Positions 1 through 64,000 of a DNA stretch of 64,000 nucleotides are shown here, in pieces. The DNA is from Exiguobacterium sp. s122. GTDB taxonomy: Bacteria; Bacillota; Bacilli; Exiguobacteriales; Exiguobacteriaceae. Positions within the stretch are counted from its first letter, which is position 1. The number at the start of each line of letters is the position of its first letter. The notes under the pieces were generated by a model. It saw only the letters and a program-made list of their open reading frames with translations. It ran no database searches and was not told the DNA's origin. Both the position numbers and the translations under genes were made by a program. The DNA lies in the NCBI RefSeq assembly GCF_018618475.1, contig NZ_JACSMD010000002.1, positions 124,001-188,000 on the forward strand, in the 5' to 3' direction.

Positions 1-41
1 CATATGTGTGTCACACGTCAGTCACTTTTTGGAAACTTCAT

Positions 42-66
42 AAAAAAAGACGCCCAATTGGACGCC
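42..66 (-). terminator. Rho-independent terminator of the flavin-binding stress protein gene
   Basis: Read on the minus strand, a 7-bp stem with two G-U pairs and an AATT loop is followed by seven U. It lies just after the stop codon of the gene ending at 77. Confidence 0.6.
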
Positions 67-76
67 AAGTTAACCT

Positions 77-490
77 TTATAGCTGGACTTCTTGAGGCGG
101 TTGTCCTTTCTTGTTCATGACCCGCATCGATTCCGGTGTGACTTTCAAGATGACGAGTTTTGGATCATCTGGACCGTCGAACCAGCCTTCGAGCTTCTCG
201 TTCCATACTTTCTCTTTCATCGACTCATCGTCCGAGACGGTTGTCTCCCCTAAAATCTCCAAATACGTATCGCCGACTCCGTCGCCATCATAGCCGATTA
301 AAATATGTGTATATGGGTTGTTTTTCAATTCGTCCACTTTATCCGTGTCTTTCGAAGTCGCGGTATAGAGCGTCAACTCGTCGTGGAAAAACGTCATGTA
401 GCGGCTGTGCGGTTTCCCCTTATAAACGGTCGCCATCGTCCCAACGTTACTATGATTTAAAATTTCTTTTGCCGTTTGCATTGCATCCAT
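77..490 (-). CDS. Pyridoxamine 5'-phosphate oxidase family protein (general stress protein 26-like)
   Basis: The 137-residue product has the split-barrel flavin-binding pattern of the pyridoxamine phosphate oxidase superfamily: an N-terminal helix, then GTMATVYKGKPHSRYM, then a strand carrying LTLYTATSKDTDKVDELKNNP. Family members bind FMN, F420 or heme, and the Firmicutes general-stress-protein-26 group has no settled substrate. The start at 490 is chosen because AAGGAGGG lies 8 bases upstream; a longer frame reaching 553 has no ribosome site and would run towards the cold-shock terminator. There is no signal peptide, so it is cytosolic. It appears monocistronic, with its own terminator at 42-66. 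Confidence 0.8.
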   Translation of the reverse strand: MDAMQTAKEILNHSNVGTMATVYKGKPHSRYMTFFHDELTLYTATSKDTDKVDELKNNPYTHILIGYDGDGVGDTYLEILGETTVSDDESMKEKVWNEKLEGWFDGPDDPKLVILKVTPESMRVMNKKGQPPQEVQL

Positions 491-551
491 CTCGAATACC
501 CTCCTTGTAATTGTCACTCGTATACTCTTCCCCGGGTACACGCGATTAAAC

Positions 552-584
552 ACAAAAAAACCTGTCCGCAGATGCGGACAGGTT
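552..584 (-). terminator. Terminator of the cold-shock gene
   Basis: A 12-bp perfect stem (AACCTGTCCGCA and its complement) with a 2-base loop is followed on the minus strand by a U run, directly downstream of the csp stop codon. Confidence 0.9.
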
Positions 585-610
585 ATAAAATTCCTTAGGA
601 TTAAGGAAGA

Positions 611-811
611 TTAGATTTTTTCAACGTTAGAAGCTTGTGGGCCACGAGCTCCGTCAGTGATTTCGAAAGTTACTGCTTGGCCTTCTTCAAGTGTCTTGAA
701 GCCGTCGCCTTGGATTGCTGAGAAGTGTACGAATACGTCGTCTCCGCCTTCCATTTCGATGAAGCCGTAACCTTTTTCTGAGTTAAACCATTTTACTTTA
801 CCTGTGTTCAT
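611..811 (-). CDS. csp: Cold-shock protein (CspA/CspB family RNA chaperone)
   Basis: The 66-residue product is a full-length single cold-shock domain. It carries RNP1 as KGYGFIEM and RNP2 as VFVHFSAI, plus the WFN motif near residue 9, and such proteins bind single-stranded RNA and DNA and melt structure. AGGAGGG sits 6 bases before the ATG. A promoter is visible about 160 bases upstream (972-1000), giving a leader of roughly 150 nt, typical for csp genes. The leader holds a strong hairpin followed by eight U (873-933), described separately. Which paralogue of the genome this is cannot be decided here. Confidence 0.97.
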
Positions 812-830
812 AATGAACCCTCCTGAAATA

Positions 831-843
831 AACGCTGAGCGTT
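831..843. promoter_or_regulatory. Perfect 6-1-6 palindrome in the csp leader
   Basis: AACGCTGAGCGTT is a perfect inverted repeat about 10 bases upstream of the csp ribosome site. As RNA its one-base loop is too tight for a full hairpin, so it may be a DNA operator or chance. Confidence 0.35.
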
Positions 844-872
844 ATAGTAGTGCCTTACTAGAAAAAACTGAC

Positions 873-933
873 CAAAAAAAAGCACAAACCTTTGGGATTA
901 TCTTAAAACGAAAAATAATCCAAAGCGTTTGTG
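873..933 (-). promoter_or_regulatory. Terminator-like hairpin in the csp 5' leader
   Basis: Arms at 915-933 and 883-901 pair over about 19 bp with two single-base bulges. They enclose a 13-base U-rich loop and are followed on the minus strand by eight consecutive U at 873-880. This has the form of an intrinsic terminator placed inside the leader, between the predicted start near 965 and the csp start codon at 811. No minus-strand gene lies just upstream that it could terminate, so an attenuator or temperature-responsive leader is the likely reading. Confidence 0.65.
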
Positions 934-971
934 AATTATGTTTCCAGCTATTCTTAATTAAGCACATATGT

Positions 972-1000
972 AATATACCACGGACAAATGCTTCTGTCTA
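972..1000 (-). promoter_or_regulatory. Predicted sigma-A promoter of csp
   Basis: The -35 box TAGACA (995-1000) and the -10 box TATATT (972-977) are separated by 17 bases, each one mismatch from consensus. The transcript would start near 965, leaving a leader of about 150 nt. Confidence 0.65.
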
Positions 1001-1078
1001 CTAAATACTTCGGTTTGCTAAAAACACTTCGAATTCGGGTACAGTCAGAGGGAAACCACGACTAGGAGGAGACAGACC

Positions 1079-2674
1079 ATGAAAGCCATCAACCGATCGA
1101 ATCCTCACGCTACGATTCGCGCCTGCTCTGCTTACACAGAAGAACATTTGTGGGCGGAGACGCTTGCTTGGCACGAAGCGACTCGTCGTGAGCGTTACCC
1201 GCATCAACATCATATGGAACCGTCACGTCTTCCGTTGACTGAACGGATCGCGCCGGTGACGACTGCCCTCCCTCTCGAAGTGACAGACGACATGGTGCGA
1301 CCCGTTTGGATGAGACGGCTTGACGCAGAATACTTGAACTTGACGCAAGCGACGACAAAGCAAGTCGATGTGACCGAGTACGGGGCCGTCGGGGACGGCA
1401 TGACGGACTGCACCCTCGCTTTTCGTCTCGCCCTCCGTTCGAACCGGCGCGTGCACGTGCCAGCCGGGACATTCATCGTCCGCGGGATTCGAATCCCGTC
1501 GAACTGCGTGCTCGTCGGGGCCGGGCAAAGTCAGACGGTGATCAAGCTCGCCGACAAGGCGCCGAAACATCGACGCCTGCTCCGAAATACGACGCCGTTT
1601 CGCGGCAATCACCATATTGAGGTCGCCCATCTCACACTCGATTGGAATGTCGATCGTCTCGGAGACGTCGAACGGACAGCGAGTGGCGATACGGCATCGA
1701 GTGCGTTAACGTTCGCCCACGTCACGTTCGGCTGGGTTCATCACGTGACGGCGAAAAATGCCGGATTGCATGCGTTTGATATCACGGCCCCCCACTATCA
1801 TTATCTCGGGGACGGCTTACGAGCGGCGAACGGGAGCCGGTACGTCTGGCTCGACCGATGCGAGGCGACCCGTTACGGGGACGATGGCATCACGACCCAT
1901 CATAGCGACGCCATCTATATCACGAACTGTTATTGTCATCATCCACACGGTCGCACCCATACGGCCGGTTTTTCGAACTCGAACGGGATCGAAGTGGACG
2001 ACGGTTCACGCCACGTCGTTCTCGTCAACAATTTGACCGAAGGATGTTTCGGTGGGATCGAAGTGAAGGCGCACGCCACGTCCTCGGCCGCTCATGACGT
2101 CCATATTTTCGGGCACGTCTCTTACCACGATAATCGGTCCTATAATTTTCGCCATATCGGCCATCACTTGGCGGACGATCCGGATTCGAAGACGGCGCGG
2201 TTCCTTTCTGGGACGAACCTCGTCTCAATCGAACCGGTCCGGTCCGCTCTATATGAAAAGTCCTCCTCGCGCAGCCTCGTCATCTCTGCGTATCAGGATG
2301 TGTTCATCAACGGGTTCACCGCAATTGGGGACACGACTTATGACTACGAGGACCAACCGGCGCTCGCCATTCAATATAAATCGCGCAACGTGCGTTTGAA
2401 GCACATCACGGTGCGTGGCTTCACGTCGGCCCGTGCCGATATCGAACTGTTCGGTGGGGCGAATCATACGGACCGCGTCTCGATTGAAGACGTCTCTTGC
2501 CATCACTCGGCCCCAATCGCCATCAAAATCGGCAGAAAGCTCTCGCCGGTGACACTTCGCCGAATCGAGGGCGAACAAAAAGGAGGAAATGCGCTCATCT
2601 CCTCCCAAAGTCCGCTCGATGCCCATGACTTGTTCGCTTATGGATTTTCCGAGCGGGTGCGGAGCGACGCTTGA
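1079..2674 (+). CDS. Pectate-lyase-3-type right-handed beta-helix protein
   Basis: The 531-residue product carries the entry motif of the glycoside hydrolase 28/pectate lyase 3 superfamily near residues 97-130: VTEYGAVGDGMTDCTLAF, then VHVPAGTFIVRGI. Repeated beta-strand turns rich in N and H follow, such as ITNCYCHHPHG and VVLVNNLTEGCFGGIEVK. These proteins cleave or bind polyuronides or other polysaccharides, but the substrate here cannot be named. There is no signal peptide, which is odd for a polysaccharide-active protein. AGGAGG lies 10 bases before the ATG. Its 3' end overlaps the convergent flavodoxin gene by 37 bases. Confidence 0.75.
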   Translation: MKAINRSNPHATIRACSAYTEEHLWAETLAWHEATRRERYPHQHHMEPSRLPLTERIAPVTTALPLEVTDDMVRPVWMRRLDAEYLNLTQATTKQVDVTEYGAVGDGMTDCTLAFRLALRSNRRVHVPAGTFIVRGIRIPSNCVLVGAGQSQTVIKLADKAPKHRRLLRNTTPFRGNHHIEVAHLTLDWNVDRLGDVERTASGDTASSALTFAHVTFGWVHHVTAKNAGLHAFDITAPHYHYLGDGLRAANGSRYVWLDRCEATRYGDDGITTHHSDAIYITNCYCHHPHGRTHTAGFSNSNGIEVDDGSRHVVLVNNLTEGCFGGIEVKAHATSSAAHDVHIFGHVSYHDNRSYNFRHIGHHLADDPDSKTARFLSGTNLVSIEPVRSALYEKSSSRSLVISAYQDVFINGFTAIGDTTYDYEDQPALAIQYKSRNVRLKHITVRGFTSARADIELFGGANHTDRVSIEDVSCHHSAPIAIKIGRKLSPVTLRRIEGEQKGGNALISSQSPLDAHDLFAYGFSERVRSDA

Positions 2675-3144
2675 GCCGATTCGACGAGTTCGTCGAGCAT
2701 CGCTTCATCTAAATTGAGCGAACTTACCGTCTGCTTCGCCATCATCCGGACGATCGCCTTGTCGAGGAAGCCCATCCGCTCAAAATCGTATCCGTTCCCG
2801 ACGACTTCGACAAAGTACGCATGCGCCCGTAACGGTTCCCGGTAAGCCGTCTCAAGCTCCCGTTCGCGTTCTGCAGCGGTCGGGGTGCCGGCGCACAAAT
2901 AGAGTCCGAGCGGTCGTTTCAACAATTCCGACTCGTTAGAGTGAAGCCATGCGGTCATCTCGTCTTGGATCTTTCCCATCCGGATTGAACTGCCCACGAT
3001 GACGTGGTCCACGGTCGACCAGTCCACCTCGGCCTGTTCGACCACGTCTTGCACATGAACGTCCCCCGGCAATCGGTCTATTAAGAGATGTGCGACTTTT
3101 TCGCTCGTCCCGTACCGGCTTGCGTAGGCGATTAACGTCTTCAT
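2638..3144 (-). CDS. Flavodoxin domain protein (HemG/protoporphyrinogen-oxidase-like)
   Basis: The 168-residue product begins MKTLIAYASRYGTSEKVA, the FMN phosphate-binding loop of flavodoxins. The second loop, VIVGSSIRMGKIQDEM, resembles the menaquinone-dependent protoporphyrinogen IX dehydrogenase group. The region LYLCAGTPTAAERERELE matches the third flavin-contacting segment. Known members either carry electrons or oxidise protoporphyrinogen, and the sequence does not settle which. It is cytosolic and stands alone, running convergent with the beta-helix gene. The ATG is preceded by GGGGGAAAC. Confidence 0.75.
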   Translation of the reverse strand: MKTLIAYASRYGTSEKVAHLLIDRLPGDVHVQDVVEQAEVDWSTVDHVIVGSSIRMGKIQDEMTAWLHSNESELLKRPLGLYLCAGTPTAAERERELETAYREPLRAHAYFVEVVGNGYDFERMGFLDKAIVRMMAKQTVSSLNLDEAMLDELVESAQASLRTRSENP

Positions 3145-3208
3145 CTTGTTTCCCCCTTTCGGTCATACTATCCTATTCCCGAAACAACATGCGATACGTC
3201 TCGGTCCT

Positions 3209-3238
3209 AAAAAAACTCGCCCACAGGCGAGTTTTTTG
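3209..3238 (-). terminator. Terminator of the oligo-1,6-glucosidase gene
   Basis: An AACTCGCC/GGCGAGTT stem with a short loop is flanked by A and T runs, so it could work in both directions. Confidence 0.85.
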
Positions 3239-3239
3239 G

Positions 3240-4889
3240 TCACACTTTATACACTTGTGCCTCATACGGGCGAAGCGTGAACGACGATTCAGGCTCCATG
3301 TTCCCGATGACACGTTCCTTCACCTCAAACGAGAACTCTCGCACTTGTTCTTCATCCGAGAAGTTACAGATGACGAGCCACGTCTCGCCTTCGAACGTCC
3401 GCGTGAACGCGTACACCGCCTCATCTTCTGGAAGAAGCAATTCATATTTTCCGTAGACGACGAGCGGATTCTGTTTCCGGAGCTGAATCAACTGGCGATA
3501 GTAATGGAAGAGCGAGTCCGGGTCTTTTCGGGCTGCTTCCGCATTAATGTCGACATAGTTTGGGTTGACGTTGATCCAAGGTGTACCCGTCGTGAATCCA
3601 GCCTCTGCGTCAGCCGACCATTGGACCGGCGTCCGGGAGTTGTCACGTCCACGTTCATGGATGCCTCGGAAAATCTCTTCATGCGTGAGCAATCCGTTCG
3701 ACGTGTAATCACGATAGGCGTTGAGTGTCTCGATGTCACGATACTGATCAATCGCATCGAATGCGACGTTCGTCATTCCAAACTCTTCCCCTTGATAGAT
3801 ATATGGCGTCCCTTTCAACATGTGTAAAAGCGTCGCGAGCATTTTCCCTGAACGTACGCGATATTCTGCTGAATCGTTCCCGAAACGTGAGATGGCACGC
3901 GGCTGGTCATGGTTGCTCCAATAAAGGCTGTTCCAGCCCTCTTCTTCGAGCCCTTCTTGCCAACGGGAGAAAATTTTCTTCAAATCAGTCAACTTCCAAT
4001 CGGTCGGATTCCACTTCCCAAAGCTTCCATTGCCGACGTCGACGTGCTCGAAATGGAATACCATGTTCAACTCGTTCCGATCTTCAGCGGTATACAGTTT
4101 CGCTTCCTCGACGCTCACGCCCGGCATCTCACCGACTGTGATTGTGTCGTACTTCGAGAGTACTTCCTTGTTCATCTCCTGCATGAATTCGTGAATGCGT
4201 GGCCCGTTAAAGAAGAACGGCGTCCCATCCCCATAACCGGTGCCTTGCGTTTCACCGTTCGGGAAGCTTGGATCTTTTGAAATCATATTGATGACGTCCA
4301 TCCGGAACCCATCGACTCCTTTATCGAGCCAGTACGTCATCAAATCGTACACTTCACGGCGTAGCGTCTCCGACTCCCAGTTAAGGTCCGGCTGCTTCTT
4401 GCTGAATAGATGCAAGTAGTATTCATCCGTCGTCTCGTCATACTTCCACGCACTGCCGCCAAAGAACGCGCCCCAATTCGTCGGAGGCTGTCCGTCCTTG
4501 CCTTTCTTCCAAATATAATAGTCCCGATACGGATTGTCTTTTGACGAGCGCGACTCCATGAACCAATGATGTTCGTCTGACGAGTGGTTGACGACGAGGT
4601 CCATCATGATTTTGATGCCGTGACGATGCGCTTCCTCTAACATCGCATCGAAGTCTGCCATCGTGCCGAACTCGTCCATGATGGCGCGATAGTCGCGAAT
4701 GTCATATCCGTTGTCGTCGTTCGGCGAATCGTATACCGGCGAGAGCCAGATGACGTCGATGCCGAGCTCTGCTAAATAAGACATCTTCTCGGTGATGCCC
4801 GGGATGTCCCCGATCCCGTCCCCGTTCGAATCGTTAAAGCTGCGCGGATAAATTTGATAGACGACCGCTTCTTTCCACCATTGTTTCAT
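3240..4889 (-). CDS. malL: Oligo-1,6-glucosidase / alpha-glucosidase (GH13 subfamily 31)
   Basis: The 549-residue intracellular GH13 enzyme is the usual length for the oligo-1,6-glucosidase group. Conserved regions in order are DLVVNHSSDEH, QPDLNW, GFRMDVIN (nucleophile Asp), TVGEMPGV (acid Glu) and WSNHDQPR. Valine after the nucleophile Asp is the residue found in enzymes that prefer alpha-1,6 bonds, so isomaltose, isomaltulose or panose cleavage is expected; this is inference from family knowledge. The start at 4889 is preferred because AGGAGG lies 6 bases upstream, while the ATG two codons earlier touches it. The divergent AraC regulator at 5003 probably controls it. Confidence 0.9.
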   Translation of the reverse strand: MKQWWKEAVVYQIYPRSFNDSNGDGIGDIPGITEKMSYLAELGIDVIWLSPVYDSPNDDNGYDIRDYRAIMDEFGTMADFDAMLEEAHRHGIKIMMDLVVNHSSDEHHWFMESRSSKDNPYRDYYIWKKGKDGQPPTNWGAFFGGSAWKYDETTDEYYLHLFSKKQPDLNWESETLRREVYDLMTYWLDKGVDGFRMDVINMISKDPSFPNGETQGTGYGDGTPFFFNGPRIHEFMQEMNKEVLSKYDTITVGEMPGVSVEEAKLYTAEDRNELNMVFHFEHVDVGNGSFGKWNPTDWKLTDLKKIFSRWQEGLEEEGWNSLYWSNHDQPRAISRFGNDSAEYRVRSGKMLATLLHMLKGTPYIYQGEEFGMTNVAFDAIDQYRDIETLNAYRDYTSNGLLTHEEIFRGIHERGRDNSRTPVQWSADAEAGFTTGTPWINVNPNYVDINAEAARKDPDSLFHYYRQLIQLRKQNPLVVYGKYELLLPEDEAVYAFTRTFEGETWLVICNFSDEEQVREFSFEVKERVIGNMEPESSFTLRPYEAQVYKV

Positions 4890-5002
4890 GTTCATCCTCC
4901 TCATACGTTCTGTCGCCCTCATCGTACCGTCTCTTCGAACACATGGCTATCCATGATATGATTGAAATATGAACGATTTTGCTATTAAGAAAGGAAGATT
5001 CG

Positions 5003-5782
5003 ATGGAAATCGGCTTTTGTGGCTATTCTTATCATACAACGACCTATACTTTTCCTTTCCCGAATCGACTTGAGACGTATTTGATTCGCTTGCAGACGGA
5101 AGGAACGGCCCGTGTCGTCATCAACGGAACAACGCATATGGCTCATCCGGGTGACTTGTTGCTCGTCAGACCGGGCGAGGATTACGAGCTGCACGTGGAC
5201 ACACCCGCGAGCGGCGACTATCACTTGTTTTGTTTAGGTGCCTCGCTCGATGTCTGGTGGGACGAAGCGCCCCGTCAGACGATGACGCCCATTCCGATTG
5301 ATGCCCGCATGCTGTCGCTCTGGCAACACATCACGGAAGAAGCGCGGCGTCCTGCAATCGATCAAGACGAGCGAATTATCGAGACGCTCGTCCAAGCGCT
5401 GCTCTTCATGATTGACCGGGCGATGCATGAGAATCGGATGAATACGCGGCCCCCTGTCGTCTCCCAGATGATGCGCTATATCGAAAGTCACGCGACGGAC
5501 GACTTTAAAGTCGCGGACGTCGCCGACGCGGTCGGACTCAGCGTCTCACGCACGGTCCATCTCTTTAAAGAAGGAACCGGGCTGACCATTATCGCATATG
5601 CTCAGTCGATTCGCCTTCAACTCGCGGAAGAACAGATGCGTTATACGCAGCACTCTCTTGAACAGATTGCCGAACAGTCCGGATTTCATTCGTATCCGTA
5701 TTTCCATCGGATTTTTAAACGGAAATATGGCGTCGCACCGGGCGTTTATCGCACACTTCAACAAAAAAACGAAAAAAAATAA
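5003..5782 (+). CDS. AraC family transcriptional regulator
   Basis: The 259-residue regulator has an N-terminal cupin-like sensor (GTARVVINGTTHMAHPGDLLLVRPGEDYEL) and a C-terminal pair of helix-turn-helix motifs (VADVADAVGLSVSRTVHLFK and LEQIAEQSGFHSYPYFHRIF). That layout is typical of sugar-responsive AraC regulators. It is transcribed away from the oligo-1,6-glucosidase gene with 113 bases between starts, so it likely activates that gene in response to an oligosaccharide. The start at 5003 follows AAAGGAAG at a good distance; a longer frame from 4979 lacks a ribosome site. Confidence 0.88.
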   Translation: MEIGFCGYSYHTTTYTFPFPNRLETYLIRLQTEGTARVVINGTTHMAHPGDLLLVRPGEDYELHVDTPASGDYHLFCLGASLDVWWDEAPRQTMTPIPIDARMLSLWQHITEEARRPAIDQDERIIETLVQALLFMIDRAMHENRMNTRPPVVSQMMRYIESHATDDFKVADVADAVGLSVSRTVHLFKEGTGLTIIAYAQSIRLQLAEEQMRYTQHSLEQIAEQSGFHSYPYFHRIFKRKYGVAPGVYRTLQQKNEKK

Positions 5783-5865
5783 AAAAAGAGTGATCCATTT
5801 TTTGAACCGCTCCGTTAGATGGGTGTAAACAACGACAACACTCACAAAACAAAGGAGCGATTCAC

Positions 5866-7206
5866 ATGAAGAAGAAAACAATGAACAAGATTGTAGCACC
5901 AGCATTAGCGTTAGGCTTACTCGTCCCACTCAACGCCCAGGCGGCAGATCACGCACCGACAGCGAGCACGCCGGCTGGCGACCTTCGTGCGACACTCGAC
6001 CAGTTGCTATCTGAGCACTACGTCTTAGCGGTCACATCGATGATGAAAGCGTACGACGGAGCAGCAGACGCTGAAGTAGCGATGAAAGCGCTCGACCAAA
6101 ACGCAGTCGATATGACACCAGCCATCGCATCGATTTACGGTGACGAGGGCGCGGCCCAGTTCGAAGAAATCTTCCGCGGCCATAACGACTACTCGGCAGA
6201 CTTCGTTGAAGCAGCCAAGTCTGAGGACCAAGAACTTCGCGCTGAAGCAGAAGCAGAAGTGGATGAGTTCGTCGAAGAGTTCTCGACATTCCTTGACGCC
6301 GCGACAGAAGGAAATCTTCCAAAAGATGCAGCTGCTGACGTGATCGAGCTTCACGAAGACCAAGTTCTTTCTGTCTTTGACAGCTACGTCGCCGGTGATT
6401 ATGAATCGGCCTACATGACATACCGTGAAGGGTACAAGCTCATGTTCGACATCAGTAAGGCCCTCTCAGGTGCGATCGTCACACAAATGCCTGACAAGTT
6501 TGACACACCAGCCGACACACCGGCCGTCGAGCTCCGTTCAACGTTGAATAGCCTTGCTGGTGAACACTTCGCCCTCGCCGCAATCGGCATGCAAAAAGGC
6601 TACGATCAAGCGGAAGACTTCGACTACGTGAGCTGGGCGGAAGACCAGAACACACTCGACTTCAAAGCAGCCATCGCTTCTGTATACGGTGACGAAGGCG
6701 CGGCCCAGTTTGAGAAAGTATGGAACGGTAACCACATCACAGCTCAAGGTGACATCGTCGCTGCCACACTCGAAGGTGACGAAGCGAAAATCGAAGAAGC
6801 TCGTATGAAGCTTGACCAGTTCGCTGTCGACTTCAGCACGTTCCTCGATGCAGCGACAGAAGGCAACTTGCCACAGGCAGCTGGTCAAGAAGCCGTCATG
6901 AAACATGAAGCGCTCGTGCTTCAAACGTTCGATCAATATGTAGCCGGTGATGCAGATGCGGCTTGGATGTCATTCCGTGAAGGTTATGCGTTCATGTTCG
7001 GCCTTGGTGAAACGCTCGGTAACGCCATCGTCACGCAAATGCCTGACAAGTTTGCTGAAACAACGATGCCTGAAGAAATGCCTGAAACAGGTCTCGGTGG
7101 TGCACAAGCCCAGTCGATGAACACGCTCTACGCTGGACTTGCTGTCCTTGGCGGAATCTTACTCGCCTTTGTCACACTTCGCAACCGTAAACAATCTGTT
7201 CAATAA
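5866..7206 (+). CDS. Cell-wall-anchored protein with two long alpha-helical repeats and an MPETG sorting signal
   Basis: The 446-residue protein has a signal peptide (KK-rich start, hydrophobic core, NAQAA cleavage region). Two homologous repeats of about 175 residues follow, from about 40 and about 223. The tail is MPETG at 405-409, a hydrophobic segment and a basic end (RNRK), the layout of a sortase substrate with M for the usual L. Each repeat carries three similarly placed histidines (EHYVLA/EHFALA, GHND/NHIT, LHEDQV/KHEALV) and ends IVTQMPDKF. I do not recognise the repeat; a metal- or heme-binding helical bundle is one guess. The sortase gene begins 18 bases downstream, so it is the probable dedicated enzyme. 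Confidence 0.8.
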   Translation: MKKKTMNKIVAPALALGLLVPLNAQAADHAPTASTPAGDLRATLDQLLSEHYVLAVTSMMKAYDGAADAEVAMKALDQNAVDMTPAIASIYGDEGAAQFEEIFRGHNDYSADFVEAAKSEDQELRAEAEAEVDEFVEEFSTFLDAATEGNLPKDAAADVIELHEDQVLSVFDSYVAGDYESAYMTYREGYKLMFDISKALSGAIVTQMPDKFDTPADTPAVELRSTLNSLAGEHFALAAIGMQKGYDQAEDFDYVSWAEDQNTLDFKAAIASVYGDEGAAQFEKVWNGNHITAQGDIVAATLEGDEAKIEEARMKLDQFAVDFSTFLDAATEGNLPQAAGQEAVMKHEALVLQTFDQYVAGDADAAWMSFREGYAFMFGLGETLGNAIVTQMPDKFAETTMPEEMPETGLGGAQAQSMNTLYAGLAVLGGILLAFVTLRNRKQSVQ

Positions 7207-7224
7207 GAAATAAGGAGGGAGCCC

Positions 7225-8127
7225 ATGAACAAGCGCCATTTGTTTCTGGCGCTCTCTCTCTTTTGTTTTGGCTTCTGGACGTGGACGAGCGCCCAAGAAT
7301 CGTCGTCACCACCTGTAGAAGAAAAACAAATAGAGGAGAGTCCAGATTTATCGGCTGAATTCTCACTTCTACAGGAAGAGGTGAAGAAACTTCGGCTCGC
7401 AGTGGAAGAAGAAAGCGCCAAAGCCGTAACACCAGTCACCATCCAAATTCCTAAAATCAACGTCGACACCGCGATTGAACAAGTCGGTTTGCTCGAGAAC
7501 GGCCAGATGGGAGTCCCAGCTGACGAAGATCAAGTCGGCTGGTTCGAACCCGGCGTCAAGCCCGGAAGTGAAGGCAATGCCGTCATCGCCGGACATGTCG
7601 ACAGCAAGACGGGACCCGCCGTCTTTTACGAGCTCGACCAACTCGTTGCCGGTGATGAAATCGTCATCGTCGATGAGGCAGGGAACACGCTCCGGTTCGA
7701 GGTAACGAAGACCGAGCGCTATGAGACAGCAAATGCGCCCATCAAAGAAATCTTCGGCGCAACGGACAAACGGAACCTGAACTTGATCACGTGTTCCGGA
7801 ACGTTCGGCAGTGCCGGTTATGACGAGCGATTCGTCGTCTATACCGAACTCGTCGATGCGGAAATCCCTCTTGCCGATGACGTTGTACTCGATGTCCCGA
7901 CGAACGTTGAACTCCGTGGTACGTTCCTCACGTGGCACGCTGTGCGTAACGACGCGGTCATTGGATACCGGATTTACCAAGTGATTGATGGGGAGAACGT
8001 GCACATTGAGAGCGTTCCGTCCCACGCTCGTAAAAGTATTGAAGTACCGGACGAAGCGGCCACCTATTACGTAACGGCCATCGACCGGCTCGGCAACGAA
8101 TCAAGTCCTGCTGAGGCAACCGAATAA
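7225..8127 (+). CDS. Class F-like sortase with C-terminal fibronectin-III-like domain
   Basis: The 300-residue transpeptidase has an N-terminal signal or anchor and a short coiled stretch (residues 35-60). The sortase core runs from about 70 to 212 with catalytic His124 (IAGHVD), Cys190 (LITCSG) and Arg202 (DERF). The core opening IPKINVDTAIEQVG and the GVPADEDQVGW segment resemble class F enzymes of Firmicutes and Actinobacteria. Residues from about 222 to 300 form an extra domain ending YYVTAIDRLGNESSPAEA, the pattern of an Fn3 fold. Sortases normally end at the barrel, so this tail is unusual. It probably attaches the preceding MPETG protein to the wall. Confidence 0.85.
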   Translation: MNKRHLFLALSLFCFGFWTWTSAQESSSPPVEEKQIEESPDLSAEFSLLQEEVKKLRLAVEEESAKAVTPVTIQIPKINVDTAIEQVGLLENGQMGVPADEDQVGWFEPGVKPGSEGNAVIAGHVDSKTGPAVFYELDQLVAGDEIVIVDEAGNTLRFEVTKTERYETANAPIKEIFGATDKRNLNLITCSGTFGSAGYDERFVVYTELVDAEIPLADDVVLDVPTNVELRGTFLTWHAVRNDAVIGYRIYQVIDGENVHIESVPSHARKSIEVPDEAATYYVTAIDRLGNESSPAEATE

Positions 8128-8130
8128 TTA

Positions 8131-8170
8131 AAAAAGCTCCCGCAGGACGGTCGTCCTACGGGAGCTTTTC
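8131..8170. terminator. Bidirectional terminator between the sortase and iron ABC genes
   Basis: A long stem (AAAAGCTCCCG, one mismatch, AGGAC and complements) is flanked by A and T runs. It serves the plus-strand sortase gene and the minus-strand iron transporter. Confidence 0.9.
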
Positions 8171-8172
8171 TT

Positions 8173-8880
8173 TTACACGAAGCAAGGAATCTGCGGGTTG
8201 AACGTCTTGTTGTTCTCCGTCATGATTTGCTTCTTAATTTTGCCTTCACCAAGATAGACGATACGATCGGCGAGCGCCTCCGCGTCTTCCTCGTCATGGG
8301 TGACGAAAATCGTCGTCGTCCCCGTCTGTTTCAAGAGACGACGCAAATCGTCCCGAATCCGGTGCTGGAGCGACGTATCCAAGTTACTGAACGGCTCGTC
8401 TAAGATGAGGAGAGACGGTTCTGGTGCAAGCGCACGAGCGAGCGCGACCCGTTGCTGTTGTCCCCCACTCAATTCATATGGGAAACGATGACGGAAATCC
8501 GACAAGTTCACAAGTGCGAGCATCTCTTCGACGCGTTTATTCCGCTCTTTACGTCCAAGTTTATGGAGCCCGAACCGGATGTTCTTCTCAACGGTCATGT
8601 GCGGGAAAAGCGCATAGTCTTGGAATACCATGCCGACCCCACGCTGTTCTGGCGGCATGAACTGACAATCGTCGCAACAGACGCAGTCGTTCACGACGAC
8701 GACGCCTTGATTCGGCATCTCGAGGCCGGCGATGAGACGTAAAATTGTGCTCTTCCCTGACCCGCTGTCGCCAAGGAGCGATACAATCTCGCCTTTTGTG
8801 ATTGAGAGCGAGAACCCTTTAATCGTCTCTTCATGCGCACCTTTATAGCTGAAGTGTAAGTCGTTGATTTGAACAAACAT
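8173..8880 (-). CDS. fbpC: Ferric iron ABC transporter, ATP-binding protein, with an inserted cysteine cluster
   Basis: The 235-residue ATPase has Walker A GDSGSGKST, Q-loop FQDYALFPHM, signature LSGGQQQR, Walker B LLILDEPFSNLD and switch VTHDE. It resembles the FbpC/FutC group that drives Fe(III) import. Residues 65-73 read DCVCCDDCQ, placing Cys66, 68, 69 and 72 before the PPEQRGVG segment, an insertion I do not expect in the family. The C-terminal regulatory domain is short or missing, since the protein ends soon after the core. Its ATG overlaps the permease stop codon (TAATG), so the two are translationally coupled. Confidence 0.88.
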   Translation of the reverse strand: MFVQINDLHFSYKGAHEETIKGFSLSITKGEIVSLLGDSGSGKSTILRLIAGLEMPNQGVVVVNDCVCCDDCQFMPPEQRGVGMVFQDYALFPHMTVEKNIRFGLHKLGRKERNKRVEEMLALVNLSDFRHRFPYELSGGQQQRVALARALAPEPSLLILDEPFSNLDTSLQHRIRDDLRRLLKQTGTTTIFVTHDEEDAEALADRIVYLGEGKIKKQIMTENNKTFNPQIPCFV

Positions 8881-10517
8881 TAGTCGGCCTCCTTATCAAG
8901 CACCTTATGGAAAACAAAGATCAACAGTCCGCTCATGATGACGATGACGATCGAGGCGAGCGCGGCCTCGTGAATCTTCTCGTCACTGACATACTTGAAC
9001 GCCTGTGTCGCGAGCGTCGAGAAGTTGAACGGTTGTAAAAACAAGGTCAACGGCAACTCTTTCATGATATCGATGAAGACGAGGATGAACGCACTCATGA
9101 TTGCCCCTTTGATCATCGGGATGTCGACGCGGAAGAACGTCTGCACGGTCCCCCAACCGAGCATGCGGGACGCTTCCGTGAACGACTTCCCGACTTTCTC
9201 GAATCCGCTCTCAATCGAGTTGTACCCGATGGCGAGAAAGCGGATGACGTAAGCGAAGATGAGCATGATGAGCGTCGTCCGGAACACGAACGTCTGTCCG
9301 AGATTGAGTGCGAGCGCGACGTTCAGTACCCACTCATCAAGCAATAAAAAGAGGGTAATGACGGCGATTGCGATGGCGGCACCCGGAATGGAATAGCCGA
9401 GCGTCGTCACTTTTGAGATAACACGCGTCATGTTTGACGGGAACAGCCGTGTATAGTTCGCGATGATGAGCGCGAACACGAGAATGATGATTGTTGCGAT
9501 GAAGGCGACGCTCACCGTATTCCAAACGAGCCGGAAAAACGTTGCGGTAAACACTTGCTCGAACGTCAACACCGTCCAGGCGACGAGTTGGATGAACGGG
9601 ATGGCGAAGGCAATCCCGAATACCGTCGAGACGTAGCCGAGGACGGCGTAACGATGCCATCCACTGAGCGGTCTCGGTTTGAGCGGTTTCACTTTCGTCG
9701 TCGCGTAGCTAAACTGTTTTCTACCCCGGACGAGCCGCTCCATCGTCAAAATGGCGATGACCAGAATCATGAGCGTTCCAGCAAGCTTGAGCGCCGAGGA
9801 CGTGTCTCGCATCCCGAACCAGGTGCTGAAGATGGCCGTACTGAACGTCTGGATGCCGAAATACTTCACGACCCCATAATCGTTCAACACTTCCATCAAG
9901 ACGAGGCTGACGCCGCCGATGATGGCGACACGTGAGATTGGCATGACGACCGTGAAGAAGATGTCCCATGACCCGCGGCCGAGGATACGGGCGTTCTCAA
10001 TCATCGAGGACGATTGATTGTGTAGAAACGCCCGCGTAATCGTATAAATATATGGATACAAAAAGAGCGTGAAGATGAAGATTGTCCCTTGAATCGTCAT
10101 GATGTTGAAATACGACTGATTCACGGAAAGCCCGAAGTCGTTCCGGAGCGTCGTCTGGATGACACCCGTGTAATTTAAAATCCCATGGTACGTATACGCG
10201 CCGATATACGGTGGGATGGCGAGCGGTAAGATGAGCGCCCATTTGAAGAATCGACGGAACGGGAAATCGTAAACCGTGATGAACCAAGCGAGACTCGTCC
10301 CGATGATCGTCGTTAAGATCCCGGTCGCAAACATGATGATGAGCGTGTTGCTGACGTAGCGCGGCAACAAATACTCGCGGATGTGTTGCCAATTATCGTT
10401 CACCGGAGCGAACAATTCGACCAAGACGATGACGCCAGGCAAGACGATGAACAACAACGCGATAAAGCTTAAAATCGCCCATCCATTCAGTTGTCGTTTC
10501 ATCGCATACCAGTTCAT
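8880..10517 (-). CDS. fbpB: Ferric iron ABC transporter, fused permease
   Basis: The 545-residue membrane protein has about 12 hydrophobic segments. It contains two copies of the inner-membrane permease module, with EAA-like loops ARILGRGSWDIFFTVVMPIS (around 178-197) and ASRMLGWGTVQTFFRVDIPM near 450. This duplicated arrangement is typical of FbpB/SfuB ferric permeases. It lies between the binding protein and the ATPase in an fbpA-fbpB-fbpC operon on the minus strand. A hairpin with a U run in the gap after fbpA probably lowers its expression relative to the binding protein. Confidence 0.92.
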   Translation of the reverse strand: MNWYAMKRQLNGWAILSFIALLFIVLPGVIVLVELFAPVNDNWQHIREYLLPRYVSNTLIIMFATGILTTIIGTSLAWFITVYDFPFRRFFKWALILPLAIPPYIGAYTYHGILNYTGVIQTTLRNDFGLSVNQSYFNIMTIQGTIFIFTLFLYPYIYTITRAFLHNQSSSMIENARILGRGSWDIFFTVVMPISRVAIIGGVSLVLMEVLNDYGVVKYFGIQTFSTAIFSTWFGMRDTSSALKLAGTLMILVIAILTMERLVRGRKQFSYATTKVKPLKPRPLSGWHRYAVLGYVSTVFGIAFAIPFIQLVAWTVLTFEQVFTATFFRLVWNTVSVAFIATIIILVFALIIANYTRLFPSNMTRVISKVTTLGYSIPGAAIAIAVITLFLLLDEWVLNVALALNLGQTFVFRTTLIMLIFAYVIRFLAIGYNSIESGFEKVGKSFTEASRMLGWGTVQTFFRVDIPMIKGAIMSAFILVFIDIMKELPLTLFLQPFNFSTLATQAFKYVSDEKIHEAALASIVIVIMSGLLIFVFHKVLDKEAD

Positions 10518-10610
10518 GCCGTACCGCTCCCATTCTTTCGTTCAATCACTTCCTGTCCCATCATATCAGGTTCCGTGCTCGCATTGTACCGCCGGACGGC
10601 CGAGAAACCG

Positions 10611-10647
10611 AAAAATCTTCGGCCTGAACGATTGTTCAAGCCGAAGT
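10611..10647 (-). terminator. Attenuating terminator between fbpA and fbpB
   Basis: A 12-13 bp stem (CTTCGGC, bulge, TGAAC and complements) is followed on the minus strand by ATTTTT. It sits just after the fbpA stop and upstream of fbpB, so it likely lets through only part of the transcripts. Confidence 0.75.
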
Positions 10648-10651
10648 CTTC

Positions 10652-11722
10652 TTATTTCCAGCCGGCTTCGTTAAAGAGACGGATGGCTTCTTGTTGGTTT
10701 TCGCCGAGCACAGACAAGTTGATGTCTTGCTCTTTGAACTCACCCCATGACTTGAGGAGCTCGTTCGGCTCGACTGACTCGTTGACCGGATATTCGTAGT
10801 TGGCGCTCGCGAACTGCTCTTGGGCTGACGGGTCAGACATAAACTCCATAAGCTTTTTCGCGTTCTCCGCGTTTTTCGATGCCTTCGTCATCGCAATTCC
10901 CGAGACGTTGACGTGTGTGCCTGTCGTCTCTTGGTTCGGGAAGAACACACCGAGCTGTTCCGCGACTTTCTTCTCTTCCGCGTCTTCTGAGTTCAACATG
11001 AGACCCATATAGTACGTGTTCATGATGGCGACATCGCCTTCTCCGGCGACGACGGCTTTCGCTTGGTCGCGGTCGTTCCCTTGCGGATCCCGGGCGAAGT
11101 TATTGACCATACCTTCGGCCCACTCTTTCGCTTGGTCCACACCGTTCACTTCGATGAACGATGCGAGGAGCGAGATATTGTACATGTTCTCTGATGGACG
11201 GACGAGGACTTTTCCGTTCCACTGCTCTTCCGTGAGTGCTTCATACGTCGACAAGTCTTCTGGGTTCACGCGGTCTTTCGCATAAACGATGACGCGAGCG
11301 CGCTTTGTGAGACCGAACCATTCGTTGTCCGTATCACGATATTTATCCGGGATGTTCGATTCAAGCACGTCGCTATCGACCGCTTGAAGGTGTCCGTTTT
11401 CTTTCGCTTGATGCAAGTTCCCGGCGTCCGCCGTGATGAAGAGATCGGCTTCTGTGTTTTCGCCTTCGGTGTTCAAACGCTCAAGCAACTCTTCGCCTTT
11501 TCCTTCGACGACGTTGACTTTCACGCCTGTCTCTTCTTCGAACTGCTTATAGAGCTCTTTGTCGACGTCGTAATGACGGCTTGAATAAACGTTGACGACC
11601 TTCGATTCTTCTGACGTTTCGTTCTCACCCGAAGTCGTCGGCTCTGCCGTGCTTGCACATGCTGCAAGGAGCGATGTTGTGAGTGCTGCTGATAATCCGA
11701 GTGCCATGTATTTCTTGTTCAT
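10652..11722 (-). CDS. fbpA: Ferric iron ABC transporter, substrate-binding lipoprotein
   Basis: The 356-residue protein starts with a lipoprotein signal whose lipobox is LLAACAS. It then shows the FbpA/FutA fold: VVNVYSSRHYDVDKELYKQF at the first strand, VRPSENMYNISLLASFIEVN and VAIMNTYYMGLML. The tyrosines in NTYYMG are the residues that commonly bind iron in this family. It would capture Fe(III) at the membrane surface and pass it to FbpB. The start at 11722 is preferred over the adjacent ATG at 11725 for spacing to GGGGG. A Fur-type operator lies in its promoter. Confidence 0.9.
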   Translation of the reverse strand: MNKKYMALGLSAALTTSLLAACASTAEPTTSGENETSEESKVVNVYSSRHYDVDKELYKQFEEETGVKVNVVEGKGEELLERLNTEGENTEADLFITADAGNLHQAKENGHLQAVDSDVLESNIPDKYRDTDNEWFGLTKRARVIVYAKDRVNPEDLSTYEALTEEQWNGKVLVRPSENMYNISLLASFIEVNGVDQAKEWAEGMVNNFARDPQGNDRDQAKAVVAGEGDVAIMNTYYMGLMLNSEDAEEKKVAEQLGVFFPNQETTGTHVNVSGIAMTKASKNAENAKKLMEFMSDPSAQEQFASANYEYPVNESVEPNELLKSWGEFKEQDINLSVLGENQQEAIRLFNEAGWK

Positions 11723-11755
11723 CATTCTTCCCCCAATATCATTTCTCTGTCGTTG

Positions 11756-11769
11756 GTAATGATAATTAC
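11756..11769. promoter_or_regulatory. Secondary Fur-like palindrome upstream of fbpA
   Basis: GTAAT-GATA-ATTAC is a perfect 5-4-5 inverted repeat. It contains the AATGATAATTA core seen in Fur boxes and lies in the fbpA leader. Confidence 0.5.
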
Positions 11770-11780
11770 TCTCAATTACT

Positions 11781-11809
11781 ATCATCACTGATAATCATTC
11801 TCACGTCAA
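11781..11809 (-). promoter_or_regulatory. Predicted fbpA promoter with Fur box in the spacer
   Basis: On the minus strand, TTGACG (11804-11809) and GATGAT (11781-11786) lie 17 bases apart. Between them, TGATAATCATTCTCA (11789-11803, read on the plus strand) matches the Bacillus Fur 7-1-7 consensus TGATAATnATTATCA with one mismatch. Fur bound here would block polymerase when iron is sufficient. Confidence 0.75.
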
Positions 11810-11817
11810 CCTTTTTT

Positions 11818-11831
11818 TGAAATCGTTTACA
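11818..11831. promoter_or_regulatory. cre-like site (CcpA) upstream of the fbp promoter
   Basis: TGAAATCGTTTACA fits the CcpA consensus TGNAANCGNWNNCW completely. It is identical to the site before the cellobiose PTS operon at 53856-53869. Its centre is about 50 bases upstream of the predicted fbpA start, a position seen for CcpA-activated promoters. Confidence 0.5.
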
Positions 11832-11875
11832 GTAGTTATATATGTATAAGCGAACAGTTTTGAAACCATCATTTC

Positions 11876-11905
11876 TTGACTTCAAAATGATGCGCGTTCT
11901 ATAGT
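11876..11905 (+). promoter_or_regulatory. Predicted promoter of the TetR/RND operon
   Basis: TTGACT (11876-11881) and TATAGT (11900-11905) are separated by 18 bases. Confidence 0.7.
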
Positions 11906-11918
11906 GAAAGAGAAAAAA

Positions 11919-11932
11919 ACCGTCTGGTCGGT
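11919..11932. promoter_or_regulatory. Likely operator of the TetR regulator
   Basis: ACCGTCTGGTCGGT is a near-palindrome of the ACCGnCnnGnCGGT type used by many TetR-family repressors. It lies between the -10 box and the ribosome site of the tetR gene, where it would give autorepression and control of the pump. Confidence 0.6.
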
Positions 11933-11953
11933 ACAGAAAGGAGGAATAGGAGT

Positions 11954-12514
11954 ATGAACCGATCGAATGTAACGAAACAGAAGTTGCTCGATGCCGCCAC
12001 TGAAATCATTATGGATCAAGGCGTCCATCAACTGACGTTAGACGAAGTCGCGAAGACGGCTGGCGTTTCAAAAGGTGGACTACTCTATCACTATCCATCA
12101 AAAGAAACGTTACTCACCGCCATCGTCGAACGGCTCCAAACCGAACAGAACGAATTATATGAGTCGTTGCAACAAGACGGTTACGGTCCCGTCGAGGCGT
12201 TTGTCCGTTTATTTGATGAGACAAGACTGTATCCGGAGCACTCACCGCTTGAAATCGATGCGGAGAAGATGATTGCCTTCTTGACGCTCTTCGCCGTGGA
12301 ACAAGATTACGCCGAGCGCTGGAAAAACGACCTCGATACGTTTTTTAAACAGTTTCAACAGACGAAAGATCCCGTCGAGACGATGATTATCCGTTATGCG
12401 CTCGAAGGAATGATGATGTCTGAACATTTCAACGTCGGCGTTCCGCCTACAGAACTAAAGCAACAAATCATCGCCCGCTTGATTGAGCGAGCCCGAAACA
12501 TCGATACGACCTAA
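11954..12514 (+). CDS. TetR family repressor of the adjacent efflux pump
   Basis: The 186-residue protein has an N-terminal TetR helix-turn-helix (TLDEVAKTAGVSKGGLLYHY at about residues 27-46) and a helical ligand-binding domain typical of the TetR_C group. AAAGGAGGAATAGG precedes the ATG. The efflux gene begins 31 bases after its stop, so both are probably in one transcript repressed through the operator at 11919-11932. The inducing compound is unknown. Confidence 0.9.
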   Translation: MNRSNVTKQKLLDAATEIIMDQGVHQLTLDEVAKTAGVSKGGLLYHYPSKETLLTAIVERLQTEQNELYESLQQDGYGPVEAFVRLFDETRLYPEHSPLEIDAEKMIAFLTLFAVEQDYAERWKNDLDTFFKQFQQTKDPVETMIIRYALEGMMMSEHFNVGVPPTELKQQIIARLIERARNIDTT

Positions 12515-12545
12515 CCATTCACACATAGAGGAGAATAAAACGACC

Positions 12546-15500
12546 ATGCAAAAGATCACGTCTTTCTCCGTCAACAACAAGTTCGCAGTCTGGTTGATGA
12601 CGATTATTTTGACGGCCGCCGGAATTTTCGCTGGCCTCACGATGAAGCTTGAAACGTTACCGGACATCACGACACCGACCGTCTCGGTGACGACAATTTA
12701 TCCGGGCGCTTCTCCTGAGCAAGTGCTCGATGAAGTGAGCACCGTGCTCGAAGATCGACTAAAAAGCTTGAACGGAGTTGAACAAGTCCGCTCGAGCTCA
12801 TTCCAAAACGCGTCGAACATTCAAATCGACTATGATTTTAGTACCGACATGGAAGCGGCCGAGCAACAAGTCAAAGACGCGCTCAGTAACGTCGACTTGC
12901 CGGAATCGGTCCAAGACCCGCAAGTGTCCCGCCTCAGTTTTGACGCGTTCCCGGTGATCGGAGCGGCCGTCTCAGATGAAAGTCTCGACTTGGCGGAATT
13001 GACGAAGCTCGTCGAGGAAGAGTTGCAACCGGCCCTCGAAGGAGTCGAAGGCGCGCAGCTCGTTCAAATCGCTGGACAAGAGATTCGTCGCGTCGAACTC
13101 GAGTTTGATGCCGACGCGCTCGCTGAATACAATTTGACGGAAGAGACGGTCAAACAGCTGATTCAAGCGAACGATGCCCGCATTGCCCTCGGTTTATATG
13201 AACTCGGTGACACGGAACAAGCGGTCGTCATCGATGGGAAGTCTGAGACGCTCGACGCGTTCCGCGACTTGCAAATCCCGTACTCACCTGGCGAATCACC
13301 ACAGGCACCGGGTACACCGAATGAACTTCCGACCGGCGAGACACCGCAACTGCCGGCCGACCTACCGACAGACGTTCCGACGGACCTCCCGGCGAACGTG
13401 CCGACTGCCGTGCCGACAGTCGCTTTGAGCGAACTCGCGACCATCGAAGATCGCGGGATTGAAGAGTCGATTTCGCGCTCGAACGGGGAACGGTCAATCG
13501 GGATTCAAGTGACGAAGACACAAGATGCGAACACGGTCGACGTCGTCAACGCCGTCAAAGACATCCTCGATGATTTCGAGGCGGAATACGATACGGCCAA
13601 CGTCTCGATCACACTCGACCAAGGGCAGCCGATTGAAGAATCGGTCGAGACGATGTTGTCGAAAGCACTGCTCGGTGGCTTATTCGCCATCTTGATCATT
13701 CTCGTGTTCCTTCGCAACGTCCGCTCGACAATTATCGCGGTCATCTCGATTCCGCTTTCGCTTCTCATGGCGCTCATCGTCTTGAAGCAACTCGATATCA
13801 CACTGAACATCATGACGCTCGGTGCGATGACTGTCGCCATCGGTCGTGTCGTCGATGACTCGATCGTCGTCATCGAAAACATCTATCGCCGTCTCACACG
13901 TCCGAACGAGCCGTTACGCGGCAAAGAACTGATCATTGCCTCGACGAAAGAAGTGTTCATCCCGATCGCTTCTTCTACGATCGTGACGATTGCCGTCTTC
14001 TTGCCACTCGGCTTTGTGACCGGCTTTGTCGGCGAGTTGTTCTTGCCGTTCGCGTTGACGGTCGTCTTCGCCCTTTTGGCTTCGCTCCTTGTCGCCATTA
14101 CCGTCGTGCCGATGATGGCTGACTCGTTCTTCAAAAATCGTGACAAATTGAAGCCCGAAGAAGGACCAGGCAAGCTCGCCGAATGGTATCGTGGCGTCCT
14201 GAACTGGTCGCTCAATCATAAACTTGTCGTCTTCGGATTAGCGACACTTCTCCTCGTAGGTAGCTTCGCGCTCGTCCCGGCCATCGGTGTCAACTTCTTG
14301 AACCAAGACTCTGAGAAGACGCTATTCGTCACGTTCGATCCAGAACCGGGTCAAACGCTCGACGATTCGATTGCAGCGGCAGAAGTCGCAGAAAACTACT
14401 TTATGGATGAACAACCGGATGCGACCGACGTGCAGTTCACGGTCGGCGGTGAAAATCCGCTCAACCCGGGAAACAACAAACAAGGCATCTTTATCGTTCA
14501 ATACGATCCAGACACGGCGAACTTCGCTGACGTCAAACTTGCCGATATTGAACGCTTGAACGAACTCGCCCCGGCCGGTGAATGGAAAGAGCAAGACTTC
14601 ACGGGCGGCGGTGCGACGAGCGGAGTGACGTATAACGTCTACGCCAACTCGCTCGAAGACCTCGAAGCGATTGTGCCGACGTTCGTCGAGACGATTGAAC
14701 AAGAGACGGATTACGTCCGTCAAGCCACGTCTGACCTTCGTGAATCGTATGTCCAATATACGTTTAACGTCGACCAGCAAGCAGCGGCCGAAGCCGGTGT
14801 CTCGGCGTTCCAAATCGCGCAGACGATCGGTCAATTCCAGGCACAAGAAAGTCCGCTCGCTAGCGTGACGGTCGATGACAAACAACTCGATGTCATCATC
14901 CCAACCGAACAAGTCACGTATGACAGCATCGAAGACTTACAAGCGCAAGAAATCACGACACCGTTCGGGCCTCGTCCAATCTCGGACTTCATTGAAGTCG
15001 AAGAAGGTACGACACCGGACACGCTCGTCCAACGCGACGGGAAACTGCTCGCACGTGTGAACGTCGAACTGAGTACGGACAAAGCGACGGAAGCGTCGGC
15101 TGCCATCGAAGAACGGGTAGCGGACATCGACCTTCCTAGCGGTGTATCGTATGACGTCGGCGGCGTGACCGAACAGATTCAAGAGTCGTTCACGCAACTC
15201 GGCCTCGCCATGCTTGCGGCTGTTGCCATCGTCTACTTGGTGCTCGTCGTCACGTTCGGCGGCGCCGTCACACCGTTCGTCGTCTTGTTCTCTCTCCCGT
15301 ACGCGATTATCGGTGGACTTGTCGCCCTCCTCATCACGGGTGAGACGATTTCGGTCTCGGCACTTATCGGTGCCCTCATGTTGATCGGAATCGTCGTCAC
15401 GAACGCGATCGTCTTGATTGACCGCGTGCTTCATAAAGAAGCGGACGGCCTGTCGACGCGTGAGGCGCTCCTTGAAGCGGCCGGCACACGGCTTCGTCCA

Positions 15501-15695
15501 ATCCTCATGACGGCACTTGCGACCATCGGGGCGCTTTCCCCACTCGCCCTCGGCCTTGAGGGTGGCGCGCTCATCTCGAAAGGGCTCGGGGTGACGGTCA
15601 TCGGTGGACTCACAAGTTCGACGCTGTTGACGCTTCTCATTGTCCCAATCGTGTATGAGTTCTTCGCACGGTTCCGTAAGAAGAAACAAGCCTAA
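12546..15695 (+). CDS. RND (HAE1-like) efflux transporter
   Basis: The 1049-residue protein has the RND architecture of two halves of six membrane helices with large extracytoplasmic loops. The proton-relay motif GRVVDDSIVVIENI lies near residue 435, and TM10 carries GIVVTNAIVLIDRV. It is close to the SwrC/YerP type of Firmicutes single-component RND pumps, which expel lipopeptides and amphiphiles. Residues about 246-293 form a proline/threonine-rich insert with repeated LPTDVPTDLP-like units inside the first porter loop. The start at 12546 follows GAGGAG; an upstream frame would overlap tetR. Confidence 0.93.
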   Translation: MQKITSFSVNNKFAVWLMTIILTAAGIFAGLTMKLETLPDITTPTVSVTTIYPGASPEQVLDEVSTVLEDRLKSLNGVEQVRSSSFQNASNIQIDYDFSTDMEAAEQQVKDALSNVDLPESVQDPQVSRLSFDAFPVIGAAVSDESLDLAELTKLVEEELQPALEGVEGAQLVQIAGQEIRRVELEFDADALAEYNLTEETVKQLIQANDARIALGLYELGDTEQAVVIDGKSETLDAFRDLQIPYSPGESPQAPGTPNELPTGETPQLPADLPTDVPTDLPANVPTAVPTVALSELATIEDRGIEESISRSNGERSIGIQVTKTQDANTVDVVNAVKDILDDFEAEYDTANVSITLDQGQPIEESVETMLSKALLGGLFAILIILVFLRNVRSTIIAVISIPLSLLMALIVLKQLDITLNIMTLGAMTVAIGRVVDDSIVVIENIYRRLTRPNEPLRGKELIIASTKEVFIPIASSTIVTIAVFLPLGFVTGFVGELFLPFALTVVFALLASLLVAITVVPMMADSFFKNRDKLKPEEGPGKLAEWYRGVLNWSLNHKLVVFGLATLLLVGSFALVPAIGVNFLNQDSEKTLFVTFDPEPGQTLDDSIAAAEVAENYFMDEQPDATDVQFTVGGENPLNPGNNKQGIFIVQYDPDTANFADVKLADIERLNELAPAGEWKEQDFTGGGATSGVTYNVYANSLEDLEAIVPTFVETIEQETDYVRQATSDLRESYVQYTFNVDQQAAAEAGVSAFQIAQTIGQFQAQESPLASVTVDDKQLDVIIPTEQVTYDSIEDLQAQEITTPFGPRPISDFIEVEEGTTPDTLVQRDGKLLARVNVELSTDKATEASAAIEERVADIDLPSGVSYDVGGVTEQIQESFTQLGLAMLAAVAIVYLVLVVTFGGAVTPFVVLFSLPYAIIGGLVALLITGETISVSALIGALMLIGIVVTNAIVLIDRVLHKEADGLSTREALLEAAGTRLRPILMTALATIGALSPLALGLEGGALISKGLGVTVIGGLTSSTLLTLLIVPIVYEFFARFRKKKQA

Positions 15696-15698
15696 TTC

Positions 15699-15734
15699 AA
15701 AAGAGAGTTGACCGTCTGCGGTCAACTCTCTTTC
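15699..15734. terminator. Bidirectional terminator
   Basis: A 14-bp perfect stem (AAGAGAGTTGACCG and complement) with a 4-base loop lies between the convergent RND and YwqG-like genes. Confidence 0.92.
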
Positions 15735-15738
15735 TTGT

Positions 15739-16476
15739 TCAGTAACACTGCATGATGATTTCCGTCTCTTCAAAGCGCTTAGCCTGGAGCGCTTCGGTCG
15801 GGATGAGGAAGTAGAGGATGCCGACGTCGCCAAACATGACGTCGAGCTCTTCCGTCGAGTCCATTTGAAAGAGCAGGAACGGATTGGAGAAGCGTTCGCC
15901 ATACGTGTCTTCTATCTCTTCGAACACGTCGTTTTGTACCGCATCCGGATGTCCGCCGATTGCATGCACTTCGCCTTCATCGAAAAGTTCTTCCATCGCG
16001 ACGAAATCGTCCTCCGTCATGAGTTCGAGCAACGTATCAACAATCGGGGCATAGCTCTCCTCGAACGCGACGGCACGTTCGGTGAGCGCCTCACCGATTC
16101 GAACACGCTCGAGCGTTGTCTCCATCGTGTAGATGACACGCCACAAATGCCGTTCCTCCGCATCCCCCCAAGGCTGTTCGTCCAAATCGTAAAAGAATGA
16201 CAACAGCCCTTGTTTCGGGAGCGCTTCGACCGATTCGCATCCAGCGAAATCGCTCAACCGGAACTGAGCCAAGAACGTCAAATTCTCTCCTGGATGATGT
16301 GCCGGACTTGGCAAATCAGGATAACCCCCAAATTTGGAATACCCAATCGCAACTTCTTCCCGTGACGTCCTCGGGACAAGCTTCAAATGGATGCGTTTCT
16401 CGAACGCTTCCAATATTTCATTTCCGTGTTCAAGCTCGCGTGATTCAATCCATTGTTTTACCGATTGTAATTCCAT
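15739..16476 (-). CDS. DUF1963 (YwqG-like) protein
   Basis: The 245-residue protein matches the YwqG/DUF1963 family, with KFGGYPDLPS followed by LTFLAQFRLSDF in the first half and GLLSFFYDLDEQPWGD next. The C-terminal half has IGGHPDAVQNDV and LLFQMDSTEELDVMFGDVGILYF. The family is widespread in bacteria, and its biochemical role is unknown. There is no signal peptide. The start at 16476 follows GGGTGGCGAG. It is monocistronic. Confidence 0.85.
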   Translation of the reverse strand: MELQSVKQWIESRELEHGNEILEAFEKRIHLKLVPRTSREEVAIGYSKFGGYPDLPSPAHHPGENLTFLAQFRLSDFAGCESVEALPKQGLLSFFYDLDEQPWGDAEERHLWRVIYTMETTLERVRIGEALTERAVAFEESYAPIVDTLLELMTEDDFVAMEELFDEGEVHAIGGHPDAVQNDVFEEIEDTYGERFSNPFLLFQMDSTEELDVMFGDVGILYFLIPTEALQAKRFEETEIIMQCY

Positions 16477-16628
16477 CTCGCCACCCCGTTCATTTATGAT
16501 AAACATAGTGTAGCATACCGAACGTATGTACCCTTCATCTTTTTTTGACTAGCCTTTCTCTTGACCAGAATTGGAATACTTGAGAAAATGCTTACGTTTT
16601 TGAATTGATTCGCGAAAGGATGTCAGTT

Positions 16629-16985
16629 ATGCAACTTCTTAGCAAATGGTCGATTGGCCTTTCGCTCTTATTCGGGTTGAGCGCGCTCGGCAATTGGATC
16701 GTCGCGACGCTCGCATGGAACGTGCCGGGAAACGTCATCGGGATGGTACTTCTCCTCGTTCTCTTGCTGACAAACGTCATTCGCGTCGAATGGATTGAAG
16801 ACAGTGCCGGATTTTTGACGAAACACCTCGCCTTCTTCTTCATTCCGATTGCGGTCGGTCTCATGTCGTATGGCGGACTATTGAAGGCTGAAGGCATCCC
16901 ACTCTTCATCGCATTGGTGACGAGTCTCGCTGTCGGTCTGACCGTCACTGCCTTGATTGCCGGGAAACGAGGTGACGCGTCATGA
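16629..16985 (+). CDS. lrgA: CidA/LrgA family holin-like protein
   Basis: The 118-residue protein has four membrane segments and the family signature PGNVIGMVLLLVLLL followed by EDSAGFLTKHLAFFFIPIAVGLM. LrgA/CidA proteins influence murein hydrolase activity and, in some species, metabolite export. The start at 16629 is used because GAAAGGA precedes it by 9 bases. The stop codon overlaps the lrgB start (ATGA), showing translational coupling. No LytSR-type regulator is in view. Confidence 0.88.
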   Translation: MQLLSKWSIGLSLLFGLSALGNWIVATLAWNVPGNVIGMVLLLVLLLTNVIRVEWIEDSAGFLTKHLAFFFIPIAVGLMSYGGLLKAEGIPLFIALVTSLAVGLTVTALIAGKRGDAS

Positions 16986-17656
16986 CACTCGTCTGGATCG
17001 CCATCACGATCGGCGTCTACCTCATCAGCCGAAAGTTGTCGTTTCGTTGGGCTTCTCCGTTCAAGAACGTCGTCTTCTTGAGCACCGCAATTTTGATTGT
17101 GACACTTCTTTTATTCGGTCAATCGTATGACGTATATGAACCGGCAAAAGACATCATCACCATCTTGCTCGGGCCTGCGACCGTCGCGCTCGGTCTGCCG
17201 CTCTATCGTAACTTGCCGACACTGCTCGCTCGAGCAAGACGCGCACTCAGTGCCATTGTCTTTGGGACGCTCTCGACCATCGCCATCGCTGTTTTGTTCG
17301 GAGGCGTACTGAAACTGACCGATCACGTATTGATTGCGTTGTCGGTCAAATCGGTCACGTCCCCGATTGCCCTCGAATTGGCACGACAGTTACAAGGCGA
17401 CGCAGCGCTCGCCGCCTCGGTCGCGGTCGCGTGCGGCATTCTCGGCGCGATGCTCGGTCCTTTTCTTTTGAACATGTTCGGTGTGACCGACCCGTTCACG
17501 CGCGGCCTCGCGCTCGGGACAATCAGTCACGGCATCGGGACCGCCCAAGCCGCGACGGAACATCCGCTCTCCGGTGCGACAGGCGGGGCGGCGATGGGCT
17601 TATCGGCCATCTTCACTTCGTTTTTGCTTCCATATTTACTTCCATTCCTCATTTGA
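16982..17656 (+). CDS. lrgB: LrgB/CidB family membrane protein
   Basis: The 224-residue multi-spanning protein carries the LrgB signature KSVTSPIALELARQLQGD, with ACGILGAMLGPFLLNMFGV and a C-terminal GTISHGIGTAQAA segment. It is the partner of the preceding LrgA-like protein. Whether this pair acts as the lrg or cid set cannot be told from sequence. Confidence 0.9.
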   Translation: MTLVWIAITIGVYLISRKLSFRWASPFKNVVFLSTAILIVTLLLFGQSYDVYEPAKDIITILLGPATVALGLPLYRNLPTLLARARRALSAIVFGTLSTIAIAVLFGGVLKLTDHVLIALSVKSVTSPIALELARQLQGDAALAASVAVACGILGAMLGPFLLNMFGVTDPFTRGLALGTISHGIGTAQAATEHPLSGATGGAAMGLSAIFTSFLLPYLLPFLI

Positions 17657-17700
17657 CCATGCGAAGACCGTTTTCAAACAATTTTGATACTTCCTCAAAC

Positions 17701-17753
17701 GCCTCCCGTGCTACACTAAAACGGATGAGAAACGATTTGGGGAGGTATTTTTT
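17701..17753 (+). promoter_or_regulatory. pepT leader: inverted repeat covering the ribosome site, plus U tract
   Basis: GCCTCCC (17701-17707) pairs with GGGAGGT (17740-17746), which contains the Shine-Dalgarno. TACACT (17712-17717) in between is -10-like. A U-rich run leads directly into the ATG. The osmC leader has the same layout. Confidence 0.5.
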
Positions 17754-18992
17754 ATGCAATCAAAATTAATCGAACGACTAATGACCTACGCCAAGATTGA
17801 CACGCAATCCGACTTCACGAGTGAGACGACGCCGTCGACCGCCAAACAATGGGATTTGATTCGTCATCTCGAAGCCGAGTTAAAGGCGCTCGGACTAGAA
17901 GGTGTGACGACGGACGAATATGGGTACTTGTTCGCGACGCTTCCAAGTAACGTCGACGTTGACGTGCCGACGATCGGCCTACTCGCCCACGTCGACACGG
18001 CGACGGACTTCACCGGGACGAATGTTAAGCCGCAACTCGTCGAACATTATGACGGGGGCGATATCGTCTTGAATGAGACGCTCGGTGTCGTCTTGTCACC
18101 GAAAGACTTCCCGGAGCTCGACGGATACGTCGGCCACACGCTCATGACGACCGACGGGACGACGCTTCTCGGTGCCGACGACAAAGCCGGGATTGCAGAG
18201 ATTGTCACCGCGGTCGAATATTTACTCGCCCACCCAGAGATTCCCCACGGCCCGGTCCGGATTGCCTTCACACCGGATGAAGAGATTGGTCGCGGCCCCC
18301 ACAAGTTCGATGTCGAGCGCTTCAACGCCGATTTCGCCTATACGATGGACGGGGGGCCACTTGGAGAACTGCAATATGAGAGCTTCAACGCTGCCGGTGC
18401 GACCGTGACGTTCCATGGGACGAACGTCCACCCTGGAAGCGCGAAGAACAAGATGGTCAACTCGATGAAACTCGCGATGGCGTTTCACAATCGCCTCCCG
18501 GCCGATGAGGCACCGGAGCATACGAGCGAGTATGAGGGCTTCTTTCACTTAAACGGCTTCTCAGGAGACGTTGAGACAACGACACTCCAGTACATCATCC
18601 GTGATCACGATAAAGCAAAATTCGAGGCACGGAAGGCGTTACTTGAAAAGCTCGTCACAGAATGGAAACAGAAATATGGCGAAGCGCGTGTCGACTTGAA
18701 GATGGACGACCAATATTACAACATGGCCGAGAAAATCGTTCCGGTCAAACATATCGTCGATACGGTCGCCGATGTCATGCGTGAACTCGGAATCGAGCCG
18801 AAAATCGAGCCGATTCGTGGCGGTACCGATGGCTCACAACTGTCTTACATGGGTCTTCCGACACCGAACATTTTTACCGGTGGCGAGAACTACCATGGGA
18901 AGTTCGAGTACATCTCCATCAACAATATGGAAAAAGCAACTCACGTCATCATCCAGACGCTTCGCACATTCGCCGAGCGTGCTCGAGCATAA
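17754..18992 (+). CDS. pepT: Peptidase T (tripeptide aminopeptidase, M20 family)
   Basis: The 412-residue metallopeptidase has the PepT motifs [14 protein letters not shown] (first zinc His), [15 protein letters not shown] (bridging Asp), [15 protein letters not shown] (catalytic and zinc Glu), [10 protein letters not shown] and the C-terminal [17 protein letters not shown] with the last zinc His. It removes the N-terminal residue of tripeptides in the cytosol. GGGGAGG precedes the ATG. Length and motifs are standard. Confidence 0.97.
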
Positions 18993-18998
18993 TTTATG

Positions 18999-19047
18999 CG
19001 CCTCCCATGATTCTCTTCTACACTAGAGACATTGGAGGCGATTTTTT
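18999..19047 (+). terminator. Terminator-like hairpin of pepT that also covers the osmC ribosome site
   Basis: Arms at 18999-19009 and 19030-19040 pair at 10 of 11 positions around a 20-base loop, then six U run directly into the osmC ATG at 19048. The 3' arm contains GGAGG, the only ribosome site for osmC. TACACT in the loop may be a -10 box for osmC. Confidence 0.6.
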
Positions 19048-19494
19048 ATGAAGCATACCTTTCACATGAACCTCGACTGGACCGGTGGACGCAATGACGT
19101 CGGGACAATCGAGGCGGAACGATTGAAGACACAGATATCCATTCCCCCAGAAATGGACGGCCCTGGAATCGGGACGAACCCGGACGAGATGCTCCTCGGA
19201 GCGGCGGCGACGTGTTATATCATTACGCTCGCCGCCATGCTCGGGCGAAGCGATTTAGCGCATCAAGGCATCACGATTGACGCCGAAGGAATCGTCGACG
19301 TGACGAACGGTGTGTTCACGTATGAGACGATTCGATACGAGACGCGCATTCAAGTGCCAAAGACGGCGACGGACCGAGACATCTCGCTCGTCGAACGCAT
19401 CGCGAAGAAAGCGAAAGACGGATGCATGATTTCTCGTGCTTTGGCCGGAAATGTCACGTTCGAGCTTTCGACGACAATCACACGGCTCGACTGA
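19048..19494 (+). CDS. OsmC family peroxiredoxin-like protein
   Basis: The 148-residue protein has the OsmC/Ohr fold pattern: an N-terminal strand region, GTNPDEMLLGAAATCYIITLAAML with the first redox Cys, and AKDGCMISRALAGNVTFEL with the second Cys. The SAC-type spacing around the first Cys resembles the YhfA/OsmC branch, which reduces organic hydroperoxides. Its stop overlaps the sfsA-like start by one base. Confidence 0.85.
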   Translation: MKHTFHMNLDWTGGRNDVGTIEAERLKTQISIPPEMDGPGIGTNPDEMLLGAAATCYIITLAAMLGRSDLAHQGITIDAEGIVDVTNGVFTYETIRYETRIQVPKTATDRDISLVERIAKKAKDGCMISRALAGNVTFELSTTITRLD

Positions 19495-20213
19495 TGTACC
19501 GGTTCAGCCAACCGTTACAAGAAGGCGTCATCGTAAACCGACGCAACCGGTTCATCATGGACGTCGTACTCGGGGACACCGTCGTTGCCTGCCACTGTCC
19601 GGTCACCGGCCGCATCGGCGACCTCATCTTTGACGGCGTTCCTTGCTTGGTCTCGGCGTCAGAGGACCCGAGGCGGCGTACTGCTTTCACCGTCGAGGCG
19701 ATTTCAATTGGTACCGAACGACAATGGATTGGGATTCATCAAGGTCGCGTCAATGACTATATCGAGCATCTCTTGATGGAATCGTCGCTACAGCCTTTCC
19801 AAAATCCAACACGAATTGAACGGGAAGTCTCGTACGACGACGCACGCATCGATTTCGTTGTCGATAACGTCTTGATGGAAGTGAAGATGCCGCTCACCGA
19901 ACTGTTCGTGACGCCCCTTCCTCACTTTGGCTGGAAAAAAACAACGAGACCGATCGAGACAAAACGCCTCGTCCGGCACCTCAACACGCTCATTCATTCG
20001 CTCGAACAGCATCAACGCGCAGTCTTACTCTATGTTTTCTTGTATGATGCGCCTGTCTTCACCGGTAATCCGAACCGAAAAGATGACGGCTTGATTCGTC
20101 AGTCGATGCGACAAGCGATTACGGACGGCCTTGAAGTTTGGCAGGTGAACGGTCACGTCTCTCCTGAAGGCATCACGTTAATCCGTTGTTTCGAGTCGAC
20201 GGCTTCACAATAA
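19494..20213 (+). CDS. sfsA: SfsA family DNA/RNA nuclease-like protein
   Basis: The 239-residue protein opens with the SfsA pattern: LQEGVIVNRRNRFIMDVVLGD, then HCPVTGRIGDLIFDG (OB-fold), then a nuclease-like half with RIDFVVDNVLMEVKMPLTEL (D and E/K of a PD-(D/E)XK core) and RAVLLYVFLYDAPVFTGN. SfsA was first known as a sugar-fermentation stimulator and is now viewed as a nucleic-acid-binding nuclease. No separate ribosome site is seen; the start overlaps the osmC stop as TGATG, so translation is probably coupled. Confidence 0.82.
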   Translation: MYRFSQPLQEGVIVNRRNRFIMDVVLGDTVVACHCPVTGRIGDLIFDGVPCLVSASEDPRRRTAFTVEAISIGTERQWIGIHQGRVNDYIEHLLMESSLQPFQNPTRIEREVSYDDARIDFVVDNVLMEVKMPLTELFVTPLPHFGWKKTTRPIETKRLVRHLNTLIHSLEQHQRAVLLYVFLYDAPVFTGNPNRKDDGLIRQSMRQAITDGLEVWQVNGHVSPEGITLIRCFESTASQ

Positions 20214-20242
20214 AAACAGCCATCATGCGATGGCTGTTTTAC
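20213..20242. terminator. Bidirectional terminator
   Basis: A 12-bp perfect stem (AAAACAGCCATC and complement) lies between convergent sfsA and the SpoIIM-like gene. Confidence 0.88.
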
Positions 20243-20850
20243 TGTAACAAGAGTGGTGTCACGTACGCCTCGATGACCGCCGAGATGGCGAGGAGCGGGA
20301 CGACGACGAAGAGAAACATCTTCAGACCGATAAAAAAGAGAGCCTTTAGCGTGACGTTCGTGTCTTTCCCCTGCATCTTCTGCCAGATGTGACGATTGAG
20401 CGACAACCCCATCGCCGCACCGAGCAAGATTGCGGAAATTTCCGTAATTCCATGCGGCAAGATGCCAAGCGTGATGACTTTTATGACCGACTCACCGGAA
20501 AAATCGACAATCATGGCGACAAGTCCGATGATGGCCGCATTGATGACGACGAACACATACGGGATGAAGAGCGGAATCATCCCGAGCAAGAAAGCGAGCA
20601 AGGCGACGCGCGTGTTGTTCACGAAGAGGGCGACCATCGTGTCGAATGCACTCGTATCGAACGACAAGCCACGTGACTCGAACATGTCGCCAATCTGTTT
20701 CAAAATGTCTTCAATCTGTTCACTCGTGACGAATGAACGGAAGATAAAATAGGACGCGATACTCGTCACGATGAAAAGGACGAGCAGGCGCAAAAAGTCT
20801 TTACGGTAATAGTTGCTCCACGCTTCCCGGAGCGAAATCGATGGTTTCAT
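20239..20850 (-). CDS. Stage II sporulation protein M-like membrane protein
   Basis: The 203-residue protein has about five membrane helices and the SpoIIM/DUF95 hallmark GILPHGITEISAILLGAAMGL near residue 135. In sporulating bacilli SpoIIM is part of the engulfment DMP complex, but this family is also common in non-sporulating bacteria with unknown roles. No other sporulation gene is in the window. The start at 20850 is 7 bases after GGGGG; an ATG two codons earlier abuts it. Confidence 0.85.
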   Translation of the reverse strand: MKPSISLREAWSNYYRKDFLRLLVLFIVTSIASYFIFRSFVTSEQIEDILKQIGDMFESRGLSFDTSAFDTMVALFVNNTRVALLAFLLGMIPLFIPYVFVVINAAIIGLVAMIVDFSGESVIKVITLGILPHGITEISAILLGAAMGLSLNRHIWQKMQGKDTNVTLKALFFIGLKMFLFVVVPLLAISAVIEAYVTPLLLQ

Positions 20851-20982
20851 AGTCATTCCCCCTATAACCATCTATACGAATCACGTCAACTTTTGTTTCA
20901 CTTTTACCCATGACTGCGCGTTTTCAAAAAACGTGATACAATACACGTCGTAAACTAATCAGAAAAACGAGGGATCCTATAC

Positions 20983-22608
20983 ATGATTACAGTAAATAAC
21001 GTAAGTCTCCAATTCGGTGGACGCAAGTTGTTTGAAGACGTGAACATCAAGTTCACACCAGGCAACTGTTACGGCTTGATCGGCGCGAACGGTGCCGGGA
21101 AGTCAACATTCTTAAAAATTCTTGCCGGTGAGCAAGACACGACAACGGGTGACGTCAGTTTCTCACCTGGTGAGCGCCTCGCTGTCCTTAAACAGGACCA
21201 CTATGCGTACGAAGACCAAGCCGTACTCGAAACGGTCATCATGGGCCACGAGCGTCTCTACCAAGTCATGAAAGAGAAAGACGCCATCTATATGAAAGAA
21301 GACTTCTCAGACGAAGACGGCATGCGTGCGGCTGAGCTTGAAGGCGAATTCGCTGAGATGAACGGTTGGGAAGCTGAATCGGAAGCTGCGATGGTACTCC
21401 AAGGTCTCGGCATTACGGACGATTCACATCATAAGCTCATGAGCGAGCTTACAGGTGGCGAGAAAGTGAAAGTGCTCCTCGCACAGGCACTCTTTGGCAA
21501 ACCTGACATCCTACTCCTCGATGAGCCGACGAACGGTCTTGACTTAAAGGCGATTCAATGGCTTGAAGAGTTCTTGATCAACTTCGAGAACACGGTCATC
21601 GTCGTTTCCCACGACCGTCACTTCTTGAACAAAGTTTGTACGCACATGGCCGACCTCGACTTCGGGAAAATCCAGTTGTACGTCGGGAACTATGACTTCT
21701 GGTACGAGTCGAGCCAACTCGCTGCGCGTATGGCGTCAGACCAGAACAAGAAAAAAGAAGAGAAAATTAAAGAACTTCAAAACTTCATCGCTCGCTTTAG
21801 CTCGAACGCCTCAAAGGCGCGTCAAGCGACGTCGCGTAAGAAGTTGCTTGATAAAATCACGCTCGACGATATCCGTCCATCGTCACGTCGTTACCCATTC
21901 GTCGGCTTCTCGATGGAACGTGAAATCGGGAACGATGTGCTCTACGTCGAAAACGTCTCGAAGACGATTGACGGTGTGAAAGTACTCGACAACGTCACGT
22001 TCTCACTGAACAAGACGGACAAAGTCGCCTTCGTCGGCCGCTCAGACGTTGCCATCACGACGCTCTTCAAAATCATCATGGGCGAGATGGAACCGGATGC
22101 GGGTACGGTCAAATGGGGCGTGACGACGACACAGTCGTACTTCCCGAAAGACAACTCGGAATATTTCGAAGGGTCAGATAAGAGCATCTTGGATTGGTTA
22201 CGCCAGTTCTCACCAGCCGACGAGTCGGACACGTTCCTTCGCGGCTTCCTCGGACGCATGCTCTTCTCAGGCGAAGAAGTCATGAAGAAAGCATCTGTCC
22301 TCTCAGGGGGCGAAAAAGTGCGTTGTATGCTTTCGAAGATGATGCTCTCAAATTCGAACGTCCTCGTCCTCGACGATCCGACGAACCACTTGGACCTCGA
22401 ATCGATCACGGCGCTCAACAACGGCCTCGAGTCGTTCAAAGGCGTGCTCCTCTTCAGCTCGCATGACCATCAGCTCATCTCGACGATTGCGACACGCATC
22501 ATCGAAGTGACGCCGAACGGGATTGTCGACAAGGAAGCAACGTACGATGAGTTCCTCGAGAACGAATCGCTTCAACAACAAGTCGAATCGCTGTATCAGA
22601 ACGCATAA
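20983..22608 (+). CDS. ABC-F family ATPase (YkpA/YbiT-like)
   Basis: The 541-residue protein has two ABC domains and no membrane segment, the ABC-F layout. NBD1 is canonical (GANGAGKST, LTGGEKVKV, LLLDEPTNGLD). The linker has charged helices around 250-290. NBD2 has a degenerate Walker A (VGRSDVAITT, no P-loop Lys), signature LSGGEKVRC and Walker B LVLDDPTNHLD with Asp where the catalytic Glu is usual. I recall similar divergence in YkpA relatives, so it may be a subfamily trait. ABC-F proteins act on ribosomes as translation factors or give antibiotic resistance. An extended -10 (TGATACAAT) lies upstream. Confidence 0.9.
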   Translation: MITVNNVSLQFGGRKLFEDVNIKFTPGNCYGLIGANGAGKSTFLKILAGEQDTTTGDVSFSPGERLAVLKQDHYAYEDQAVLETVIMGHERLYQVMKEKDAIYMKEDFSDEDGMRAAELEGEFAEMNGWEAESEAAMVLQGLGITDDSHHKLMSELTGGEKVKVLLAQALFGKPDILLLDEPTNGLDLKAIQWLEEFLINFENTVIVVSHDRHFLNKVCTHMADLDFGKIQLYVGNYDFWYESSQLAARMASDQNKKKEEKIKELQNFIARFSSNASKARQATSRKKLLDKITLDDIRPSSRRYPFVGFSMEREIGNDVLYVENVSKTIDGVKVLDNVTFSLNKTDKVAFVGRSDVAITTLFKIIMGEMEPDAGTVKWGVTTTQSYFPKDNSEYFEGSDKSILDWLRQFSPADESDTFLRGFLGRMLFSGEEVMKKASVLSGGEKVRCMLSKMMLSNSNVLVLDDPTNHLDLESITALNNGLESFKGVLLFSSHDHQLISTIATRIIEVTPNGIVDKEATYDEFLENESLQQQVESLYQNA

Positions 22609-22610
22609 GA

Positions 22611-22643
22611 AAAATCGATCGGCCGCGGCCGATCGATTTTTTT
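22611..22643. terminator. Bidirectional terminator
   Basis: A 14-bp palindromic stem AAAATCGATCGGCC with a GC loop lies between convergent genes. Confidence 0.92.
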
Positions 22644-23388
22644 ATTGGACTTCGACTGTCTCCATGATGTGTTCATGAATGTCGTGTCCTTTTGTTACAT
22701 GGACTTGCACGTTATATGGACCGGCTTCGGTAAACGTGTGCCCCCCTGTGTACACGCCGTCCGTTTCCTCGAGCTTCACCCACTCGTGCTTTTCAGCCCC
22801 GTCTTTGAACACTTCCAGCTGAACGTCAGCACCTGTGAGCGCCTCGTGGTCAATCTCCACGTTCACCGTGAACGGTTGCGGTTCATTCACGGTCGCTTGT
22901 TTCGGTTCGAGTGTGATGTCCGCACCGGCATGGTGATGGTGATCATTTTCTTCCTCGCCCTCGGCTGCCGTCTTCGGATGACCGACCGTCACGTTCGTCG
23001 TTGGCATCGTATGCATCGAGCGCGCCGTCACGTGGACTTGGACCGTATAGACCGCCTCGTCAGCGAACGTCGTCTCGGCTTCATACACGCCGTCTGACGT
23101 CAATGTGGCTTTCGTCATTTCACTGTCTTCTTTCGCCCCGTTCTTCCAAACTTCGAACTTGATTTCGTCGGCATCGTCGACGGCTGCACCGTCTTGCGTG
23201 ACTCGTACAGCAAGCACGACAGGCTCGCCCTCATCCGCGGTCGCTGGTACGTTCAATTCGGCTTCAACAGGTTCCATTGATTGAACGACTTCAGATGCGT
23301 TGTCCGCTTCTTCCGCTCCACATGCCCCGAGCACCAACACGCTAGCAAGACTTGCCGCTAAACCTAATTTCATCATTGTTCGTTTCAT
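22642..23388 (-). CDS. Lipoprotein with two YtkA-like/FixH-like domains and a His-rich linker
   Basis: The 248-residue lipoprotein has lipobox VLGACG. Two similar Ig-like domains follow, residues about 40-135 and about 160-248, each with the pattern VxVxxDGxxxxDAD...VYxxxxTFxxAxxYxVQVHVT. The linker holds DHHHH. YtkA-like domains are found in secreted proteins linked to metal handling and respiratory oxidase assembly; the repeated His and Met residues would fit copper or another metal, but this is inference. It stands alone. Confidence 0.78.
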   Translation of the reverse strand: MKRTMMKLGLAASLASVLVLGACGAEEADNASEVVQSMEPVEAELNVPATADEGEPVVLAVRVTQDGAAVDDADEIKFEVWKNGAKEDSEMTKATLTSDGVYEAETTFADEAVYTVQVHVTARSMHTMPTTNVTVGHPKTAAEGEEENDHHHHAGADITLEPKQATVNEPQPFTVNVEIDHEALTGADVQLEVFKDGAEKHEWVKLEETDGVYTGGHTFTEAGPYNVQVHVTKGHDIHEHIMETVEVQ

Positions 23389-23582
23389 CTTACATCCCCC
23401 TATTTAATCGCTTACATGTTTCACACTTTGTTCATGATACCACCCTTTTTCAGGAAATGTGTGAGAATTGTGTGAGATTTCGCCTAGCTCTTGCTCATAC
23501 ATTACACACATATTTTGAGAGACGGTGACCAAAAATTCCTTTGTCTAAATTTAGGTTTTTTGATGGAACGGTCTGAAATGGG

Positions 23583-23599
23583 GTATATAAAATATATAC
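23583..23599. promoter_or_regulatory. Perfect palindrome upstream of the polysaccharide deacetylase gene
   Basis: GTATATAAAATATATAC has 7-bp arms around 3 bases and lies about 65 bases before the start codon. It could be an operator or include a -10 element. Confidence 0.4.
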
Positions 23600-23663
23600 A
23601 CAGCTCAATATTTGGAAAGCCTTGACACCAAGATACATACATCATGAATGGAGGCGAAATGAA

Positions 23664-24863
23664 ATGAAGAGCAGGTTCGTACGTGTACTCATGGCCTTGT
23701 TGATCATGTTGGCACCGTTAGTCGCTTATCCAAAATCGGCCGATGCCGCCGCTTCTAAATTCATCACGAGCGTCAACACCACCAGTAAAGTCGTGGCGCT
23801 GACGTTTGACGACGGAGCGGATGGCGCGAACACGAATAAGATTTTGGACATACTCGCCAAAAACAACGTCAAAGCTACTTTCTTCTTGACCGGATCGGGC
23901 GCCAACCACCATCCCCAATACATTAAAAACATCGCAGCTAAAGGTCACCAACTCGGTAACCACTCCTACACCCATCCCGACTTCACCAAATTGACCGCCA
24001 CTCAGATGAAATCGGAACTCGATCGCACCGAAGCCATCGTCAAGTCACTCACCGGAAAAACAACGAAACCGTTGTTCCGTGCCCCATATGGCGCCGTTAA
24101 CAGTGCCGTGTTGAACGGCGTCGGTGCTGCCGGCTATGGATACACTGTGCAGTGGAACATCGACACGATTGACTGGAAAGGACTCACCGCTACGCAAATC
24201 AATACGAAAGTACAAACGAACATCAAACCGGGATCCATCGTCTTGATGCACACCGGCGCCGGCGCCCCTGGTACCCCGCTTGCGTTGCCGACGATGATCT
24301 CGCAACTCAAAGCAAAAGGATACAAGTTCGTCACTGTCTCGCAACTGCTCGCCTATCAAAATGCACCGACTGGTAAAACGTATACTGTCAAATCAGGTGA
24401 CACGCTCTATAGTATTGCTCGGGCTTATGGCGTCACCGTCACTGCACTCGCCGCTGCGAACAATATCACGAACTATAACTTGATTTCTGTCGGACAAGTG
24501 CTCGTTATTCCAGGTACGACCGTTACACCACCGCCACCTACAACGACCGTCAAATATACGGTCAAGTCCGGCGACACTCTCTATAAGATTGCGACGATGT
24601 ACAAGACGACCGTCGCCAAAATCGCAGCCGCTAACAATATTTCAAACGTCAACTCCATCACAGTCGGACAAGTGCTCATCATCCCAACCACAACTGTCAC
24701 CCCACCTCCAACGACGACTGTGAAGTATACCGTCAAATCGGGCGATACCCTTTATAAAATCGCGACAACGTATAACACGACCGTCGCAAAAATCGCAGCC
24801 GCTAACAATATTTCAAACGTCAACTCGATTTACGTCGGACAAGTGCTCACGATTCCCCGCTAA
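23664..24863 (+). CDS. Secreted polysaccharide deacetylase with three LysM domains
   Basis: The 399-residue protein has a signal peptide ([10 protein letters not shown] start, ADAAA cleavage region). The NodB domain includes [13 protein letters not shown] with the DD metal motif, [10 protein letters not shown] (metal His pair), RAPYGAVN and IVLMHTGAG. Three C-terminal LysM repeats (TVKSGDTLY...NN...[10 protein letters not shown]) are joined by proline-threonine linkers. LysM binds peptidoglycan or chitin and NodB removes N-acetyl groups, so it probably trims cell-wall glycan. LysM 2 and 3 are nearly identical, implying recent duplication. GGAGG precedes the start at 23664. Confidence 0.92.
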
Positions 24864-24868
24864 TGAAT

Positions 24869-24905
24869 AAAGAAGTGTCTGCCTGCTATGGCGGACACTT
24901 CTTTT
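24869..24905. terminator. Bidirectional terminator
   Basis: An AAAGAAGTGTC/GACACTTCTTT stem with inner GCC/GGC pairs separates the deacetylase gene from the 3' end of the molybdenum-cofactor operon. Confidence 0.85.
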
Positions 24906-25914
24906 ATGTGCCAAGACATTCATCGACCATGGCAATCGCCACACCTGGATCATCGACTCCATGAACGAGTATGCGACCATCAATGAATAACAGCATCCGA
25001 TGTTCCCGCCAATGCCATTCGACCGTGAACGGTGTCCGTCTTACGTCGATCTCGGCACGCTCGAGTCGTTGCGCGATGTTCTCGATTCCATCGATGAATT
25101 TTCGAACTTGAACGACATCGCGCCCACAAAGGTGTGCGGTCTGTTGCCGATTTGAGACGAGACTTGGGTACGAACGGGTTTGGCACGAGGCACATGAGCC
25201 GTCGACCAATCGTTCGACGTCAAGACGTTGCGAAAGGTTCTCCCACACATCTTCGATTAACAAACGACGCTCGAGTTTTTCAACACGTCCCGTCAAATAT
25301 TTCAACGCCTCGATTGCTTGGCGGCTTGCGACATGCTGGACGATTGGAGCTAAAACACCGACGGTCGCACATGTCTGGCCAGCCAGTGGCAGGTGACGCA
25401 TAAGACAACGTAGACAAGGCGCTTCGCTAGGCAAAACGGTATAGTTCATCCCGTACGCGCCTACACAGGAGGCAAATAAAAACGGAATCCCGCGATGCAA
25501 TGCAAAATCATTCAACAGTAGCCGCGTCTCCACGTTATCGGTCGCATCTAGCACCAAGTCAACGGGTGCTAGCTCACGAAGCCAGTCCCATGAAACGTCG
25601 GTGATGTGCGCCTCGACGTTGATGTCTCCGTTAATCGAATTGAGTCGGTCGCGAGCAGCAATCGCTTTCGGTGTCTTGGCGTCAGCATCTTGCTCTGTAT
25701 ATAAGGTCTGACGCTGCAAATTGGTCACGTCCACATAGTCCCGGTCAACAATGACGAGCGAGACGCCAGCACGCACAAGCTGATCTGTGACGGCTGCGCC
25801 CAGGGCACCGAGCCCGACGACGAGAACACGTTTTGTCATGAGTTCTGTTTGGCCATCTGTACCAATACCGTGAAAACGAGCTTGCCGCGCATAGCGTTCT
25901 GGGATGGGATTCAT
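24904..25914 (-). CDS. moeB: ThiF/MoeB family adenylyltransferase
   Basis: The 336-residue E1-like enzyme has nucleotide-binding [34 protein letters not shown], catalytic Cys in [10 protein letters not shown], and zinc Cys pairs CLRC and CASC. It would adenylate the C-terminal Gly-Gly of the MoaD encoded in the same operon. The tail of about 85 residues after the zinc pairs (from [10 protein letters not shown]) is extra; it could contact MoaD, and it is not a rhodanese domain. It is last in the operon, and its start overlaps moaC by 4 bases. Confidence 0.88.
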
Positions 25915-26378
25915 CGCATGTACTCTCCAGACTTTCCACCCTGTTTCTCCAGTAAGTAGGTCGGACCGATGACGATGCCTTTATCGATGGCCTTTGTCAT
26001 ATCATATACCGTCAAGGCTGCCACCGACACAGCCGTCAACGCCTCCATCTCGACACCGGTGTCGCCTTTTGTCTTCACGAACGATTCGATGATGAGGTGT
26101 GTGCCCTCCCATGCAAATGTCAAATCCACTTTTTTCAGGGCGAGGGGATGACACATCGGAATGATTCGGCTCGTCTCTTTGGCGGCCATGATTCCTGCGA
26201 CTTGAGCCACAGCAAGCACATCGCCTTTGGCACTCGTCCCGTGCTGTATGCATTCCATCACGGCTTCACTCACTTCGACTGAACTTCGAGCCCGCGCGAT
26301 CCGTGTCGTTTCAACTTTACCGGATACATCGACCATCTGGGCCCGTCCTTGGTCATTGATATGTGTCAGTTTCATCAT
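25911..26378 (-). CDS. moaC: Cyclic pyranopterin monophosphate synthase
   Basis: The 155-residue enzyme has MoaC motifs [14 protein letters not shown] near the N-terminus, [14 protein letters not shown] in the centre, and [28 protein letters not shown] near the end. It converts the MoaA product to cyclic pyranopterin monophosphate. GGAGG precedes two adjacent ATGs (26378 and 26375); either could be used. Confidence 0.97.
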
Positions 26379-26606
26379 TTATCCTCCACTTACCATCGGG
26401 ATGACGGCCACTGTATCCCCGTCATGGACGACGTACGCATCCGTCTCATAGCGTTCATTCACGGCAAACATGAGTCGCTCCGCACCCGTGACCCCTCGCG
26501 CTGTTAAATCAGTTCGTAACACAGCAATCGTGATTGGGGCCGTCATCGTGTACGAGCGCGTTTTGAGTTCCTCGGCCACATGCGCGAAACATAGCACTTC
26601 AATCAT
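26379..26606 (-). CDS. moaD: Molybdopterin synthase small subunit
   Basis: The 75-residue beta-grasp protein ends in GG, the site that is adenylated by MoeB and then thiocarboxylated. The body has VLCFAHVAEEL, LMFAVNERYE and DGDTVAVIPMVSGG. The start at 26606 overlaps the moaE stop (ATGA); a longer frame upstream would run inside moaE. Confidence 0.95.
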   Translation of the reverse strand: MIEVLCFAHVAEELKTRSYTMTAPITIAVLRTDLTARGVTGAERLMFAVNERYETDAYVVHDGDTVAVIPMVSGG

Positions 26607-27055
26607 GTCATCACTCCTTTTGGTCGTCCGGGGCGTTGCTCTTTTTGATCGCCCATCCATTCCGTGCCGTCTGTCCAATGTTCTCGCTTCCAAATCGGGA
26701 CGATTTCTTTGATCCGCTCAATCGCATAACGGTTCGCTTCGTATGCATCAGCGCGATGGGCTGAACTAGTGGCGATGACGACCGCTTCTTCCATGATGTC
26801 GAGACGGCCGATTCGATGGTGTACAGCCGTCAACGTGCCTGGCCACCGCATCGTAATCTCATCGGCGATTTGTTGAAGCATTTTTTCAGCCATCGGCACG
26901 TACGCCTCATACTCGAGTAATTCCGTCTGCTTCTCGCCCGTCATTTCACGGACGGTACCGATAAAGAGCACGACGGCCCCGACGTTTCGATGTCGTACCC
27001 CTTCATAGAGCGCCATCGGATCGAGCGGATGCTCATTTACTTGATACCAGTTCAT
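26603..27055 (-). CDS. moaE: Molybdopterin synthase catalytic subunit
   Basis: The 150-residue protein has MoaE motifs GAVVLFIGTVREMTGEK, LEYEAYVPMAEKML, HRIGRLDIMEEAVVIATSSAHR and PIWKREHW with the catalytic Lys. It forms a tetramer with MoaD and inserts the two sulfurs of molybdopterin. Its 5' end overlaps mobB by 23 bases. Confidence 0.97.
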   Translation of the reverse strand: MNWYQVNEHPLDPMALYEGVRHRNVGAVVLFIGTVREMTGEKQTELLEYEAYVPMAEKMLQQIADEITMRWPGTLTAVHHRIGRLDIMEEAVVIATSSAHRADAYEANRYAIERIKEIVPIWKREHWTDGTEWMGDQKEQRPGRPKGVMT

Positions 27056-27512
27056 GTCTCATCCACCTTTCCATCGCCTCCACTAATTGCGCCTCATCTT
27101 TGACGGCGTCGCCACACGCAATGACGTTCGATAATCCGGTCGGTTCGGCCTGACCCTCTCGAACGAGCACCACTTTTGGATAGTCTTTTTGCTTGTATCC
27201 TTCAATCAACACGACGTCGACGTGTGCTTCGTACCAATTCAAGAGCAACTCGAACGTGTCAACGGCTTGCCACTCAATAAACGTCCCATCTTCCCCAATC
27301 ACGCTCGACACGACAGCTCCAGCGCGCGCATGTCGGTGAGAATCCGTCATCGGCACGTTAAGGGGACTGCCATGTCCGTGATGCTTGATGACCCCGACAC
27401 GTAGACCGCGTCTCGTCCATCGTTCAGTCAACCGGGAAACGAATAAGGTCTTTCCACTGTTTTGATAGCCGACGACTTGCAGGACGGTCACAGATGATCG
27501 ATGACGTGACAT
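27033..27512 (-). CDS. mobB: Molybdopterin-guanine dinucleotide biosynthesis accessory protein
   Basis: The 159-residue GTPase has P-loop GYQNSGKTLFVSRL, GVIKHHGHGS and VLIEGYKQKDYPKVVLVR. It supports MobA during guanylation of the cofactor, which fits the bis-MGD enzyme encoded nearby. It overlaps moeA by 25 bases and moaE by 23. Confidence 0.95.
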   Translation of the reverse strand: MSRHRSSVTVLQVVGYQNSGKTLFVSRLTERWTRRGLRVGVIKHHGHGSPLNVPMTDSHRHARAGAVVSSVIGEDGTFIEWQAVDTFELLLNWYEAHVDVVLIEGYKQKDYPKVVLVREGQAEPTGLSNVIACGDAVKDEAQLVEAMERWMRHELVSSK

Positions 27513-28726
27513 CGGACGACATCTCCTTTCTCAAACCCTCTCGTTCCTCCAGGTAATCGGATCAACGCGTTACACGTCGCGAGCGAAGAGACGATTCCCG
27601 ACTTATCTTTCCCACTCGGATACACAATCGCGCGTCCCGTTTCATCAATCAAAAGTTTGGCCCGGACGAACCGGTCGAACGGATTCGGTTTTTTAAAGTC
27701 GCCACCGAGACGCGCCTCGACAAGCGTCCGTTCTTTTTGCGCATACCCTGTCCGGATGTAAGCACCTACGAACAGTTCGGTTCCAACGAAACAAGCAGAC
27801 GGATTGCCAGATAAGCCGAACAGTAATTGATTCTCGAATTTCGCGACAGTCGTGACCGAGCCAGGACGCATCCCTACTTTATTGAATAAGACGTCAGCTC
27901 CGAGTGCTTCATATACATCAGGTAAATAGTCAAAATCACCGACTGACACCCCGCCTGTCGTAACGACAGCATCACTCGTTCGAAGCGCTTCTTCAATCGC
28001 ACATTTTGTAGCCAAAAACGTATCGGGTAAAACACCGCCATAGATGGCACGTCCCCCGAGCGCTTCAATCTGCGCCAATATCATATATGCATTCGAATTA
28101 TAGATTTGACCGTCCGTTTTGTTTCGTCCCGGTTCAACGAGTTCATCCCCGGTAGCAAAGACGGTGATCCAAGGTTTCGTAAAGACATCGACGGTCGTAT
28201 AGCCAAACGTCGCGAGTAGCGCGATGATGCCAGCATGAATCCGTGTGCCGCTCGTGCAAATCGTTGAACCGATGGCGATATCTTCCCCGCGGTAGGAAAT
28301 ATTCGCTTGGGACGCGGGACGTTTGAACGTGACGTGTGTCTCATTCGCTTGTACGACTTCAAACATGACGACGGCGTCCGCTCCGTCTGGAATTTTGGCA
28401 CCTGTCATGATTCGGATCGCATGCCCACGTCGTAATGGAGGACCGACATGACCGGCGGCTTGAACGGATTGAATCGGTAACGTGATTGGCTGCTCACGGC
28501 TTGCCGCATTCAAATCGCTCGCACAGACAGCGAAGCCATCATAAGGGGATTTATGAAAAGCGGGCACGTCATGGGTGGCAACGAGATCCGTCGCGAGAAT
28601 CCGACCATGTGCTTCAGCCAATGCTACCGTTTCCGTCCGTGCTCGCTTCGTCGCGTCTGTGACGCAGGCAATCGCTTCGTCCACCGCAAGCGGTTTGCGA
28701 AACAACGTTGACAGTTTCTCCATCAT
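27488..28726 (-). CDS. moeA: Molybdopterin molybdenumtransferase
   Basis: The 412-residue enzyme has MoeA motifs: FHKSPYDGFAV at the N-terminus, IMTGAKIPDGADAVVMFE, VFATGDELVEPG, NSNAYMILAQ, TTGGVSVGDFDYLPDVYEALGA (split here: TTGGVSVGDFDY then VLFNKVGMRPG) and GLSGNPSACFVG. It inserts molybdate into adenylylated molybdopterin. It overlaps mobA by ATGA. Confidence 0.97.
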   Translation of the reverse strand: MMEKLSTLFRKPLAVDEAIACVTDATKRARTETVALAEAHGRILATDLVATHDVPAFHKSPYDGFAVCASDLNAASREQPITLPIQSVQAAGHVGPPLRRGHAIRIMTGAKIPDGADAVVMFEVVQANETHVTFKRPASQANISYRGEDIAIGSTICTSGTRIHAGIIALLATFGYTTVDVFTKPWITVFATGDELVEPGRNKTDGQIYNSNAYMILAQIEALGGRAIYGGVLPDTFLATKCAIEEALRTSDAVVTTGGVSVGDFDYLPDVYEALGADVLFNKVGMRPGSVTTVAKFENQLLFGLSGNPSACFVGTELFVGAYIRTGYAQKERTLVEARLGGDFKKPNPFDRFVRAKLLIDETGRAIVYPSGKDKSGIVSSLATCNALIRLPGGTRGFEKGDVVRCHVIDHL

Positions 28727-29271
28727 TCCACTTCCTTTTGCCGTAACTGCTTGAAATCATGTGGCGTGTTTACATTTTTAAACCAAGCTGCTTCTTCAAA
28801 CGAGACGATTGTCGCCTCGAATACATGAGGCATCACGGCACGTTCCCCTCGATTCAATGCGTCTTCGAACGACAATCGCATCGTTCGCGGATACAAACCG
28901 ACTAAAGGATGAATGCGACCGTCCGCATAAGCGATGACCGGTTTGTCTTCTCGGTTGGCCAGTAGCCGTTCATAGACTGTAGAAGACAAGAGCGGTGTGT
29001 CGCATGCTGAGACCGCGTACCAGTCACTGTCGACGTGTCGCATGACGGTCACCATCCCTGCGAGTGGGCCCATTCCTTGAAATTCGACGTCGTCGACTAG
29101 TTGATTCGACACGGGCGACGTTCCTTTTGGGACGACCGTCCATTGTGACGCCGTCACCGGAGCGAGCGTGGCCCGGGCTCGGTCAGCGAACGTACTTCCT
29201 TCATAACGTGCCTGCCATTTCGGTGCACCAAAGCGACGCGAACGTCCGCCCGCTAGGATAATCCCAATCAT
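28723..29271 (-). CDS. mobA: Molybdenum cofactor guanylyltransferase
   Basis: The 182-residue nucleotidyltransferase has N-terminal ILAGGRSRRFGAPKW, the GTP-binding loop, then GMGPLAGMVTVM, SACDTPLL and a C-terminal FKNVNTPHDF. It attaches GMP to Mo-molybdopterin. Its stop overlaps the moeA start and its start overlaps the moaB stop, both by 4 bases. Confidence 0.95.
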   Translation of the reverse strand: MIGIILAGGRSRRFGAPKWQARYEGSTFADRARATLAPVTASQWTVVPKGTSPVSNQLVDDVEFQGMGPLAGMVTVMRHVDSDWYAVSACDTPLLSSTVYERLLANREDKPVIAYADGRIHPLVGLYPRTMRLSFEDALNRGERAVMPHVFEATIVSFEEAAWFKNVNTPHDFKQLRQKEVE

Positions 29272-29771
29272 CGTGTCGCTTCCCAGACGATATGCGACAG
29301 TTCGGGTAAGATCAGTCGCTTCATCGCCAAGTCGACAGCACCGCGTGACCCAGGCATCGCAAAGATAATCGTGTCTCCTATTCGACCGGCGAGTGCCCGT
29401 GACAACATGGCGGCCGGTCCGATATCTTCCGTGAAACTGATCAAGCGGAACAATTCACCGAACCCGACCATTTCACGGTCGAGGAGCGGACGAATCGTCT
29501 CAATCGTGACGTCTCGCTTCGTGATGCCGGTCCCACCCGTCGTCAAGATGACATCCATTTTATCGGCCACCATACGTCGTACGGCGGCCTCGATTTCTTT
29601 TTGGTCATCTTTTGTAATTTCGCGATACGTCACCGTATGCTCGCCTGCTTTCAACAACTGACAAATGTGTTCGCCTGAGACGTCCGTATCGAGCGTCCGT
29701 GTGTCCGAAATCGTTAAAATGGCGGCGCGAATTTGTTTCGTCTCGTGTTGGACATGATTGTGTACGTGCAT
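29268..29771 (-). CDS. moaB: Molybdenum cofactor biosynthesis protein B (molybdopterin adenylyltransferase)
   Basis: The 167-residue MoaB/MogA family protein has AAILTISDTRTLDTDVSG, VILTTGGTGITKRDVTIE, and GSRGAVDLAMKRLILPELSHI. It adenylates molybdopterin before MoeA acts. The start at 29771 follows GGAGG, whose bases lie within an upstream in-frame ATG that is therefore not the likely start. It has no C-terminal extension. Confidence 0.95.
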   Translation of the reverse strand: MHVHNHVQHETKQIRAAILTISDTRTLDTDVSGEHICQLLKAGEHTVTYREITKDDQKEIEAAVRRMVADKMDVILTTGGTGITKRDVTIETIRPLLDREMVGFGELFRLISFTEDIGPAAMLSRALAGRIGDTIIFAMPGSRGAVDLAMKRLILPELSHIVWEATR

Positions 29772-29775
29772 CTCG

Positions 29776-30783
29776 TTAACCTCCAATGTAACTCATCTCA
29801 ATTCGTTTTCGCTTCCGGCTTCCGCTATGGGACCGTTCTTCTGAATAGCGATCATCCCTTGCATCCCATACCATTTTCAGCGTCATATGAATCAGATCGT
29901 CACTTGCCCCATTACGAAGTAGCTCCCGAATGTCGGTCCCTTCCTCTGCAAAGAGACACGTATACCATTTCCCGTCACTCGATAATCGGCCTCGCGTACA
30001 CGTTCCACAGAACGGGCGGCTGACCGATGAAATGAACCCGACCTGTGCGCCATCTGTATACCGATAACGTGTCGCCACCTCACCGAACGTTTCGGGTTCA
30101 AGTGGTTGAAGCACGCCATTATCGTGGTGTAACACGTTGAGAATCGCCTCCGATGACACGACATGTTCGACGTTCCATTCGTTTGACGTGCCTACGTCCA
30201 TAAACTCGATGTAGCGAAGTGTAATATGCCTTTCTTTAAAGTACGCAGCCATCGGTGCAACTTCATGATCGTTCCACCCTTTTCGCACGACCATGTTCAC
30301 TTTAACCTCGAGACCAAGTCGTTTCGCTTCGTCAATCCCGCGGAGAACCGCTTCCGGCGACGTACCGCGACCGTTCATCATACCAAACGTCTCTTCCGAT
30401 AAGGCGTCTAGGCTGACGTTGACCCGATCGAGTCCCGCTTCCTTCAGCGACTTGGCCATCCGCTCTAAATACATCCCGTTTGTTGTTAAACCAATCGTCT
30501 CAATCGTCGTGACGGCACGCAACCGTTGAATGAGGTCTTCTAGATTGGGACGGAGAAGCGGTTCACCTCCGGTTAGGCGAATTTTTTTAACACCATGAGG
30601 GGCAACGATACGGACGAACCGCTCAATTTCGTCAAACGATAACAGCTCGTCTCGTTTTAAAAATTGATGATGTCGAAACGCTTCTTCAGGCATACAGTAG
30701 CGACATCGAAAATTACATTTATCAATGACGGAAATACGTAAATCTTCTAACGGGCGCCGCCGTTGATCAATCCATGGTGTCAT
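29776..30783 (-). CDS. moaA: GTP 3',8-cyclase (radical SAM)
   Basis: The 335-residue radical-SAM enzyme has N-terminal CNFRCRYC for the SAM cluster, LTGGEPLLRP, and a C-terminal second cluster from CGTC and a Cys 14 residues on (WYTCLF). It ends in Gly-Gly, as MoaA proteins do. It starts cofactor synthesis from GTP. The start at 30783 is 9 bases from AAAGG; an upstream ATG abuts the ribosome site. There is only a 54-base gap to the upstream narK with no terminator, so both probably share a transcript. Confidence 0.97.
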   Translation of the reverse strand: MTPWIDQRRRPLEDLRISVIDKCNFRCRYCMPEEAFRHHQFLKRDELLSFDEIERFVRIVAPHGVKKIRLTGGEPLLRPNLEDLIQRLRAVTTIETIGLTTNGMYLERMAKSLKEAGLDRVNVSLDALSEETFGMMNGRGTSPEAVLRGIDEAKRLGLEVKVNMVVRKGWNDHEVAPMAAYFKERHITLRYIEFMDVGTSNEWNVEHVVSSEAILNVLHHDNGVLQPLEPETFGEVATRYRYTDGAQVGFISSVSRPFCGTCTRGRLSSDGKWYTCLFAEEGTDIRELLRNGASDDLIHMTLKMVWDARDDRYSEERSHSGSRKRKRIEMSYIGG

Positions 30784-30837
30784 ATGTTTCATCCTTTCTT
30801 TGCCGACAGAAGCGATGAGAAAGCCGCTTCCGAGTTG

Positions 30838-32154
30838 TCAGCGAATCGGCTTTTCGGCCCCTTTTCGCAAATAATAGTAAATCGTGATACCAATCGAGAT
30901 GGCGTAAAGACCGAGCATGACGACGAGCGCACCATTGAATGAACCGACCAGTTCAAGCGACCAGCCGAACATTTTTGGAATGAAGAACGCGCCGTATGCG
31001 GCGAACGCGGCCGAGAATCCTACGACCGCCGGCGTTTTGGTCGCGACGAACACGTGAGGAATCATGGCGAACGTCGCGCCAGAATTGAGACCTGTTGCGA
31101 TAAATAGGATGACAAACGAGATAAAGAACATCGTCAAGTTATCGTTCATAATGGCGAAGATGACACTCACCGTTCCAAGCGCCATAACGCCAAAGACAAT
31201 CAATGTCACTTTCGCCGCCCCGACTTTGTCACTAATCCAGCCACCAAATGGACGAGACGATGCGCCGAGAAGCGCACCGAGAAATGCGAGCGCGAGCAAA
31301 TCCGAGTCAGGAAACTTCAATTTCAAAATCATCGGAAACGCTGCGGCATATCCGATAAACGAACCGAACGCAGCAGTGTAAAGGAGCGTTTGAATCCAAA
31401 AATGTTTTTCTTTGAATACACTCGCCTGCTCTCGAATCGATTGGCGGGCAGTCGGTAAATTGTCCATGAAGACGTACGCACAAATCGCGAGCACAATCGT
31501 CGGAATGACCCAAAGCAGTGCGGCGTTTTGTAACCAAATCTTTTCACCTGTCTCCGTCAGAAGGGCACTCCCTCCAATCGCCCCAAAGATACCGGTCGTG
31601 ATGACGAGCGGTGTGATCAATTGAACGAGTGAGACGCCTAAGTTCCCGACACCCCCGTTAATCCCGAGAGCCGTCCCTTTCTTCGCCTTCGGATAAAAGG
31701 CCCCGATGTTGGCGTTTGATGATGAAAAGTTTCCGCCACCGAGTCCACAAAGCGCAGCCAAAATCATAAAGACCCAGTATGGAGTATTCACGTTTTGGAC
31801 GGCATAGGCGATGCCTAGAAGTGGGAGCAAGAGGACGCCCGTTGAGAACACCGTCCAGTTCCGTCCACCAAAGATACTATTGGCGAACGTATAGAAGAAC
31901 CGCAACGACGCGCCGACGAGTCCTGGTAACGCTGCTAATGTGAACAGTTGACCTTGCGTGAAACTAAACCCGATTGAATTTAATTGGACGGCAGCGACCG
32001 ACCACATTTGCCAGACGATAAAAGCGAGCGTTAGTGCAGGCACCGAGACGAGCAAATTTCGATTCGCCACTTGTTTGCCTTTGCCTTCCCAAAACTGCGC
32101 ATCTTCTGGTTTCCAGTCGCTTAGCGCGTGAGATTGTTTTTGTAGTTGTTGCAT
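30838..32154 (-). CDS. narK: Nitrate/nitrite transporter of the NarK family (MFS)
   Basis: The 438-residue protein has 12 predicted helices. It carries the two nitrate signature motifs GLGGGNFSSSNANIGAFYPK and GINGGVGNLGVSLVQL, and FFYTFANSIFGGRNW supplies the first substrate Arg (LRFFYTF). It imports nitrate or exchanges it for nitrite. The start at 32154 follows GAGGAGG. A predicted FNR-dependent promoter lies 45-90 bases upstream. It heads the cofactor operon that runs to 24904. Confidence 0.95.
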   Translation of the reverse strand: MQQLQKQSHALSDWKPEDAQFWEGKGKQVANRNLLVSVPALTLAFIVWQMWSVAAVQLNSIGFSFTQGQLFTLAALPGLVGASLRFFYTFANSIFGGRNWTVFSTGVLLLPLLGIAYAVQNVNTPYWVFMILAALCGLGGGNFSSSNANIGAFYPKAKKGTALGINGGVGNLGVSLVQLITPLVITTGIFGAIGGSALLTETGEKIWLQNAALLWVIPTIVLAICAYVFMDNLPTARQSIREQASVFKEKHFWIQTLLYTAAFGSFIGYAAAFPMILKLKFPDSDLLALAFLGALLGASSRPFGGWISDKVGAAKVTLIVFGVMALGTVSVIFAIMNDNLTMFFISFVILFIATGLNSGATFAMIPHVFVATKTPAVVGFSAAFAAYGAFFIPKMFGWSLELVGSFNGALVVMLGLYAISIGITIYYYLRKGAEKPIR

Positions 32155-32197
32155 ATTCGGTTCCTCCTCTAATCGGATCAATTCGTACCCTATCCTC

Positions 32198-32243
32198 ATC
32201 CTATCGAGTCCACCATTAAAAAAGTGTGTCATCTTTCACACTT
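32198..32243 (-). promoter_or_regulatory. Predicted FNR-dependent promoter of narK-moa
   Basis: A palindrome with 7-bp arms AAGTGTG/CACACTT around 8 bases (32222-32243) has the core TGTGT-N6-TCACA, one mismatch from the FNR consensus. TAGGAT at 32198-32203 is the -10, with the box centre 29.5 bp from its edge. Confidence 0.7.
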
Positions 32244-32271
32244 ATTTCGCATCTTTTCGATTTTCTAAAGC

Positions 32272-32291
32272 TTGTCATCAATCTGTGACAA
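32272..32291. promoter_or_regulatory. Third palindrome between the two FNR sites
   Basis: TTGTCA-N8-TGACAA lies roughly midway between the narK and 32374 boxes. Its half-site differs from that of the FNR boxes, so another regulator may bind here. Confidence 0.35.
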
Positions 32292-32308
32292 AATCAGAAT
32301 GTTCCTTG

Positions 32309-32354
32309 TTCTGTGACTTTAAACACAGAAAATCCCTCCCCGCTTCCTTACGAT
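32309..32354 (+). promoter_or_regulatory. Predicted FNR-dependent promoter of the 171-residue gene
   Basis: TTCTGTG/CACAGAA arms around 8 bases (32309-32330) have the core TGTGA-N6-ACACA. TACGAT at 32349-32354 is the -10, again 29.5 bp from the centre. Confidence 0.65.
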
Positions 32355-32373
32355 AAGGAAGAGAGGAGGGATT

Positions 32374-32889
32374 ATGATGTCCCATATTGTTCGTATTACT
32401 TGCGCTCCAGAGACTCAATTGGCGCTACAACCTTATTTCTTTAGCCAAGATGGTGTGCACGTCTTTCGTGTCTTCGGCGTCTCAATCGCCGAAGCTTCGT
32501 TTAATGAGGACGGGATTGAAATCACGTTTCCCTTCGAGAGCCCGATGGAAGAGCTTGAGGCGCTTCACCGTTTGCTCGTTCGAATGGACACCCATCATGA
32601 AATTACTATTGATGATACTCAGGCCGTCATCGGCTACTTAGGAGACGGATCGACCGTCACCGTATATCGTCAATTTAAACGTTGGGTCGACTTCTTATCG
32701 GCAGCGCGCGTGCGCTCGATGGAAGGCGTCGTCGTTGAGGTACGGACGAACGGCGTGAAGCTGACTGAAGGTGTGCTCCGGTCTTATGAATTGGTGGAAG
32801 ATGGCGATTTCTATGTATCGGCCTGTACAATCGAGGCCGATGGGCTAGAACATTTCGAAGGAGAATTGACGCTCACCGCGGTCATGTAA
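32374..32889 (+). CDS. Unrecognised protein divergent from narK
   Basis: The 171-residue soluble protein has no motif I recognise. It looks like a mix of beta strands and helices, acidic, with no cysteine cluster (Cys10 and another near 155) and no signal peptide. The N-terminal half is ISAEASFNEDGIEITF-like strand-rich sequence and the middle has QFKRWVDFLSAARVRSMEG. AGGAGG lies 4 bases before this ATG and 7 before a second ATG at 32377. Its predicted FNR promoter and its place in the nitrate island imply an anaerobic role. It runs convergent with fnr. Confidence 0.6.
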   Translation: MMSHIVRITCAPETQLALQPYFFSQDGVHVFRVFGVSIAEASFNEDGIEITFPFESPMEELEALHRLLVRMDTHHEITIDDTQAVIGYLGDGSTVTVYRQFKRWVDFLSAARVRSMEGVVVEVRTNGVKLTEGVLRSYELVEDGDFYVSACTIEADGLEHFEGELTLTAVM

Positions 32890-33582
32890 TCAATCGATGA
32901 CGCAAACCGAGATCGGGCAATCCTCACAATGATTGAGTTGCTTCAATTGTTCAAGGTCATGAATGATGATTTGACGCGACGGTAAGGAGATGACACCTTC
33001 TTGAGCCAGCTCGTTCAACATACGGTTCACACGCTCACGTGATGTGCCGCAATAGTTGGCGAGCTCTTGATTTTTTAATTTCAAATCAATCAAGATCCCC
33101 TCTTCGACGCGGACGCCATAGCTGTTCGCCATCCGAATGAGCGTGGAGTAAAGGGCACCTTTCTTTCCGTTTAACACGAGATCACGGAATTTCGTATGCT
33201 GTTTTCGCATATGCTCATTGATCATGACCATGAATTCACGAACGAACTCGGGATTGGATGACAAAATCATCTTTTCAATTCGTTCGATTTTCACTGCATA
33301 GATTTCACTGTCTTCTAACGCTTTCGCGTTGAATAAATACTTCGGTTCAATTGCGAATAGCGTCAATTCGCCACAGCAAGCTTCTGCACTCAAACAGCGT
33401 AGCGTCAACTCTTTCCCCGTCTCGGTCAACTTCGAGATTTGAATGAGCCCACGTTTGACGATATAAAATTCGGAAGCCTCTTCTTGTTCACGGAACAAGA
33501 AGCCCCCCTTTGGAACATGAATGATGCGATGGGCCAACTTTTTCGTTTCCTCGAGTACCATCGTTTTGCTAGAGTGCGTCAT
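32890..33582 (-). CDS. fnr: Anaerobic regulator FNR (Bacillus-type, C-terminal Fe-S cluster)
   Basis: The 230-residue Crp/Fnr protein has an N-terminal cyclic-nucleotide-like barrel (GGFLFREQEEASEFYIVKRG is its core), a dimer helix, and a helix-turn-helix with CGTSRERVNRMLNELA. It ends HCEDCPISVCVID: Cys219, Cys222 and Cys227 match the C-terminal cluster spacing of Bacillus subtilis Fnr (CxxCx4C). Asp134 in KFRDLVL could be the fourth ligand by analogy with Asp141. It would activate transcription without oxygen. The start at 33582 gives the family length; a longer frame lacks support. Confidence 0.92.
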   Translation of the reverse strand: MTHSSKTMVLEETKKLAHRIIHVPKGGFLFREQEEASEFYIVKRGLIQISKLTETGKELTLRCLSAEACCGELTLFAIEPKYLFNAKALEDSEIYAVKIERIEKMILSSNPEFVREFMVMINEHMRKQHTKFRDLVLNGKKGALYSTLIRMANSYGVRVEEGILIDLKLKNQELANYCGTSRERVNRMLNELAQEGVISLPSRQIIIHDLEQLKQLNHCEDCPISVCVID

Positions 33583-33643
33583 TTCCACCAACCTTCCTAA
33601 ACACCTACACTTCATCGAAACTTGCCTTCATTCTAAACAGAAA

Positions 33644-33684
33644 CCCCTTGAAACGCAATCAACATTTGGAAGCATTTCAAGGGG
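33644..33684 (-). terminator. Terminator-like hairpin after the nitrate reductase operon
   Basis: A perfect 10-bp stem CCCCTTGAAA/TTTCAAGGGG encloses 21 bases. It is followed on the minus strand by a short T-rich stretch and lies between the 67-residue membrane gene and fnr. Confidence 0.6.
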
Positions 33685-33689
33685 AAAAT

Positions 33690-33893
33690 CTATTCTTTCA
33701 CACCGTATTCTATTTTCTTCCAATAGCGATATAACAATATAATCAGACCTACGTTAGCAAGGGCGATTCCCATGTAAAGCCGCATGGAGGCATGATCATA
33801 TACCATATAGCTTTCAATCGTATACTGCAATAAAATCATGTTTGTCGCCAATAAAATGACCAATCCGAGTAAACTCCAACCGTTACGCCCCAT
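33690..33893 (-). CDS. Small membrane protein at the end of the nitrate reductase operon
   Basis: The 67-residue protein has two membrane helices (WSLLGLVILLATNMILLQY and LYMGIALANVGLIILLY) and a basic C-terminus. The ATG overlaps the Rieske gene by 11 bases, showing coupling. I do not recognise a family. Its constant partner would be the Rieske protein; a role in anchoring or assembly is a guess. The reading start at 33893 is supported by the overlap and by the absence of a good site for the longer frame. Confidence 0.7.
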   Translation of the reverse strand: MGRNGWSLLGLVILLATNMILLQYTIESYMVYDHASMRLYMGIALANVGLIILLYRYWKKIEYGVKE

Positions 33894-34389
33894 GATGAAT
33901 CTCTCTTCCGACGGCGAAAATTTTTCCGTTCTCAATCTCAAGGAGAACTTTTGGCAGTTCACGTTGTGGCGGGCCGGCTTGAGGTTGTCCATCCACGCTG
34001 AAATAGCCGCGGTGGCAAGGACACAAGAGAACGTCCTCTTCTTCTACATAAAAGACAGGACACTGTAAATGGGTGCATTTATTGTTATACGCCACAAACT
34101 CCCCATTCTTTAAATGGACGAGTAATGAGGATTCGTTACCCGGATATTCAAACTCAAGCGATTTTCCTCGTTCAATCGCGTCGACGGTCGTAATGAATTG
34201 GCGATCCGCTCTCGGTTCACTGCGAACGAATGCCGCGATATTGAAGGGCACGGTGGCTAGACCAAGCGCAATCCCGGCCCCGAATGTCGACTTGATGAAC
34301 GCGCGACGATTCAATTTCACATCGTCCGCGCGACTCAAGTTGTCGACGAGAGAAGATAGTCGCTCCCGATCTTTTGATTCGTTTGACAT
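33883..34389 (-). CDS. Rieske iron-sulfur protein with Tat signal
   Basis: The 168-residue protein has a twin-arginine signal NRRAFIKSTFGAG (from about residue 27) with a hydrophobic stretch that may stay as an anchor. The Rieske centre is CTHLQC and CPCHRG, giving two Cys and two His ligands. It would sit on the outer face of the membrane and carry electrons to or from a quinol-oxidising partner. It belongs to the molybdoenzyme operon and not to a bc complex gene set, since no cytochrome c1 or QcrBC-type genes adjoin it. Confidence 0.92.
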   Translation of the reverse strand: MSNESKDRERLSSLVDNLSRADDVKLNRRAFIKSTFGAGIALGLATVPFNIAAFVRSEPRADRQFITTVDAIERGKSLEFEYPGNESSLLVHLKNGEFVAYNNKCTHLQCPVFYVEEEDVLLCPCHRGYFSVDGQPQAGPPQRELPKVLLEIENGKIFAVGREIHHGA

Positions 34390-34409
34390 ATGTCATCTTC
34401 CTTTCTCTA

Positions 34410-34952
34410 TCAGTCGGAATAGACGCCAAAGAATTCAGGGACGTAATTCCATTTGTCGTCTTGTGACGGTTTTTTCCCTTCAATCATGTTCATTTGAACA
34501 CGTTGGCGACGGAGTTGCATCATCTCGTCATGGTCGATAAATCGAATCGCATCGGACGGACAGACTGAGGCACACATCGGGGCAATATCGTGTTTTGACC
34601 GGTCATAACACATGTCACACTTGTACATTTTATTCTTCTCAAAATCGAACTTCGGAATCCCGAATGGACAAGCAAACGTACAGTTACGGCAGCCAATACA
34701 TTTTTCTTCTGATGCCGATAACACGACACCTTCTGGCGTGATTTGAATCGCATTGGCCGGACAGACTTGCGCACAAGCCGGATTTTTACACTGCATGCAA
34801 ATCATCGGAAACGTTTGGCGACTTTCAGAGAAATCAATATAGTCGACATAGTTGCGCTCGAGTCCATCGTGATCGCCACACTCGCGACAAGCCGCCTGAC
34901 AGGCACGACAACCGATACAACGTTCAAATTCTAAATACATGACTTTATTCAT
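34410..34952 (-). CDS. 4Fe-4S ferredoxin-type electron transfer subunit
   Basis: The 180-residue protein has four clustered Cys motifs typical of DmsB/NrfC/HycB proteins with four 4Fe-4S centres: CIGCRACQAACREC, CMQCKNPACAQVCP, CIGCRNCTFACPFG and CDMCYDRSK then CASVCPSDA. There is no signal peptide, so it is cytoplasmic. It overlaps the catalytic subunit gene by ATGA and would link that subunit to the membrane cytochrome. Confidence 0.93.
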   Translation of the reverse strand: MNKVMYLEFERCIGCRACQAACRECGDHDGLERNYVDYIDFSESRQTFPMICMQCKNPACAQVCPANAIQITPEGVVLSASEEKCIGCRNCTFACPFGIPKFDFEKNKMYKCDMCYDRSKHDIAPMCASVCPSDAIRFIDHDEMMQLRRQRVQMNMIEGKKPSQDDKWNYVPEFFGVYSD

Positions 34953-37195
34953 GTCGTGTGGACCTCCTCACCCATGACGTGACAGCTCGTCGCAATCGCA
35001 TGGTCCGCCACAAACGGTACGCTCGAACCGAGCGGGACCGTCAACGGGTTCATGTGCAACGGTGTGTTCGCTGGTAATTTCTTCAGTTGAACGGCGCATA
35101 CTTTGAATTCTGGCATGCGGGACATCGGGTCCAAACATGGATTGGTCAATTGGTTGACGGCAAGTTCTTTTCCCCAGTGATACGGGACAAAGACGGTGTC
35201 TTTCCGAATCGCCTTCGTCAAACGTGCCTCGACGACCATCGCGCCTCTTCGTGTCCGTAATTCGACTTTGTCACCGGTTTGCAGGTTATAGCTCGAGGCG
35301 AGTTCCGGATGAATCTCGACGAACGGTAACTTAGACATTGTACTCAAGAAGTCGATTCGCCGTGTCTGATTGCCCGAGAGGTAATGGAAGACGACGCGAC
35401 CGGTCGTGAGCGTGACCGGGTATTCTTCGTTCGCATATTCACCGGCCGGGCGATACGTGACGACAGGCAGATTCGCTTTCCCGTTCGCTGTCCCGAACCG
35501 TTCTTTAAACATCGTCGGTGTGCCAGGATGGTCCTCAGACGGACATGGCCAAAACACGCCATACTCGTTGTCGATGCGTTCCCACGTAATCCCGGAATAG
35601 TCGGCCGCGCCACCTTTCGTGGCGAGACGGAACTCTTCCCAAATGTCGCGTGCCGTCTTATACGGGAAGTATTGTCCGCGTCCCATTCGTTCAGCGATTC
35701 GCTGCATGATTTCCCAGTCCGGGAGAGAATCACCGAGCGGTTCGCGCACTTTCCGGATTCGAACGACACGTCCCTCTAGGTTCGTCGTCGTCCCTTCGTC
35801 TTCTGCCCACGAACAAGCCGGCAAGACCACGTCGGCGAACTCGCAAGATTCAGACATGAAGAAGTCACTAACGACGAAGAAGTCGAGTTTGTTGAAGCTG
35901 TCCCAAACGTACGGCAGGTTCGGCGCTGAGACGGCGGGATTCGAACACATGAGATGCATTGCCCGAATCGTTCCTGCTTGAATCTCATCGAACATCTCAA
36001 ACGCTGAGACACCTGGTTTTGGCATCTCGGATGGATCAATGCCCCAGACACCGCTCACATATTCGACAGCTTTCGGGTCTGTGAGTTTTCGGTAACCAGG
36101 CAATAAGTCCGCTTTTTGTCCGTGTTCCCGCCCACCTTGTCCGTTCCCTTGACCCGTCATCGTCGCGACGCCAGAAGCAAACTTGCCGACCATTCCCCGC
36201 AGGAGCGCCATCGACGTGTAGAGCGAGACGTTGTCGACGCCTTTTGATTGTTGCTCGACACCACGGGCGAACAACATGACCGACCGCGGGCTCTTTCCGT
36301 AAATGTGACCTGCTTTTTCAAGTTTTTCGATGGTAATTCCGGTCACGTCACTCGTCCGTTCGAGCGTCCACTCGCGTACGGATGCCTGTAACGCTTCGTA
36401 GTTATCACAACGCTCATCCACGTACGCTTGATCGACGTAATCATGTTCGATGAGGAAGTGGAGTAATCCCATCGCCAGCGCTGCGTCCGTCCCTGGTTTT
36501 AAGTCGAGGTGGACGTCAGCCACGCGTGCCATCGGAATCTCACGTGGGTCGGCGACGATGATTTTCGCACCTTTGTCTTTCGCCTTCCAAATATGTTGCG
36601 TCGTCGTCGGATGACACTCGGCGATGTTTGAACCGGCGACAAAGAACGTATCAACATGCTCGAACTCCGTCCACGGTAGGGTCGCCCCACGGTCAATGCC
36701 AAGTGTTTTTAAGAAACCACCGGCAGCCGACGACATACAGAAGCGACCGTTATAATCAATGAATCGTGTGCCGAGTGCGACGCGCGCATATTTTCCGACG
36801 AGATAACATTTCTCGTTCGTCATGGAGACGCCACCGAACACGGACACCGCATCTTTCCCGTGCTCGCGCTGAATCCGTTTGAAGTTCGCTTCAATCACGT
36901 CGAGCGCTTCCTCCCACGTTGCTTTCTCAAACTTCCCGTTCCGTTTAATGAGCGGTGTCAAGATCCGGTCCGGATGCTCGATCGTTTGATAGGCCGTGAC
37001 CCCTTTCGGACAGAGCTTGCCTTTATTGACCGGGAAATCATAACGTGGCTCGACGCCTTTGACAGCCCCGCTCTTCTCGTCGACGCGAATGTGCATGCCA
37101 CACTGCATCCCACAATAACAACAGTGGGTCGTAATTAGTTTTTCGCCTGGTTTGACCAAGTTTTGTACGTCAGGTGAAGTTAAAAACTCACTCAT
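34949..37195 (-). CDS. Molybdopterin oxidoreductase catalytic subunit, NapA/NasC-type (probable nitrate reductase)
   Basis: The 748-residue bis-MGD enzyme has an N-terminal 4Fe-4S site (CCYCGMQC at 25-32, then GKLCPKG) and Mo ligand Cys in GRFCMSSAAG near residue 149, as in NapA/NasC/FdhF-like enzymes and unlike NarG (Asp). Cofactor motifs are MTGQGNGQGGREHG and LTTGRVVFHYLSGNQTRR. No Tat signal is present, so it acts in the cytosol. Context (narK, moa, FNR sites) points to nitrate as substrate, but a related oxyanion or formate cannot be excluded. The start at 37195 follows GGAGGGG. Confidence 0.88.
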   Translation of the reverse strand: MSEFLTSPDVQNLVKPGEKLITTHCCYCGMQCGMHIRVDEKSGAVKGVEPRYDFPVNKGKLCPKGVTAYQTIEHPDRILTPLIKRNGKFEKATWEEALDVIEANFKRIQREHGKDAVSVFGGVSMTNEKCYLVGKYARVALGTRFIDYNGRFCMSSAAGGFLKTLGIDRGATLPWTEFEHVDTFFVAGSNIAECHPTTTQHIWKAKDKGAKIIVADPREIPMARVADVHLDLKPGTDAALAMGLLHFLIEHDYVDQAYVDERCDNYEALQASVREWTLERTSDVTGITIEKLEKAGHIYGKSPRSVMLFARGVEQQSKGVDNVSLYTSMALLRGMVGKFASGVATMTGQGNGQGGREHGQKADLLPGYRKLTDPKAVEYVSGVWGIDPSEMPKPGVSAFEMFDEIQAGTIRAMHLMCSNPAVSAPNLPYVWDSFNKLDFFVVSDFFMSESCEFADVVLPACSWAEDEGTTTNLEGRVVRIRKVREPLGDSLPDWEIMQRIAERMGRGQYFPYKTARDIWEEFRLATKGGAADYSGITWERIDNEYGVFWPCPSEDHPGTPTMFKERFGTANGKANLPVVTYRPAGEYANEEYPVTLTTGRVVFHYLSGNQTRRIDFLSTMSKLPFVEIHPELASSYNLQTGDKVELRTRRGAMVVEARLTKAIRKDTVFVPYHWGKELAVNQLTNPCLDPMSRMPEFKVCAVQLKKLPANTPLHMNPLTVPLGSSVPFVADHAIATSCHVMGEEVHTT

Positions 37196-37487
37196 CTTTT
37201 TCCCCTCCATAGAACGTCTCCGCTCTTCGTTTTGAAAATCCACTGACATGGTAGCCGTTGATGGTTTGTAGCGGATAATGCATCCCGTCACTCTCGGACC
37301 GTCCCAGCGCCGAATCGAGCCGAGCCCGACGCCGACACGCATGACATAAGTCTTGAACGGTATGCGCCGCATCGACTGGCACGAGTTGAATCGATCCTTC
37401 AAGCAACTGCTTCACTTGTTCAATTTCTTCACGTGTCCCGGTCGGTTCCCCGCATTTAACGCACAGGTGTTTCATCTTTTGTTTCAT
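37188..37487 (-). CDS. Small CxxC/CxxCRR-domain protein, paralogue of the cytochrome b C-terminus
   Basis: The 99-residue protein has two CxxC pairs (CVKCG and CHACRR) separated by about 40 residues, likely a zinc ribbon or metal site. It ends in a GYHVSGF-type tail. It aligns by eye over its whole length with the C-terminal domain of the next upstream gene (CSGCG ... CQPCRR ... GMSMPGF), so the two arose by duplication. The start at 37487 is tentative; GTG at 37499 or ATG at 37475 are possible. It overlaps both neighbouring genes. Confidence 0.7.
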   Translation of the reverse strand: MKQKMKHLCVKCGEPTGTREEIEQVKQLLEGSIQLVPVDAAHTVQDLCHACRRRARLDSALGRSESDGMHYPLQTINGYHVSGFSKRRAETFYGGEKDE

Positions 37488-38598
37488 CTTTTGTTTCACC
37501 TTTCGTCTGTTTCGGCCGCCCGAACCCTGGCATCGACATGCCGGTATTCGTGTCGACTGGATGTGTCGGTAACTGCCCGTTCATCATGTTCAACTGCATT
37601 TTCACACGCATCTTCCGGCGACACGGTTGACAGTAATCGGATAACTGGGTACCGTCATTCAACCCGAGCTGTAGCGTATGGGCTTGAAGAATCGCCTGCA
37701 CGTCCTCGACTTGATTGTCCGTTGCATAGCGTGTGCCACAACCGGAACAGACACGCGTCTCGTCAGCCTCGACTTCCCGATAGTTCATCGGGACGCTCGC
37801 CGCCATCGGTCGGACCGGCAAGTGGAACAGTTTGCCGAACGGGAAGTAGCATAAAAAGATGATGACGGTCAGCTGGTGGAATAGAGCGAGCTCGTGATGG
37901 ATGAATCCGCCGAAAAATACGTAGGACACAGTCAATAAGAGCCCAGAGACGGTGACGATGAGCAACATGAGGAGCGGTAAAATATCAAATTCAAAGCGTT
38001 GCGTCACTTTCACATCTTGATCGTAAATCCGACGATATAACGCCATCAGTACACCGACGAGCAACATGAGTGCCGTAATATTCAATCCGTTATAAACGAT
38101 TTCGGCAAACAGTCCATGGGCCGCCATCTTGATCGTCGGGATATTGAAGACGATGATTTGATACGTTTCGACATCAATCAAGTCAAACCGCATCCATTGG
38201 AACGTCAAGCCGAACGTGATCGCGAATGAGCCGAGGCATCCCCAGGCAATCAACATATGTTGACTCCATCGATACCACCCACGTTCCCAGATGAATTTCT
38301 GTAAGACGATATTATGGACGGTCGTCGTTGCAACGGCTTTACTCGCCCGCTTCTTTTCAGCTTTCATTTGTTTCAAACTACGCTTCAACACTTGTGAGGT
38401 GGCCGGACGCGCAAAGAACAACGTCAATCGCACGACCATGCCGATCATGCAAATAACAGCGGCGATGTAATAGCCGAACAGCGCCATATCGACGTGTTCG
38501 AATCGACCTGAAGCAATCCAAGTCGAGAGCACTAAGCTCGTGAATCCTACGAACGACCACTTCGCAGCAGTCGAATAAAAATAACGGTCGGACATCAT
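37456..38598 (-). CDS. NarI-like membrane cytochrome b with C-terminal CxxC domain
   Basis: The 380-residue protein has about six helices in residues 10-275, with candidate heme-ligand histidines in SQHMLIAWG, MAAHGLF, IHHELALFHQL and GKLFHLPVRP. The last motif resembles the NarI/DsrM membrane anchors. Residues about 285-365 form a soluble domain with CSGCG and CQPCRR pairs. The tail repeats KDET. First gene of the operon behind an FNR-type promoter, it probably oxidises menaquinol for the cytoplasmic molybdoenzyme. Confidence 0.8.
   Translation of the reverse strand: MMSDRYFYSTAAKWSFVGFTSLVLSTWIASGRFEHVDMALFGYYIAAVICMIGMVVRLTLFFARPATSQVLKRSLKQMKAEKKRASKAVATTTVHNIVLQKFIWERGWYRWSQHMLIAWGCLGSFAITFGLTFQWMRFDLIDVETYQIIVFNIPTIKMAAHGLFAEIVYNGLNITALMLLVGVLMALYRRIYDQDVKVTQRFEFDILPLLMLLIVTVSGLLLTVSYVFFGGFIHHELALFHQLTVIIFLCYFPFGKLFHLPVRPMAASVPMNYREVEADETRVCSGCGTRYATDNQVEDVQAILQAHTLQLGLNDGTQLSDYCQPCRRKMRVKMQLNMMNGQLPTHPVDTNTGMSMPGFGRPKQTKGETKDETKDETPVR
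37473..37508. repeat. 12-bp tandem repeat in the overlap of two genes
   Basis: CATCTTTTGTTT occurs twice in perfect tandem, followed by a third, degenerate unit. In one minus-strand frame it encodes KDET repeats at the C-terminus of the cytochrome; in the other it gives MKQK repeats at the start of the small CxxC protein. Confidence 0.85.
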
Positions 38599-38635
38599 GG
38601 TTCCCCCTTCTCTTTCCGAGCGACTTCATAGTTTC

Positions 38636-38686
38636 ATCATAAAGATGACGTAAACACTTAACTGTTACTTTTTTCACAGATAAGTG
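38636..38686 (-). promoter_or_regulatory. Predicted FNR-dependent promoter of the nitrate reductase operon
   Basis: TGTTA-N6-TCACA (38663-38678) is one mismatch from the FNR consensus. It sits in a larger palindrome at 38655-38686 whose 11-bp arms agree at 10 positions. TATGAT at 38636-38641 is the -10, with the centre 29.5 bp away. Confidence 0.75.
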
Positions 38687-38728
38687 ATTGGAGACGTGAC
38701 AGAATAATGAACGAAGGAGGAAGCGATT

Positions 38729-39100
38729 ATGAAAACGTCCATTAAAATCTTTCTATTCCTGACGATCACGTGTATGCTTCTTGTTTTTTCGATTGGTTTC
38801 GTCTTTGCGAATCGAGCGACGACGGAACCCGATGTTGTCGGTTATGTCATTGAAATCAACTCGGACGATCAAACGGCACTCATCATTCAAGGCATTGATG
38901 CGACAGAGGCGAAACTTCCTGCTGACGTCTTATTCGAACGTAGTGCACCAGAAGATGTGAGTTGGTATAAGTTTCAAGTGACATCGACATTTAAGAAAAT
39001 CTCGGTCGGTGACCACGTCGCGTTGTGGAAAAAGACCGGCCCGAGTATTTTAAACACACCGAACCGCGCCTATGTGAAAGCAGTCAACGTGCTTCGCTAA
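38729..39100 (+). CDS. DUF3221-like exported protein
   Basis: The 123-residue protein has an N-terminal hydrophobic signal or anchor (residues 5-25). A small beta-rich domain follows with VVGYVIEINSDDQTALIIQGID and FKKISVGDHVALWKKTGPSILNTPNRA, the pattern of DUF3221 proteins of bacilli. Function unknown. AAGGAGG precedes the ATG. Its stop overlaps the modB stop region by 4 bases tail to tail. Confidence 0.7.
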   Translation: MKTSIKIFLFLTITCMLLVFSIGFVFANRATTEPDVVGYVIEINSDDQTALIIQGIDATEAKLPADVLFERSAPEDVSWYKFQVTSTFKKISVGDHVALWKKTGPSILNTPNRAYVKAVNVLR

Positions 39101-39738
39101 TCGCGACGCTTGCCATAGCGCTCGCTTAGCCAGAGCACGAGAAACGCCAATCCGATCAACCAGCCGCTCCAAATGAGCGCTTGCGTCATGTTTCCATTCA
39201 ACGTCGCCATGTAGATGGCCGTTGCGAGCGTCATCGTCTCCCCGGGGATGTTTCCTGCAATCATCATCGTAATGCCAAACTCACCGATAGACCGGGCGAA
39301 TCCGAGCACGAACCCGCTCGTCAACGCCGGTAATAACAACGGAATCGTGACATATGTGAACAATTGGCGTTCGGTTCCACCAAGCACGCGTCCGGCTTCA
39401 TACCATTCCGCATCCAGTTGGTTCAAACCGAGTCGAATCGTTTGATAGATGAGAGGGAACGCCGCCAAGGCGGACGCGATGACGTTGGCTTGCTTTGTGA
39501 ACAAGAGATTGACCGGTAAAAACGAACCGAGTCCGTTATTGCCTAGTGCGATCAAGGCGTATAGACCGATAACAGTCGGCGGTAAGATAAGCGGCAATAA
39601 AAACAACGTGTCCACGAGGCGTTTTCCTTTGAACTGTCGGTGATGCATGAAGTAAGCGGCAGCGAATGCCACGACGAATGCGTTTCCCGTCGCGATCAAA
39701 CCGACTTCGAACGTGAGTTGGATAGGCGAGAGCATCAT
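39097..39738 (-). CDS. modB: Molybdate ABC transporter permease
   Basis: The 213-residue protein has five or six helices and the permease EAA loop EWYEAGRVLGGTERQLFTYV with ARSIGEFGITMMIAG, typical of ModB. It imports molybdate with ModA. No ATPase gene follows, so the modC partner must be elsewhere or a shared ATPase is used. Its start overlaps modA by ATGA. Confidence 0.92.
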   Translation of the reverse strand: MMLSPIQLTFEVGLIATGNAFVVAFAAAYFMHHRQFKGKRLVDTLFLLPLILPPTVIGLYALIALGNNGLGSFLPVNLLFTKQANVIASALAAFPLIYQTIRLGLNQLDAEWYEAGRVLGGTERQLFTYVTIPLLLPALTSGFVLGFARSIGEFGITMMIAGNIPGETMTLATAIYMATLNGNMTQALIWSGWLIGLAFLVLWLSERYGKRRD

Positions 39739-40472
39739 TTCATAAACCCTTTTTCTAGAAAGTATCGCTGAATGTCTTCGTCGAACAGACGGTCATATAC
39801 GTGACGTACATTGTCACGGTTTGCGAAACGGACGGCGGGATACAGAATGGGGCCTGTCGCTGCGGACGGGATCGGCTGAATCGCTTCTACTTTCTCCGTA
39901 AGTTCTGTTTTATAGACGAAACCCGCACTCGCGTCTCCTTGCTCGATGAGGGTCAAGACTTGTCTGACGTTTTGCGCGTAAATCAATCGCGGTTCAGTTT
40001 GTTTCCACATTTCGATTGAATCGAGTGCGCTTTTCGCATATCGGCCTGCTGGCACATTGACGGGATCACCGATGACGATGCGTGGGCACGTCTCTAACTC
40101 CAGCCAGTCTACGGCGCAACGCTTGCCTTTAGGCGTCACGAGCCACAACTCATTTCTCAAAAAAGGTCGTCGCTCCAGTACAGGGGGGGCTAAGGCATCG
40201 ACATCTGCCTCGCTCGCTGCCAAGAAAAGATCTGCAGGCGACCCGTGATTGATTTGTGCACGCAACGCACCGCTCCCGTTCGTGACGACACGAATATCCA
40301 CTTGATCTAGTTCGGCTTCCAATTGCTTCTCCACTTGTTCAAGCGCCGGCCCTAAACTAGCTGCCGCTAAAATCGTCACCGTCTCGTTTTCTTCATCCGA
40401 GGAGCTCGACCATACTTGACTCAACAACAAGGCGACCGTCACGCCAACTACTACAGCACTCATGCGTTTCAT
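39735..40472 (-). CDS. modA: Molybdate-binding protein
   Basis: The 245-residue periplasmic-type binding protein has VTILAAASLGPALEQVEKQ, VVTNGSGALRAQINHGSPADLFLAA, VIGDPVNVPAGRYAK and GDASAGFVYKTEL, the ModA pattern. The N-terminal hydrophobic segment lacks a clear lipobox Cys (VWSSSSDE), so it may be secreted or held by an uncleaved signal. An FNR-like promoter element lies upstream, fitting coordinated supply of molybdenum with nitrate reductase. Confidence 0.92.
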   Translation of the reverse strand: MKRMSAVVVGVTVALLLSQVWSSSSDEENETVTILAAASLGPALEQVEKQLEAELDQVDIRVVTNGSGALRAQINHGSPADLFLAASEADVDALAPPVLERRPFLRNELWLVTPKGKRCAVDWLELETCPRIVIGDPVNVPAGRYAKSALDSIEMWKQTEPRLIYAQNVRQVLTLIEQGDASAGFVYKTELTEKVEAIQPIPSAATGPILYPAVRFANRDNVRHVYDRLFDEDIQRYFLEKGFMK

Positions 40473-40500
40473 GAAGAATCACTCCTTTGCTTCTCCATTC

Positions 40501-40543
40501 ATCGTAACGAGTCAGCCGAGTCACATCTGTATCAAATGTCACA
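40501..40543 (-). promoter_or_regulatory. Predicted FNR-dependent promoter of modAB
   Basis: TGTAT-N6-TCACA (40528-40543) has two mismatches to the FNR consensus. TACGAT at 40501-40506 is the -10 at the same 29.5 bp distance as at the other sites. Confidence 0.55.
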
Positions 40544-40579
40544 AAAAAAGCATCTCCCGGATAAAAGGAGATGCTTTTC
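40543..40579 (-). terminator. Terminator of ric/scdA
   Basis: A GCATCTCC/GGAGATGC stem is followed on the minus strand by seven U, between ric and the modA promoter. Confidence 0.9.
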
Positions 40580-40582
40580 CGA

Positions 40583-41290
40583 TCAAACGACCGTACGTGC
40601 CCGTGGGAATAAAATATTGTTTTCGAGATGAATGTGCTCAAACGTATCGGCTTCAAGTGCCTCAAGACGTTGATAGACGAGCCGATACGTCCCACATGCA
40701 CCTTCAGGCGGAGTAAAATCATTCGTTACGTGACGAAGTGTTTTCAACAAATCGCCGGCTGCCGCATGCTCAGATTCGAGCGACGCCAAAATCGTTTCGA
40801 GCTCACGCGTCGTCTCTTCCGTCGGTTCCGCCTCATGACGAAGTAACGTTGGAAAATCTTTCGTTTCCTCTTTTACGATATGTTGTTCGAGCTCTAGCTT
40901 TAACTGGTTGAACAGCTGATGTACTTGCCCGAGATGTGGATGATGTTGCCCATGGACTCGAAACACTTTCGTTACGTAAGGCGTGAGTTGCGGAAGTTCG
41001 TCCGTCAAAAACTGATGGTGCTTATGAATGATATGTTCAACCAATTCGGATGACGAGGCGGCATCCCAATCGATACTCGTTTCATTCATCTCTTGTTTCC
41101 GTTTATATAAGGCGTTCACTTCTTCCAAAATCTCCTCAGTCGAACGTTTGGATTTGTCCGTCGCTTCCGCGAGTGGTCGATTCCCTCCGCAACAAAAGTC
41201 GATTCGATTCCGCTTGAAAATATCGGCTGCTTGCGGACACTGTTTCACGATATCCGATACGTGTGTGTCGCTCGTAAACGTGTAGATCAT
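40583..41290 (-). CDS. scdA: Iron-sulfur cluster repair di-iron protein (Ric/ScdA/YtfE)
   Basis: The 235-residue protein has an N-terminal DUF542 domain with NRIDFCCGGNRPLAEA and a hemerythrin-like domain with iron ligands in HIIHKHHQFL, HGQHHPHL, LEQHIVKEE, ESEHAAAGDLL and FEHIHLENNILFPRA. It rebuilds Fe-S clusters damaged by nitric oxide or oxidants, which suits nitrate respiration. The start at 41290 follows AGGAGGG. An FNR-type site lies 59-74 bases upstream. Confidence 0.95.
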   Translation of the reverse strand: MIYTFTSDTHVSDIVKQCPQAADIFKRNRIDFCCGGNRPLAEATDKSKRSTEEILEEVNALYKRKQEMNETSIDWDAASSSELVEHIIHKHHQFLTDELPQLTPYVTKVFRVHGQHHPHLGQVHQLFNQLKLELEQHIVKEETKDFPTLLRHEAEPTEETTRELETILASLESEHAAAGDLLKTLRHVTNDFTPPEGACGTYRLVYQRLEALEADTFEHIHLENNILFPRARTVV

Positions 41291-41321
41291 GTTGTACCCT
41301 CCTATTCGTTTTGACACGTTC

Positions 41322-41364
41322 AGCGTAGCAAGCGGCCTCGTTAGAAAAAGTGAAATACGTCACA
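41322..41364 (-). promoter_or_regulatory. Predicted FNR-dependent promoter of ric/scdA
   Basis: AGTGA-N6-TCACA (41349-41364) is one mismatch from the FNR consensus. TACGCT at 41322-41327 is a weak -10 at the standard 29.5 bp distance. Confidence 0.65.
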
Positions 41365-41403
41365 TTTCCTGAGGAAAAGGACGTCCGTTTCGAATTTGGA
41401 CAC

Positions 41404-41450
41404 AAAAACACCCTAAATCGGTCGGCGCGTTCCATCCAACAGATTTAGGG
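41404..41450 (-). terminator. Terminator of aceA
   Basis: A CCCTAAATC/GATTTAGGG stem with a 22-base loop is followed on the minus strand by TGTTTTTG, just after the aceA stop codon. Confidence 0.8.
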
Positions 41451-41460
41451 CATGATTAAA

Positions 41461-42750
41461 TTAAGGCAAAATGGAAGGCGACGACGCCTCAAATTGTTCG
41501 GTTTCGGTCGACCCAGCGAGGGCCGTCGTCGACGACTGACCGCCCGAGATCACGAGCGATACTTCATCGAAATAACCGGTCCCGACCTCGCGCTGGTGGC
41601 GCGTCGCCGTGTATCCATGCACTTCGGAAGCAAACTCCGCTTGTTGCAGTTCAGAATATGCGGCCATTCCGCGTTCTTTATAGCCGCGTGCCAACTCGAA
41701 CATGCCGAAGTTGAGCGAATGGAAACCAGCGAGCGTGACGAACTGGAACTTATACCCCATCGCACCAATCTCTTGTTGGAACGTGGCGATTTCTTCGTCA
41801 GATAGCTTCTTCTTCCAGTTGAACGACGGGGAACAGTTGTAAGCGAGCAGTTTCCCCGGGTACTTGGCATGAATCGCGTCCGCAAATTGACGCGCCTCGT
41901 CCAAATCTGGTTCGGACGTCTCGCACCAGACGAGATCGGCGTAAGGCGCATAGGCGAGACCGCGCGCGATCGCCTGGTCGATCCCGGCCTCGGTGCGATA
42001 AAACCCTTCAGGCGTTCGTTCCCCGATGATGAACGGGTGGTCGACCGGATCGATATCGCTCGTGATTAAGTTCGCCGCATGAGCATCTGTCCGGGCAACG
42101 ATAATCGTTGGTACACCCATGATGTCGGCCGCAAGCCGGGCGGCAATCAAATTCTTCACGGCCGTCTGCGTCGGGAGCAACACTTTCCCGCCGAGATGTC
42201 CGCATTTCTTCTCTGAAGACAGCTGGTCCTCAAGGTGGACTCCCGCAGCTCCCGCTTCAATCATCGCTTTCGTCAATTCAAAGACGTTCAACACGCCACC
42301 AAATCCAGCCTCCATGTCCGCAACGATTGGTGCGAACCAATGCGTGTCGCCTTTTCCTTCCGCGGTCTGGATTTGGTCGGCCCGTTGCAGCGCCTGATTG
42401 ATTCGTTTGACGACGCTCGGGACCGAGTTCGCTGGATATAAACTTTGATCGGGATACATGTGCCCGGAAAGGTTCGCATCAGCGGCGACTTGCCAGCCGC
42501 TCAAATAGATGGCTTCGAGTCCGGCCTTCACTTGTTGAATGGCCTGATTCCCCGTTAAAGCCCCAAGTGCATGCACGTAGTCGCGTTCATGGAGAAGTCT
42601 CCAAAGATGTTCCGCTCCTTTTGTTGCGAGCGTATGTTCAATTAGAACTGAGCCCCGTAGTTTCATTACCTCTTCCGCACTGTAAGGACGCTCCACCCCT
42701 TCAAAACGTTCCGACTGCCAGTTTTCCTCAAGCATCTGTTGTCCATTCAT
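41461..42750 (-). CDS. aceA: Isocitrate lyase
   Basis: The 429-residue enzyme has the active-site loop [11 protein letters not shown], metal and substrate motifs [28 protein letters not shown] and [13 protein letters not shown]. It splits isocitrate into glyoxylate and succinate, first step of the glyoxylate shunt. The start at 42750 is 8 bases from AGGAGG; the ATG at 42756 is too close. A TGTTATATAACA-like operator lies at 42793-42804. Confidence 0.97.
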
Positions 42751-42792
42751 TGTCATTCCTCCTGTATTATATTAGTTGATTAATTTAAATTT

Positions 42793-42804
42793 TGTTATAC
42801 AACA
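42793..42804. promoter_or_regulatory. Copy A of a shared 12-bp palindromic operator (aceA)
   Basis: TGTTATACAACA is one mismatch from TGTTATATAACA and lies 43 bases upstream of the aceA start. Two further copies flank the malate synthase promoter. Confidence 0.6.
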
Positions 42805-42816
42805 GATAAGCCATGC

Positions 42817-43113
42817 TTAATCTAAATACGCACAACATTCGAGTGCCGCCTTGAACGTAGAGTGTTCCATTCCACAACAGCGACAGACGTTCTCTTCGTC
42901 TCGTTCTTCCGGCTTCCGGAAGACGACCACTTCTTCGACAGATTCCTTCATAATTTGGAGCGATCCGTCCGTTCGATCGAGAATAAGACGCATCAAGTCG
43001 TTGCCGTATACGAACGCCGTGTTTGCGAGCGTAGCCGTCGATTCACCTGAAATGATGCGACGGACGACCCAACGTTCAATCAACTGTTCGCTTTCCATTT
43101 TTTTCGTCGTCAT
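42817..43113 (-). CDS. Unrecognised small Cys-rich protein between malate synthase and isocitrate lyase
   Basis: The 98-residue protein has a C-terminal CRCCGMEHSTFKAALECC segment that could bind zinc or be redox active. The N-terminal 70 residues look helical and strand mixed with no membrane segment. AGGAGGAAT precedes the ATG, and the start overlaps the malate synthase stop by 4 bases, so it belongs to the glyoxylate-shunt operon. No known family is recognised; a regulatory or assembly role would be guesswork. Confidence 0.65.
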   Translation of the reverse strand: MTTKKMESEQLIERWVVRRIISGESTATLANTAFVYGNDLMRLILDRTDGSLQIMKESVEEVVVFRKPEERDEENVCRCCGMEHSTFKAALECCAYLD

Positions 43114-45290
43114 GATGAGATTCCTCCTTTAATGTCTTCTAGTGTCGATTGTTCGATAAATTCTCGGCGGCGCCGATGAAGAATCGGCTCCGTGTACCCG
43201 TTCGGGGAAAGATGGCCGTCAAACACCAAATCTCGCGCTGCTTGATAGGCGACAGAGCGCGCGACGTCAGGCGTCATCGGCCGATAATTTGAATCGTGTG
43301 CATTCTGCGCGTCGACGACCTCGGCCATGCGTCGGAGTGTCGTTTCGACTTGATCTTTCGTACAGACGCCATGATACAGCCAGTTGGCGACGTGTTGACT
43401 CGAGATACGTAGCGTCGCCCGATCTTCCATCAATCCGACGTGATGAATGTCCGGTACTTTGGAGCACCCGATTCCTTGTTCGATCCAGCGGACGACGTAC
43501 CCGAGTAAGCCTTGCAGATTGTTCTCGAGCTCCTCATTCACTTCTTCATCCGTATAGATGCGCGTGGCAAGTGGGACCTCTAACAAGCGCGCTCGCAGTG
43601 ATTCATTCATGGATTCGGTTAACAACTCCTGTTGGACTTGAAACGCATCGACTTGATGGTAATGGATCGCATGCAGGGTTGCCGCGGTCGGGGAAGGCAC
43701 CCAAGCCGTCGTCGCGCCCGATTGGACGTGGGCGCGTTTGTCGCGGACCATGTCGCGCATCCGGTCCGGCATCGCCCACATTCCTTTCCCGATTTGACCG
43801 CGACGATAAAACCCCGCTTCAATCCCGGTGCGGACGTTCAATCGCTCGTAGGCGTCAAGCCAGTTCGCCATCTTCATCTCGCCTTTTCGCCGCATCGGTC
43901 CAACGGTGAGTGACGTGTGAATCTCGTCTCCGGTCCGGTCGAGAAACCCGGTGTTAATGAAGACGATGCGCCCTTTCACGCGTTCAATACAGTTCTTTAA
44001 ATTGAGCGAGGTTCGCCGTTCCTCATCCATGACCCCGATTTTGATTGTATGGCGTGGTAACGCGAGCAAGTCCTCAATCGCATCGAATAAGTCGTTCGTG
44101 AAGGCGACCTCTTTCGACCCGTGCATTTTCGGTTTCACGATATAAATCGAACGCTCACGCGAGTTGCGCTTTGCGTCAAGATGGCGGCTCGCGATGAGCG
44201 CTGTGAAAATGCCATCCAAGATCCCTTCCGGTACTTCGCTTCCTTCGTCGTCGAGCATCAAATCCGTCGTCATCAAATGACCCACGTTCCGGTTGAATAG
44301 GAGTGCCCGGCCAGGCAACCGGCGTTCCGCCCCGTCCGGTCCGATATACGCTCGGTCTGGATTCAAGCTTCGGGTGATGCGACGGTCCCCTTTCATAAAC
44401 ACCGCTTCAAGCGTCCCGTCCATTAAACCGAGCCAGTTGTCGTACAGTCGTACTTTCTCTACCGCCCGAACGGCAGCGACTGAATCTTCACAGTCGACGA
44501 TTGCGGAGAGAGCCGATTCAAGGATAACGTCGGCAAGACCGGCCGGATCCTGTTTCCCAATCGCATGCTCACGGTCGAGCTTTAACTCCACGTGCAAGCC
44601 GTTATGGACGAGCAACAGACAAGTCGGTGCTTCAGCGGAACCCGTGTAGCCTGCAAAACATTTCGGAGGGAGTGTAACGGATTGGCCGTCCACCACCGCG
44701 TATGCTCGGTCGCTTTTGACGAAATATCCGGTCACCTCGTGATGCGAGCCTCGCTCGAGCGGGAACGTGTCATCGAGGAACTGTTTCGCATAGGCAATCA
44801 CCGCCTCCCCTCGGACCGGGTCGTATCCACTCGACTGTCCACTGTCTGTCTCGTCAATCACGTCCGTGCCATAGAGCGCATCGTATAAGCTACCCCACCG
44901 CGCATTCGCCGCATTCAAGGCGTAACGGGCGTTGTCGAGCGGCACGACGAGCTGTGGCCCCGCACCTTTGATTTCGTTGTCGATCTGGTGGACGTCGATG
45001 GAAAAGTCAGTGACGCTCGGCTCGATATACCCGATTGACGTTAGAAACTGCTCCAACGCATCAACGTCAGCCGTTCGACCTTGTTCCCTGTACCAGTCCT
45101 GTAACAGTTGTTCATACGTTTCCCGTTCTCGGAGCAACGCCTCGTTTCGGGTGCGAAATTGGTCAAGCAGATTCTCTACTCCGTCCCAAAACACCTGACG
45201 CTCTTCAGAATCAAGTAGCACCCGTGAAGCCACAAAATCGGATAACGCAGGATGAACATGATAGGTCCGGAGTCGTTCGTAAGCATTCAA
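43110..45290 (-). CDS. glcB: Malate synthase G
   Basis: The 726-residue protein is the long G isoform, with motifs IVDCEDSVAAVRAVEKV (catalytic and metal Asp/Glu), LMTTDLMLDDEGSEVPEG, IYIVKPKMHGSKEVAF, FINTGFLDRTGDEIHTS and TLRISSQHVANWL. It joins glyoxylate and acetyl-CoA. The best start is TTG at 45290, 7 bases after AAAGGAAG; the in-frame TTG at 45308 lies upstream of that site, and the ATG between them is out of frame. Pairing with isocitrate lyase in one operon is notable because bacilli more often carry AceB. Confidence 0.93.
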   Translation of the reverse strand: MNAYERLRTYHVHPALSDFVASRVLLDSEERQVFWDGVENLLDQFRTRNEALLRERETYEQLLQDWYREQGRTADVDALEQFLTSIGYIEPSVTDFSIDVHQIDNEIKGAGPQLVVPLDNARYALNAANARWGSLYDALYGTDVIDETDSGQSSGYDPVRGEAVIAYAKQFLDDTFPLERGSHHEVTGYFVKSDRAYAVVDGQSVTLPPKCFAGYTGSAEAPTCLLLVHNGLHVELKLDREHAIGKQDPAGLADVILESALSAIVDCEDSVAAVRAVEKVRLYDNWLGLMDGTLEAVFMKGDRRITRSLNPDRAYIGPDGAERRLPGRALLFNRNVGHLMTTDLMLDDEGSEVPEGILDGIFTALIASRHLDAKRNSRERSIYIVKPKMHGSKEVAFTNDLFDAIEDLLALPRHTIKIGVMDEERRTSLNLKNCIERVKGRIVFINTGFLDRTGDEIHTSLTVGPMRRKGEMKMANWLDAYERLNVRTGIEAGFYRRGQIGKGMWAMPDRMRDMVRDKRAHVQSGATTAWVPSPTAATLHAIHYHQVDAFQVQQELLTESMNESLRARLLEVPLATRIYTDEEVNEELENNLQGLLGYVVRWIEQGIGCSKVPDIHHVGLMEDRATLRISSQHVANWLYHGVCTKDQVETTLRRMAEVVDAQNAHDSNYRPMTPDVARSVAYQAARDLVFDGHLSPNGYTEPILHRRRREFIEQSTLEDIKGGISS

Positions 45291-45311
45291 ACCATCACTT
45301 CCTTTCAAAAT

Positions 45312-45323
45312 TGTTATATATCA
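45312..45323. promoter_or_regulatory. Operator copy B (glcB)
   Basis: TGTTATATATCA is one mismatch from TGTTATATAACA. It lies just after the predicted glcB transcription start and exactly 30 bp, centre to centre, from copy C. Confidence 0.6.
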
Positions 45324-45332
45324 GTTGAATTT

Positions 45333-45362
45333 AATATAAACTATTATATAACAGTTTGCCAA
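45333..45362 (-). promoter_or_regulatory. Predicted glcB promoter containing operator copy C
   Basis: On the minus strand, TTGGCA (45357-45362) and TATATT (45333-45338) lie 18 bases apart. Operator copy C, TATTATATAACA (45342-45353), lies in the spacer, where a repressor would exclude polymerase. Confidence 0.6.
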
Positions 45363-45383
45363 CAGTTTTTTAAAACTTTTTAT

Positions 45384-45412
45384 TTGCTTTGCTTTAAAGA
45401 ACGCAGTACTAT
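45384..45412 (+). promoter_or_regulatory. Predicted promoter of the marR-nitroreductase operon
   Basis: TTGCTT (45384-45389) and TACTAT (45407-45412) are separated by 17 bases. Confidence 0.55.
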
Positions 45413-45424
45413 TCATTGTGTGAC

Positions 45425-45449
45425 CTATCAATGATTGAGCTATCAATGA
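45425..45449 (+). repeat. Direct repeat between the marR promoter and its ribosome site
   Basis: CTATCAATGA occurs twice, 15 bases apart start to start, just downstream of the -10. The first copy is part of a perfect TCAAT-G-ATTGA palindrome. A likely autoregulatory operator. Confidence 0.55.
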
Positions 45450-45465
45450 ATAAGGAGGATTGCCG

Positions 45466-45912
45466 ATGCGCGATTCCTGTTCGCTTAGCGACGAGATTCT
45501 CTATCAAATCATGACCATCCAAAAAGAGCTCGGGCAGGTGTTTGATACCGAATTGGACGGGCTGAGCTTGACTCGATTCGATCTTTTGAGCAACTTGCTT
45601 CACGTCGGTCCGCTGAATCAGCGCGAGCTGCAACAGCGTGTCGACGTTGACCATGCGGCCATCACAAGACACGTGAAGCAACTCGAGTCGGATGGGCTCG
45701 TACGGCGTGAACGTTGCCTGAAAGACAACCGCGTCATCTACGTCGAATTGACGGAGCTCGGGCAAGAACAAGTTGCACATTGGACCGAGCAAAAGAAGTG
45801 CTTATCGAATCGACTTTTTGTAAACATGAAGGTAGAAGATCAACATCGCTTACTCGACCACTTAAATACATTACAAACAAACATCCAACATGAAAGGAAG
45901 ACCTTACTATGA
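45466..45912 (+). CDS. MarR family transcriptional regulator
   Basis: The 148-residue winged-helix protein has LTRFDLLSNLLHVGPLNQRE, then recognition region VDHAAITRHVKQLESDGLV and wing RRERCLKDNRVIYVELTELG. Cys residues (7 near the start, one in the wing, one in KKCLSN) could sense quinones or oxidants as in some MarR proteins. AGGAGG is 7 bases upstream. Its stop overlaps the nitroreductase start by ATGA, the usual arrangement of a repressor with its target enzyme. It may also control the divergent glcB. Confidence 0.9.
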   Translation: MRDSCSLSDEILYQIMTIQKELGQVFDTELDGLSLTRFDLLSNLLHVGPLNQRELQQRVDVDHAAITRHVKQLESDGLVRRERCLKDNRVIYVELTELGQEQVAHWTEQKKCLSNRLFVNMKVEDQHRLLDHLNTLQTNIQHERKTLL

Positions 45913-46544
45913 ATACAACGACCGAGAAAGACTTTATGGAAATCGTAAAAGGACGCCGCTCGATTCGTGTCTACGACGAGAGCGTCAAAATCTCGAAAGA
46001 AGAGATGACACAGATTTTAGAGGAAGCGACGACAGCCCCGTCTTCGCTCAACCTTCAACCGTGGCGCTTCGTCGTCATCGATAGCCCTGAAGGCAAAGAG
46101 ACACTCCTCCCACTCGCAAGCTACAACAAGCGCCAGGTCGAGACGTCTGCTGCCGTTATTGCCATTTTCGCTGACTATCAAATGGCCGATTACACAGAAG
46201 AAATCTTCGATACGGCCGTCGAACGGGGACTCATGCCGCCGGAAGTACGCGACCGTCAAGTCGAGATGATTAAAGGCATCTATAAAGACGCACCGAAAGA
46301 AGCACTCAAGGACAGCATCTTGCTCGACTCCGGTCTTGTCTCGATGCAACTCATGCTCGTCGCACGCGCCCACGGCTACGACACGAACCCGATCGGTGGC
46401 TACGACAAGAAGAACATCGCCGAGACGTTTGGTCTTGAGAAAGAGCGTTACCTTCCGGTCATGCTTCTCTCTATCGGAAAAGCCGCGGAAGACGGCTATC
46501 AATCAGTCCGCTTCCCGGTCGACCGCATCACAGACTGGAAATAA
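45909..46544 (+). CDS. Nitroreductase family protein (flavin oxidoreductase)
   Basis: The 211-residue FMN enzyme has RRSIRVYDESVKI at the N-terminus, APSSLNLQPWRFVVI (FMN and substrate pocket), ALKDSILLDSGLVSMQLMLVARAHG and NPIGGYDKKNIAETF. Family members reduce quinones, nitro compounds or disulfides using NAD(P)H. Coupled to the marR gene, it is likely induced by an electrophile or quinone. Confidence 0.9.
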   Translation: MNTTTEKDFMEIVKGRRSIRVYDESVKISKEEMTQILEEATTAPSSLNLQPWRFVVIDSPEGKETLLPLASYNKRQVETSAAVIAIFADYQMADYTEEIFDTAVERGLMPPEVRDRQVEMIKGIYKDAPKEALKDSILLDSGLVSMQLMLVARAHGYDTNPIGGYDKKNIAETFGLEKERYLPVMLLSIGKAAEDGYQSVRFPVDRITDWK

Positions 46545-46546
46545 GC

Positions 46547-46582
46547 AAAAGCTCAAGCGCCTCGGGCGCTTGAGCTTTTTTT
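46547..46582. terminator. Bidirectional terminator
   Basis: A 14-bp stem AAAAGCTCAAGCGC/GCGCTTGAGCTTTT is followed by a T run, between two convergent nitroreductase genes. Confidence 0.92.
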
Positions 46583-47244
46583 CATCCGATATATTTGACG
46601 ACTTCGTTGAAATCCCGGCGTGTCTTCGGTGCAAAATCACGAGCCCGGTGTCCGAACGCGACCATAACGGAAAGCGACCAAGCCCCACGCTCCATGACGC
46701 CTTCTGCGACTAATAGCTCGTCCATCTCGGCCTGATTGAACCCTTCAATCGGGCATGAGTCGACTCCGATTTGAGCGGCAGCTGTCATCATGTTGCCGAG
46801 CGGGATATACGTTTGACGTTTAATCCATTCCTGGAATACCCGTTCATCGTCAAGGAGACGATAATCGTTTTCTTGGAACGCCTGTACACGTTGAATCCGC
46901 TGTGCGTATTCGTCTTCCGTGCGTCCTTGCACATCGGTGACGATATGACGAATATAGTCGGAGTCATGACGCATCGCCTCAGGCGTACGAGCTAAAATCA
47001 AGACGAAATGGCTCGCCGTGAGCGCCTGTCCTTGAGCCCCCCAGGCATGTTCTTTAATCTTTTGAAGCAAGTCCTCACGTCGGACGACGACGAACTGCCA
47101 CGGTTCGAAACCGAACGAGCTTGGCGACAGACGGCCCGTCTCTAGGATAAATTCAAAATCATCTTCATCAATCTTGCGGTCTGCATCAAACGCCTTCGTC
47201 GCTTGACGCCAACGGTACGCTTCCAAAATCTCTTTCTTCTTCAT
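46582..47244 (-). CDS. NAD(P)H-dependent oxidoreductase of the nitroreductase family
   Basis: The 220-residue FMN enzyme has YRWRQATKAFDADRKI, GRLSPSSFGFEPWQFVVVRR, YIPLGNMMTAAAQIGVDSCPIEGFN and a C-terminal LSVMVAFGHRA. It is closest to the NfsB/YdgI/YfkO type. The ATG at 47244 is 8 bases after GGGGAG; GTG at 47253 is an alternative. It is distinct from the neighbouring nitroreductase at 45909, showing only family-level similarity. Confidence 0.9.
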   Translation of the reverse strand: MKKKEILEAYRWRQATKAFDADRKIDEDDFEFILETGRLSPSSFGFEPWQFVVVRREDLLQKIKEHAWGAQGQALTASHFVLILARTPEAMRHDSDYIRHIVTDVQGRTEDEYAQRIQRVQAFQENDYRLLDDERVFQEWIKRQTYIPLGNMMTAAAQIGVDSCPIEGFNQAEMDELLVAEGVMERGAWSLSVMVAFGHRARDFAPKTRRDFNEVVKYIG

Positions 47245-47260
47245 CCGATCCACTCCCCAT

Positions 47261-47872
47261 TCACCAAGATGCTTCCATCATATCAAATCGATAGATGAGA
47301 AACCGCTCATGAAGATTCTTGAGTGGCAATCGCACGCCTTGCACGTATTGAAACGGTGTCTCATCATTTAAAAAATGCAAATATTCGTCTGCCGGATAAT
47401 ACAAGATGAGGTCAACCGGGCGTGGCGATTGCTCGACCGACGCGATAATGTTCGAGACGACGTCACGGAACACGTTCACCGAGAATGGATTGAAGAAGTA
47501 AAATCGGTTCGCCTCCGGCGGAATGATAAAGCGTTCGGCGTAGTCATGGATGAGTTGAACGCTTCCTCGGGTATGATGCTTTTTTGAATAGTTGATCCAG
47601 TTCTCAAGCGCCGCCTCATGGAAGCCACCGTCCATCTCGACTCCGATTGCGCGAACACGGAACGTATAGGCAAGATAAAACGGAAGACGCCCTTTCCCGG
47701 AGCCAAAATCCACGACCGTATCCGTCGCCGCGAGCGGATAGGCGTCCCGTAACAAGTCGAGCGCTTCATACGGGGTCGGTTCATAGCGGTGATACTCGAC
47801 CGATGCCGGGAAGCCTTGCTGAGGCTTCGCCGTCTCGATTTGAAGCAATCGTTCATATTGTTGTTCAGTCAT
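47261..47872 (-). CDS. SAM-dependent methyltransferase
   Basis: The 203-residue class I methyltransferase-like protein has motif I VVDFGSGKGRLPFYLAY and acidic motif II AIGVEMDGGF. The post-motif RFYFFNPFSVNVFRDV resembles a catalytic NPF-type loop seen in some N-methyltransferases. The target is unknown. Its start overlaps the end of the upstream ABC permease gene by one base, so it is co-transcribed with the Ecs-like transporter. Confidence 0.8.
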   Translation of the reverse strand: MTEQQYERLLQIETAKPQQGFPASVEYHRYEPTPYEALDLLRDAYPLAATDTVVDFGSGKGRLPFYLAYTFRVRAIGVEMDGGFHEAALENWINYSKKHHTRGSVQLIHDYAERFIIPPEANRFYFFNPFSVNVFRDVVSNIIASVEQSPRPVDLILYYPADEYLHFLNDETPFQYVQGVRLPLKNLHERFLIYRFDMMEASW

Positions 47873-48876
47873 TAATCTGTCCTTCCTCGGACACTTCGGA
47901 AAAATGGATGACGTTGCATCTCTTTTATGAATGCATTCCGTTCTTGGAGTCCGACGTATCCGATATAAATCGGGATAAGCACTTTAAACCAACTCGGTAC
48001 AAGTAAGATGCCTGTGATCGCGAGCGGAATCAGTCTCAGCCATAAGTTGCGATGGCTCGGAGTTCGTACATACAGGAGTAGCGCAAGCGTACGCTGAACT
48101 GAACCAAATCGATTTGGAGCAGGACGATAGAACGGTCGCTTCCGTAAGTTCGGCTTCTCTAAAATTCCTGATGTCGACAACAAGGAACGGTCAAACGACG
48201 TACGAACCTCAGCAGCATGCTCGACTTCTCGACTCACATACGCGTGGGTCGAAAGCCACCCCTCACTCGCGACTAGCGTCCAAGCGACCATGCCGCTACC
48301 TAAAAGGAAGGCAAGAAGCGGCACATTCGCTAGAAGCGCGTAGATCCATGACAACGAAATGAAAGGCAACAGCAGGCGAAGGATCCAATGACTTCGACGG
48401 ATCTCCAGCATGTATCGAAGCCACATATGTAACCATGCGATAAATAACAATCCAAATCCGAACACAAGGATGGTCGCGATTGACCAGTCATGCAGCCTCA
48501 ATACCGGAGCCATCAATCCAAGGACGAAGATGTATTTAACAACACTCATCACAAGCTGATAGCCTACGGAATAGCGCTTCATTATTCCGATTAACGCTCG
48601 ATCTGCAACTAACGTGACATCCGCTCGTTCAAGCCATACAAAGAAATGATCTAGTAAAAACAAAAGCAGTAACATAACCGCCCAGGCGATCATCGGTATC
48701 TCTTCGAGCCATGGACGCTCACCTTGCCATAGCAACCTATATTGATACACGAGAAAAATCACCAACGGAATCACACCGTACAGAATAATCGTCCAGTCAA
48801 AGAGAAGTCTCCACGTCTTCCATTGATTGGTCAGGTGATGACGCACACGACGAACCCAGATGTCACGAATCCTCAT
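47872..48876 (-). CDS. EcsB-like ABC transporter permease
   Basis: The 334-residue membrane protein has about eight helices. It opens MRIRDIWVRRVRHHLTNQW, the basic N-terminal pattern of EcsB/YthQ permeases, and ends in FIKEMQRHPFFRS. Ecs transporters influence protein secretion, processing and competence in bacilli, and their substrate is uncertain. It overlaps the ATPase gene by 4 bases. Confidence 0.78.
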   Translation of the reverse strand: MRIRDIWVRRVRHHLTNQWKTWRLLFDWTIILYGVIPLVIFLVYQYRLLWQGERPWLEEIPMIAWAVMLLLLFLLDHFFVWLERADVTLVADRALIGIMKRYSVGYQLVMSVVKYIFVLGLMAPVLRLHDWSIATILVFGFGLLFIAWLHMWLRYMLEIRRSHWILRLLLPFISLSWIYALLANVPLLAFLLGSGMVAWTLVASEGWLSTHAYVSREVEHAAEVRTSFDRSLLSTSGILEKPNLRKRPFYRPAPNRFGSVQRTLALLLYVRTPSHRNLWLRLIPLAITGILLVPSWFKVLIPIYIGYVGLQERNAFIKEMQRHPFFRSVRGRTD

Positions 48877-49547
48877 CGCATCGCCACATCTTCCATCATG
48901 TCAAACAACGTTTTCCCTTCTGTCTCAAGCGACTCCCGCATCTGTTGCTTCGTCCCACTCGCAAGCATCGCGCCCGTGTCAATCCAAATAAAACGATCAC
49001 ACAATCGGTCAGCCGTATCGAGTACGTGTGTGACGAGAAGGATTCCTTTTCCACGACTTCGTTCTTCCTCGAGCAGACGTAATAATTGAATGGTCGTCGT
49101 CGCGTCAAGCCCGACGAACGGTTCGTCTACGAGTAAATAGTCCGCTTCTTGGATGAGCGCGAGCAAAATCATCGCTTTTTGTTTCATTCCTTTCGAGAAC
49201 GAGGCGATGTAGTCGTGGCGTACCGCTTCGAGCCGAAACAGACGAAGTAGTTCTTCGGTCCGCCGGGGAACGGATGTACCGGTCAGTTCAGTGACGAGCG
49301 CGATGTGTTCAGCAAGCGTCAAATAGTCATAATAGATTGGTTGTTCTGGGATGTAAGCATAGCGCCCGCTGTCAATTGTCCCTTGCATCCACGGAATTGT
49401 TCCGGTTAGACAGGCGACGGTCGTACTCTTTCCCGCTCCGTTCGATCCAATCATGCCGACAATTTCCCCGGGATTCAATTCAAACGCGATATCATGAATA
49501 ACCGGTTCTTGATTTCCATAACCTGCTTGATTGATTTGAATCTTCAT
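48873..49547 (-). CDS. EcsA-like ABC transporter ATP-binding protein
   Basis: The 224-residue ATPase has Walker A GSNGAGKSTTV, signature FSKGMKQKAMI, Walker B YLLVDEPFVGLD and switch LVTHVLD. The motif YIPEQPIYYDYLTLAEHI is typical of EcsA/YthP. Pairs with the downstream EcsB-like permease. A GGAGG-type site precedes the ATG. Confidence 0.88.
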   Translation of the reverse strand: MKIQINQAGYGNQEPVIHDIAFELNPGEIVGMIGSNGAGKSTTVACLTGTIPWMQGTIDSGRYAYIPEQPIYYDYLTLAEHIALVTELTGTSVPRRTEELLRLFRLEAVRHDYIASFSKGMKQKAMILLALIQEADYLLVDEPFVGLDATTTIQLLRLLEEERSRGKGILLVTHVLDTADRLCDRFIWIDTGAMLASGTKQQMRESLETEGKTLFDMMEDVAMR

Positions 49548-49584
49548 ATCTTCCTCCTTGATGACGTCACCTTCTCAGGAAACG

Positions 49585-50313
49585 TTACCGCACAATATTG
49601 ACCGAAGAGAAGACGAATTTGTCATAGCGGTGCCGGGCGAATGAGTACTCGAACGGTTTCCCGTTACTCAAATAAACAACTTGTTCGACTTCAATGATCG
49701 GGTCGGTAATGTCATTTTTCAAATAGCGCCGGTCATATTCATCAGGCTTATCGGCCCGAATCATTTTATGCGAACTTGTAATAGTATAGCCGAGCTCTTC
49801 TTGGATGTAGCTATAAACCGACGTCTCTAAAATCTTACGTGACAAACCGGTAATAAGATTCGCGACCATGTACGTTAATTCAATCACATACGGTTCTTCG
49901 TCGACATATCGGACACGACGAATCTCATAAACCGGCTCTGTCAACTCAATCATTAAATGGTCGGCGATCTCTTGTGTCGGAAACTTGACTTCGAAATCAA
50001 GCACTTCGCTGCGTAAACTCCGGTCTCCAATGACTTGCGTTAAGCCTCTCGTCTCTTTACTAATGATATTGATTCGTTCTTTTTGAAAGCTAGCAGGTAA
50101 AATGAACGTTCCTTTTCCACGTTTTCGGTAAATCAAGCCTTCCATGACGAGAATCTCAAGGGCGCGCTTCATCGTCATGCGGCTGACACCAAACTCTTCT
50201 GCTAATTGAATTTCATCAGGAAGTGGCGTTTCAAGTTCATAGGCGTGTTCGTGGATGCGACGTCGAACCTCATCCGCAATTGACTCATATTTCGGTTTTT
50301 TCTTTGTAGACAT
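49585..50313 (-). CDS. GntR family (HutC subfamily) regulator of the beta-glucoside PTS genes
   Basis: The 242-residue protein has an N-terminal winged helix (PDEIQLAEEFGVSRMTMKRALEILVMEGLIYRKRGKGTF) and a C-terminal UTRA effector domain (EPVYEIRRVRYVDEEPYVIELTYM). HutC-type regulators bind GTnTAnAC sites. Such a site lies before its own start (50326-50333) and another lies in the divergent PTS/PMI promoter region (53899-53906). A phosphorylated glucoside is the likely effector. Confidence 0.9.
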   Translation of the reverse strand: MSTKKKPKYESIADEVRRRIHEHAYELETPLPDEIQLAEEFGVSRMTMKRALEILVMEGLIYRKRGKGTFILPASFQKERINIISKETRGLTQVIGDRSLRSEVLDFEVKFPTQEIADHLMIELTEPVYEIRRVRYVDEEPYVIELTYMVANLITGLSRKILETSVYSYIQEELGYTITSSHKMIRADKPDEYDRRYLKNDITDPIIEVEQVVYLSNGKPFEYSFARHRYDKFVFSSVNIVR

Positions 50314-50325
50314 AACTCACCTCAT

Positions 50326-50333
50326 GTATAGAC
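50326..50333. promoter_or_regulatory. HutC-type operator before gntR
   Basis: GTATAGAC (GTCTATAC on the other strand) fits GTnTAnAC and overlaps a possible -10 (TATACA, 50325-50330, paired with TTGATA 17 bases away). That promoter would leave an unusually short leader, so the operator is firmer than the promoter. Confidence 0.55.
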
Positions 50334-50354
50334 ATATACTGATAATATATCAAA

Positions 50355-50389
50355 AAAAGCTGACAAAGAGTAGGTCCTCGTCAGCTTTT
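50355..50389 (-). terminator. Terminator of the 6-phospho-beta-glucosidase/PTS operon
   Basis: An AAAAGCTGAC/GTCAGCTTTT stem with a 15-base loop, just after the GH1 stop codon and before gntR. Confidence 0.8.
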
Positions 50390-50392
50390 CCT

Positions 50393-51817
50393 TTATTCAG
50401 TAAATCCACCATCGGTAATCACACGCTTAAACCAATAGCCTGATTTTTTTACGGTCCGTGCTTGGGTCGTCAAATCGACCCCGACAAATCCATAACGGTT
50501 TTTATATGCATTACTCCATGACCAATTGTCCATAAACGTCCATAAGTGATACCCTTTCACGTTCGCTCCTTCTTCAAGCGCACGATGCGTCCACTTTAAA
50601 TGCTCACGAATAAAGTCAATTCGATAATCGTCCTGCACACTACCCTCATCGTCGCGGTATCGCTCTTCTCCTTCGACGCCCATCCCATTTTCAGAGATAA
50701 AGCAAGGAATGTTGCCGTAGTGCTCTTTCAAGTTGATTAAAATATCGTATATCCCTTTCTCATATATCTCCCATCCGCGATAAGGGTTCATTTTTCTTCC
50801 CGGCATCTCATAAAAATCGAACAAATTCTCCGGCAGGAATGGAGCCTCAGGATTTGGCAAAGATGCTTTCGCTTTCACCCGACGTGGCTGATAGTAATTG
50901 ATGCCGAGGAGGTCAATTGTGTGATTTCGAATGACGTCCATGTCCTCCGGGTGTCGAATCGGCATCGCGTCTTGCTCACGTAACACGTCTAGTAGCGCCT
51001 GTGGGAATGTCCCGAGAACGGACGGGTCCAAGAAAGAACGGTTAAATATCGCATCAGCCAATCGGGATGCACGTAAGTCGGCCGGGTGTTGACTGCGCGG
51101 ATACGATGGGGTCAAGTTTAAAATAATCCCGATTTGACCGGTTTGGCCTTGTTCTCGGTACGCTCGGATCGCAAGCGCACTCGATAAAATGGAATGATAC
51201 GCAACTTGAACGGCACGCTTAAAATCGACAACGTTTGGATAATGGAAGTCATATAAGTAACCTCCTTCGACCGGCACAATCGGTTCGTTATGTGTGAACC
51301 ACGTTGTCACGCGGTCCCCAAATGTGGTGAAACATATTTTTGCGAACTGTACGTACGCTTCAACGACGTCACGAGATTCCCAACCGCCATGCTTTTGGAG
51401 CGCCATCGGCATATCGAAATGATAGAGATTGATGAATGGCTCAATCTCGTGTTTGAGGAGGCAGTTAATCACATTGTTATAGAACGTGATTGCCTCTTCA
51501 TTCACCGCGCCGACACCTTCCGGAATGAGACGCGACCATGAAATCGAGAAGCGGAACGTGTTATGACCAAGCTCTTTCATAAGCGCGATGTCTTGCTCGT
51601 AGAGATGATAGAAATCGGAAGCGTCGGTCGCACTGACACCGTTAAAGAACCGATTCGGTTGTTCCATGTACCAGTAATCCCAAATATTTAACCCTTTGCC
51701 TCCTTCAAATGCTGCACCTTCCATCTGCGTCGCTGAAGAGGCCGTTCCCCACCAAAAATCGATTGGAAATTGATACGTGGCTGCTTCTGATGTTTTCGTT
51801 TGTGTCGGGTTTGACAT
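50393..51817 (-). CDS. 6-phospho-beta-glucosidase (GH1)
   Basis: The 474-residue GH1 enzyme has FPIDFWWGTASSATQMEGA, acid/base Glu in TWFTHNEPIVP, and nucleophile Glu in CFISENGMGVEG. It would hydrolyse phosphorylated cellobiose or related glucosides brought in by the PTS encoded just upstream. It is last in the operon IIB-IIA-IIC-GH1. The ATG follows AAGGGAGAG. Confidence 0.92.
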   Translation of the reverse strand: MSNPTQTKTSEAATYQFPIDFWWGTASSATQMEGAAFEGGKGLNIWDYWYMEQPNRFFNGVSATDASDFYHLYEQDIALMKELGHNTFRFSISWSRLIPEGVGAVNEEAITFYNNVINCLLKHEIEPFINLYHFDMPMALQKHGGWESRDVVEAYVQFAKICFTTFGDRVTTWFTHNEPIVPVEGGYLYDFHYPNVVDFKRAVQVAYHSILSSALAIRAYREQGQTGQIGIILNLTPSYPRSQHPADLRASRLADAIFNRSFLDPSVLGTFPQALLDVLREQDAMPIRHPEDMDVIRNHTIDLLGINYYQPRRVKAKASLPNPEAPFLPENLFDFYEMPGRKMNPYRGWEIYEKGIYDILINLKEHYGNIPCFISENGMGVEGEERYRDDEGSVQDDYRIDFIREHLKWTHRALEEGANVKGYHLWTFMDNWSWSNAYKNRYGFVGVDLTTQARTVKKSGYWFKRVITDGGFTE

Positions 51818-51857
51818 AGACTCGCTCTCCCTTATCGTCTTATTCTCTTTTTCTTAC

Positions 51858-53186
51858 TCATACCGCTTCGTCTTTTTGATTCGCAGCTTCTTCTTGTTCT
51901 TTTTTCACATTCAGCCGGTCAATGAAAATGAGGAATGGGAACCAAATCGCCAAGATGATGAAGAAGTTGACGAGTTGGAGTAATCCACCGGCAAGCGAGT
52001 TCGTTGCCATCATTCCGCTGATGAACATCGGAACTGTCCAAGGTACTGCGACTCCAGTCGGAGGCGGGACGAGACCGGTCGACATCGCGAAGTACGTGAC
52101 GGTCACCGTAATGAGCGGGGCAACAATCCATGGAATCATGATGAGCGGATTCATGACGATTGGTAATCCGAAGATGACGGGTTCGTTAACGTTAAAAATC
52201 CCTGGTCCGAGTGAAAGTTTCCCGATTTGTTTTAACTGTTTTGACTTCAAGAACAACAAGATGGCGACGATGACAGCAAGTGTCGAGCCCGAACCACCGA
52301 GACCGACTGTGTATATTTCGACAAACTGTTTGCTGATGATGTTCGGAACGTCTCCAGTCGTTGTATATGCGTTCAAGTTCTCGAGTGACAGTGTGTTCCA
52401 AATCGGATCCATGACGGAGTTGACGATAACTTGTCCGTGCAGACCGAAAAACCAGAACAATTGGACAAAGAATATGGCAATCAACGTTGGGACAAGACCG
52501 TTACCTAGTTTAACGAGCGGTTGTTGGACAACGTTAAAAATGACATCGTGTAAGTTCGTATTAAACAAACTTGTCACACCGATATTAAGGAGCAAGAAGA
52601 CGGTAAGCGTCAGTAAGGCGGGTACGAGGGCTGAAAATGATTTTGCTACTGCCGGCGGTACCCCATCCGGCATTTTGATTGTCCAATTCTTTTGGACGAC
52701 GAACCGATAAATCTCACCCGAAAGGAAACCTGTGATCATGGCGAGAAACATCCCTTTTGCACCGAGCCGGTCAAGTGGAAGCACATTACCGACCGCATCT
52801 GTCATGCCTTCTACTTCAATGAGGAACGGTGTCAATAAAAGAAACGATACGAGCGAAATGGCGCCACCGAAAACCGCTTCGACGTTATAGCTTTTTGAAA
52901 GATAATAGCCGATACCGAAAACGACGAAAATGGACATAATGCCCATCGTGGCCGAAGGAGCGTTGCCTAGCGATGATTTGAATACGTTTAGTGTCCCTTC
53001 TGACATGAACTTGTCTAAAAACGGCAAGTTGGCAATAACGACGACGATTGAACCGAACATCGTAATCGGGAACGCGAGCATAAACGCATCGCGTAATACT
53101 TGCAAATATCGACTGTTGTTCAAGTAAGTCGCCATCGGCATGAGCAACTTGCTGATCAATAAGAACATTTTGTTGTCCTGTGACAT
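51858..53186 (-). CDS. celB: PTS cellobiose/lichenan-type EIIC permease
   Basis: The 442-residue membrane protein is of the Lac-family EIIC group, with about ten helices, NSRYLQVLRDAFMLAFPITM at the N-terminus and GIFNVNEPVIFGLPIVMNP (substrate-site loop with NEPVIFG). It transports and phosphorylates beta-glucosides with IIA and IIB. The ATG at 53186 is 7 bases from AAGGGTG; GTG at 53195 overlaps the IIA stop. Confidence 0.92.
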   Translation of the reverse strand: MSQDNKMFLLISKLLMPMATYLNNSRYLQVLRDAFMLAFPITMFGSIVVVIANLPFLDKFMSEGTLNVFKSSLGNAPSATMGIMSIFVVFGIGYYLSKSYNVEAVFGGAISLVSFLLLTPFLIEVEGMTDAVGNVLPLDRLGAKGMFLAMITGFLSGEIYRFVVQKNWTIKMPDGVPPAVAKSFSALVPALLTLTVFLLLNIGVTSLFNTNLHDVIFNVVQQPLVKLGNGLVPTLIAIFFVQLFWFFGLHGQVIVNSVMDPIWNTLSLENLNAYTTTGDVPNIISKQFVEIYTVGLGGSGSTLAVIVAILLFLKSKQLKQIGKLSLGPGIFNVNEPVIFGLPIVMNPLIMIPWIVAPLITVTVTYFAMSTGLVPPPTGVAVPWTVPMFISGMMATNSLAGGLLQLVNFFIILAIWFPFLIFIDRLNVKKEQEEAANQKDEAV

Positions 53187-53191
53187 AGGAT

Positions 53192-53536
53192 TCACCCTTC
53201 TTGATTAGGATTTACAATCTTTTGCTCCATCATCTCAATCAGACCCGCAGTCAAATCCAGCATCGTCTGGGTCGACATGAGATGATCTTCAGCATGAAGG
53301 AGTAACAGCGACATGTCCGTCTTCTCCCCGTTCGCTTCTTTTTGAATTTGACCGAAGTGCGTCTGGTGTGCTTCTTTCAACTGTTCACGTGCCGTCGTCA
53401 GTTTTACTTCAAACGCCTCATATGAACCATCCTTATACGTTTGAATGGCTTCTTGGATCGTGCTTCGTGCGTTCCCGCTATGCAAAATCATCATGAACGC
53501 CATTTGCTCTAACGTCAGCTCTTCTGTCCCTTCCAT
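53192..53536 (-). CDS. celC: PTS cellobiose-type EIIA
   Basis: The 114-residue helical protein has active-site His in LLLHAEDHLMSTQ and the N-terminal AFMMILHSGNARS of Lac-family IIA. It passes phosphate from HPr to IIB. Gap to IIB is 4 bases and to IIC 5. Confidence 0.95.
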   Translation of the reverse strand: MEGTEELTLEQMAFMMILHSGNARSTIQEAIQTYKDGSYEAFEVKLTTAREQLKEAHQTHFGQIQKEANGEKTDMSLLLLHAEDHLMSTQTMLDLTAGLIEMMEQKIVNPNQEG

Positions 53537-53540
53537 AACC

Positions 53541-53837
53541 TCACCCCATCAGTTTAATTGCTTGCTCATACGCTGCTTTTCCATTCGCCGTTCCATAAGC
53601 CATCATATCGATGACTTCGACCGGTTTCGATGTTTGCGCTTTCAATTTATCGAGCAAAAAGCGCATTTGAGGCCCAATCAAAATGACGTCTGCCTCTTCC
53701 ATTTCCGTGTTGACTTGATCTTGACCGACAGCCCAAATCTTCGCTTCATCCCCAATGGACACCGCATGCTGCTGCATTTTTGTAACAAGTAGACTCGTCG
53801 ACATTCCTGAACTACAAGCAAGTAATACTTTTTTCAT
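53541..53837 (-). CDS. celA: PTS cellobiose-type EIIB
   Basis: The 98-residue protein has the phosphorylated Cys in LLACSSGMSTSLLV near the N-terminus and ILIGPQMRFLLD. It transfers phosphate to the incoming sugar in IIC. First gene of the operon; ATG at 53837 follows AAAGGAG. A TTG two codons upstream is a less likely start. Confidence 0.95.
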   Translation of the reverse strand: MKKVLLACSSGMSTSLLVTKMQQHAVSIGDEAKIWAVGQDQVNTEMEEADVILIGPQMRFLLDKLKAQTSKPVEVIDMMAYGTANGKAAYEQAIKLMG

Positions 53838-53855
53838 ATCCAATCACTCCTTTTA

Positions 53856-53869
53856 TGAAATCGTTTACA
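53856..53869. promoter_or_regulatory. cre site (CcpA) of the cellobiose PTS operon
   Basis: TGAAATCGTTTACA matches the CcpA consensus fully and lies between the predicted -10 and the IIB ribosome site, where it would repress by blocking transcription. Confidence 0.75.
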
Positions 53870-53875
53870 AATTTA

Positions 53876-53903
53876 ATTATACACATGATTATTTTCATGT
53901 CTA
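53876..53903 (-). promoter_or_regulatory. Predicted promoter of the cellobiose PTS operon
   Basis: TAGACA (53898-53903) and TATAAT (53876-53881) lie 16 bases apart on the minus strand. Both overlap the operator palindrome. Confidence 0.65.
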
Positions 53904-53905
53904 TA
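53878..53905. promoter_or_regulatory. GntR operator palindrome between divergent operons
   Basis: 11-bp arms TATACACATGA and TCATGTCTATA agree at 10 of 11 positions around 6 bases. One arm leads into GTCTATAC (53899-53906), matching the HutC half-site also found before gntR. Confidence 0.6.
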
Positions 53906-53906
53906 C

Positions 53907-53936
53907 TTGATTTAAACTTTGTTTAGTTTTTATATT
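53907..53936 (+). promoter_or_regulatory. Predicted promoter of the PMI-ROK gene
   Basis: TTGATT (53907-53912) and TATATT (53931-53936) are separated by 18 bases. The -35 abuts the operator palindrome, so one regulator could control both directions. Confidence 0.5.
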
Positions 53937-53977
53937 TAAAAGTGTATATTAAAATAAATGGAAGTGAGGGAATGAAG

Positions 53978-55762
53978 ATGACTGCGATACCGTTACAGCC
54001 ACATTTTGAGTACCGCCTTTGGGGAGGGGAACGTTTAAAGCGTTTTGGATTTCAATTTAAAGACGCTTCGATCGGAGAAGCTTGGACGGCCTCAGCACGG
54101 CCGAATAAAGGGTCCATCGTAACCGCTGGACCCTTTGCCGGAATGACACTCGAAAAACTGTATAACGAACAGCGAGAGCTGTTCGGAATTGAAGCACAAA
54201 CGTTTCCTTTACTTATCAAATGGATTGATTCGAATGAAGACTTATCGGTCCAAGTTCATCCGAATAATGAACTAGCTCGTTTGCTCGAGAACGAGCCATA
54301 CGGAAAAAATGAGTGTTGGTATATTCTCGACGCACCAGCAGGAGCAGAAATTCTTTATGGTCATACGTTTGAATCAAAAGACACGCTGCAACAATCACTT
54401 TCAGACTCTCATGTCATGTCCGGATTGAGTCGAAAACATGTCAGCCAGGGAGACTTCATATACGTGCCGGCAGGGACTGTACATGCACTAACGAAAGGCG
54501 TATGTGTTTTAGAGATTCAACAAAGTTCAGATACAACGTATCGACTTTATGACTACGGACGTCTCGAACAAGCTACCGGAAAAGCACGAGAGCTCCATAT
54601 TTCTAAAGGTGCACAGGCCACGTTCACACCTCACATCGATTATATGGAGCCTCCTTTGCCACTCGATCACTTCCGGACTCGACTGACACATAACCCTTAT
54701 TTCTTCGTTGAGAAATGGATGATTACGCAACACGAGATTGTCGAGACGGATACCTTTCGTCTGCTTTCCGTTGTTGATGGAACAATCGAGGTAGATGGTG
54801 TCTCGTTCGATATTGGGGCTACACTCATTTTGCCCGCTAATCAATCGTTTCATTTATCTGGAGAGGCCACGTGTATCGTTACTGGCGTCGCGCCCTTAAC
54901 GAAACCGATGGCCCGCATCGGCATTGACATCGGGGGCACACAGACACGCGTCGCAGTGGTTTCTACAGATGGGCGGGTTGAGAAGCAATTTAAATTTAAG
55001 ACACGACCCCATCTTGGGCTCGATCAATTGTTACATCAAATCGCCCTCATCGTTGGGCAGTTCAAACTTGAATATGACATCGCGCAAGTCGGAATCGCCG
55101 CCCCTGGCCCGCTCGACTTAAAGCATGGTTCCTTCTTGACACCACCAAACCTCCCGAACTGGCATTATCAAGCGATTGTTGAGCCACTCCACAACCGCCT
55201 CCATTTGCCCGTCACACTAGAAAATGATGCCAATGCAGCCGCTCTTGCCGAGGCTAAGTTTGGTGCTGGCCGCCATGTCGATTCGATGTTTTACGTTACG
55301 GTTAGCACAGGGATTGGAGGTGGATTCGTGTATAAGCAACAGTTGATTAGCGGGGCACATAATAGTGCCGGTGAAGTGGGAAACATGATTATTCGAACAG
55401 ATGGACCGACGCACCCGACCTTGAACAGCGGGGCACTTGAAACAAGGGCAAGCGGAACGGCACTTCATGAACGTGCCTTAAAGAAAGGATTTTCTAATTC
55501 GACGACACTTCTGCATAACGATTCAGAACGTGACATGTTCGTCGATGACTTGGCGACTGGACTCGCAAATATCATTCATACAATCGATCCTGACTTGATT
55601 GTCCTTGGAGGAGGCGTAACGGCGTCCGCTCCGCTATACTGGAATCAACTACAAGATGCGGTCGCGATGCGAGTCTATCCTCATTTGAGAGGTGAAACGC
55701 CTCTCGTTTTGCACCAATTGCAAGGTGATGCCGGCGTGATTGGGGCCGCATTTTTAAGCTAA
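53978..55762 (+). CDS. Fused mannose-6-phosphate isomerase and ROK sugar kinase
   Basis: The 594-residue protein joins two enzymes. Residues 1 to about 308 are a class I phosphomannose isomerase with zinc-ligand motifs VQVHPNNELA, KNECWYIL and YVPAGTVHAL. Residues about 312-594 are a ROK kinase with ATP loop GIDIGGTQTRVAVV, catalytic LENDANAAALAEAK and GTGIGGG-like STGIGGGFV. The ROK zinc motif CxCGxxGC is absent (LNSGALETRAS instead). It could phosphorylate fructose or mannose and interconvert mannose-6-P and fructose-6-P. The frame is unbroken through the join. The ATG at 53978 is 7-8 bases after GAGGG. Confidence 0.88.
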   Translation: MTAIPLQPHFEYRLWGGERLKRFGFQFKDASIGEAWTASARPNKGSIVTAGPFAGMTLEKLYNEQRELFGIEAQTFPLLIKWIDSNEDLSVQVHPNNELARLLENEPYGKNECWYILDAPAGAEILYGHTFESKDTLQQSLSDSHVMSGLSRKHVSQGDFIYVPAGTVHALTKGVCVLEIQQSSDTTYRLYDYGRLEQATGKARELHISKGAQATFTPHIDYMEPPLPLDHFRTRLTHNPYFFVEKWMITQHEIVETDTFRLLSVVDGTIEVDGVSFDIGATLILPANQSFHLSGEATCIVTGVAPLTKPMARIGIDIGGTQTRVAVVSTDGRVEKQFKFKTRPHLGLDQLLHQIALIVGQFKLEYDIAQVGIAAPGPLDLKHGSFLTPPNLPNWHYQAIVEPLHNRLHLPVTLENDANAAALAEAKFGAGRHVDSMFYVTVSTGIGGGFVYKQQLISGAHNSAGEVGNMIIRTDGPTHPTLNSGALETRASGTALHERALKKGFSNSTTLLHNDSERDMFVDDLATGLANIIHTIDPDLIVLGGGVTASAPLYWNQLQDAVAMRVYPHLRGETPLVLHQLQGDAGVIGAAFLS

Positions 55763-55775
55763 GGAGTGAAGCAGG

Positions 55776-56669
55776 GTGGAACAATATTTAGCTATCGACA
55801 TCGGTGGGACAAGTATTAAATATGGACTTGTCTACGCGGACGGCACGCTTCAAGCGAGCAACCACGTCCCGACACCCGCGACATGGGACATCTTTTTAGA
55901 ACGATTAGACGACATCTTTACGACTGTCAACGCGACAGTAGTCCTTGACGGCCTCGCCGTCAGTGCTCCTGGTGCGGTCGACTCATCGACCGGCATCATC
56001 CATGGGGTCAGCGCTGTCCCTTACATCCATCATCGACCGTTTCTCGATGCCCTCCGCGAGCGTTACGCGTTACCGGTCACCGTGTTGAATGACGCTAATG
56101 CGGCCGCGCTCGCTGAAGGGTGGACCGGTGCGGGAGCTGCCCTCGAACGATTTGCGACGGTCGTCATCGGCACCGGAGTCGGTGGTTCGTTCGTCAACAA
56201 GGACGAAGTGATGATTGGATCCCATTTCCATGGTGGCGAGTTCGGCTACTGGATTCTCGACCCGTCTCTCCCCCAGCCGGATGGGGCATGGAGTGCGATT
56301 GGATCCACATCCGCGCTCGTGACACGTTGTCGTGAACGACTCGGACGACCCCTGTCCGGGCATGACATCTTTGCGCTTCAAACCGAATCTGCCATTCAAG
56401 AGGAGTTAGAGCGCTTCTACCGTTGGAACGCAATCGGTTTATACAATATCCAATTCAGCTTCGATCCGGAACGTATCTTGATCGGCGGCGGGATTAGCCG
56501 ACGCCCGGAAGTCCGGGACGGCATTAAGCGACACCTCGATGCCTTATGTGACGCGCTTGGGACGTTGCGCATCGACGTCGAGACGTGCGCTCACTTTAAC
56601 GAGGCGAATTTGATTGGTGCCGCTCGATTTCATATGTTGAACGTCAAAAAGGGTTCCGCTCATTTGTGA
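55776..56669 (+). CDS. ROK family sugar kinase (glucokinase/beta-glucoside kinase-like)
   Basis: The 297-residue kinase has LAIDIGGTSIKYGLV, LAVSAPGAVDSSTG, VLNDANAAALAEGW and VVIGTGVGGSFV. The usual zinc cysteines are missing, as in BglK-type kinases, so it may phosphorylate cellobiose or another glucoside; glucose remains possible. GTG start at 55776 after AAGGAG, 13 bases behind the PMI-ROK gene, clearly in the same operon. The two kinases are only distant relatives, so they did not arise by recent duplication. Confidence 0.88.
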   Translation: MEQYLAIDIGGTSIKYGLVYADGTLQASNHVPTPATWDIFLERLDDIFTTVNATVVLDGLAVSAPGAVDSSTGIIHGVSAVPYIHHRPFLDALRERYALPVTVLNDANAAALAEGWTGAGAALERFATVVIGTGVGGSFVNKDEVMIGSHFHGGEFGYWILDPSLPQPDGAWSAIGSTSALVTRCRERLGRPLSGHDIFALQTESAIQEELERFYRWNAIGLYNIQFSFDPERILIGGGISRRPEVRDGIKRHLDALCDALGTLRIDVETCAHFNEANLIGAARFHMLNVKKGSAHL

Positions 56670-56684
56670 GCGAAACCCTTTTTT
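56646..56684. terminator. Bidirectional terminator
   Basis: A stem AAAAAGGGTT, a bulge and CGCTCA with complements is followed by a T run, between convergent genes. Confidence 0.9.
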
Positions 56685-57177
56685 ATTGTGCAATCCGGTC
56701 TTCATGAAGCTGTTGATACACTTCTTCTCGAATCGCTTGTGCGGTACGTTCATGTAAAATCATATGCGCCCGAATAACATGGTTCGTACGCTCATCAATC
56801 ACACCGGTCTCTAAATATCGGTCTAAAATCGGTATACTGAAATCGCTGAGCGGTAAATATGCGATTGGAATATGGTCTTGACCGGCTTGAACCGATACGT
56901 GGATACCGTTCACTTCTGGAAAGAAGTACGACTCAAAATATGGTTCGATGACCAGTTCGTCAATCGAGGCATCGCGCGCTGTCGGAATCGTCGTTGGCAA
57001 AGCGATAAAATATACCATCTGATCAAAGGAGAACGACACATCTTGTAGAGAAACATTGAGTCGTGTCGCTTCTCTTTTCGAGATTCGACGTAACATCAAT
57101 CGATAGCAAGGTCGACTTGTAAAGAGTAGCGTTCCGACGAAGACGATGGTCATGATCATGACGCTAAACTCATTCAT
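56683..57177 (-). CDS. Unrecognised membrane-anchored protein, partner of the GGDEF gene
   Basis: The 164-residue protein has one N-terminal membrane helix (VMIMTIVFVGTLLFTS) and a soluble domain with no motif I know. The soluble part is mostly strand and helix mix, with FDQMVYFIALPTTIP and AHMILHERTAQAIREEVYQQ. Start at 57177 follows GGGAGGGAG and overlaps the diguanylate cyclase stop by 4 bases, so it may modulate or anchor that enzyme's output. Function unknown. Confidence 0.65.
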   Translation of the reverse strand: MNEFSVMIMTIVFVGTLLFTSRPCYRLMLRRISKREATRLNVSLQDVSFSFDQMVYFIALPTTIPTARDASIDELVIEPYFESYFFPEVNGIHVSVQAGQDHIPIAYLPLSDFSIPILDRYLETGVIDERTNHVIRAHMILHERTAQAIREEVYQQLHEDRIAQ

Positions 57178-58691
57178 AACGGCACTCCCTCCCAGCGGCA
57201 CACTTGATTCTTTCCTCGCGACTTCGCTGCATAGAGTGCCTGGTCCGCGCATTCAATCAGCTGCTCGCTCGTCTGTTGACGGAGTGTATGCTTCGAGGCG
57301 ACCCCGAAACTGAGCGTCAACTGTCCGCTCGGCTGCGTCTCCCCGTGTGTGAACGACGTGTTTAAGACCGCCGTTCGAATCGATTCTGCCACGTGCATCG
57401 CCTCGACCTCATCAAACTTCGGCAACAAGACGACGAATTCTTCGCCGCCAAATCGATACGCCATCTGTTCGTCCGGCACACTGTGGCGAATCACACTCGC
57501 GAGACGTGTCAATAGTTCATTGCCCGCCAAATGCCCGTTCGTGTCATTGTAATGCTTAAAATGATCGATATCCATGACGATGAGCGATAACTCCTCGTCC
57601 TCACATTCCCGGAATAGCACGTCCAAGTCTTGTTCAAACGAGCGATGATTCTTTAGCCGCGTTAACCCGTCACGTAAAGCGAGTGTCTCGATTCGTTGAT
57701 AGAGCGTCGTCTGATGTAAAGCGAGCGACGCTTGTTCGGCAATCGGCCGGACCCCGTCAATCTTTTGCGGCGTAATCGGCTTCTTGTTGACGACGTTATC
57801 GATTACGAGAAGTCCGTAAGGGATGCCTTGATGATGGAGCGGAAAAATCGTGCACTCGTCCATTTGTAGCTCCGTATGTAACAGACGAAGCACCGGGTCA
57901 TCCGTGATGCTCGCATAAACGTGAGCAGGCCGACCTGTATCCAGTGTCTGCCGGAACACGTGATTACTGTTAAACGGCATCCGCATCTTACGAATCCGCT
58001 CGTTCAACTGCGCATCATGAATCGTACTCGCTTCCTTTTCGTCAATCAATCCTTGAAGATCGAAATGCTGGCGCGTGATTTCCTCCCAAATTTGAAACCC
58101 TTCCTCCGGGTTCATCGGTCCTGTTCCCATTACGCCATAAATACTATCCTTCTCTGGATCGGCAAAGAAGATGATGGAACGGTTGAAACCGAGTCCATGT
58201 CCCGCTGTCACCGATGTTAAAATCGTCTGCAACAATCGATCTAAATCGAGTGTGTCTTGCATCGTGAAACTGACTTCCCGAAACACGTTCAACTGCCGTG
58301 AGCTCGCCGTCAACATACGCAACCGGTCCGACCGCTCCTGTTTCAACTGTTTGACATAACCGAACAGGAGTGCCGCACCGAGACCGAAGAAAATGTAACT
58401 GAAAAGAAGCGGAAATGAGAGCGTCCCAGACTGGCTGAACACGAGGAGCCAGCTGGCAAGGATGGCCACAAGCATCCCTCTCCACCGAAAGCAAACAAGT
58501 CCGGTGACGATAAGGAGGAGCACCGACCAATGAACATCGTAAAAATCAAACAAAATCCCATGCCAAATCACGACGAGACTGCTCGCCCCGACGAGAAGCC
58601 AGCGATTCAAGATTGGGGTTGTCATTAACCGGAGCACATTGATCACAATCGTAATCAGCACGATGCCACCAACCCATATGCCGTATATCAT
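57174..58691 (-). CDS. Membrane-bound GAF-GGDEF diguanylate cyclase
   Basis: The 505-residue protein has four or five N-terminal helices (residues 1-115), a short linker, a GAF domain (about 140-325, with DLDRLLQTILTSV and FPLHHQGIPYGLLVIDN) and a C-terminal GGDEF domain with RFGGEEFVVLLP, IVMDIDHFKHYNDTNGH and TLSFGVAS. The GGEEF active site is intact, so it likely makes cyclic di-GMP. The inhibitory RxxD site five residues before GGEEF is absent (PDEQ there), so feedback inhibition is not expected. Confidence 0.93.
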   Translation of the reverse strand: MIYGIWVGGIVLITIVINVLRLMTTPILNRWLLVGASSLVVIWHGILFDFYDVHWSVLLLIVTGLVCFRWRGMLVAILASWLLVFSQSGTLSFPLLFSYIFFGLGAALLFGYVKQLKQERSDRLRMLTASSRQLNVFREVSFTMQDTLDLDRLLQTILTSVTAGHGLGFNRSIIFFADPEKDSIYGVMGTGPMNPEEGFQIWEEITRQHFDLQGLIDEKEASTIHDAQLNERIRKMRMPFNSNHVFRQTLDTGRPAHVYASITDDPVLRLLHTELQMDECTIFPLHHQGIPYGLLVIDNVVNKKPITPQKIDGVRPIAEQASLALHQTTLYQRIETLALRDGLTRLKNHRSFEQDLDVLFRECEDEELSLIVMDIDHFKHYNDTNGHLAGNELLTRLASVIRHSVPDEQMAYRFGGEEFVVLLPKFDEVEAMHVAESIRTAVLNTSFTHGETQPSGQLTLSFGVASKHTLRQQTSEQLIECADQALYAAKSRGKNQVCRWEGVPL

Positions 58692-58794
58692 TCTGTCCCC
58701 TCATTTCACCAATCGTTCTCTCTTCTCATTATAAAACGATTCGTAATATGTGGGACATACTTTGTCCAATCACTGACCAAACTTTTAAGTTCTT

Positions 58795-58816
58795 TGAAAG
58801 ATTTTCCAATCTTTCA
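58795..58816. promoter_or_regulatory. Perfect 9-4-9 inverted repeat
   Basis: TGAAAGATT-TTCC-AATCTTTCA lies in the divergent gap between the diguanylate cyclase gene and the 145-residue gene. It could be an operator for either gene. Confidence 0.5.
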
Positions 58817-58908
58817 TTTGTCTTCATTTTACATAATGTTTTCGTATACTTTAGTACAGCAACGTGAAATGATAGAGATACCTAACCTTAAATAAGCGAG
58901 GTGGAAGC

Positions 58909-59346
58909 GTGACCCGTAATACAAATAGTGAACCTTTGACTATTTTGACACATTTGTTTAACACGACGTCGTTCGTTGGAATCGACTTCGGCTCTGGACC
59001 GAATCACCACCTGCTTTATTTTAAACGCGGCAATGACCATGAAGCTTGGCTGTCCATTGAAGGACCATGGCATGTCCATACCGCGGACGCTGTATTTGAC
59101 GAGGCGCTACAATTGCAGCGTCTCATCGATTTACGACGTGAGCGGGTACATCAGGTTCGTCTTGGAGATGGACACCCCCATCTTGAATTGACGTTTGAGT
59201 CCGGCCACACGTTATTCGTGAACGGTTTTCATGAACAGTATGAAAGTTGGCAAGCCGGTGATGCCCGCCCTCTCGGAGGAGATCAATACTTACTTGTCGC
59301 CATGCCACAAGGCGAACTCGCCGTCTTTGTCGAGGAGGAAGCCTGA
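58909..59346 (+). CDS. Unrecognised soluble protein
   Basis: The 145-residue protein starts with GTG after GAGGTGGAAG. It has no signal peptide or membrane segment; the pattern of strands and turns (VGIDFGSGPNHHLLYFKRG, HLELTFESGHTLFVNGF) suggests a small beta-rich domain. It ends in acidic residues. Its stop overlaps the ATG of a 30-residue membrane peptide (TGATG). No family recognised. Confidence 0.65.
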   Translation: MTRNTNSEPLTILTHLFNTTSFVGIDFGSGPNHHLLYFKRGNDHEAWLSIEGPWHVHTADAVFDEALQLQRLIDLRRERVHQVRLGDGHPHLELTFESGHTLFVNGFHEQYESWQAGDARPLGGDQYLLVAMPQGELAVFVEEEA

Positions 59347-59438
59347 TGGGCGTCTGGACGGAAATCGCGACGTATATGTTGATTGCGTTCGGAATCAGCC
59401 TTGCCATTATCGTATTACGTAAAATAACCAAGTCATAA
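59346..59438 (+). CDS. 30-residue single-helix membrane peptide
   Basis: ATG at 59346 overlaps the upstream stop codon by one base. The product has an acidic first third, one hydrophobic helix (MLIAFGISLAIIVL) and a basic end (RKITKS). This is the make-up of regulatory small membrane proteins. A terminator follows directly, so it is the last gene of a two-gene operon. No separate ribosome site is needed if translation is coupled. Confidence 0.6.
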   Translation: MGVWTEIATYMLIAFGISLAIIVLRKITKS

Positions 59439-59442
59439 CAAA

Positions 59443-59465
59443 AGAGCGGCCGCGGCCGCCCTTTT

Positions 59466-59466
<1 letters not shown>
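59443..59466. terminator. Bidirectional terminator
   Basis: The GC-rich palindrome GCGGCCGCGGCCGC is followed by CCTTTTTT, between convergent genes. Confidence 0.8.
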
Positions 59467-62877
<3,411 letters not shown>

Positions 62878-63729
62878 TTAGGATCGTCGTTCTTTCATTA
62901 AGTTTTCGATGTGGATCATCATGTAGAGCCGTTCATCGGTCGACACCTCATAGTTGTACTTCGAGGCAATCAAGCCTGCGATTTTCTCGACGCATTCATA
63001 GGCGTCCGGATAGCGCAACTTCACCATCTCAAACAGCGTCTCATCGCCTCCGGTTTTCATTGGCTCTTTCGAGGCGAGCCGTTGGACGAAATATTTGAGA
63101 TGGGTCAAAAATCGAGAGTAGGCGTGTGACTCTTCATCCAAGTCGATTTGAAAATGATACGTAATAATCGTGAGAATCGCTTGGGTCGCTTTCGTCATCT
63201 CGGTGACGAGGTGTAAGTTCTCTCCCTTCGCACCGGACATCGTCGCATTGACAAGATGAAGGGCGATGGCGACTGCCTCGTCTTCATCGAGGATGACGTC
63301 GTGTCGCTCATTGATGAGCGCGACCGCCTCTTTCCCGATTGAAAATTCAGGTCCATAAAACCGTTTCACTTCCCAAACGAGCGGGTTTCGGATGACGATT
63401 CCATCGCGATAACGGCTGAGAGCAAAATGGATATGGTCGGCAAGCGTCACGTAAAGCGAGTCGTGCACCGTCTTCGCTAGCTTTGTTTCGGCGAGTTTGA
63501 CGATGTGCTTGACTGTCTCCATCTCCTCATCCGGCATCTCATTTAAAAAATGGACGAATCGTTCATGGCTCTCTTTACTCTCGAGCGTAAAGATTTTTTC
63601 GATTCGCGCTTGGTCAATCGCATCACCCGGTCGTTTTTGGAACGCAATGCCTCGTCCCATGACGACTTGTTCTTGACCGTTCGCTTGAATCGCCACGACG
63701 TTGTTGTTGAACACTTTTGAAATGTGCAT
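62878..63729 (-). CDS. licT: BglG/LicT family transcriptional antiterminator
   Basis: The 283-residue protein has an N-terminal RNA-binding domain (FNNNVVAIQANGQEQVVMGRGIAFQKRPGD) and two PRD domains whose histidines (for example LADHIHFALSRY in PRD1 and MMIHIENL in PRD2) are phosphorylated by PTS proteins. It binds RAT hairpins to prevent termination, both in its own leader and before bglP. GGAGGTGAC precedes the ATG. Confidence 0.96.
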   Translation of the reverse strand: MHISKVFNNNVVAIQANGQEQVVMGRGIAFQKRPGDAIDQARIEKIFTLESKESHERFVHFLNEMPDEEMETVKHIVKLAETKLAKTVHDSLYVTLADHIHFALSRYRDGIVIRNPLVWEVKRFYGPEFSIGKEAVALINERHDVILDEDEAVAIALHLVNATMSGAKGENLHLVTEMTKATQAILTIITYHFQIDLDEESHAYSRFLTHLKYFVQRLASKEPMKTGGDETLFEMVKLRYPDAYECVEKIAGLIASKYNYEVSTDERLYMMIHIENLMKERRS

Positions 63730-63771
63730 GGAATCTTGTCACCTCCGCTCAGGGTCGATTGAAAAGAAAAA

Positions 63772-63850
63772 AACCTAAATTCACACCGGTCCCCTAAAGT
63801 TGGATGAACGGCATCAATTTAGGTTTTGCCTGCATGACCAGTAACAATCC
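63772..63850 (-). promoter_or_regulatory. RAT antiterminator and terminator switch in the licT leader
   Basis: The RAT (63822-63850) starts GGATTGTTACTG and ends GCAGGCAAAACC, near the Bacillus consensus. It overlaps a terminator with 10-bp arms AACCTAAATT (63816-63825 and 63772-63781) followed by a U-rich run. It makes licT autoregulated. Confidence 0.92.
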
Positions 63851-63878
63851 CAAAGTGGATTTTCTTCTTCTCGTCCTT

Positions 63879-63907
63879 AGCATACTCCGTTGATATCTTG
63901 ACGTCAA
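63879..63907 (-). promoter_or_regulatory. Predicted promoter of the licT-bglP-bglA operon
   Basis: TTGACG (63902-63907) and TATGCT (63879-63884) are separated by 17 bases on the minus strand; the RAT follows about 20-50 bases after the start. Confidence 0.8.
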
Positions 63908-63914
63908 CATAAAA

Positions 63915-63928
63915 ATAAAACGCTTACA
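63915..63928. promoter_or_regulatory. cre site upstream of the licT promoter
   Basis: On the minus strand TGTAAGCGTTTTAT fits the CcpA consensus with one mismatch and lies 8 bases upstream of the -35. Confidence 0.55.
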
Positions 63929-63940
63929 CGGTGACCGTTT

Positions 63941-64000
63941 TTATTCGAACAGGATGCGTTGCATCCGCTCCGGCGCTGCCAAAAAGTCACGCATGACCCG
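63941..64000 (-). CDS. 3' end of a truncated gene (window edge)
   Basis: A minus-strand frame enters from the window edge and stops at 63941-63943, encoding 19 C-terminal residues rich in charged and hydrophobic positions (RDFLAAPERMQRILFE). It looks like a helical end of a real protein because the frame is open to the edge. Product unknown. Confidence 0.35.
   Translation of the reverse strand, partial: RVMRDFLAAPERMQRILFE

Follow-up and report, generated by a model that had tools for sequence, protein, structure and literature searches.

A candidate membrane-bound nitrate reductase operon with a NasC-like catalytic subunit and an exported Rieske protein in Exiguobacterium sp. s122

Described nitrate reductases and the operon in Exiguobacterium

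Archaeal nitrate reductases that include a Rieske protein and a cytochrome b have their active site outside the membrane (available passages of PMC2483277 and PMC4683180). In bacteria, NarG and NarH face the cytoplasm according to the accessible part of PMC3475470, which also presents a Bacillus bataviensis locus (BABA_16882, 16877, and 16872), in which nasC lies beside an iron–sulfur protein gene (“HCP”) and a Rieske gene, as an alternative assimilatory system. NasC is treated as purely assimilatory in the accessible part of PMC10100899. A nasC cluster of unknown role has already been reported in Exiguobacterium (PMC7374977, 2020), and NasA was reported in 4/18 strains, with no nitrite-to-ammonia enzymes (PMC13233415; excerpts of both). 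Beyond these 2 papers and possibly PMC3475470, we found no description of the whole complex considered here in the accessible passages of the open-access literature. The corresponding passages of PMC11388526 and PMC5449189 have no bearing on it.

We analyzed a 64,000-nucleotide stretch of the Exiguobacterium sp. s122 genome (the window), whose minus strand carries a six-gene operon at positions 33690–38598. The genes are transcribed in the order cytochrome b, small CxxC protein, catalytic subunit, 4Fe-4S subunit, Rieske protein, and two-helix protein, and several of their borders have overlapping start and stop codons, such as the ATGA joining the catalytic and 4Fe-4S genes. All parts named in a preliminary description of this DNA were present; that description had no separate 103-residue CxxC protein (37188–37499) and no two-helix protein (33690–33893).

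The operon resembles NarGHI in its molybdenum and iron–sulfur subunits, which are presumably cytoplasmic, in a membrane cytochrome b that aligns with NarI, and in the nearby Fnr and NarK genes. Comparison with NarGHI also revealed that (i) the catalytic subunit is of the NasC type, with a Cys ligand and 753 residues, and is not a NarG; (ii) the full set of 4 heme-ligand histidines is not kept, the places of NarI H187 and H205 and one TM3 histidine being conserved whereas the H66 place is Ser or Ala in 25/25 rows; (iii) the operon adds a Rieske protein and a CxxC domain; and (iv) no NarJ-like gene was recognized in the operon. The topology had been described as unlike that of NarGHI, which is true of the outside Rieske protein, the NasC-type subunit, and the CxxC domain, but not of the cytoplasmic placement itself, which NarG and NarH share (PMC3475470, in part). 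A suggested kinship with the haloarchaeal nitrate reductases was not supported. The haloarchaeal pNar system (NarB Rieske, NarC cytochrome b, and NarGH) is likewise a nitrate reductase operon with a Rieske protein and a cytochrome b; its catalytic subunit, however, is an exported one of the NarG type acting outside and its cytochrome has 486 residues (PMC2483277 and PMC4683180, available passages), whereas here the catalytic subunit is NasC-type, without a Tat signal and apparently inside, and the cytochrome is NarI-like. The B. bataviensis nasC locus, compared by its published description only, is possibly the same module (PMC3475470, in part).

The grouping of the genes is more than chance. 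The order cytochrome b–catalytic–4Fe-4S–Rieske recurred at 24/24 further loci that were opened, of which 22 lie in 21 Bacilli genomes and 2 on Deinococcus plasmids, with the heme, Rieske, and cluster ligands kept in 25/25 rows, and a third Deinococcus plasmid record has the same order by annotation. At E 1e-10 or better, the cytochrome profile found matches in 38 of 398 sampled Bacilli genomes. Seven of these belong to the genus, and of the 31 outside it 21 were opened. In a phylum-wide sample the cytochrome occurred in 2/398 genomes, one being the window's own, and the system is thus rare outside Bacilli, as sampled. The window cytochrome matched 4 of 72,556 plasmid records, all from Deinococcus (3 of the 4 were opened), and none of the phage records or IMG/VR. 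Among named relatives, Exiguobacterium profundum, E. aurantiacum, E. chiriqhucha, and sp. TNDT2 are the closest. Across 19 same-genus genomes, MoaA and the cytochrome have precisely the same distribution, both being present in the same 7, although the 7 may be one clade.

Upstream of the operon lie, as associated genes outside the complex, modB and modA for molybdate transport (39097–40472, minus strand; modA by a match, modB named from sequence alone) and a gene for a RIC/ScdA iron–sulfur repair protein (40583–41317, minus), the latter with an Fnr-like site at 41349–41364. Downstream lie a gene for an Fnr-type regulator (32890–33615, minus; Crp/Fnr family match), with a C-terminal CEDCPISVC motif whose spacing we take to be that of the Bacillus subtilis Fnr ligands; a gene for a NarK/NarU-type nitrate/nitrite transporter (30838–32232, minus), which scored below both model cut-offs (NarU, 407 of 836 bits; NarK subfamily, 287.6 of 311.7 bits) and probably starts at 32154, judging from 438-residue relatives; and molybdenum cofactor genes (24904–30792, minus) for ThiF/MoeB, moaC, a MoaD-like protein, moaE, mobB, moeA, mobA, moaB, and moaA. 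Of these, ThiF, MoaC, ThiS, MoaE, MobB, and MoaA rest on matches, and moeA, mobA, and moaB were named from sequence alone.

Palindromes with one mismatch to the Fnr-like TGTGA-N6-TCACA pattern are located on the plus strand 65–80 bases before the cytochrome start (38663–38678), before narK (32225–32240), and between narK and the divergent gene at 32374 (32312–32327). Such a site (at most one mismatch) occurs near the cytochrome start at 24/29 loci, compared with 4.5% of random windows from the same loci; these 29 loci are not independent, as several are close relatives and 5 are Exiguobacterium. No site was found there at the 2 Deinococcus loci or at L022, L063, and L072. The number of sites in the window is uninformative (4 against 2.31 expected, reached by 21/100 shuffles), so that the argument for Fnr lies in site placement, noticed after the scan, and in the relatives. 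The alternative pattern TTGAT-N4-ATCAA (at most 2 mismatches) gave only scattered matches. In the stretches opened around the 24 loci, a NarK-type gene was found at 17, an Fnr gene at 9, and a molybdenum cofactor gene at 12 (2 of these, L069 and L070, resting on weak MoaA-like matches of 24–27%), and none of the three at 5. One locus has YwiC nearby; in B. subtilis YwiC adjoins narGHJI. At another locus, where the catalytic gene reads as broken, the neighbors include a histidine kinase, a LuxR-type regulator, and a GAF protein, presumably resembling NreB, NreC, and NreA.

Taking these features together with those described below, we consider it probable that the operon encodes a membrane-bound, Fnr-controlled quinol:nitrate oxidoreductase for anaerobic respiration, respiratory rather than assimilatory in function.

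The cytochrome, the iron–sulfur proteins, and the proposed route of electrons

The cytochrome b (37456–38598, minus; 380 residues) consists of a NarI-like membrane core, with a weak Pfam match, and a C-terminal CxxC…CxxC domain. The earlier view of a NarI-like cytochrome fused to such a domain was borne out by a profile match to NarI (hhalign, 95.3%, E 2.4e-8) and by the cysteines C284, C287, C323, and C326, which are invariant in 25/25 rows (the window and 24 loci). In the membrane part only 3 histidines, H114, H241, and H259, are invariant in all 25 rows. H241 and H259 align with NarI H187 and H205 in the profile comparison, which did not cover TM3, and H114 was paired with NarI H56 by place only. 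In NarI, H56 and H205 hold the inner heme and H66 and H187 the outer one. The place of H66, 10 residues past H114, is Ser in 19/25 and Ala in 6/25 cytochrome rows, and across these rows no second invariant histidine was found as a heme partner of H241. The loop preceding TM3 is strongly positive (12 K+R against 2 D+E), which by the positive-inside rule places H114, H259, and the CxxC domain on the inner side and H241 on the outer one. Thus, one bis-His heme close to the 4Fe-4S subunit is likely and an outer heme is uncertain; with Ser or Ala at the H66 place, a second bis-His heme cannot be taken for granted, nor can the easy passage of electrons through the membrane that it would provide.

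The cytochrome profile had no match among PDB sequences up to E 1, and the cytochrome of the complex is currently annotated as an MFS transporter. An AlphaFold model of the cytochrome, built from 5 near-identical sequences, was discarded (mean pLDDT 40.7). The small CxxC protein (37188–37499, minus; up to 103 residues) is similar to the C-terminal domain of the cytochrome (26% identity, E 2e-5) and to genes of 2 relatives (E 1.7e-6 to 8e-8), and among the loci opened it was found only in Exiguobacterium.

The 4Fe-4S subunit (34410–34952, minus), whose ATG overlaps the catalytic stop codon, has no signal peptide, as described earlier. It contains 17 cysteines invariant in 25 rows, 16 of which fit a four-cluster pattern. 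The Rieske [2Fe-2S] protein (33883–34389, minus) carries the previously noted Tat motif NRRAFIK, followed by a single hydrophobic stretch at residues 37–55 as an anchor and by the motifs CTHLQC and CPCH. Its cluster ligands are invariant in 25/25 rows and the twin arginine is present in 23/25; the 2 exceptions, L056 and L064, read as shortened or broken. TatC is encoded in the genome. The protein has the bc-type disulfide cysteines, and among solved structures it is closest to the Rieske proteins of bc/b6f complexes and to AioB. The two-helix protein (33690–33893, minus; 67 residues), assigned to the membrane by hydropathy and position, was recognized by BLAST at 9/24 other loci; in Deinococcus a DUF6755 protein occupies its place, and the window protein had no match to DUF6755.

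What is surprising is the Rieske protein. With its cluster outside and the active site inside, it has no clear job, which counts against a respiratory function and poses the question of what the outer cluster does. One possible but doubtful answer is a hybrid reductase, in which the outer bc-type Rieske cluster would take the place of the distal heme ligands of NarI that are missing here, so that quinol would be oxidized by the Rieske protein and cytochrome b together and electrons would cross to the inner NasC-type enzyme.

The main alternative to a direct quinol chain is a nitrate reductase fed from outside, in which a bc-type complex would pass electrons to cytochrome c and from there to the Rieske protein, cytochrome b, and the molybdenum center, the complex itself oxidizing no quinol. 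Such a route accounts for the Rieske protein being kept and is consistent with an outside cluster with bc-type cysteines. The genome has 4 Rieske-domain places, one within a 171-residue frame, and a frame of similar size (152–184 residues), probably QcrA, is present in 19/19 same-genus genomes as a second Rieske protein that could serve this route. However, the operon contains no cytochrome c gene, and the NarI-like core suggests quinol oxidation; we regard entry through cytochrome c as unlikely.

The catalytic subunit and its relatives

The catalytic Mo-bisMGD subunit (34949–37210, minus) more likely starts at 37195 (748 residues) than at 37210, to judge from the ribosome-binding site. It has an N-terminal Cys motif and the Mo ligand Cys158 (numbering from 37210) and lacks a Tat signal, in agreement with the preliminary description; we infer that it is cytoplasmic. 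Credible Tat signals are absent from all catalytic and 4Fe-4S sequences among the 25 rows aligned: twin-arginine pattern matches in catalytic L068 and 4Fe-4S L066 are located in over-long reading-frame starts, and 2 catalytic rows are fragments. The whole genome contains no other PF00384 protein. The subunit is NasC-like: the best NCBIfam match, NasC (NF047855), gave 875 bits, under the cut-off of 1100, compared with 1165 bits for a Paenibacillus control NasC. It scored far below the cut-offs of the narG model (60.8 of 1084 bits) and of the NapA models (280.9 of 930.55 and 285 of 904 bits), and with no Tat signal it does not belong to NapA.

In a midpoint-rooted tree of 67 rows (62 distinct; 5 Nas rows are duplicates), the 24 cluster rows form one branch (support 95/94) beside 39 Nas rows (99/96), and only 2 formate dehydrogenase rows, NapA, and one Hymenobacter nitrate reductase lie outside both. 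L063 and L064, in which the catalytic gene reads as broken, were excluded, as were L109 and L118, with less than 600 residues. A distinct chain in a Gram-positive bacterium had been proposed, to be checked by a catalytic phylogeny and by gene order; both comparisons, the 24-row branch and the shared order at 24/24 other loci, agree with one conserved operon and a separate lineage in Gram-positive bacteria, extending also to Deinococcus. The NasC proteins of Gram-positive bacteria are the nearest relatives, and the Mo-site Cys-Met and NGQGGREHG motif of the Bacilli Nas rows is identical in 24/24 cluster rows.

An assimilatory nitrate reductase, as labeled in the 2020 Exiguobacterium paper (PMC7374977, in part), with membrane genes that merely supply reductant, would agree with the best model match and with the B. 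bataviensis nasC beside a Rieske gene (PMC3475470, in part). Against this, the subunit is under the NasC cut-off and on a separate branch, Fnr-like sites lie by the operon, and the genome contains no nitrite/sulfite reductase of the NirB type (PF01077) to finish assimilation, although the same search was positive in 11/14 named control genomes. The 8 Bacilli Nas loci opened also differ, with NirB at 6/8, a NarK-type gene at 7/8, and the operon's cytochrome or Rieske gene at 0/8. A purely assimilatory role is improbable. The genome also has no match to PF02335 (NrfA), and without NirB and NrfA nitrite would be an end product unless another nitrite reductase, such as one of the NirK or NirS type, exists.

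It appears very improbable that the enzyme is a formate dehydrogenase or acts on a different oxyanion such as chlorate or selenate. The formate dehydrogenase alpha model (TIGR01591) was second best, nearly accepting the window protein (648.2 bits, cut-off 666.25) and accepting 2 other cluster subunits (684.3 and 676.1 bits), and current models would label the cluster catalytic subunits formate dehydrogenase alpha or merely molybdopterin oxidoreductase. The 2 formate dehydrogenase rows, however, have Cys-His or Cys-Gln and NNVQG, an active-site motif that is absent from the cluster rows, and the Cys-Met/NGQGGREHG motif favors nitrate and disfavors formate even though 2 members pass that cut-off. 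The tree position and the NarK genes at 17/24 loci point the same way.

An arsenite oxidase-like enzyme, an idea raised in PMC7374977 and in keeping with the AioB-like Rieske protein and with the pairing of a molybdenum enzyme with a Tat-type Rieske subunit in AioAB, is hardly credible, because the arsenite oxidase large-subunit model gave 134 bits (cut-off 359), AioA is periplasmic and has no amino-acid Mo ligand (PMC10100899) whereas the Cys is kept in 24/24 cluster rows, and arsenic had no effect on nasC expression (PMC7374977; accessible parts of both).

Proposed function and its meaning

Gene order, invariant histidines, the separate branch, the nitrate-type motif, and Fnr-like sites all speak for respiratory nitrate reduction, as do the single PF00384 protein, the lack of PF01077 and PF02335 matches in the genome, the co-occurrence with MoaA, and the frequency of NarK. 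Speaking against it are the mere 3 invariant membrane histidines, the 5/24 loci with no NarK, Fnr, or molybdenum cofactor gene in the opened stretch, the lack of an Fnr-like site at both Deinococcus loci, and the near acceptance by the formate dehydrogenase model. On the sequence evidence, nitrate is the likely substrate, and the distinct quinol-to-nitrate chain proposed earlier is likely, while complex formation, activity, heme content, the direction of electron flow, the part of the Rieske protein, and energy coupling are our deductions from the genes.

The simplest chain would run from quinol through the Rieske/cytochrome b pair, the 4Fe-4S subunit, and the molybdenum center to nitrate. In the respiratory model, menaquinol would be oxidized by the cytochrome b/Rieske pair at the outer side of the membrane, the cytochrome would carry electrons inward via heme b, and the four-cluster subunit would hand them to the cytoplasmic NasC-like center, where nitrate would be reduced to nitrite. 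NarK would move nitrate and nitrite across the membrane, and Fnr would turn the operon on without oxygen. With quinol oxidized outside and protons consumed inside, energy could be conserved by a redox loop, as in NarGHI. The operon need not replace other nitrate reductases, since one genome (G049) carries clustered NarG-like, NarH-like, and NarI genes and a NasC–NirB pair on one contig and the operon on another.

If the respiratory model is true, nitrate respiration in some Bacilli and Deinococcus runs through a complex that narG/napA surveys would miss, and the operon would illustrate the way in which a membrane cytochrome can be connected to an enzyme of the assimilatory type. If the more tentative hybrid is also true, it would add to Nar and Nap a further architecture for respiring nitrate, one that converged with haloarchaeal pNar but whose active site faces the other side of the membrane.

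Naming and integrity of the cluster copies

The catalytic subunits encoded at loci L058 and L022 pass the curated formate dehydrogenase alpha cut-off (TIGR01591), and the cytochromes of the Deinococcus clusters are annotated at present as MFS transporters; the naming of these catalytic and cytochrome genes is a problem. The cluster is also borne by a contig of 4975 bases (L020, NZ_NIJF01000074.1) that is labelled Bacillus sp. P14.5, where the cluster has 94% identity to Exiguobacterium; this is possibly a contaminating contig. Genome G501 contains 2 copies of the cluster (L063 and L064), in both of which the catalytic gene is broken as read, which may reflect decay or sequencing error.

Tat export in the genus

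Among the 19 Exiguobacterium genomes, a TatC match was absent from G002 alone. This genome nonetheless has a Rieske frame of the size of QcrA, the probable identity of the second Rieske protein.

Genes near the cluster

The molybdate transport gene modA and a modB-like gene lie on the minus strand (39097–40472), and no modC was recognised among the genes adjoining this pair. Divergent from the cytochrome operon, a plus-strand gene (38729–39100) encodes a small protein that probably carries a signal peptide and shows a weak match, under the cut-off, to DUF3221. At L021 (2853–5554) in genome G047, narK is followed by an AAA ATPase gene, MoxR-like by its look, and by a 581-aa gene whose product had no match in a Pfam search. 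Divergent from narK in the window, a plus-strand gene (32374–32889) encodes a protein of unknown family, which had no Pfam match above the cut-off. BLAST placed its relatives near the cluster in 10 of the 24 loci opened, and the protein is possibly an accessory or assembly factor.
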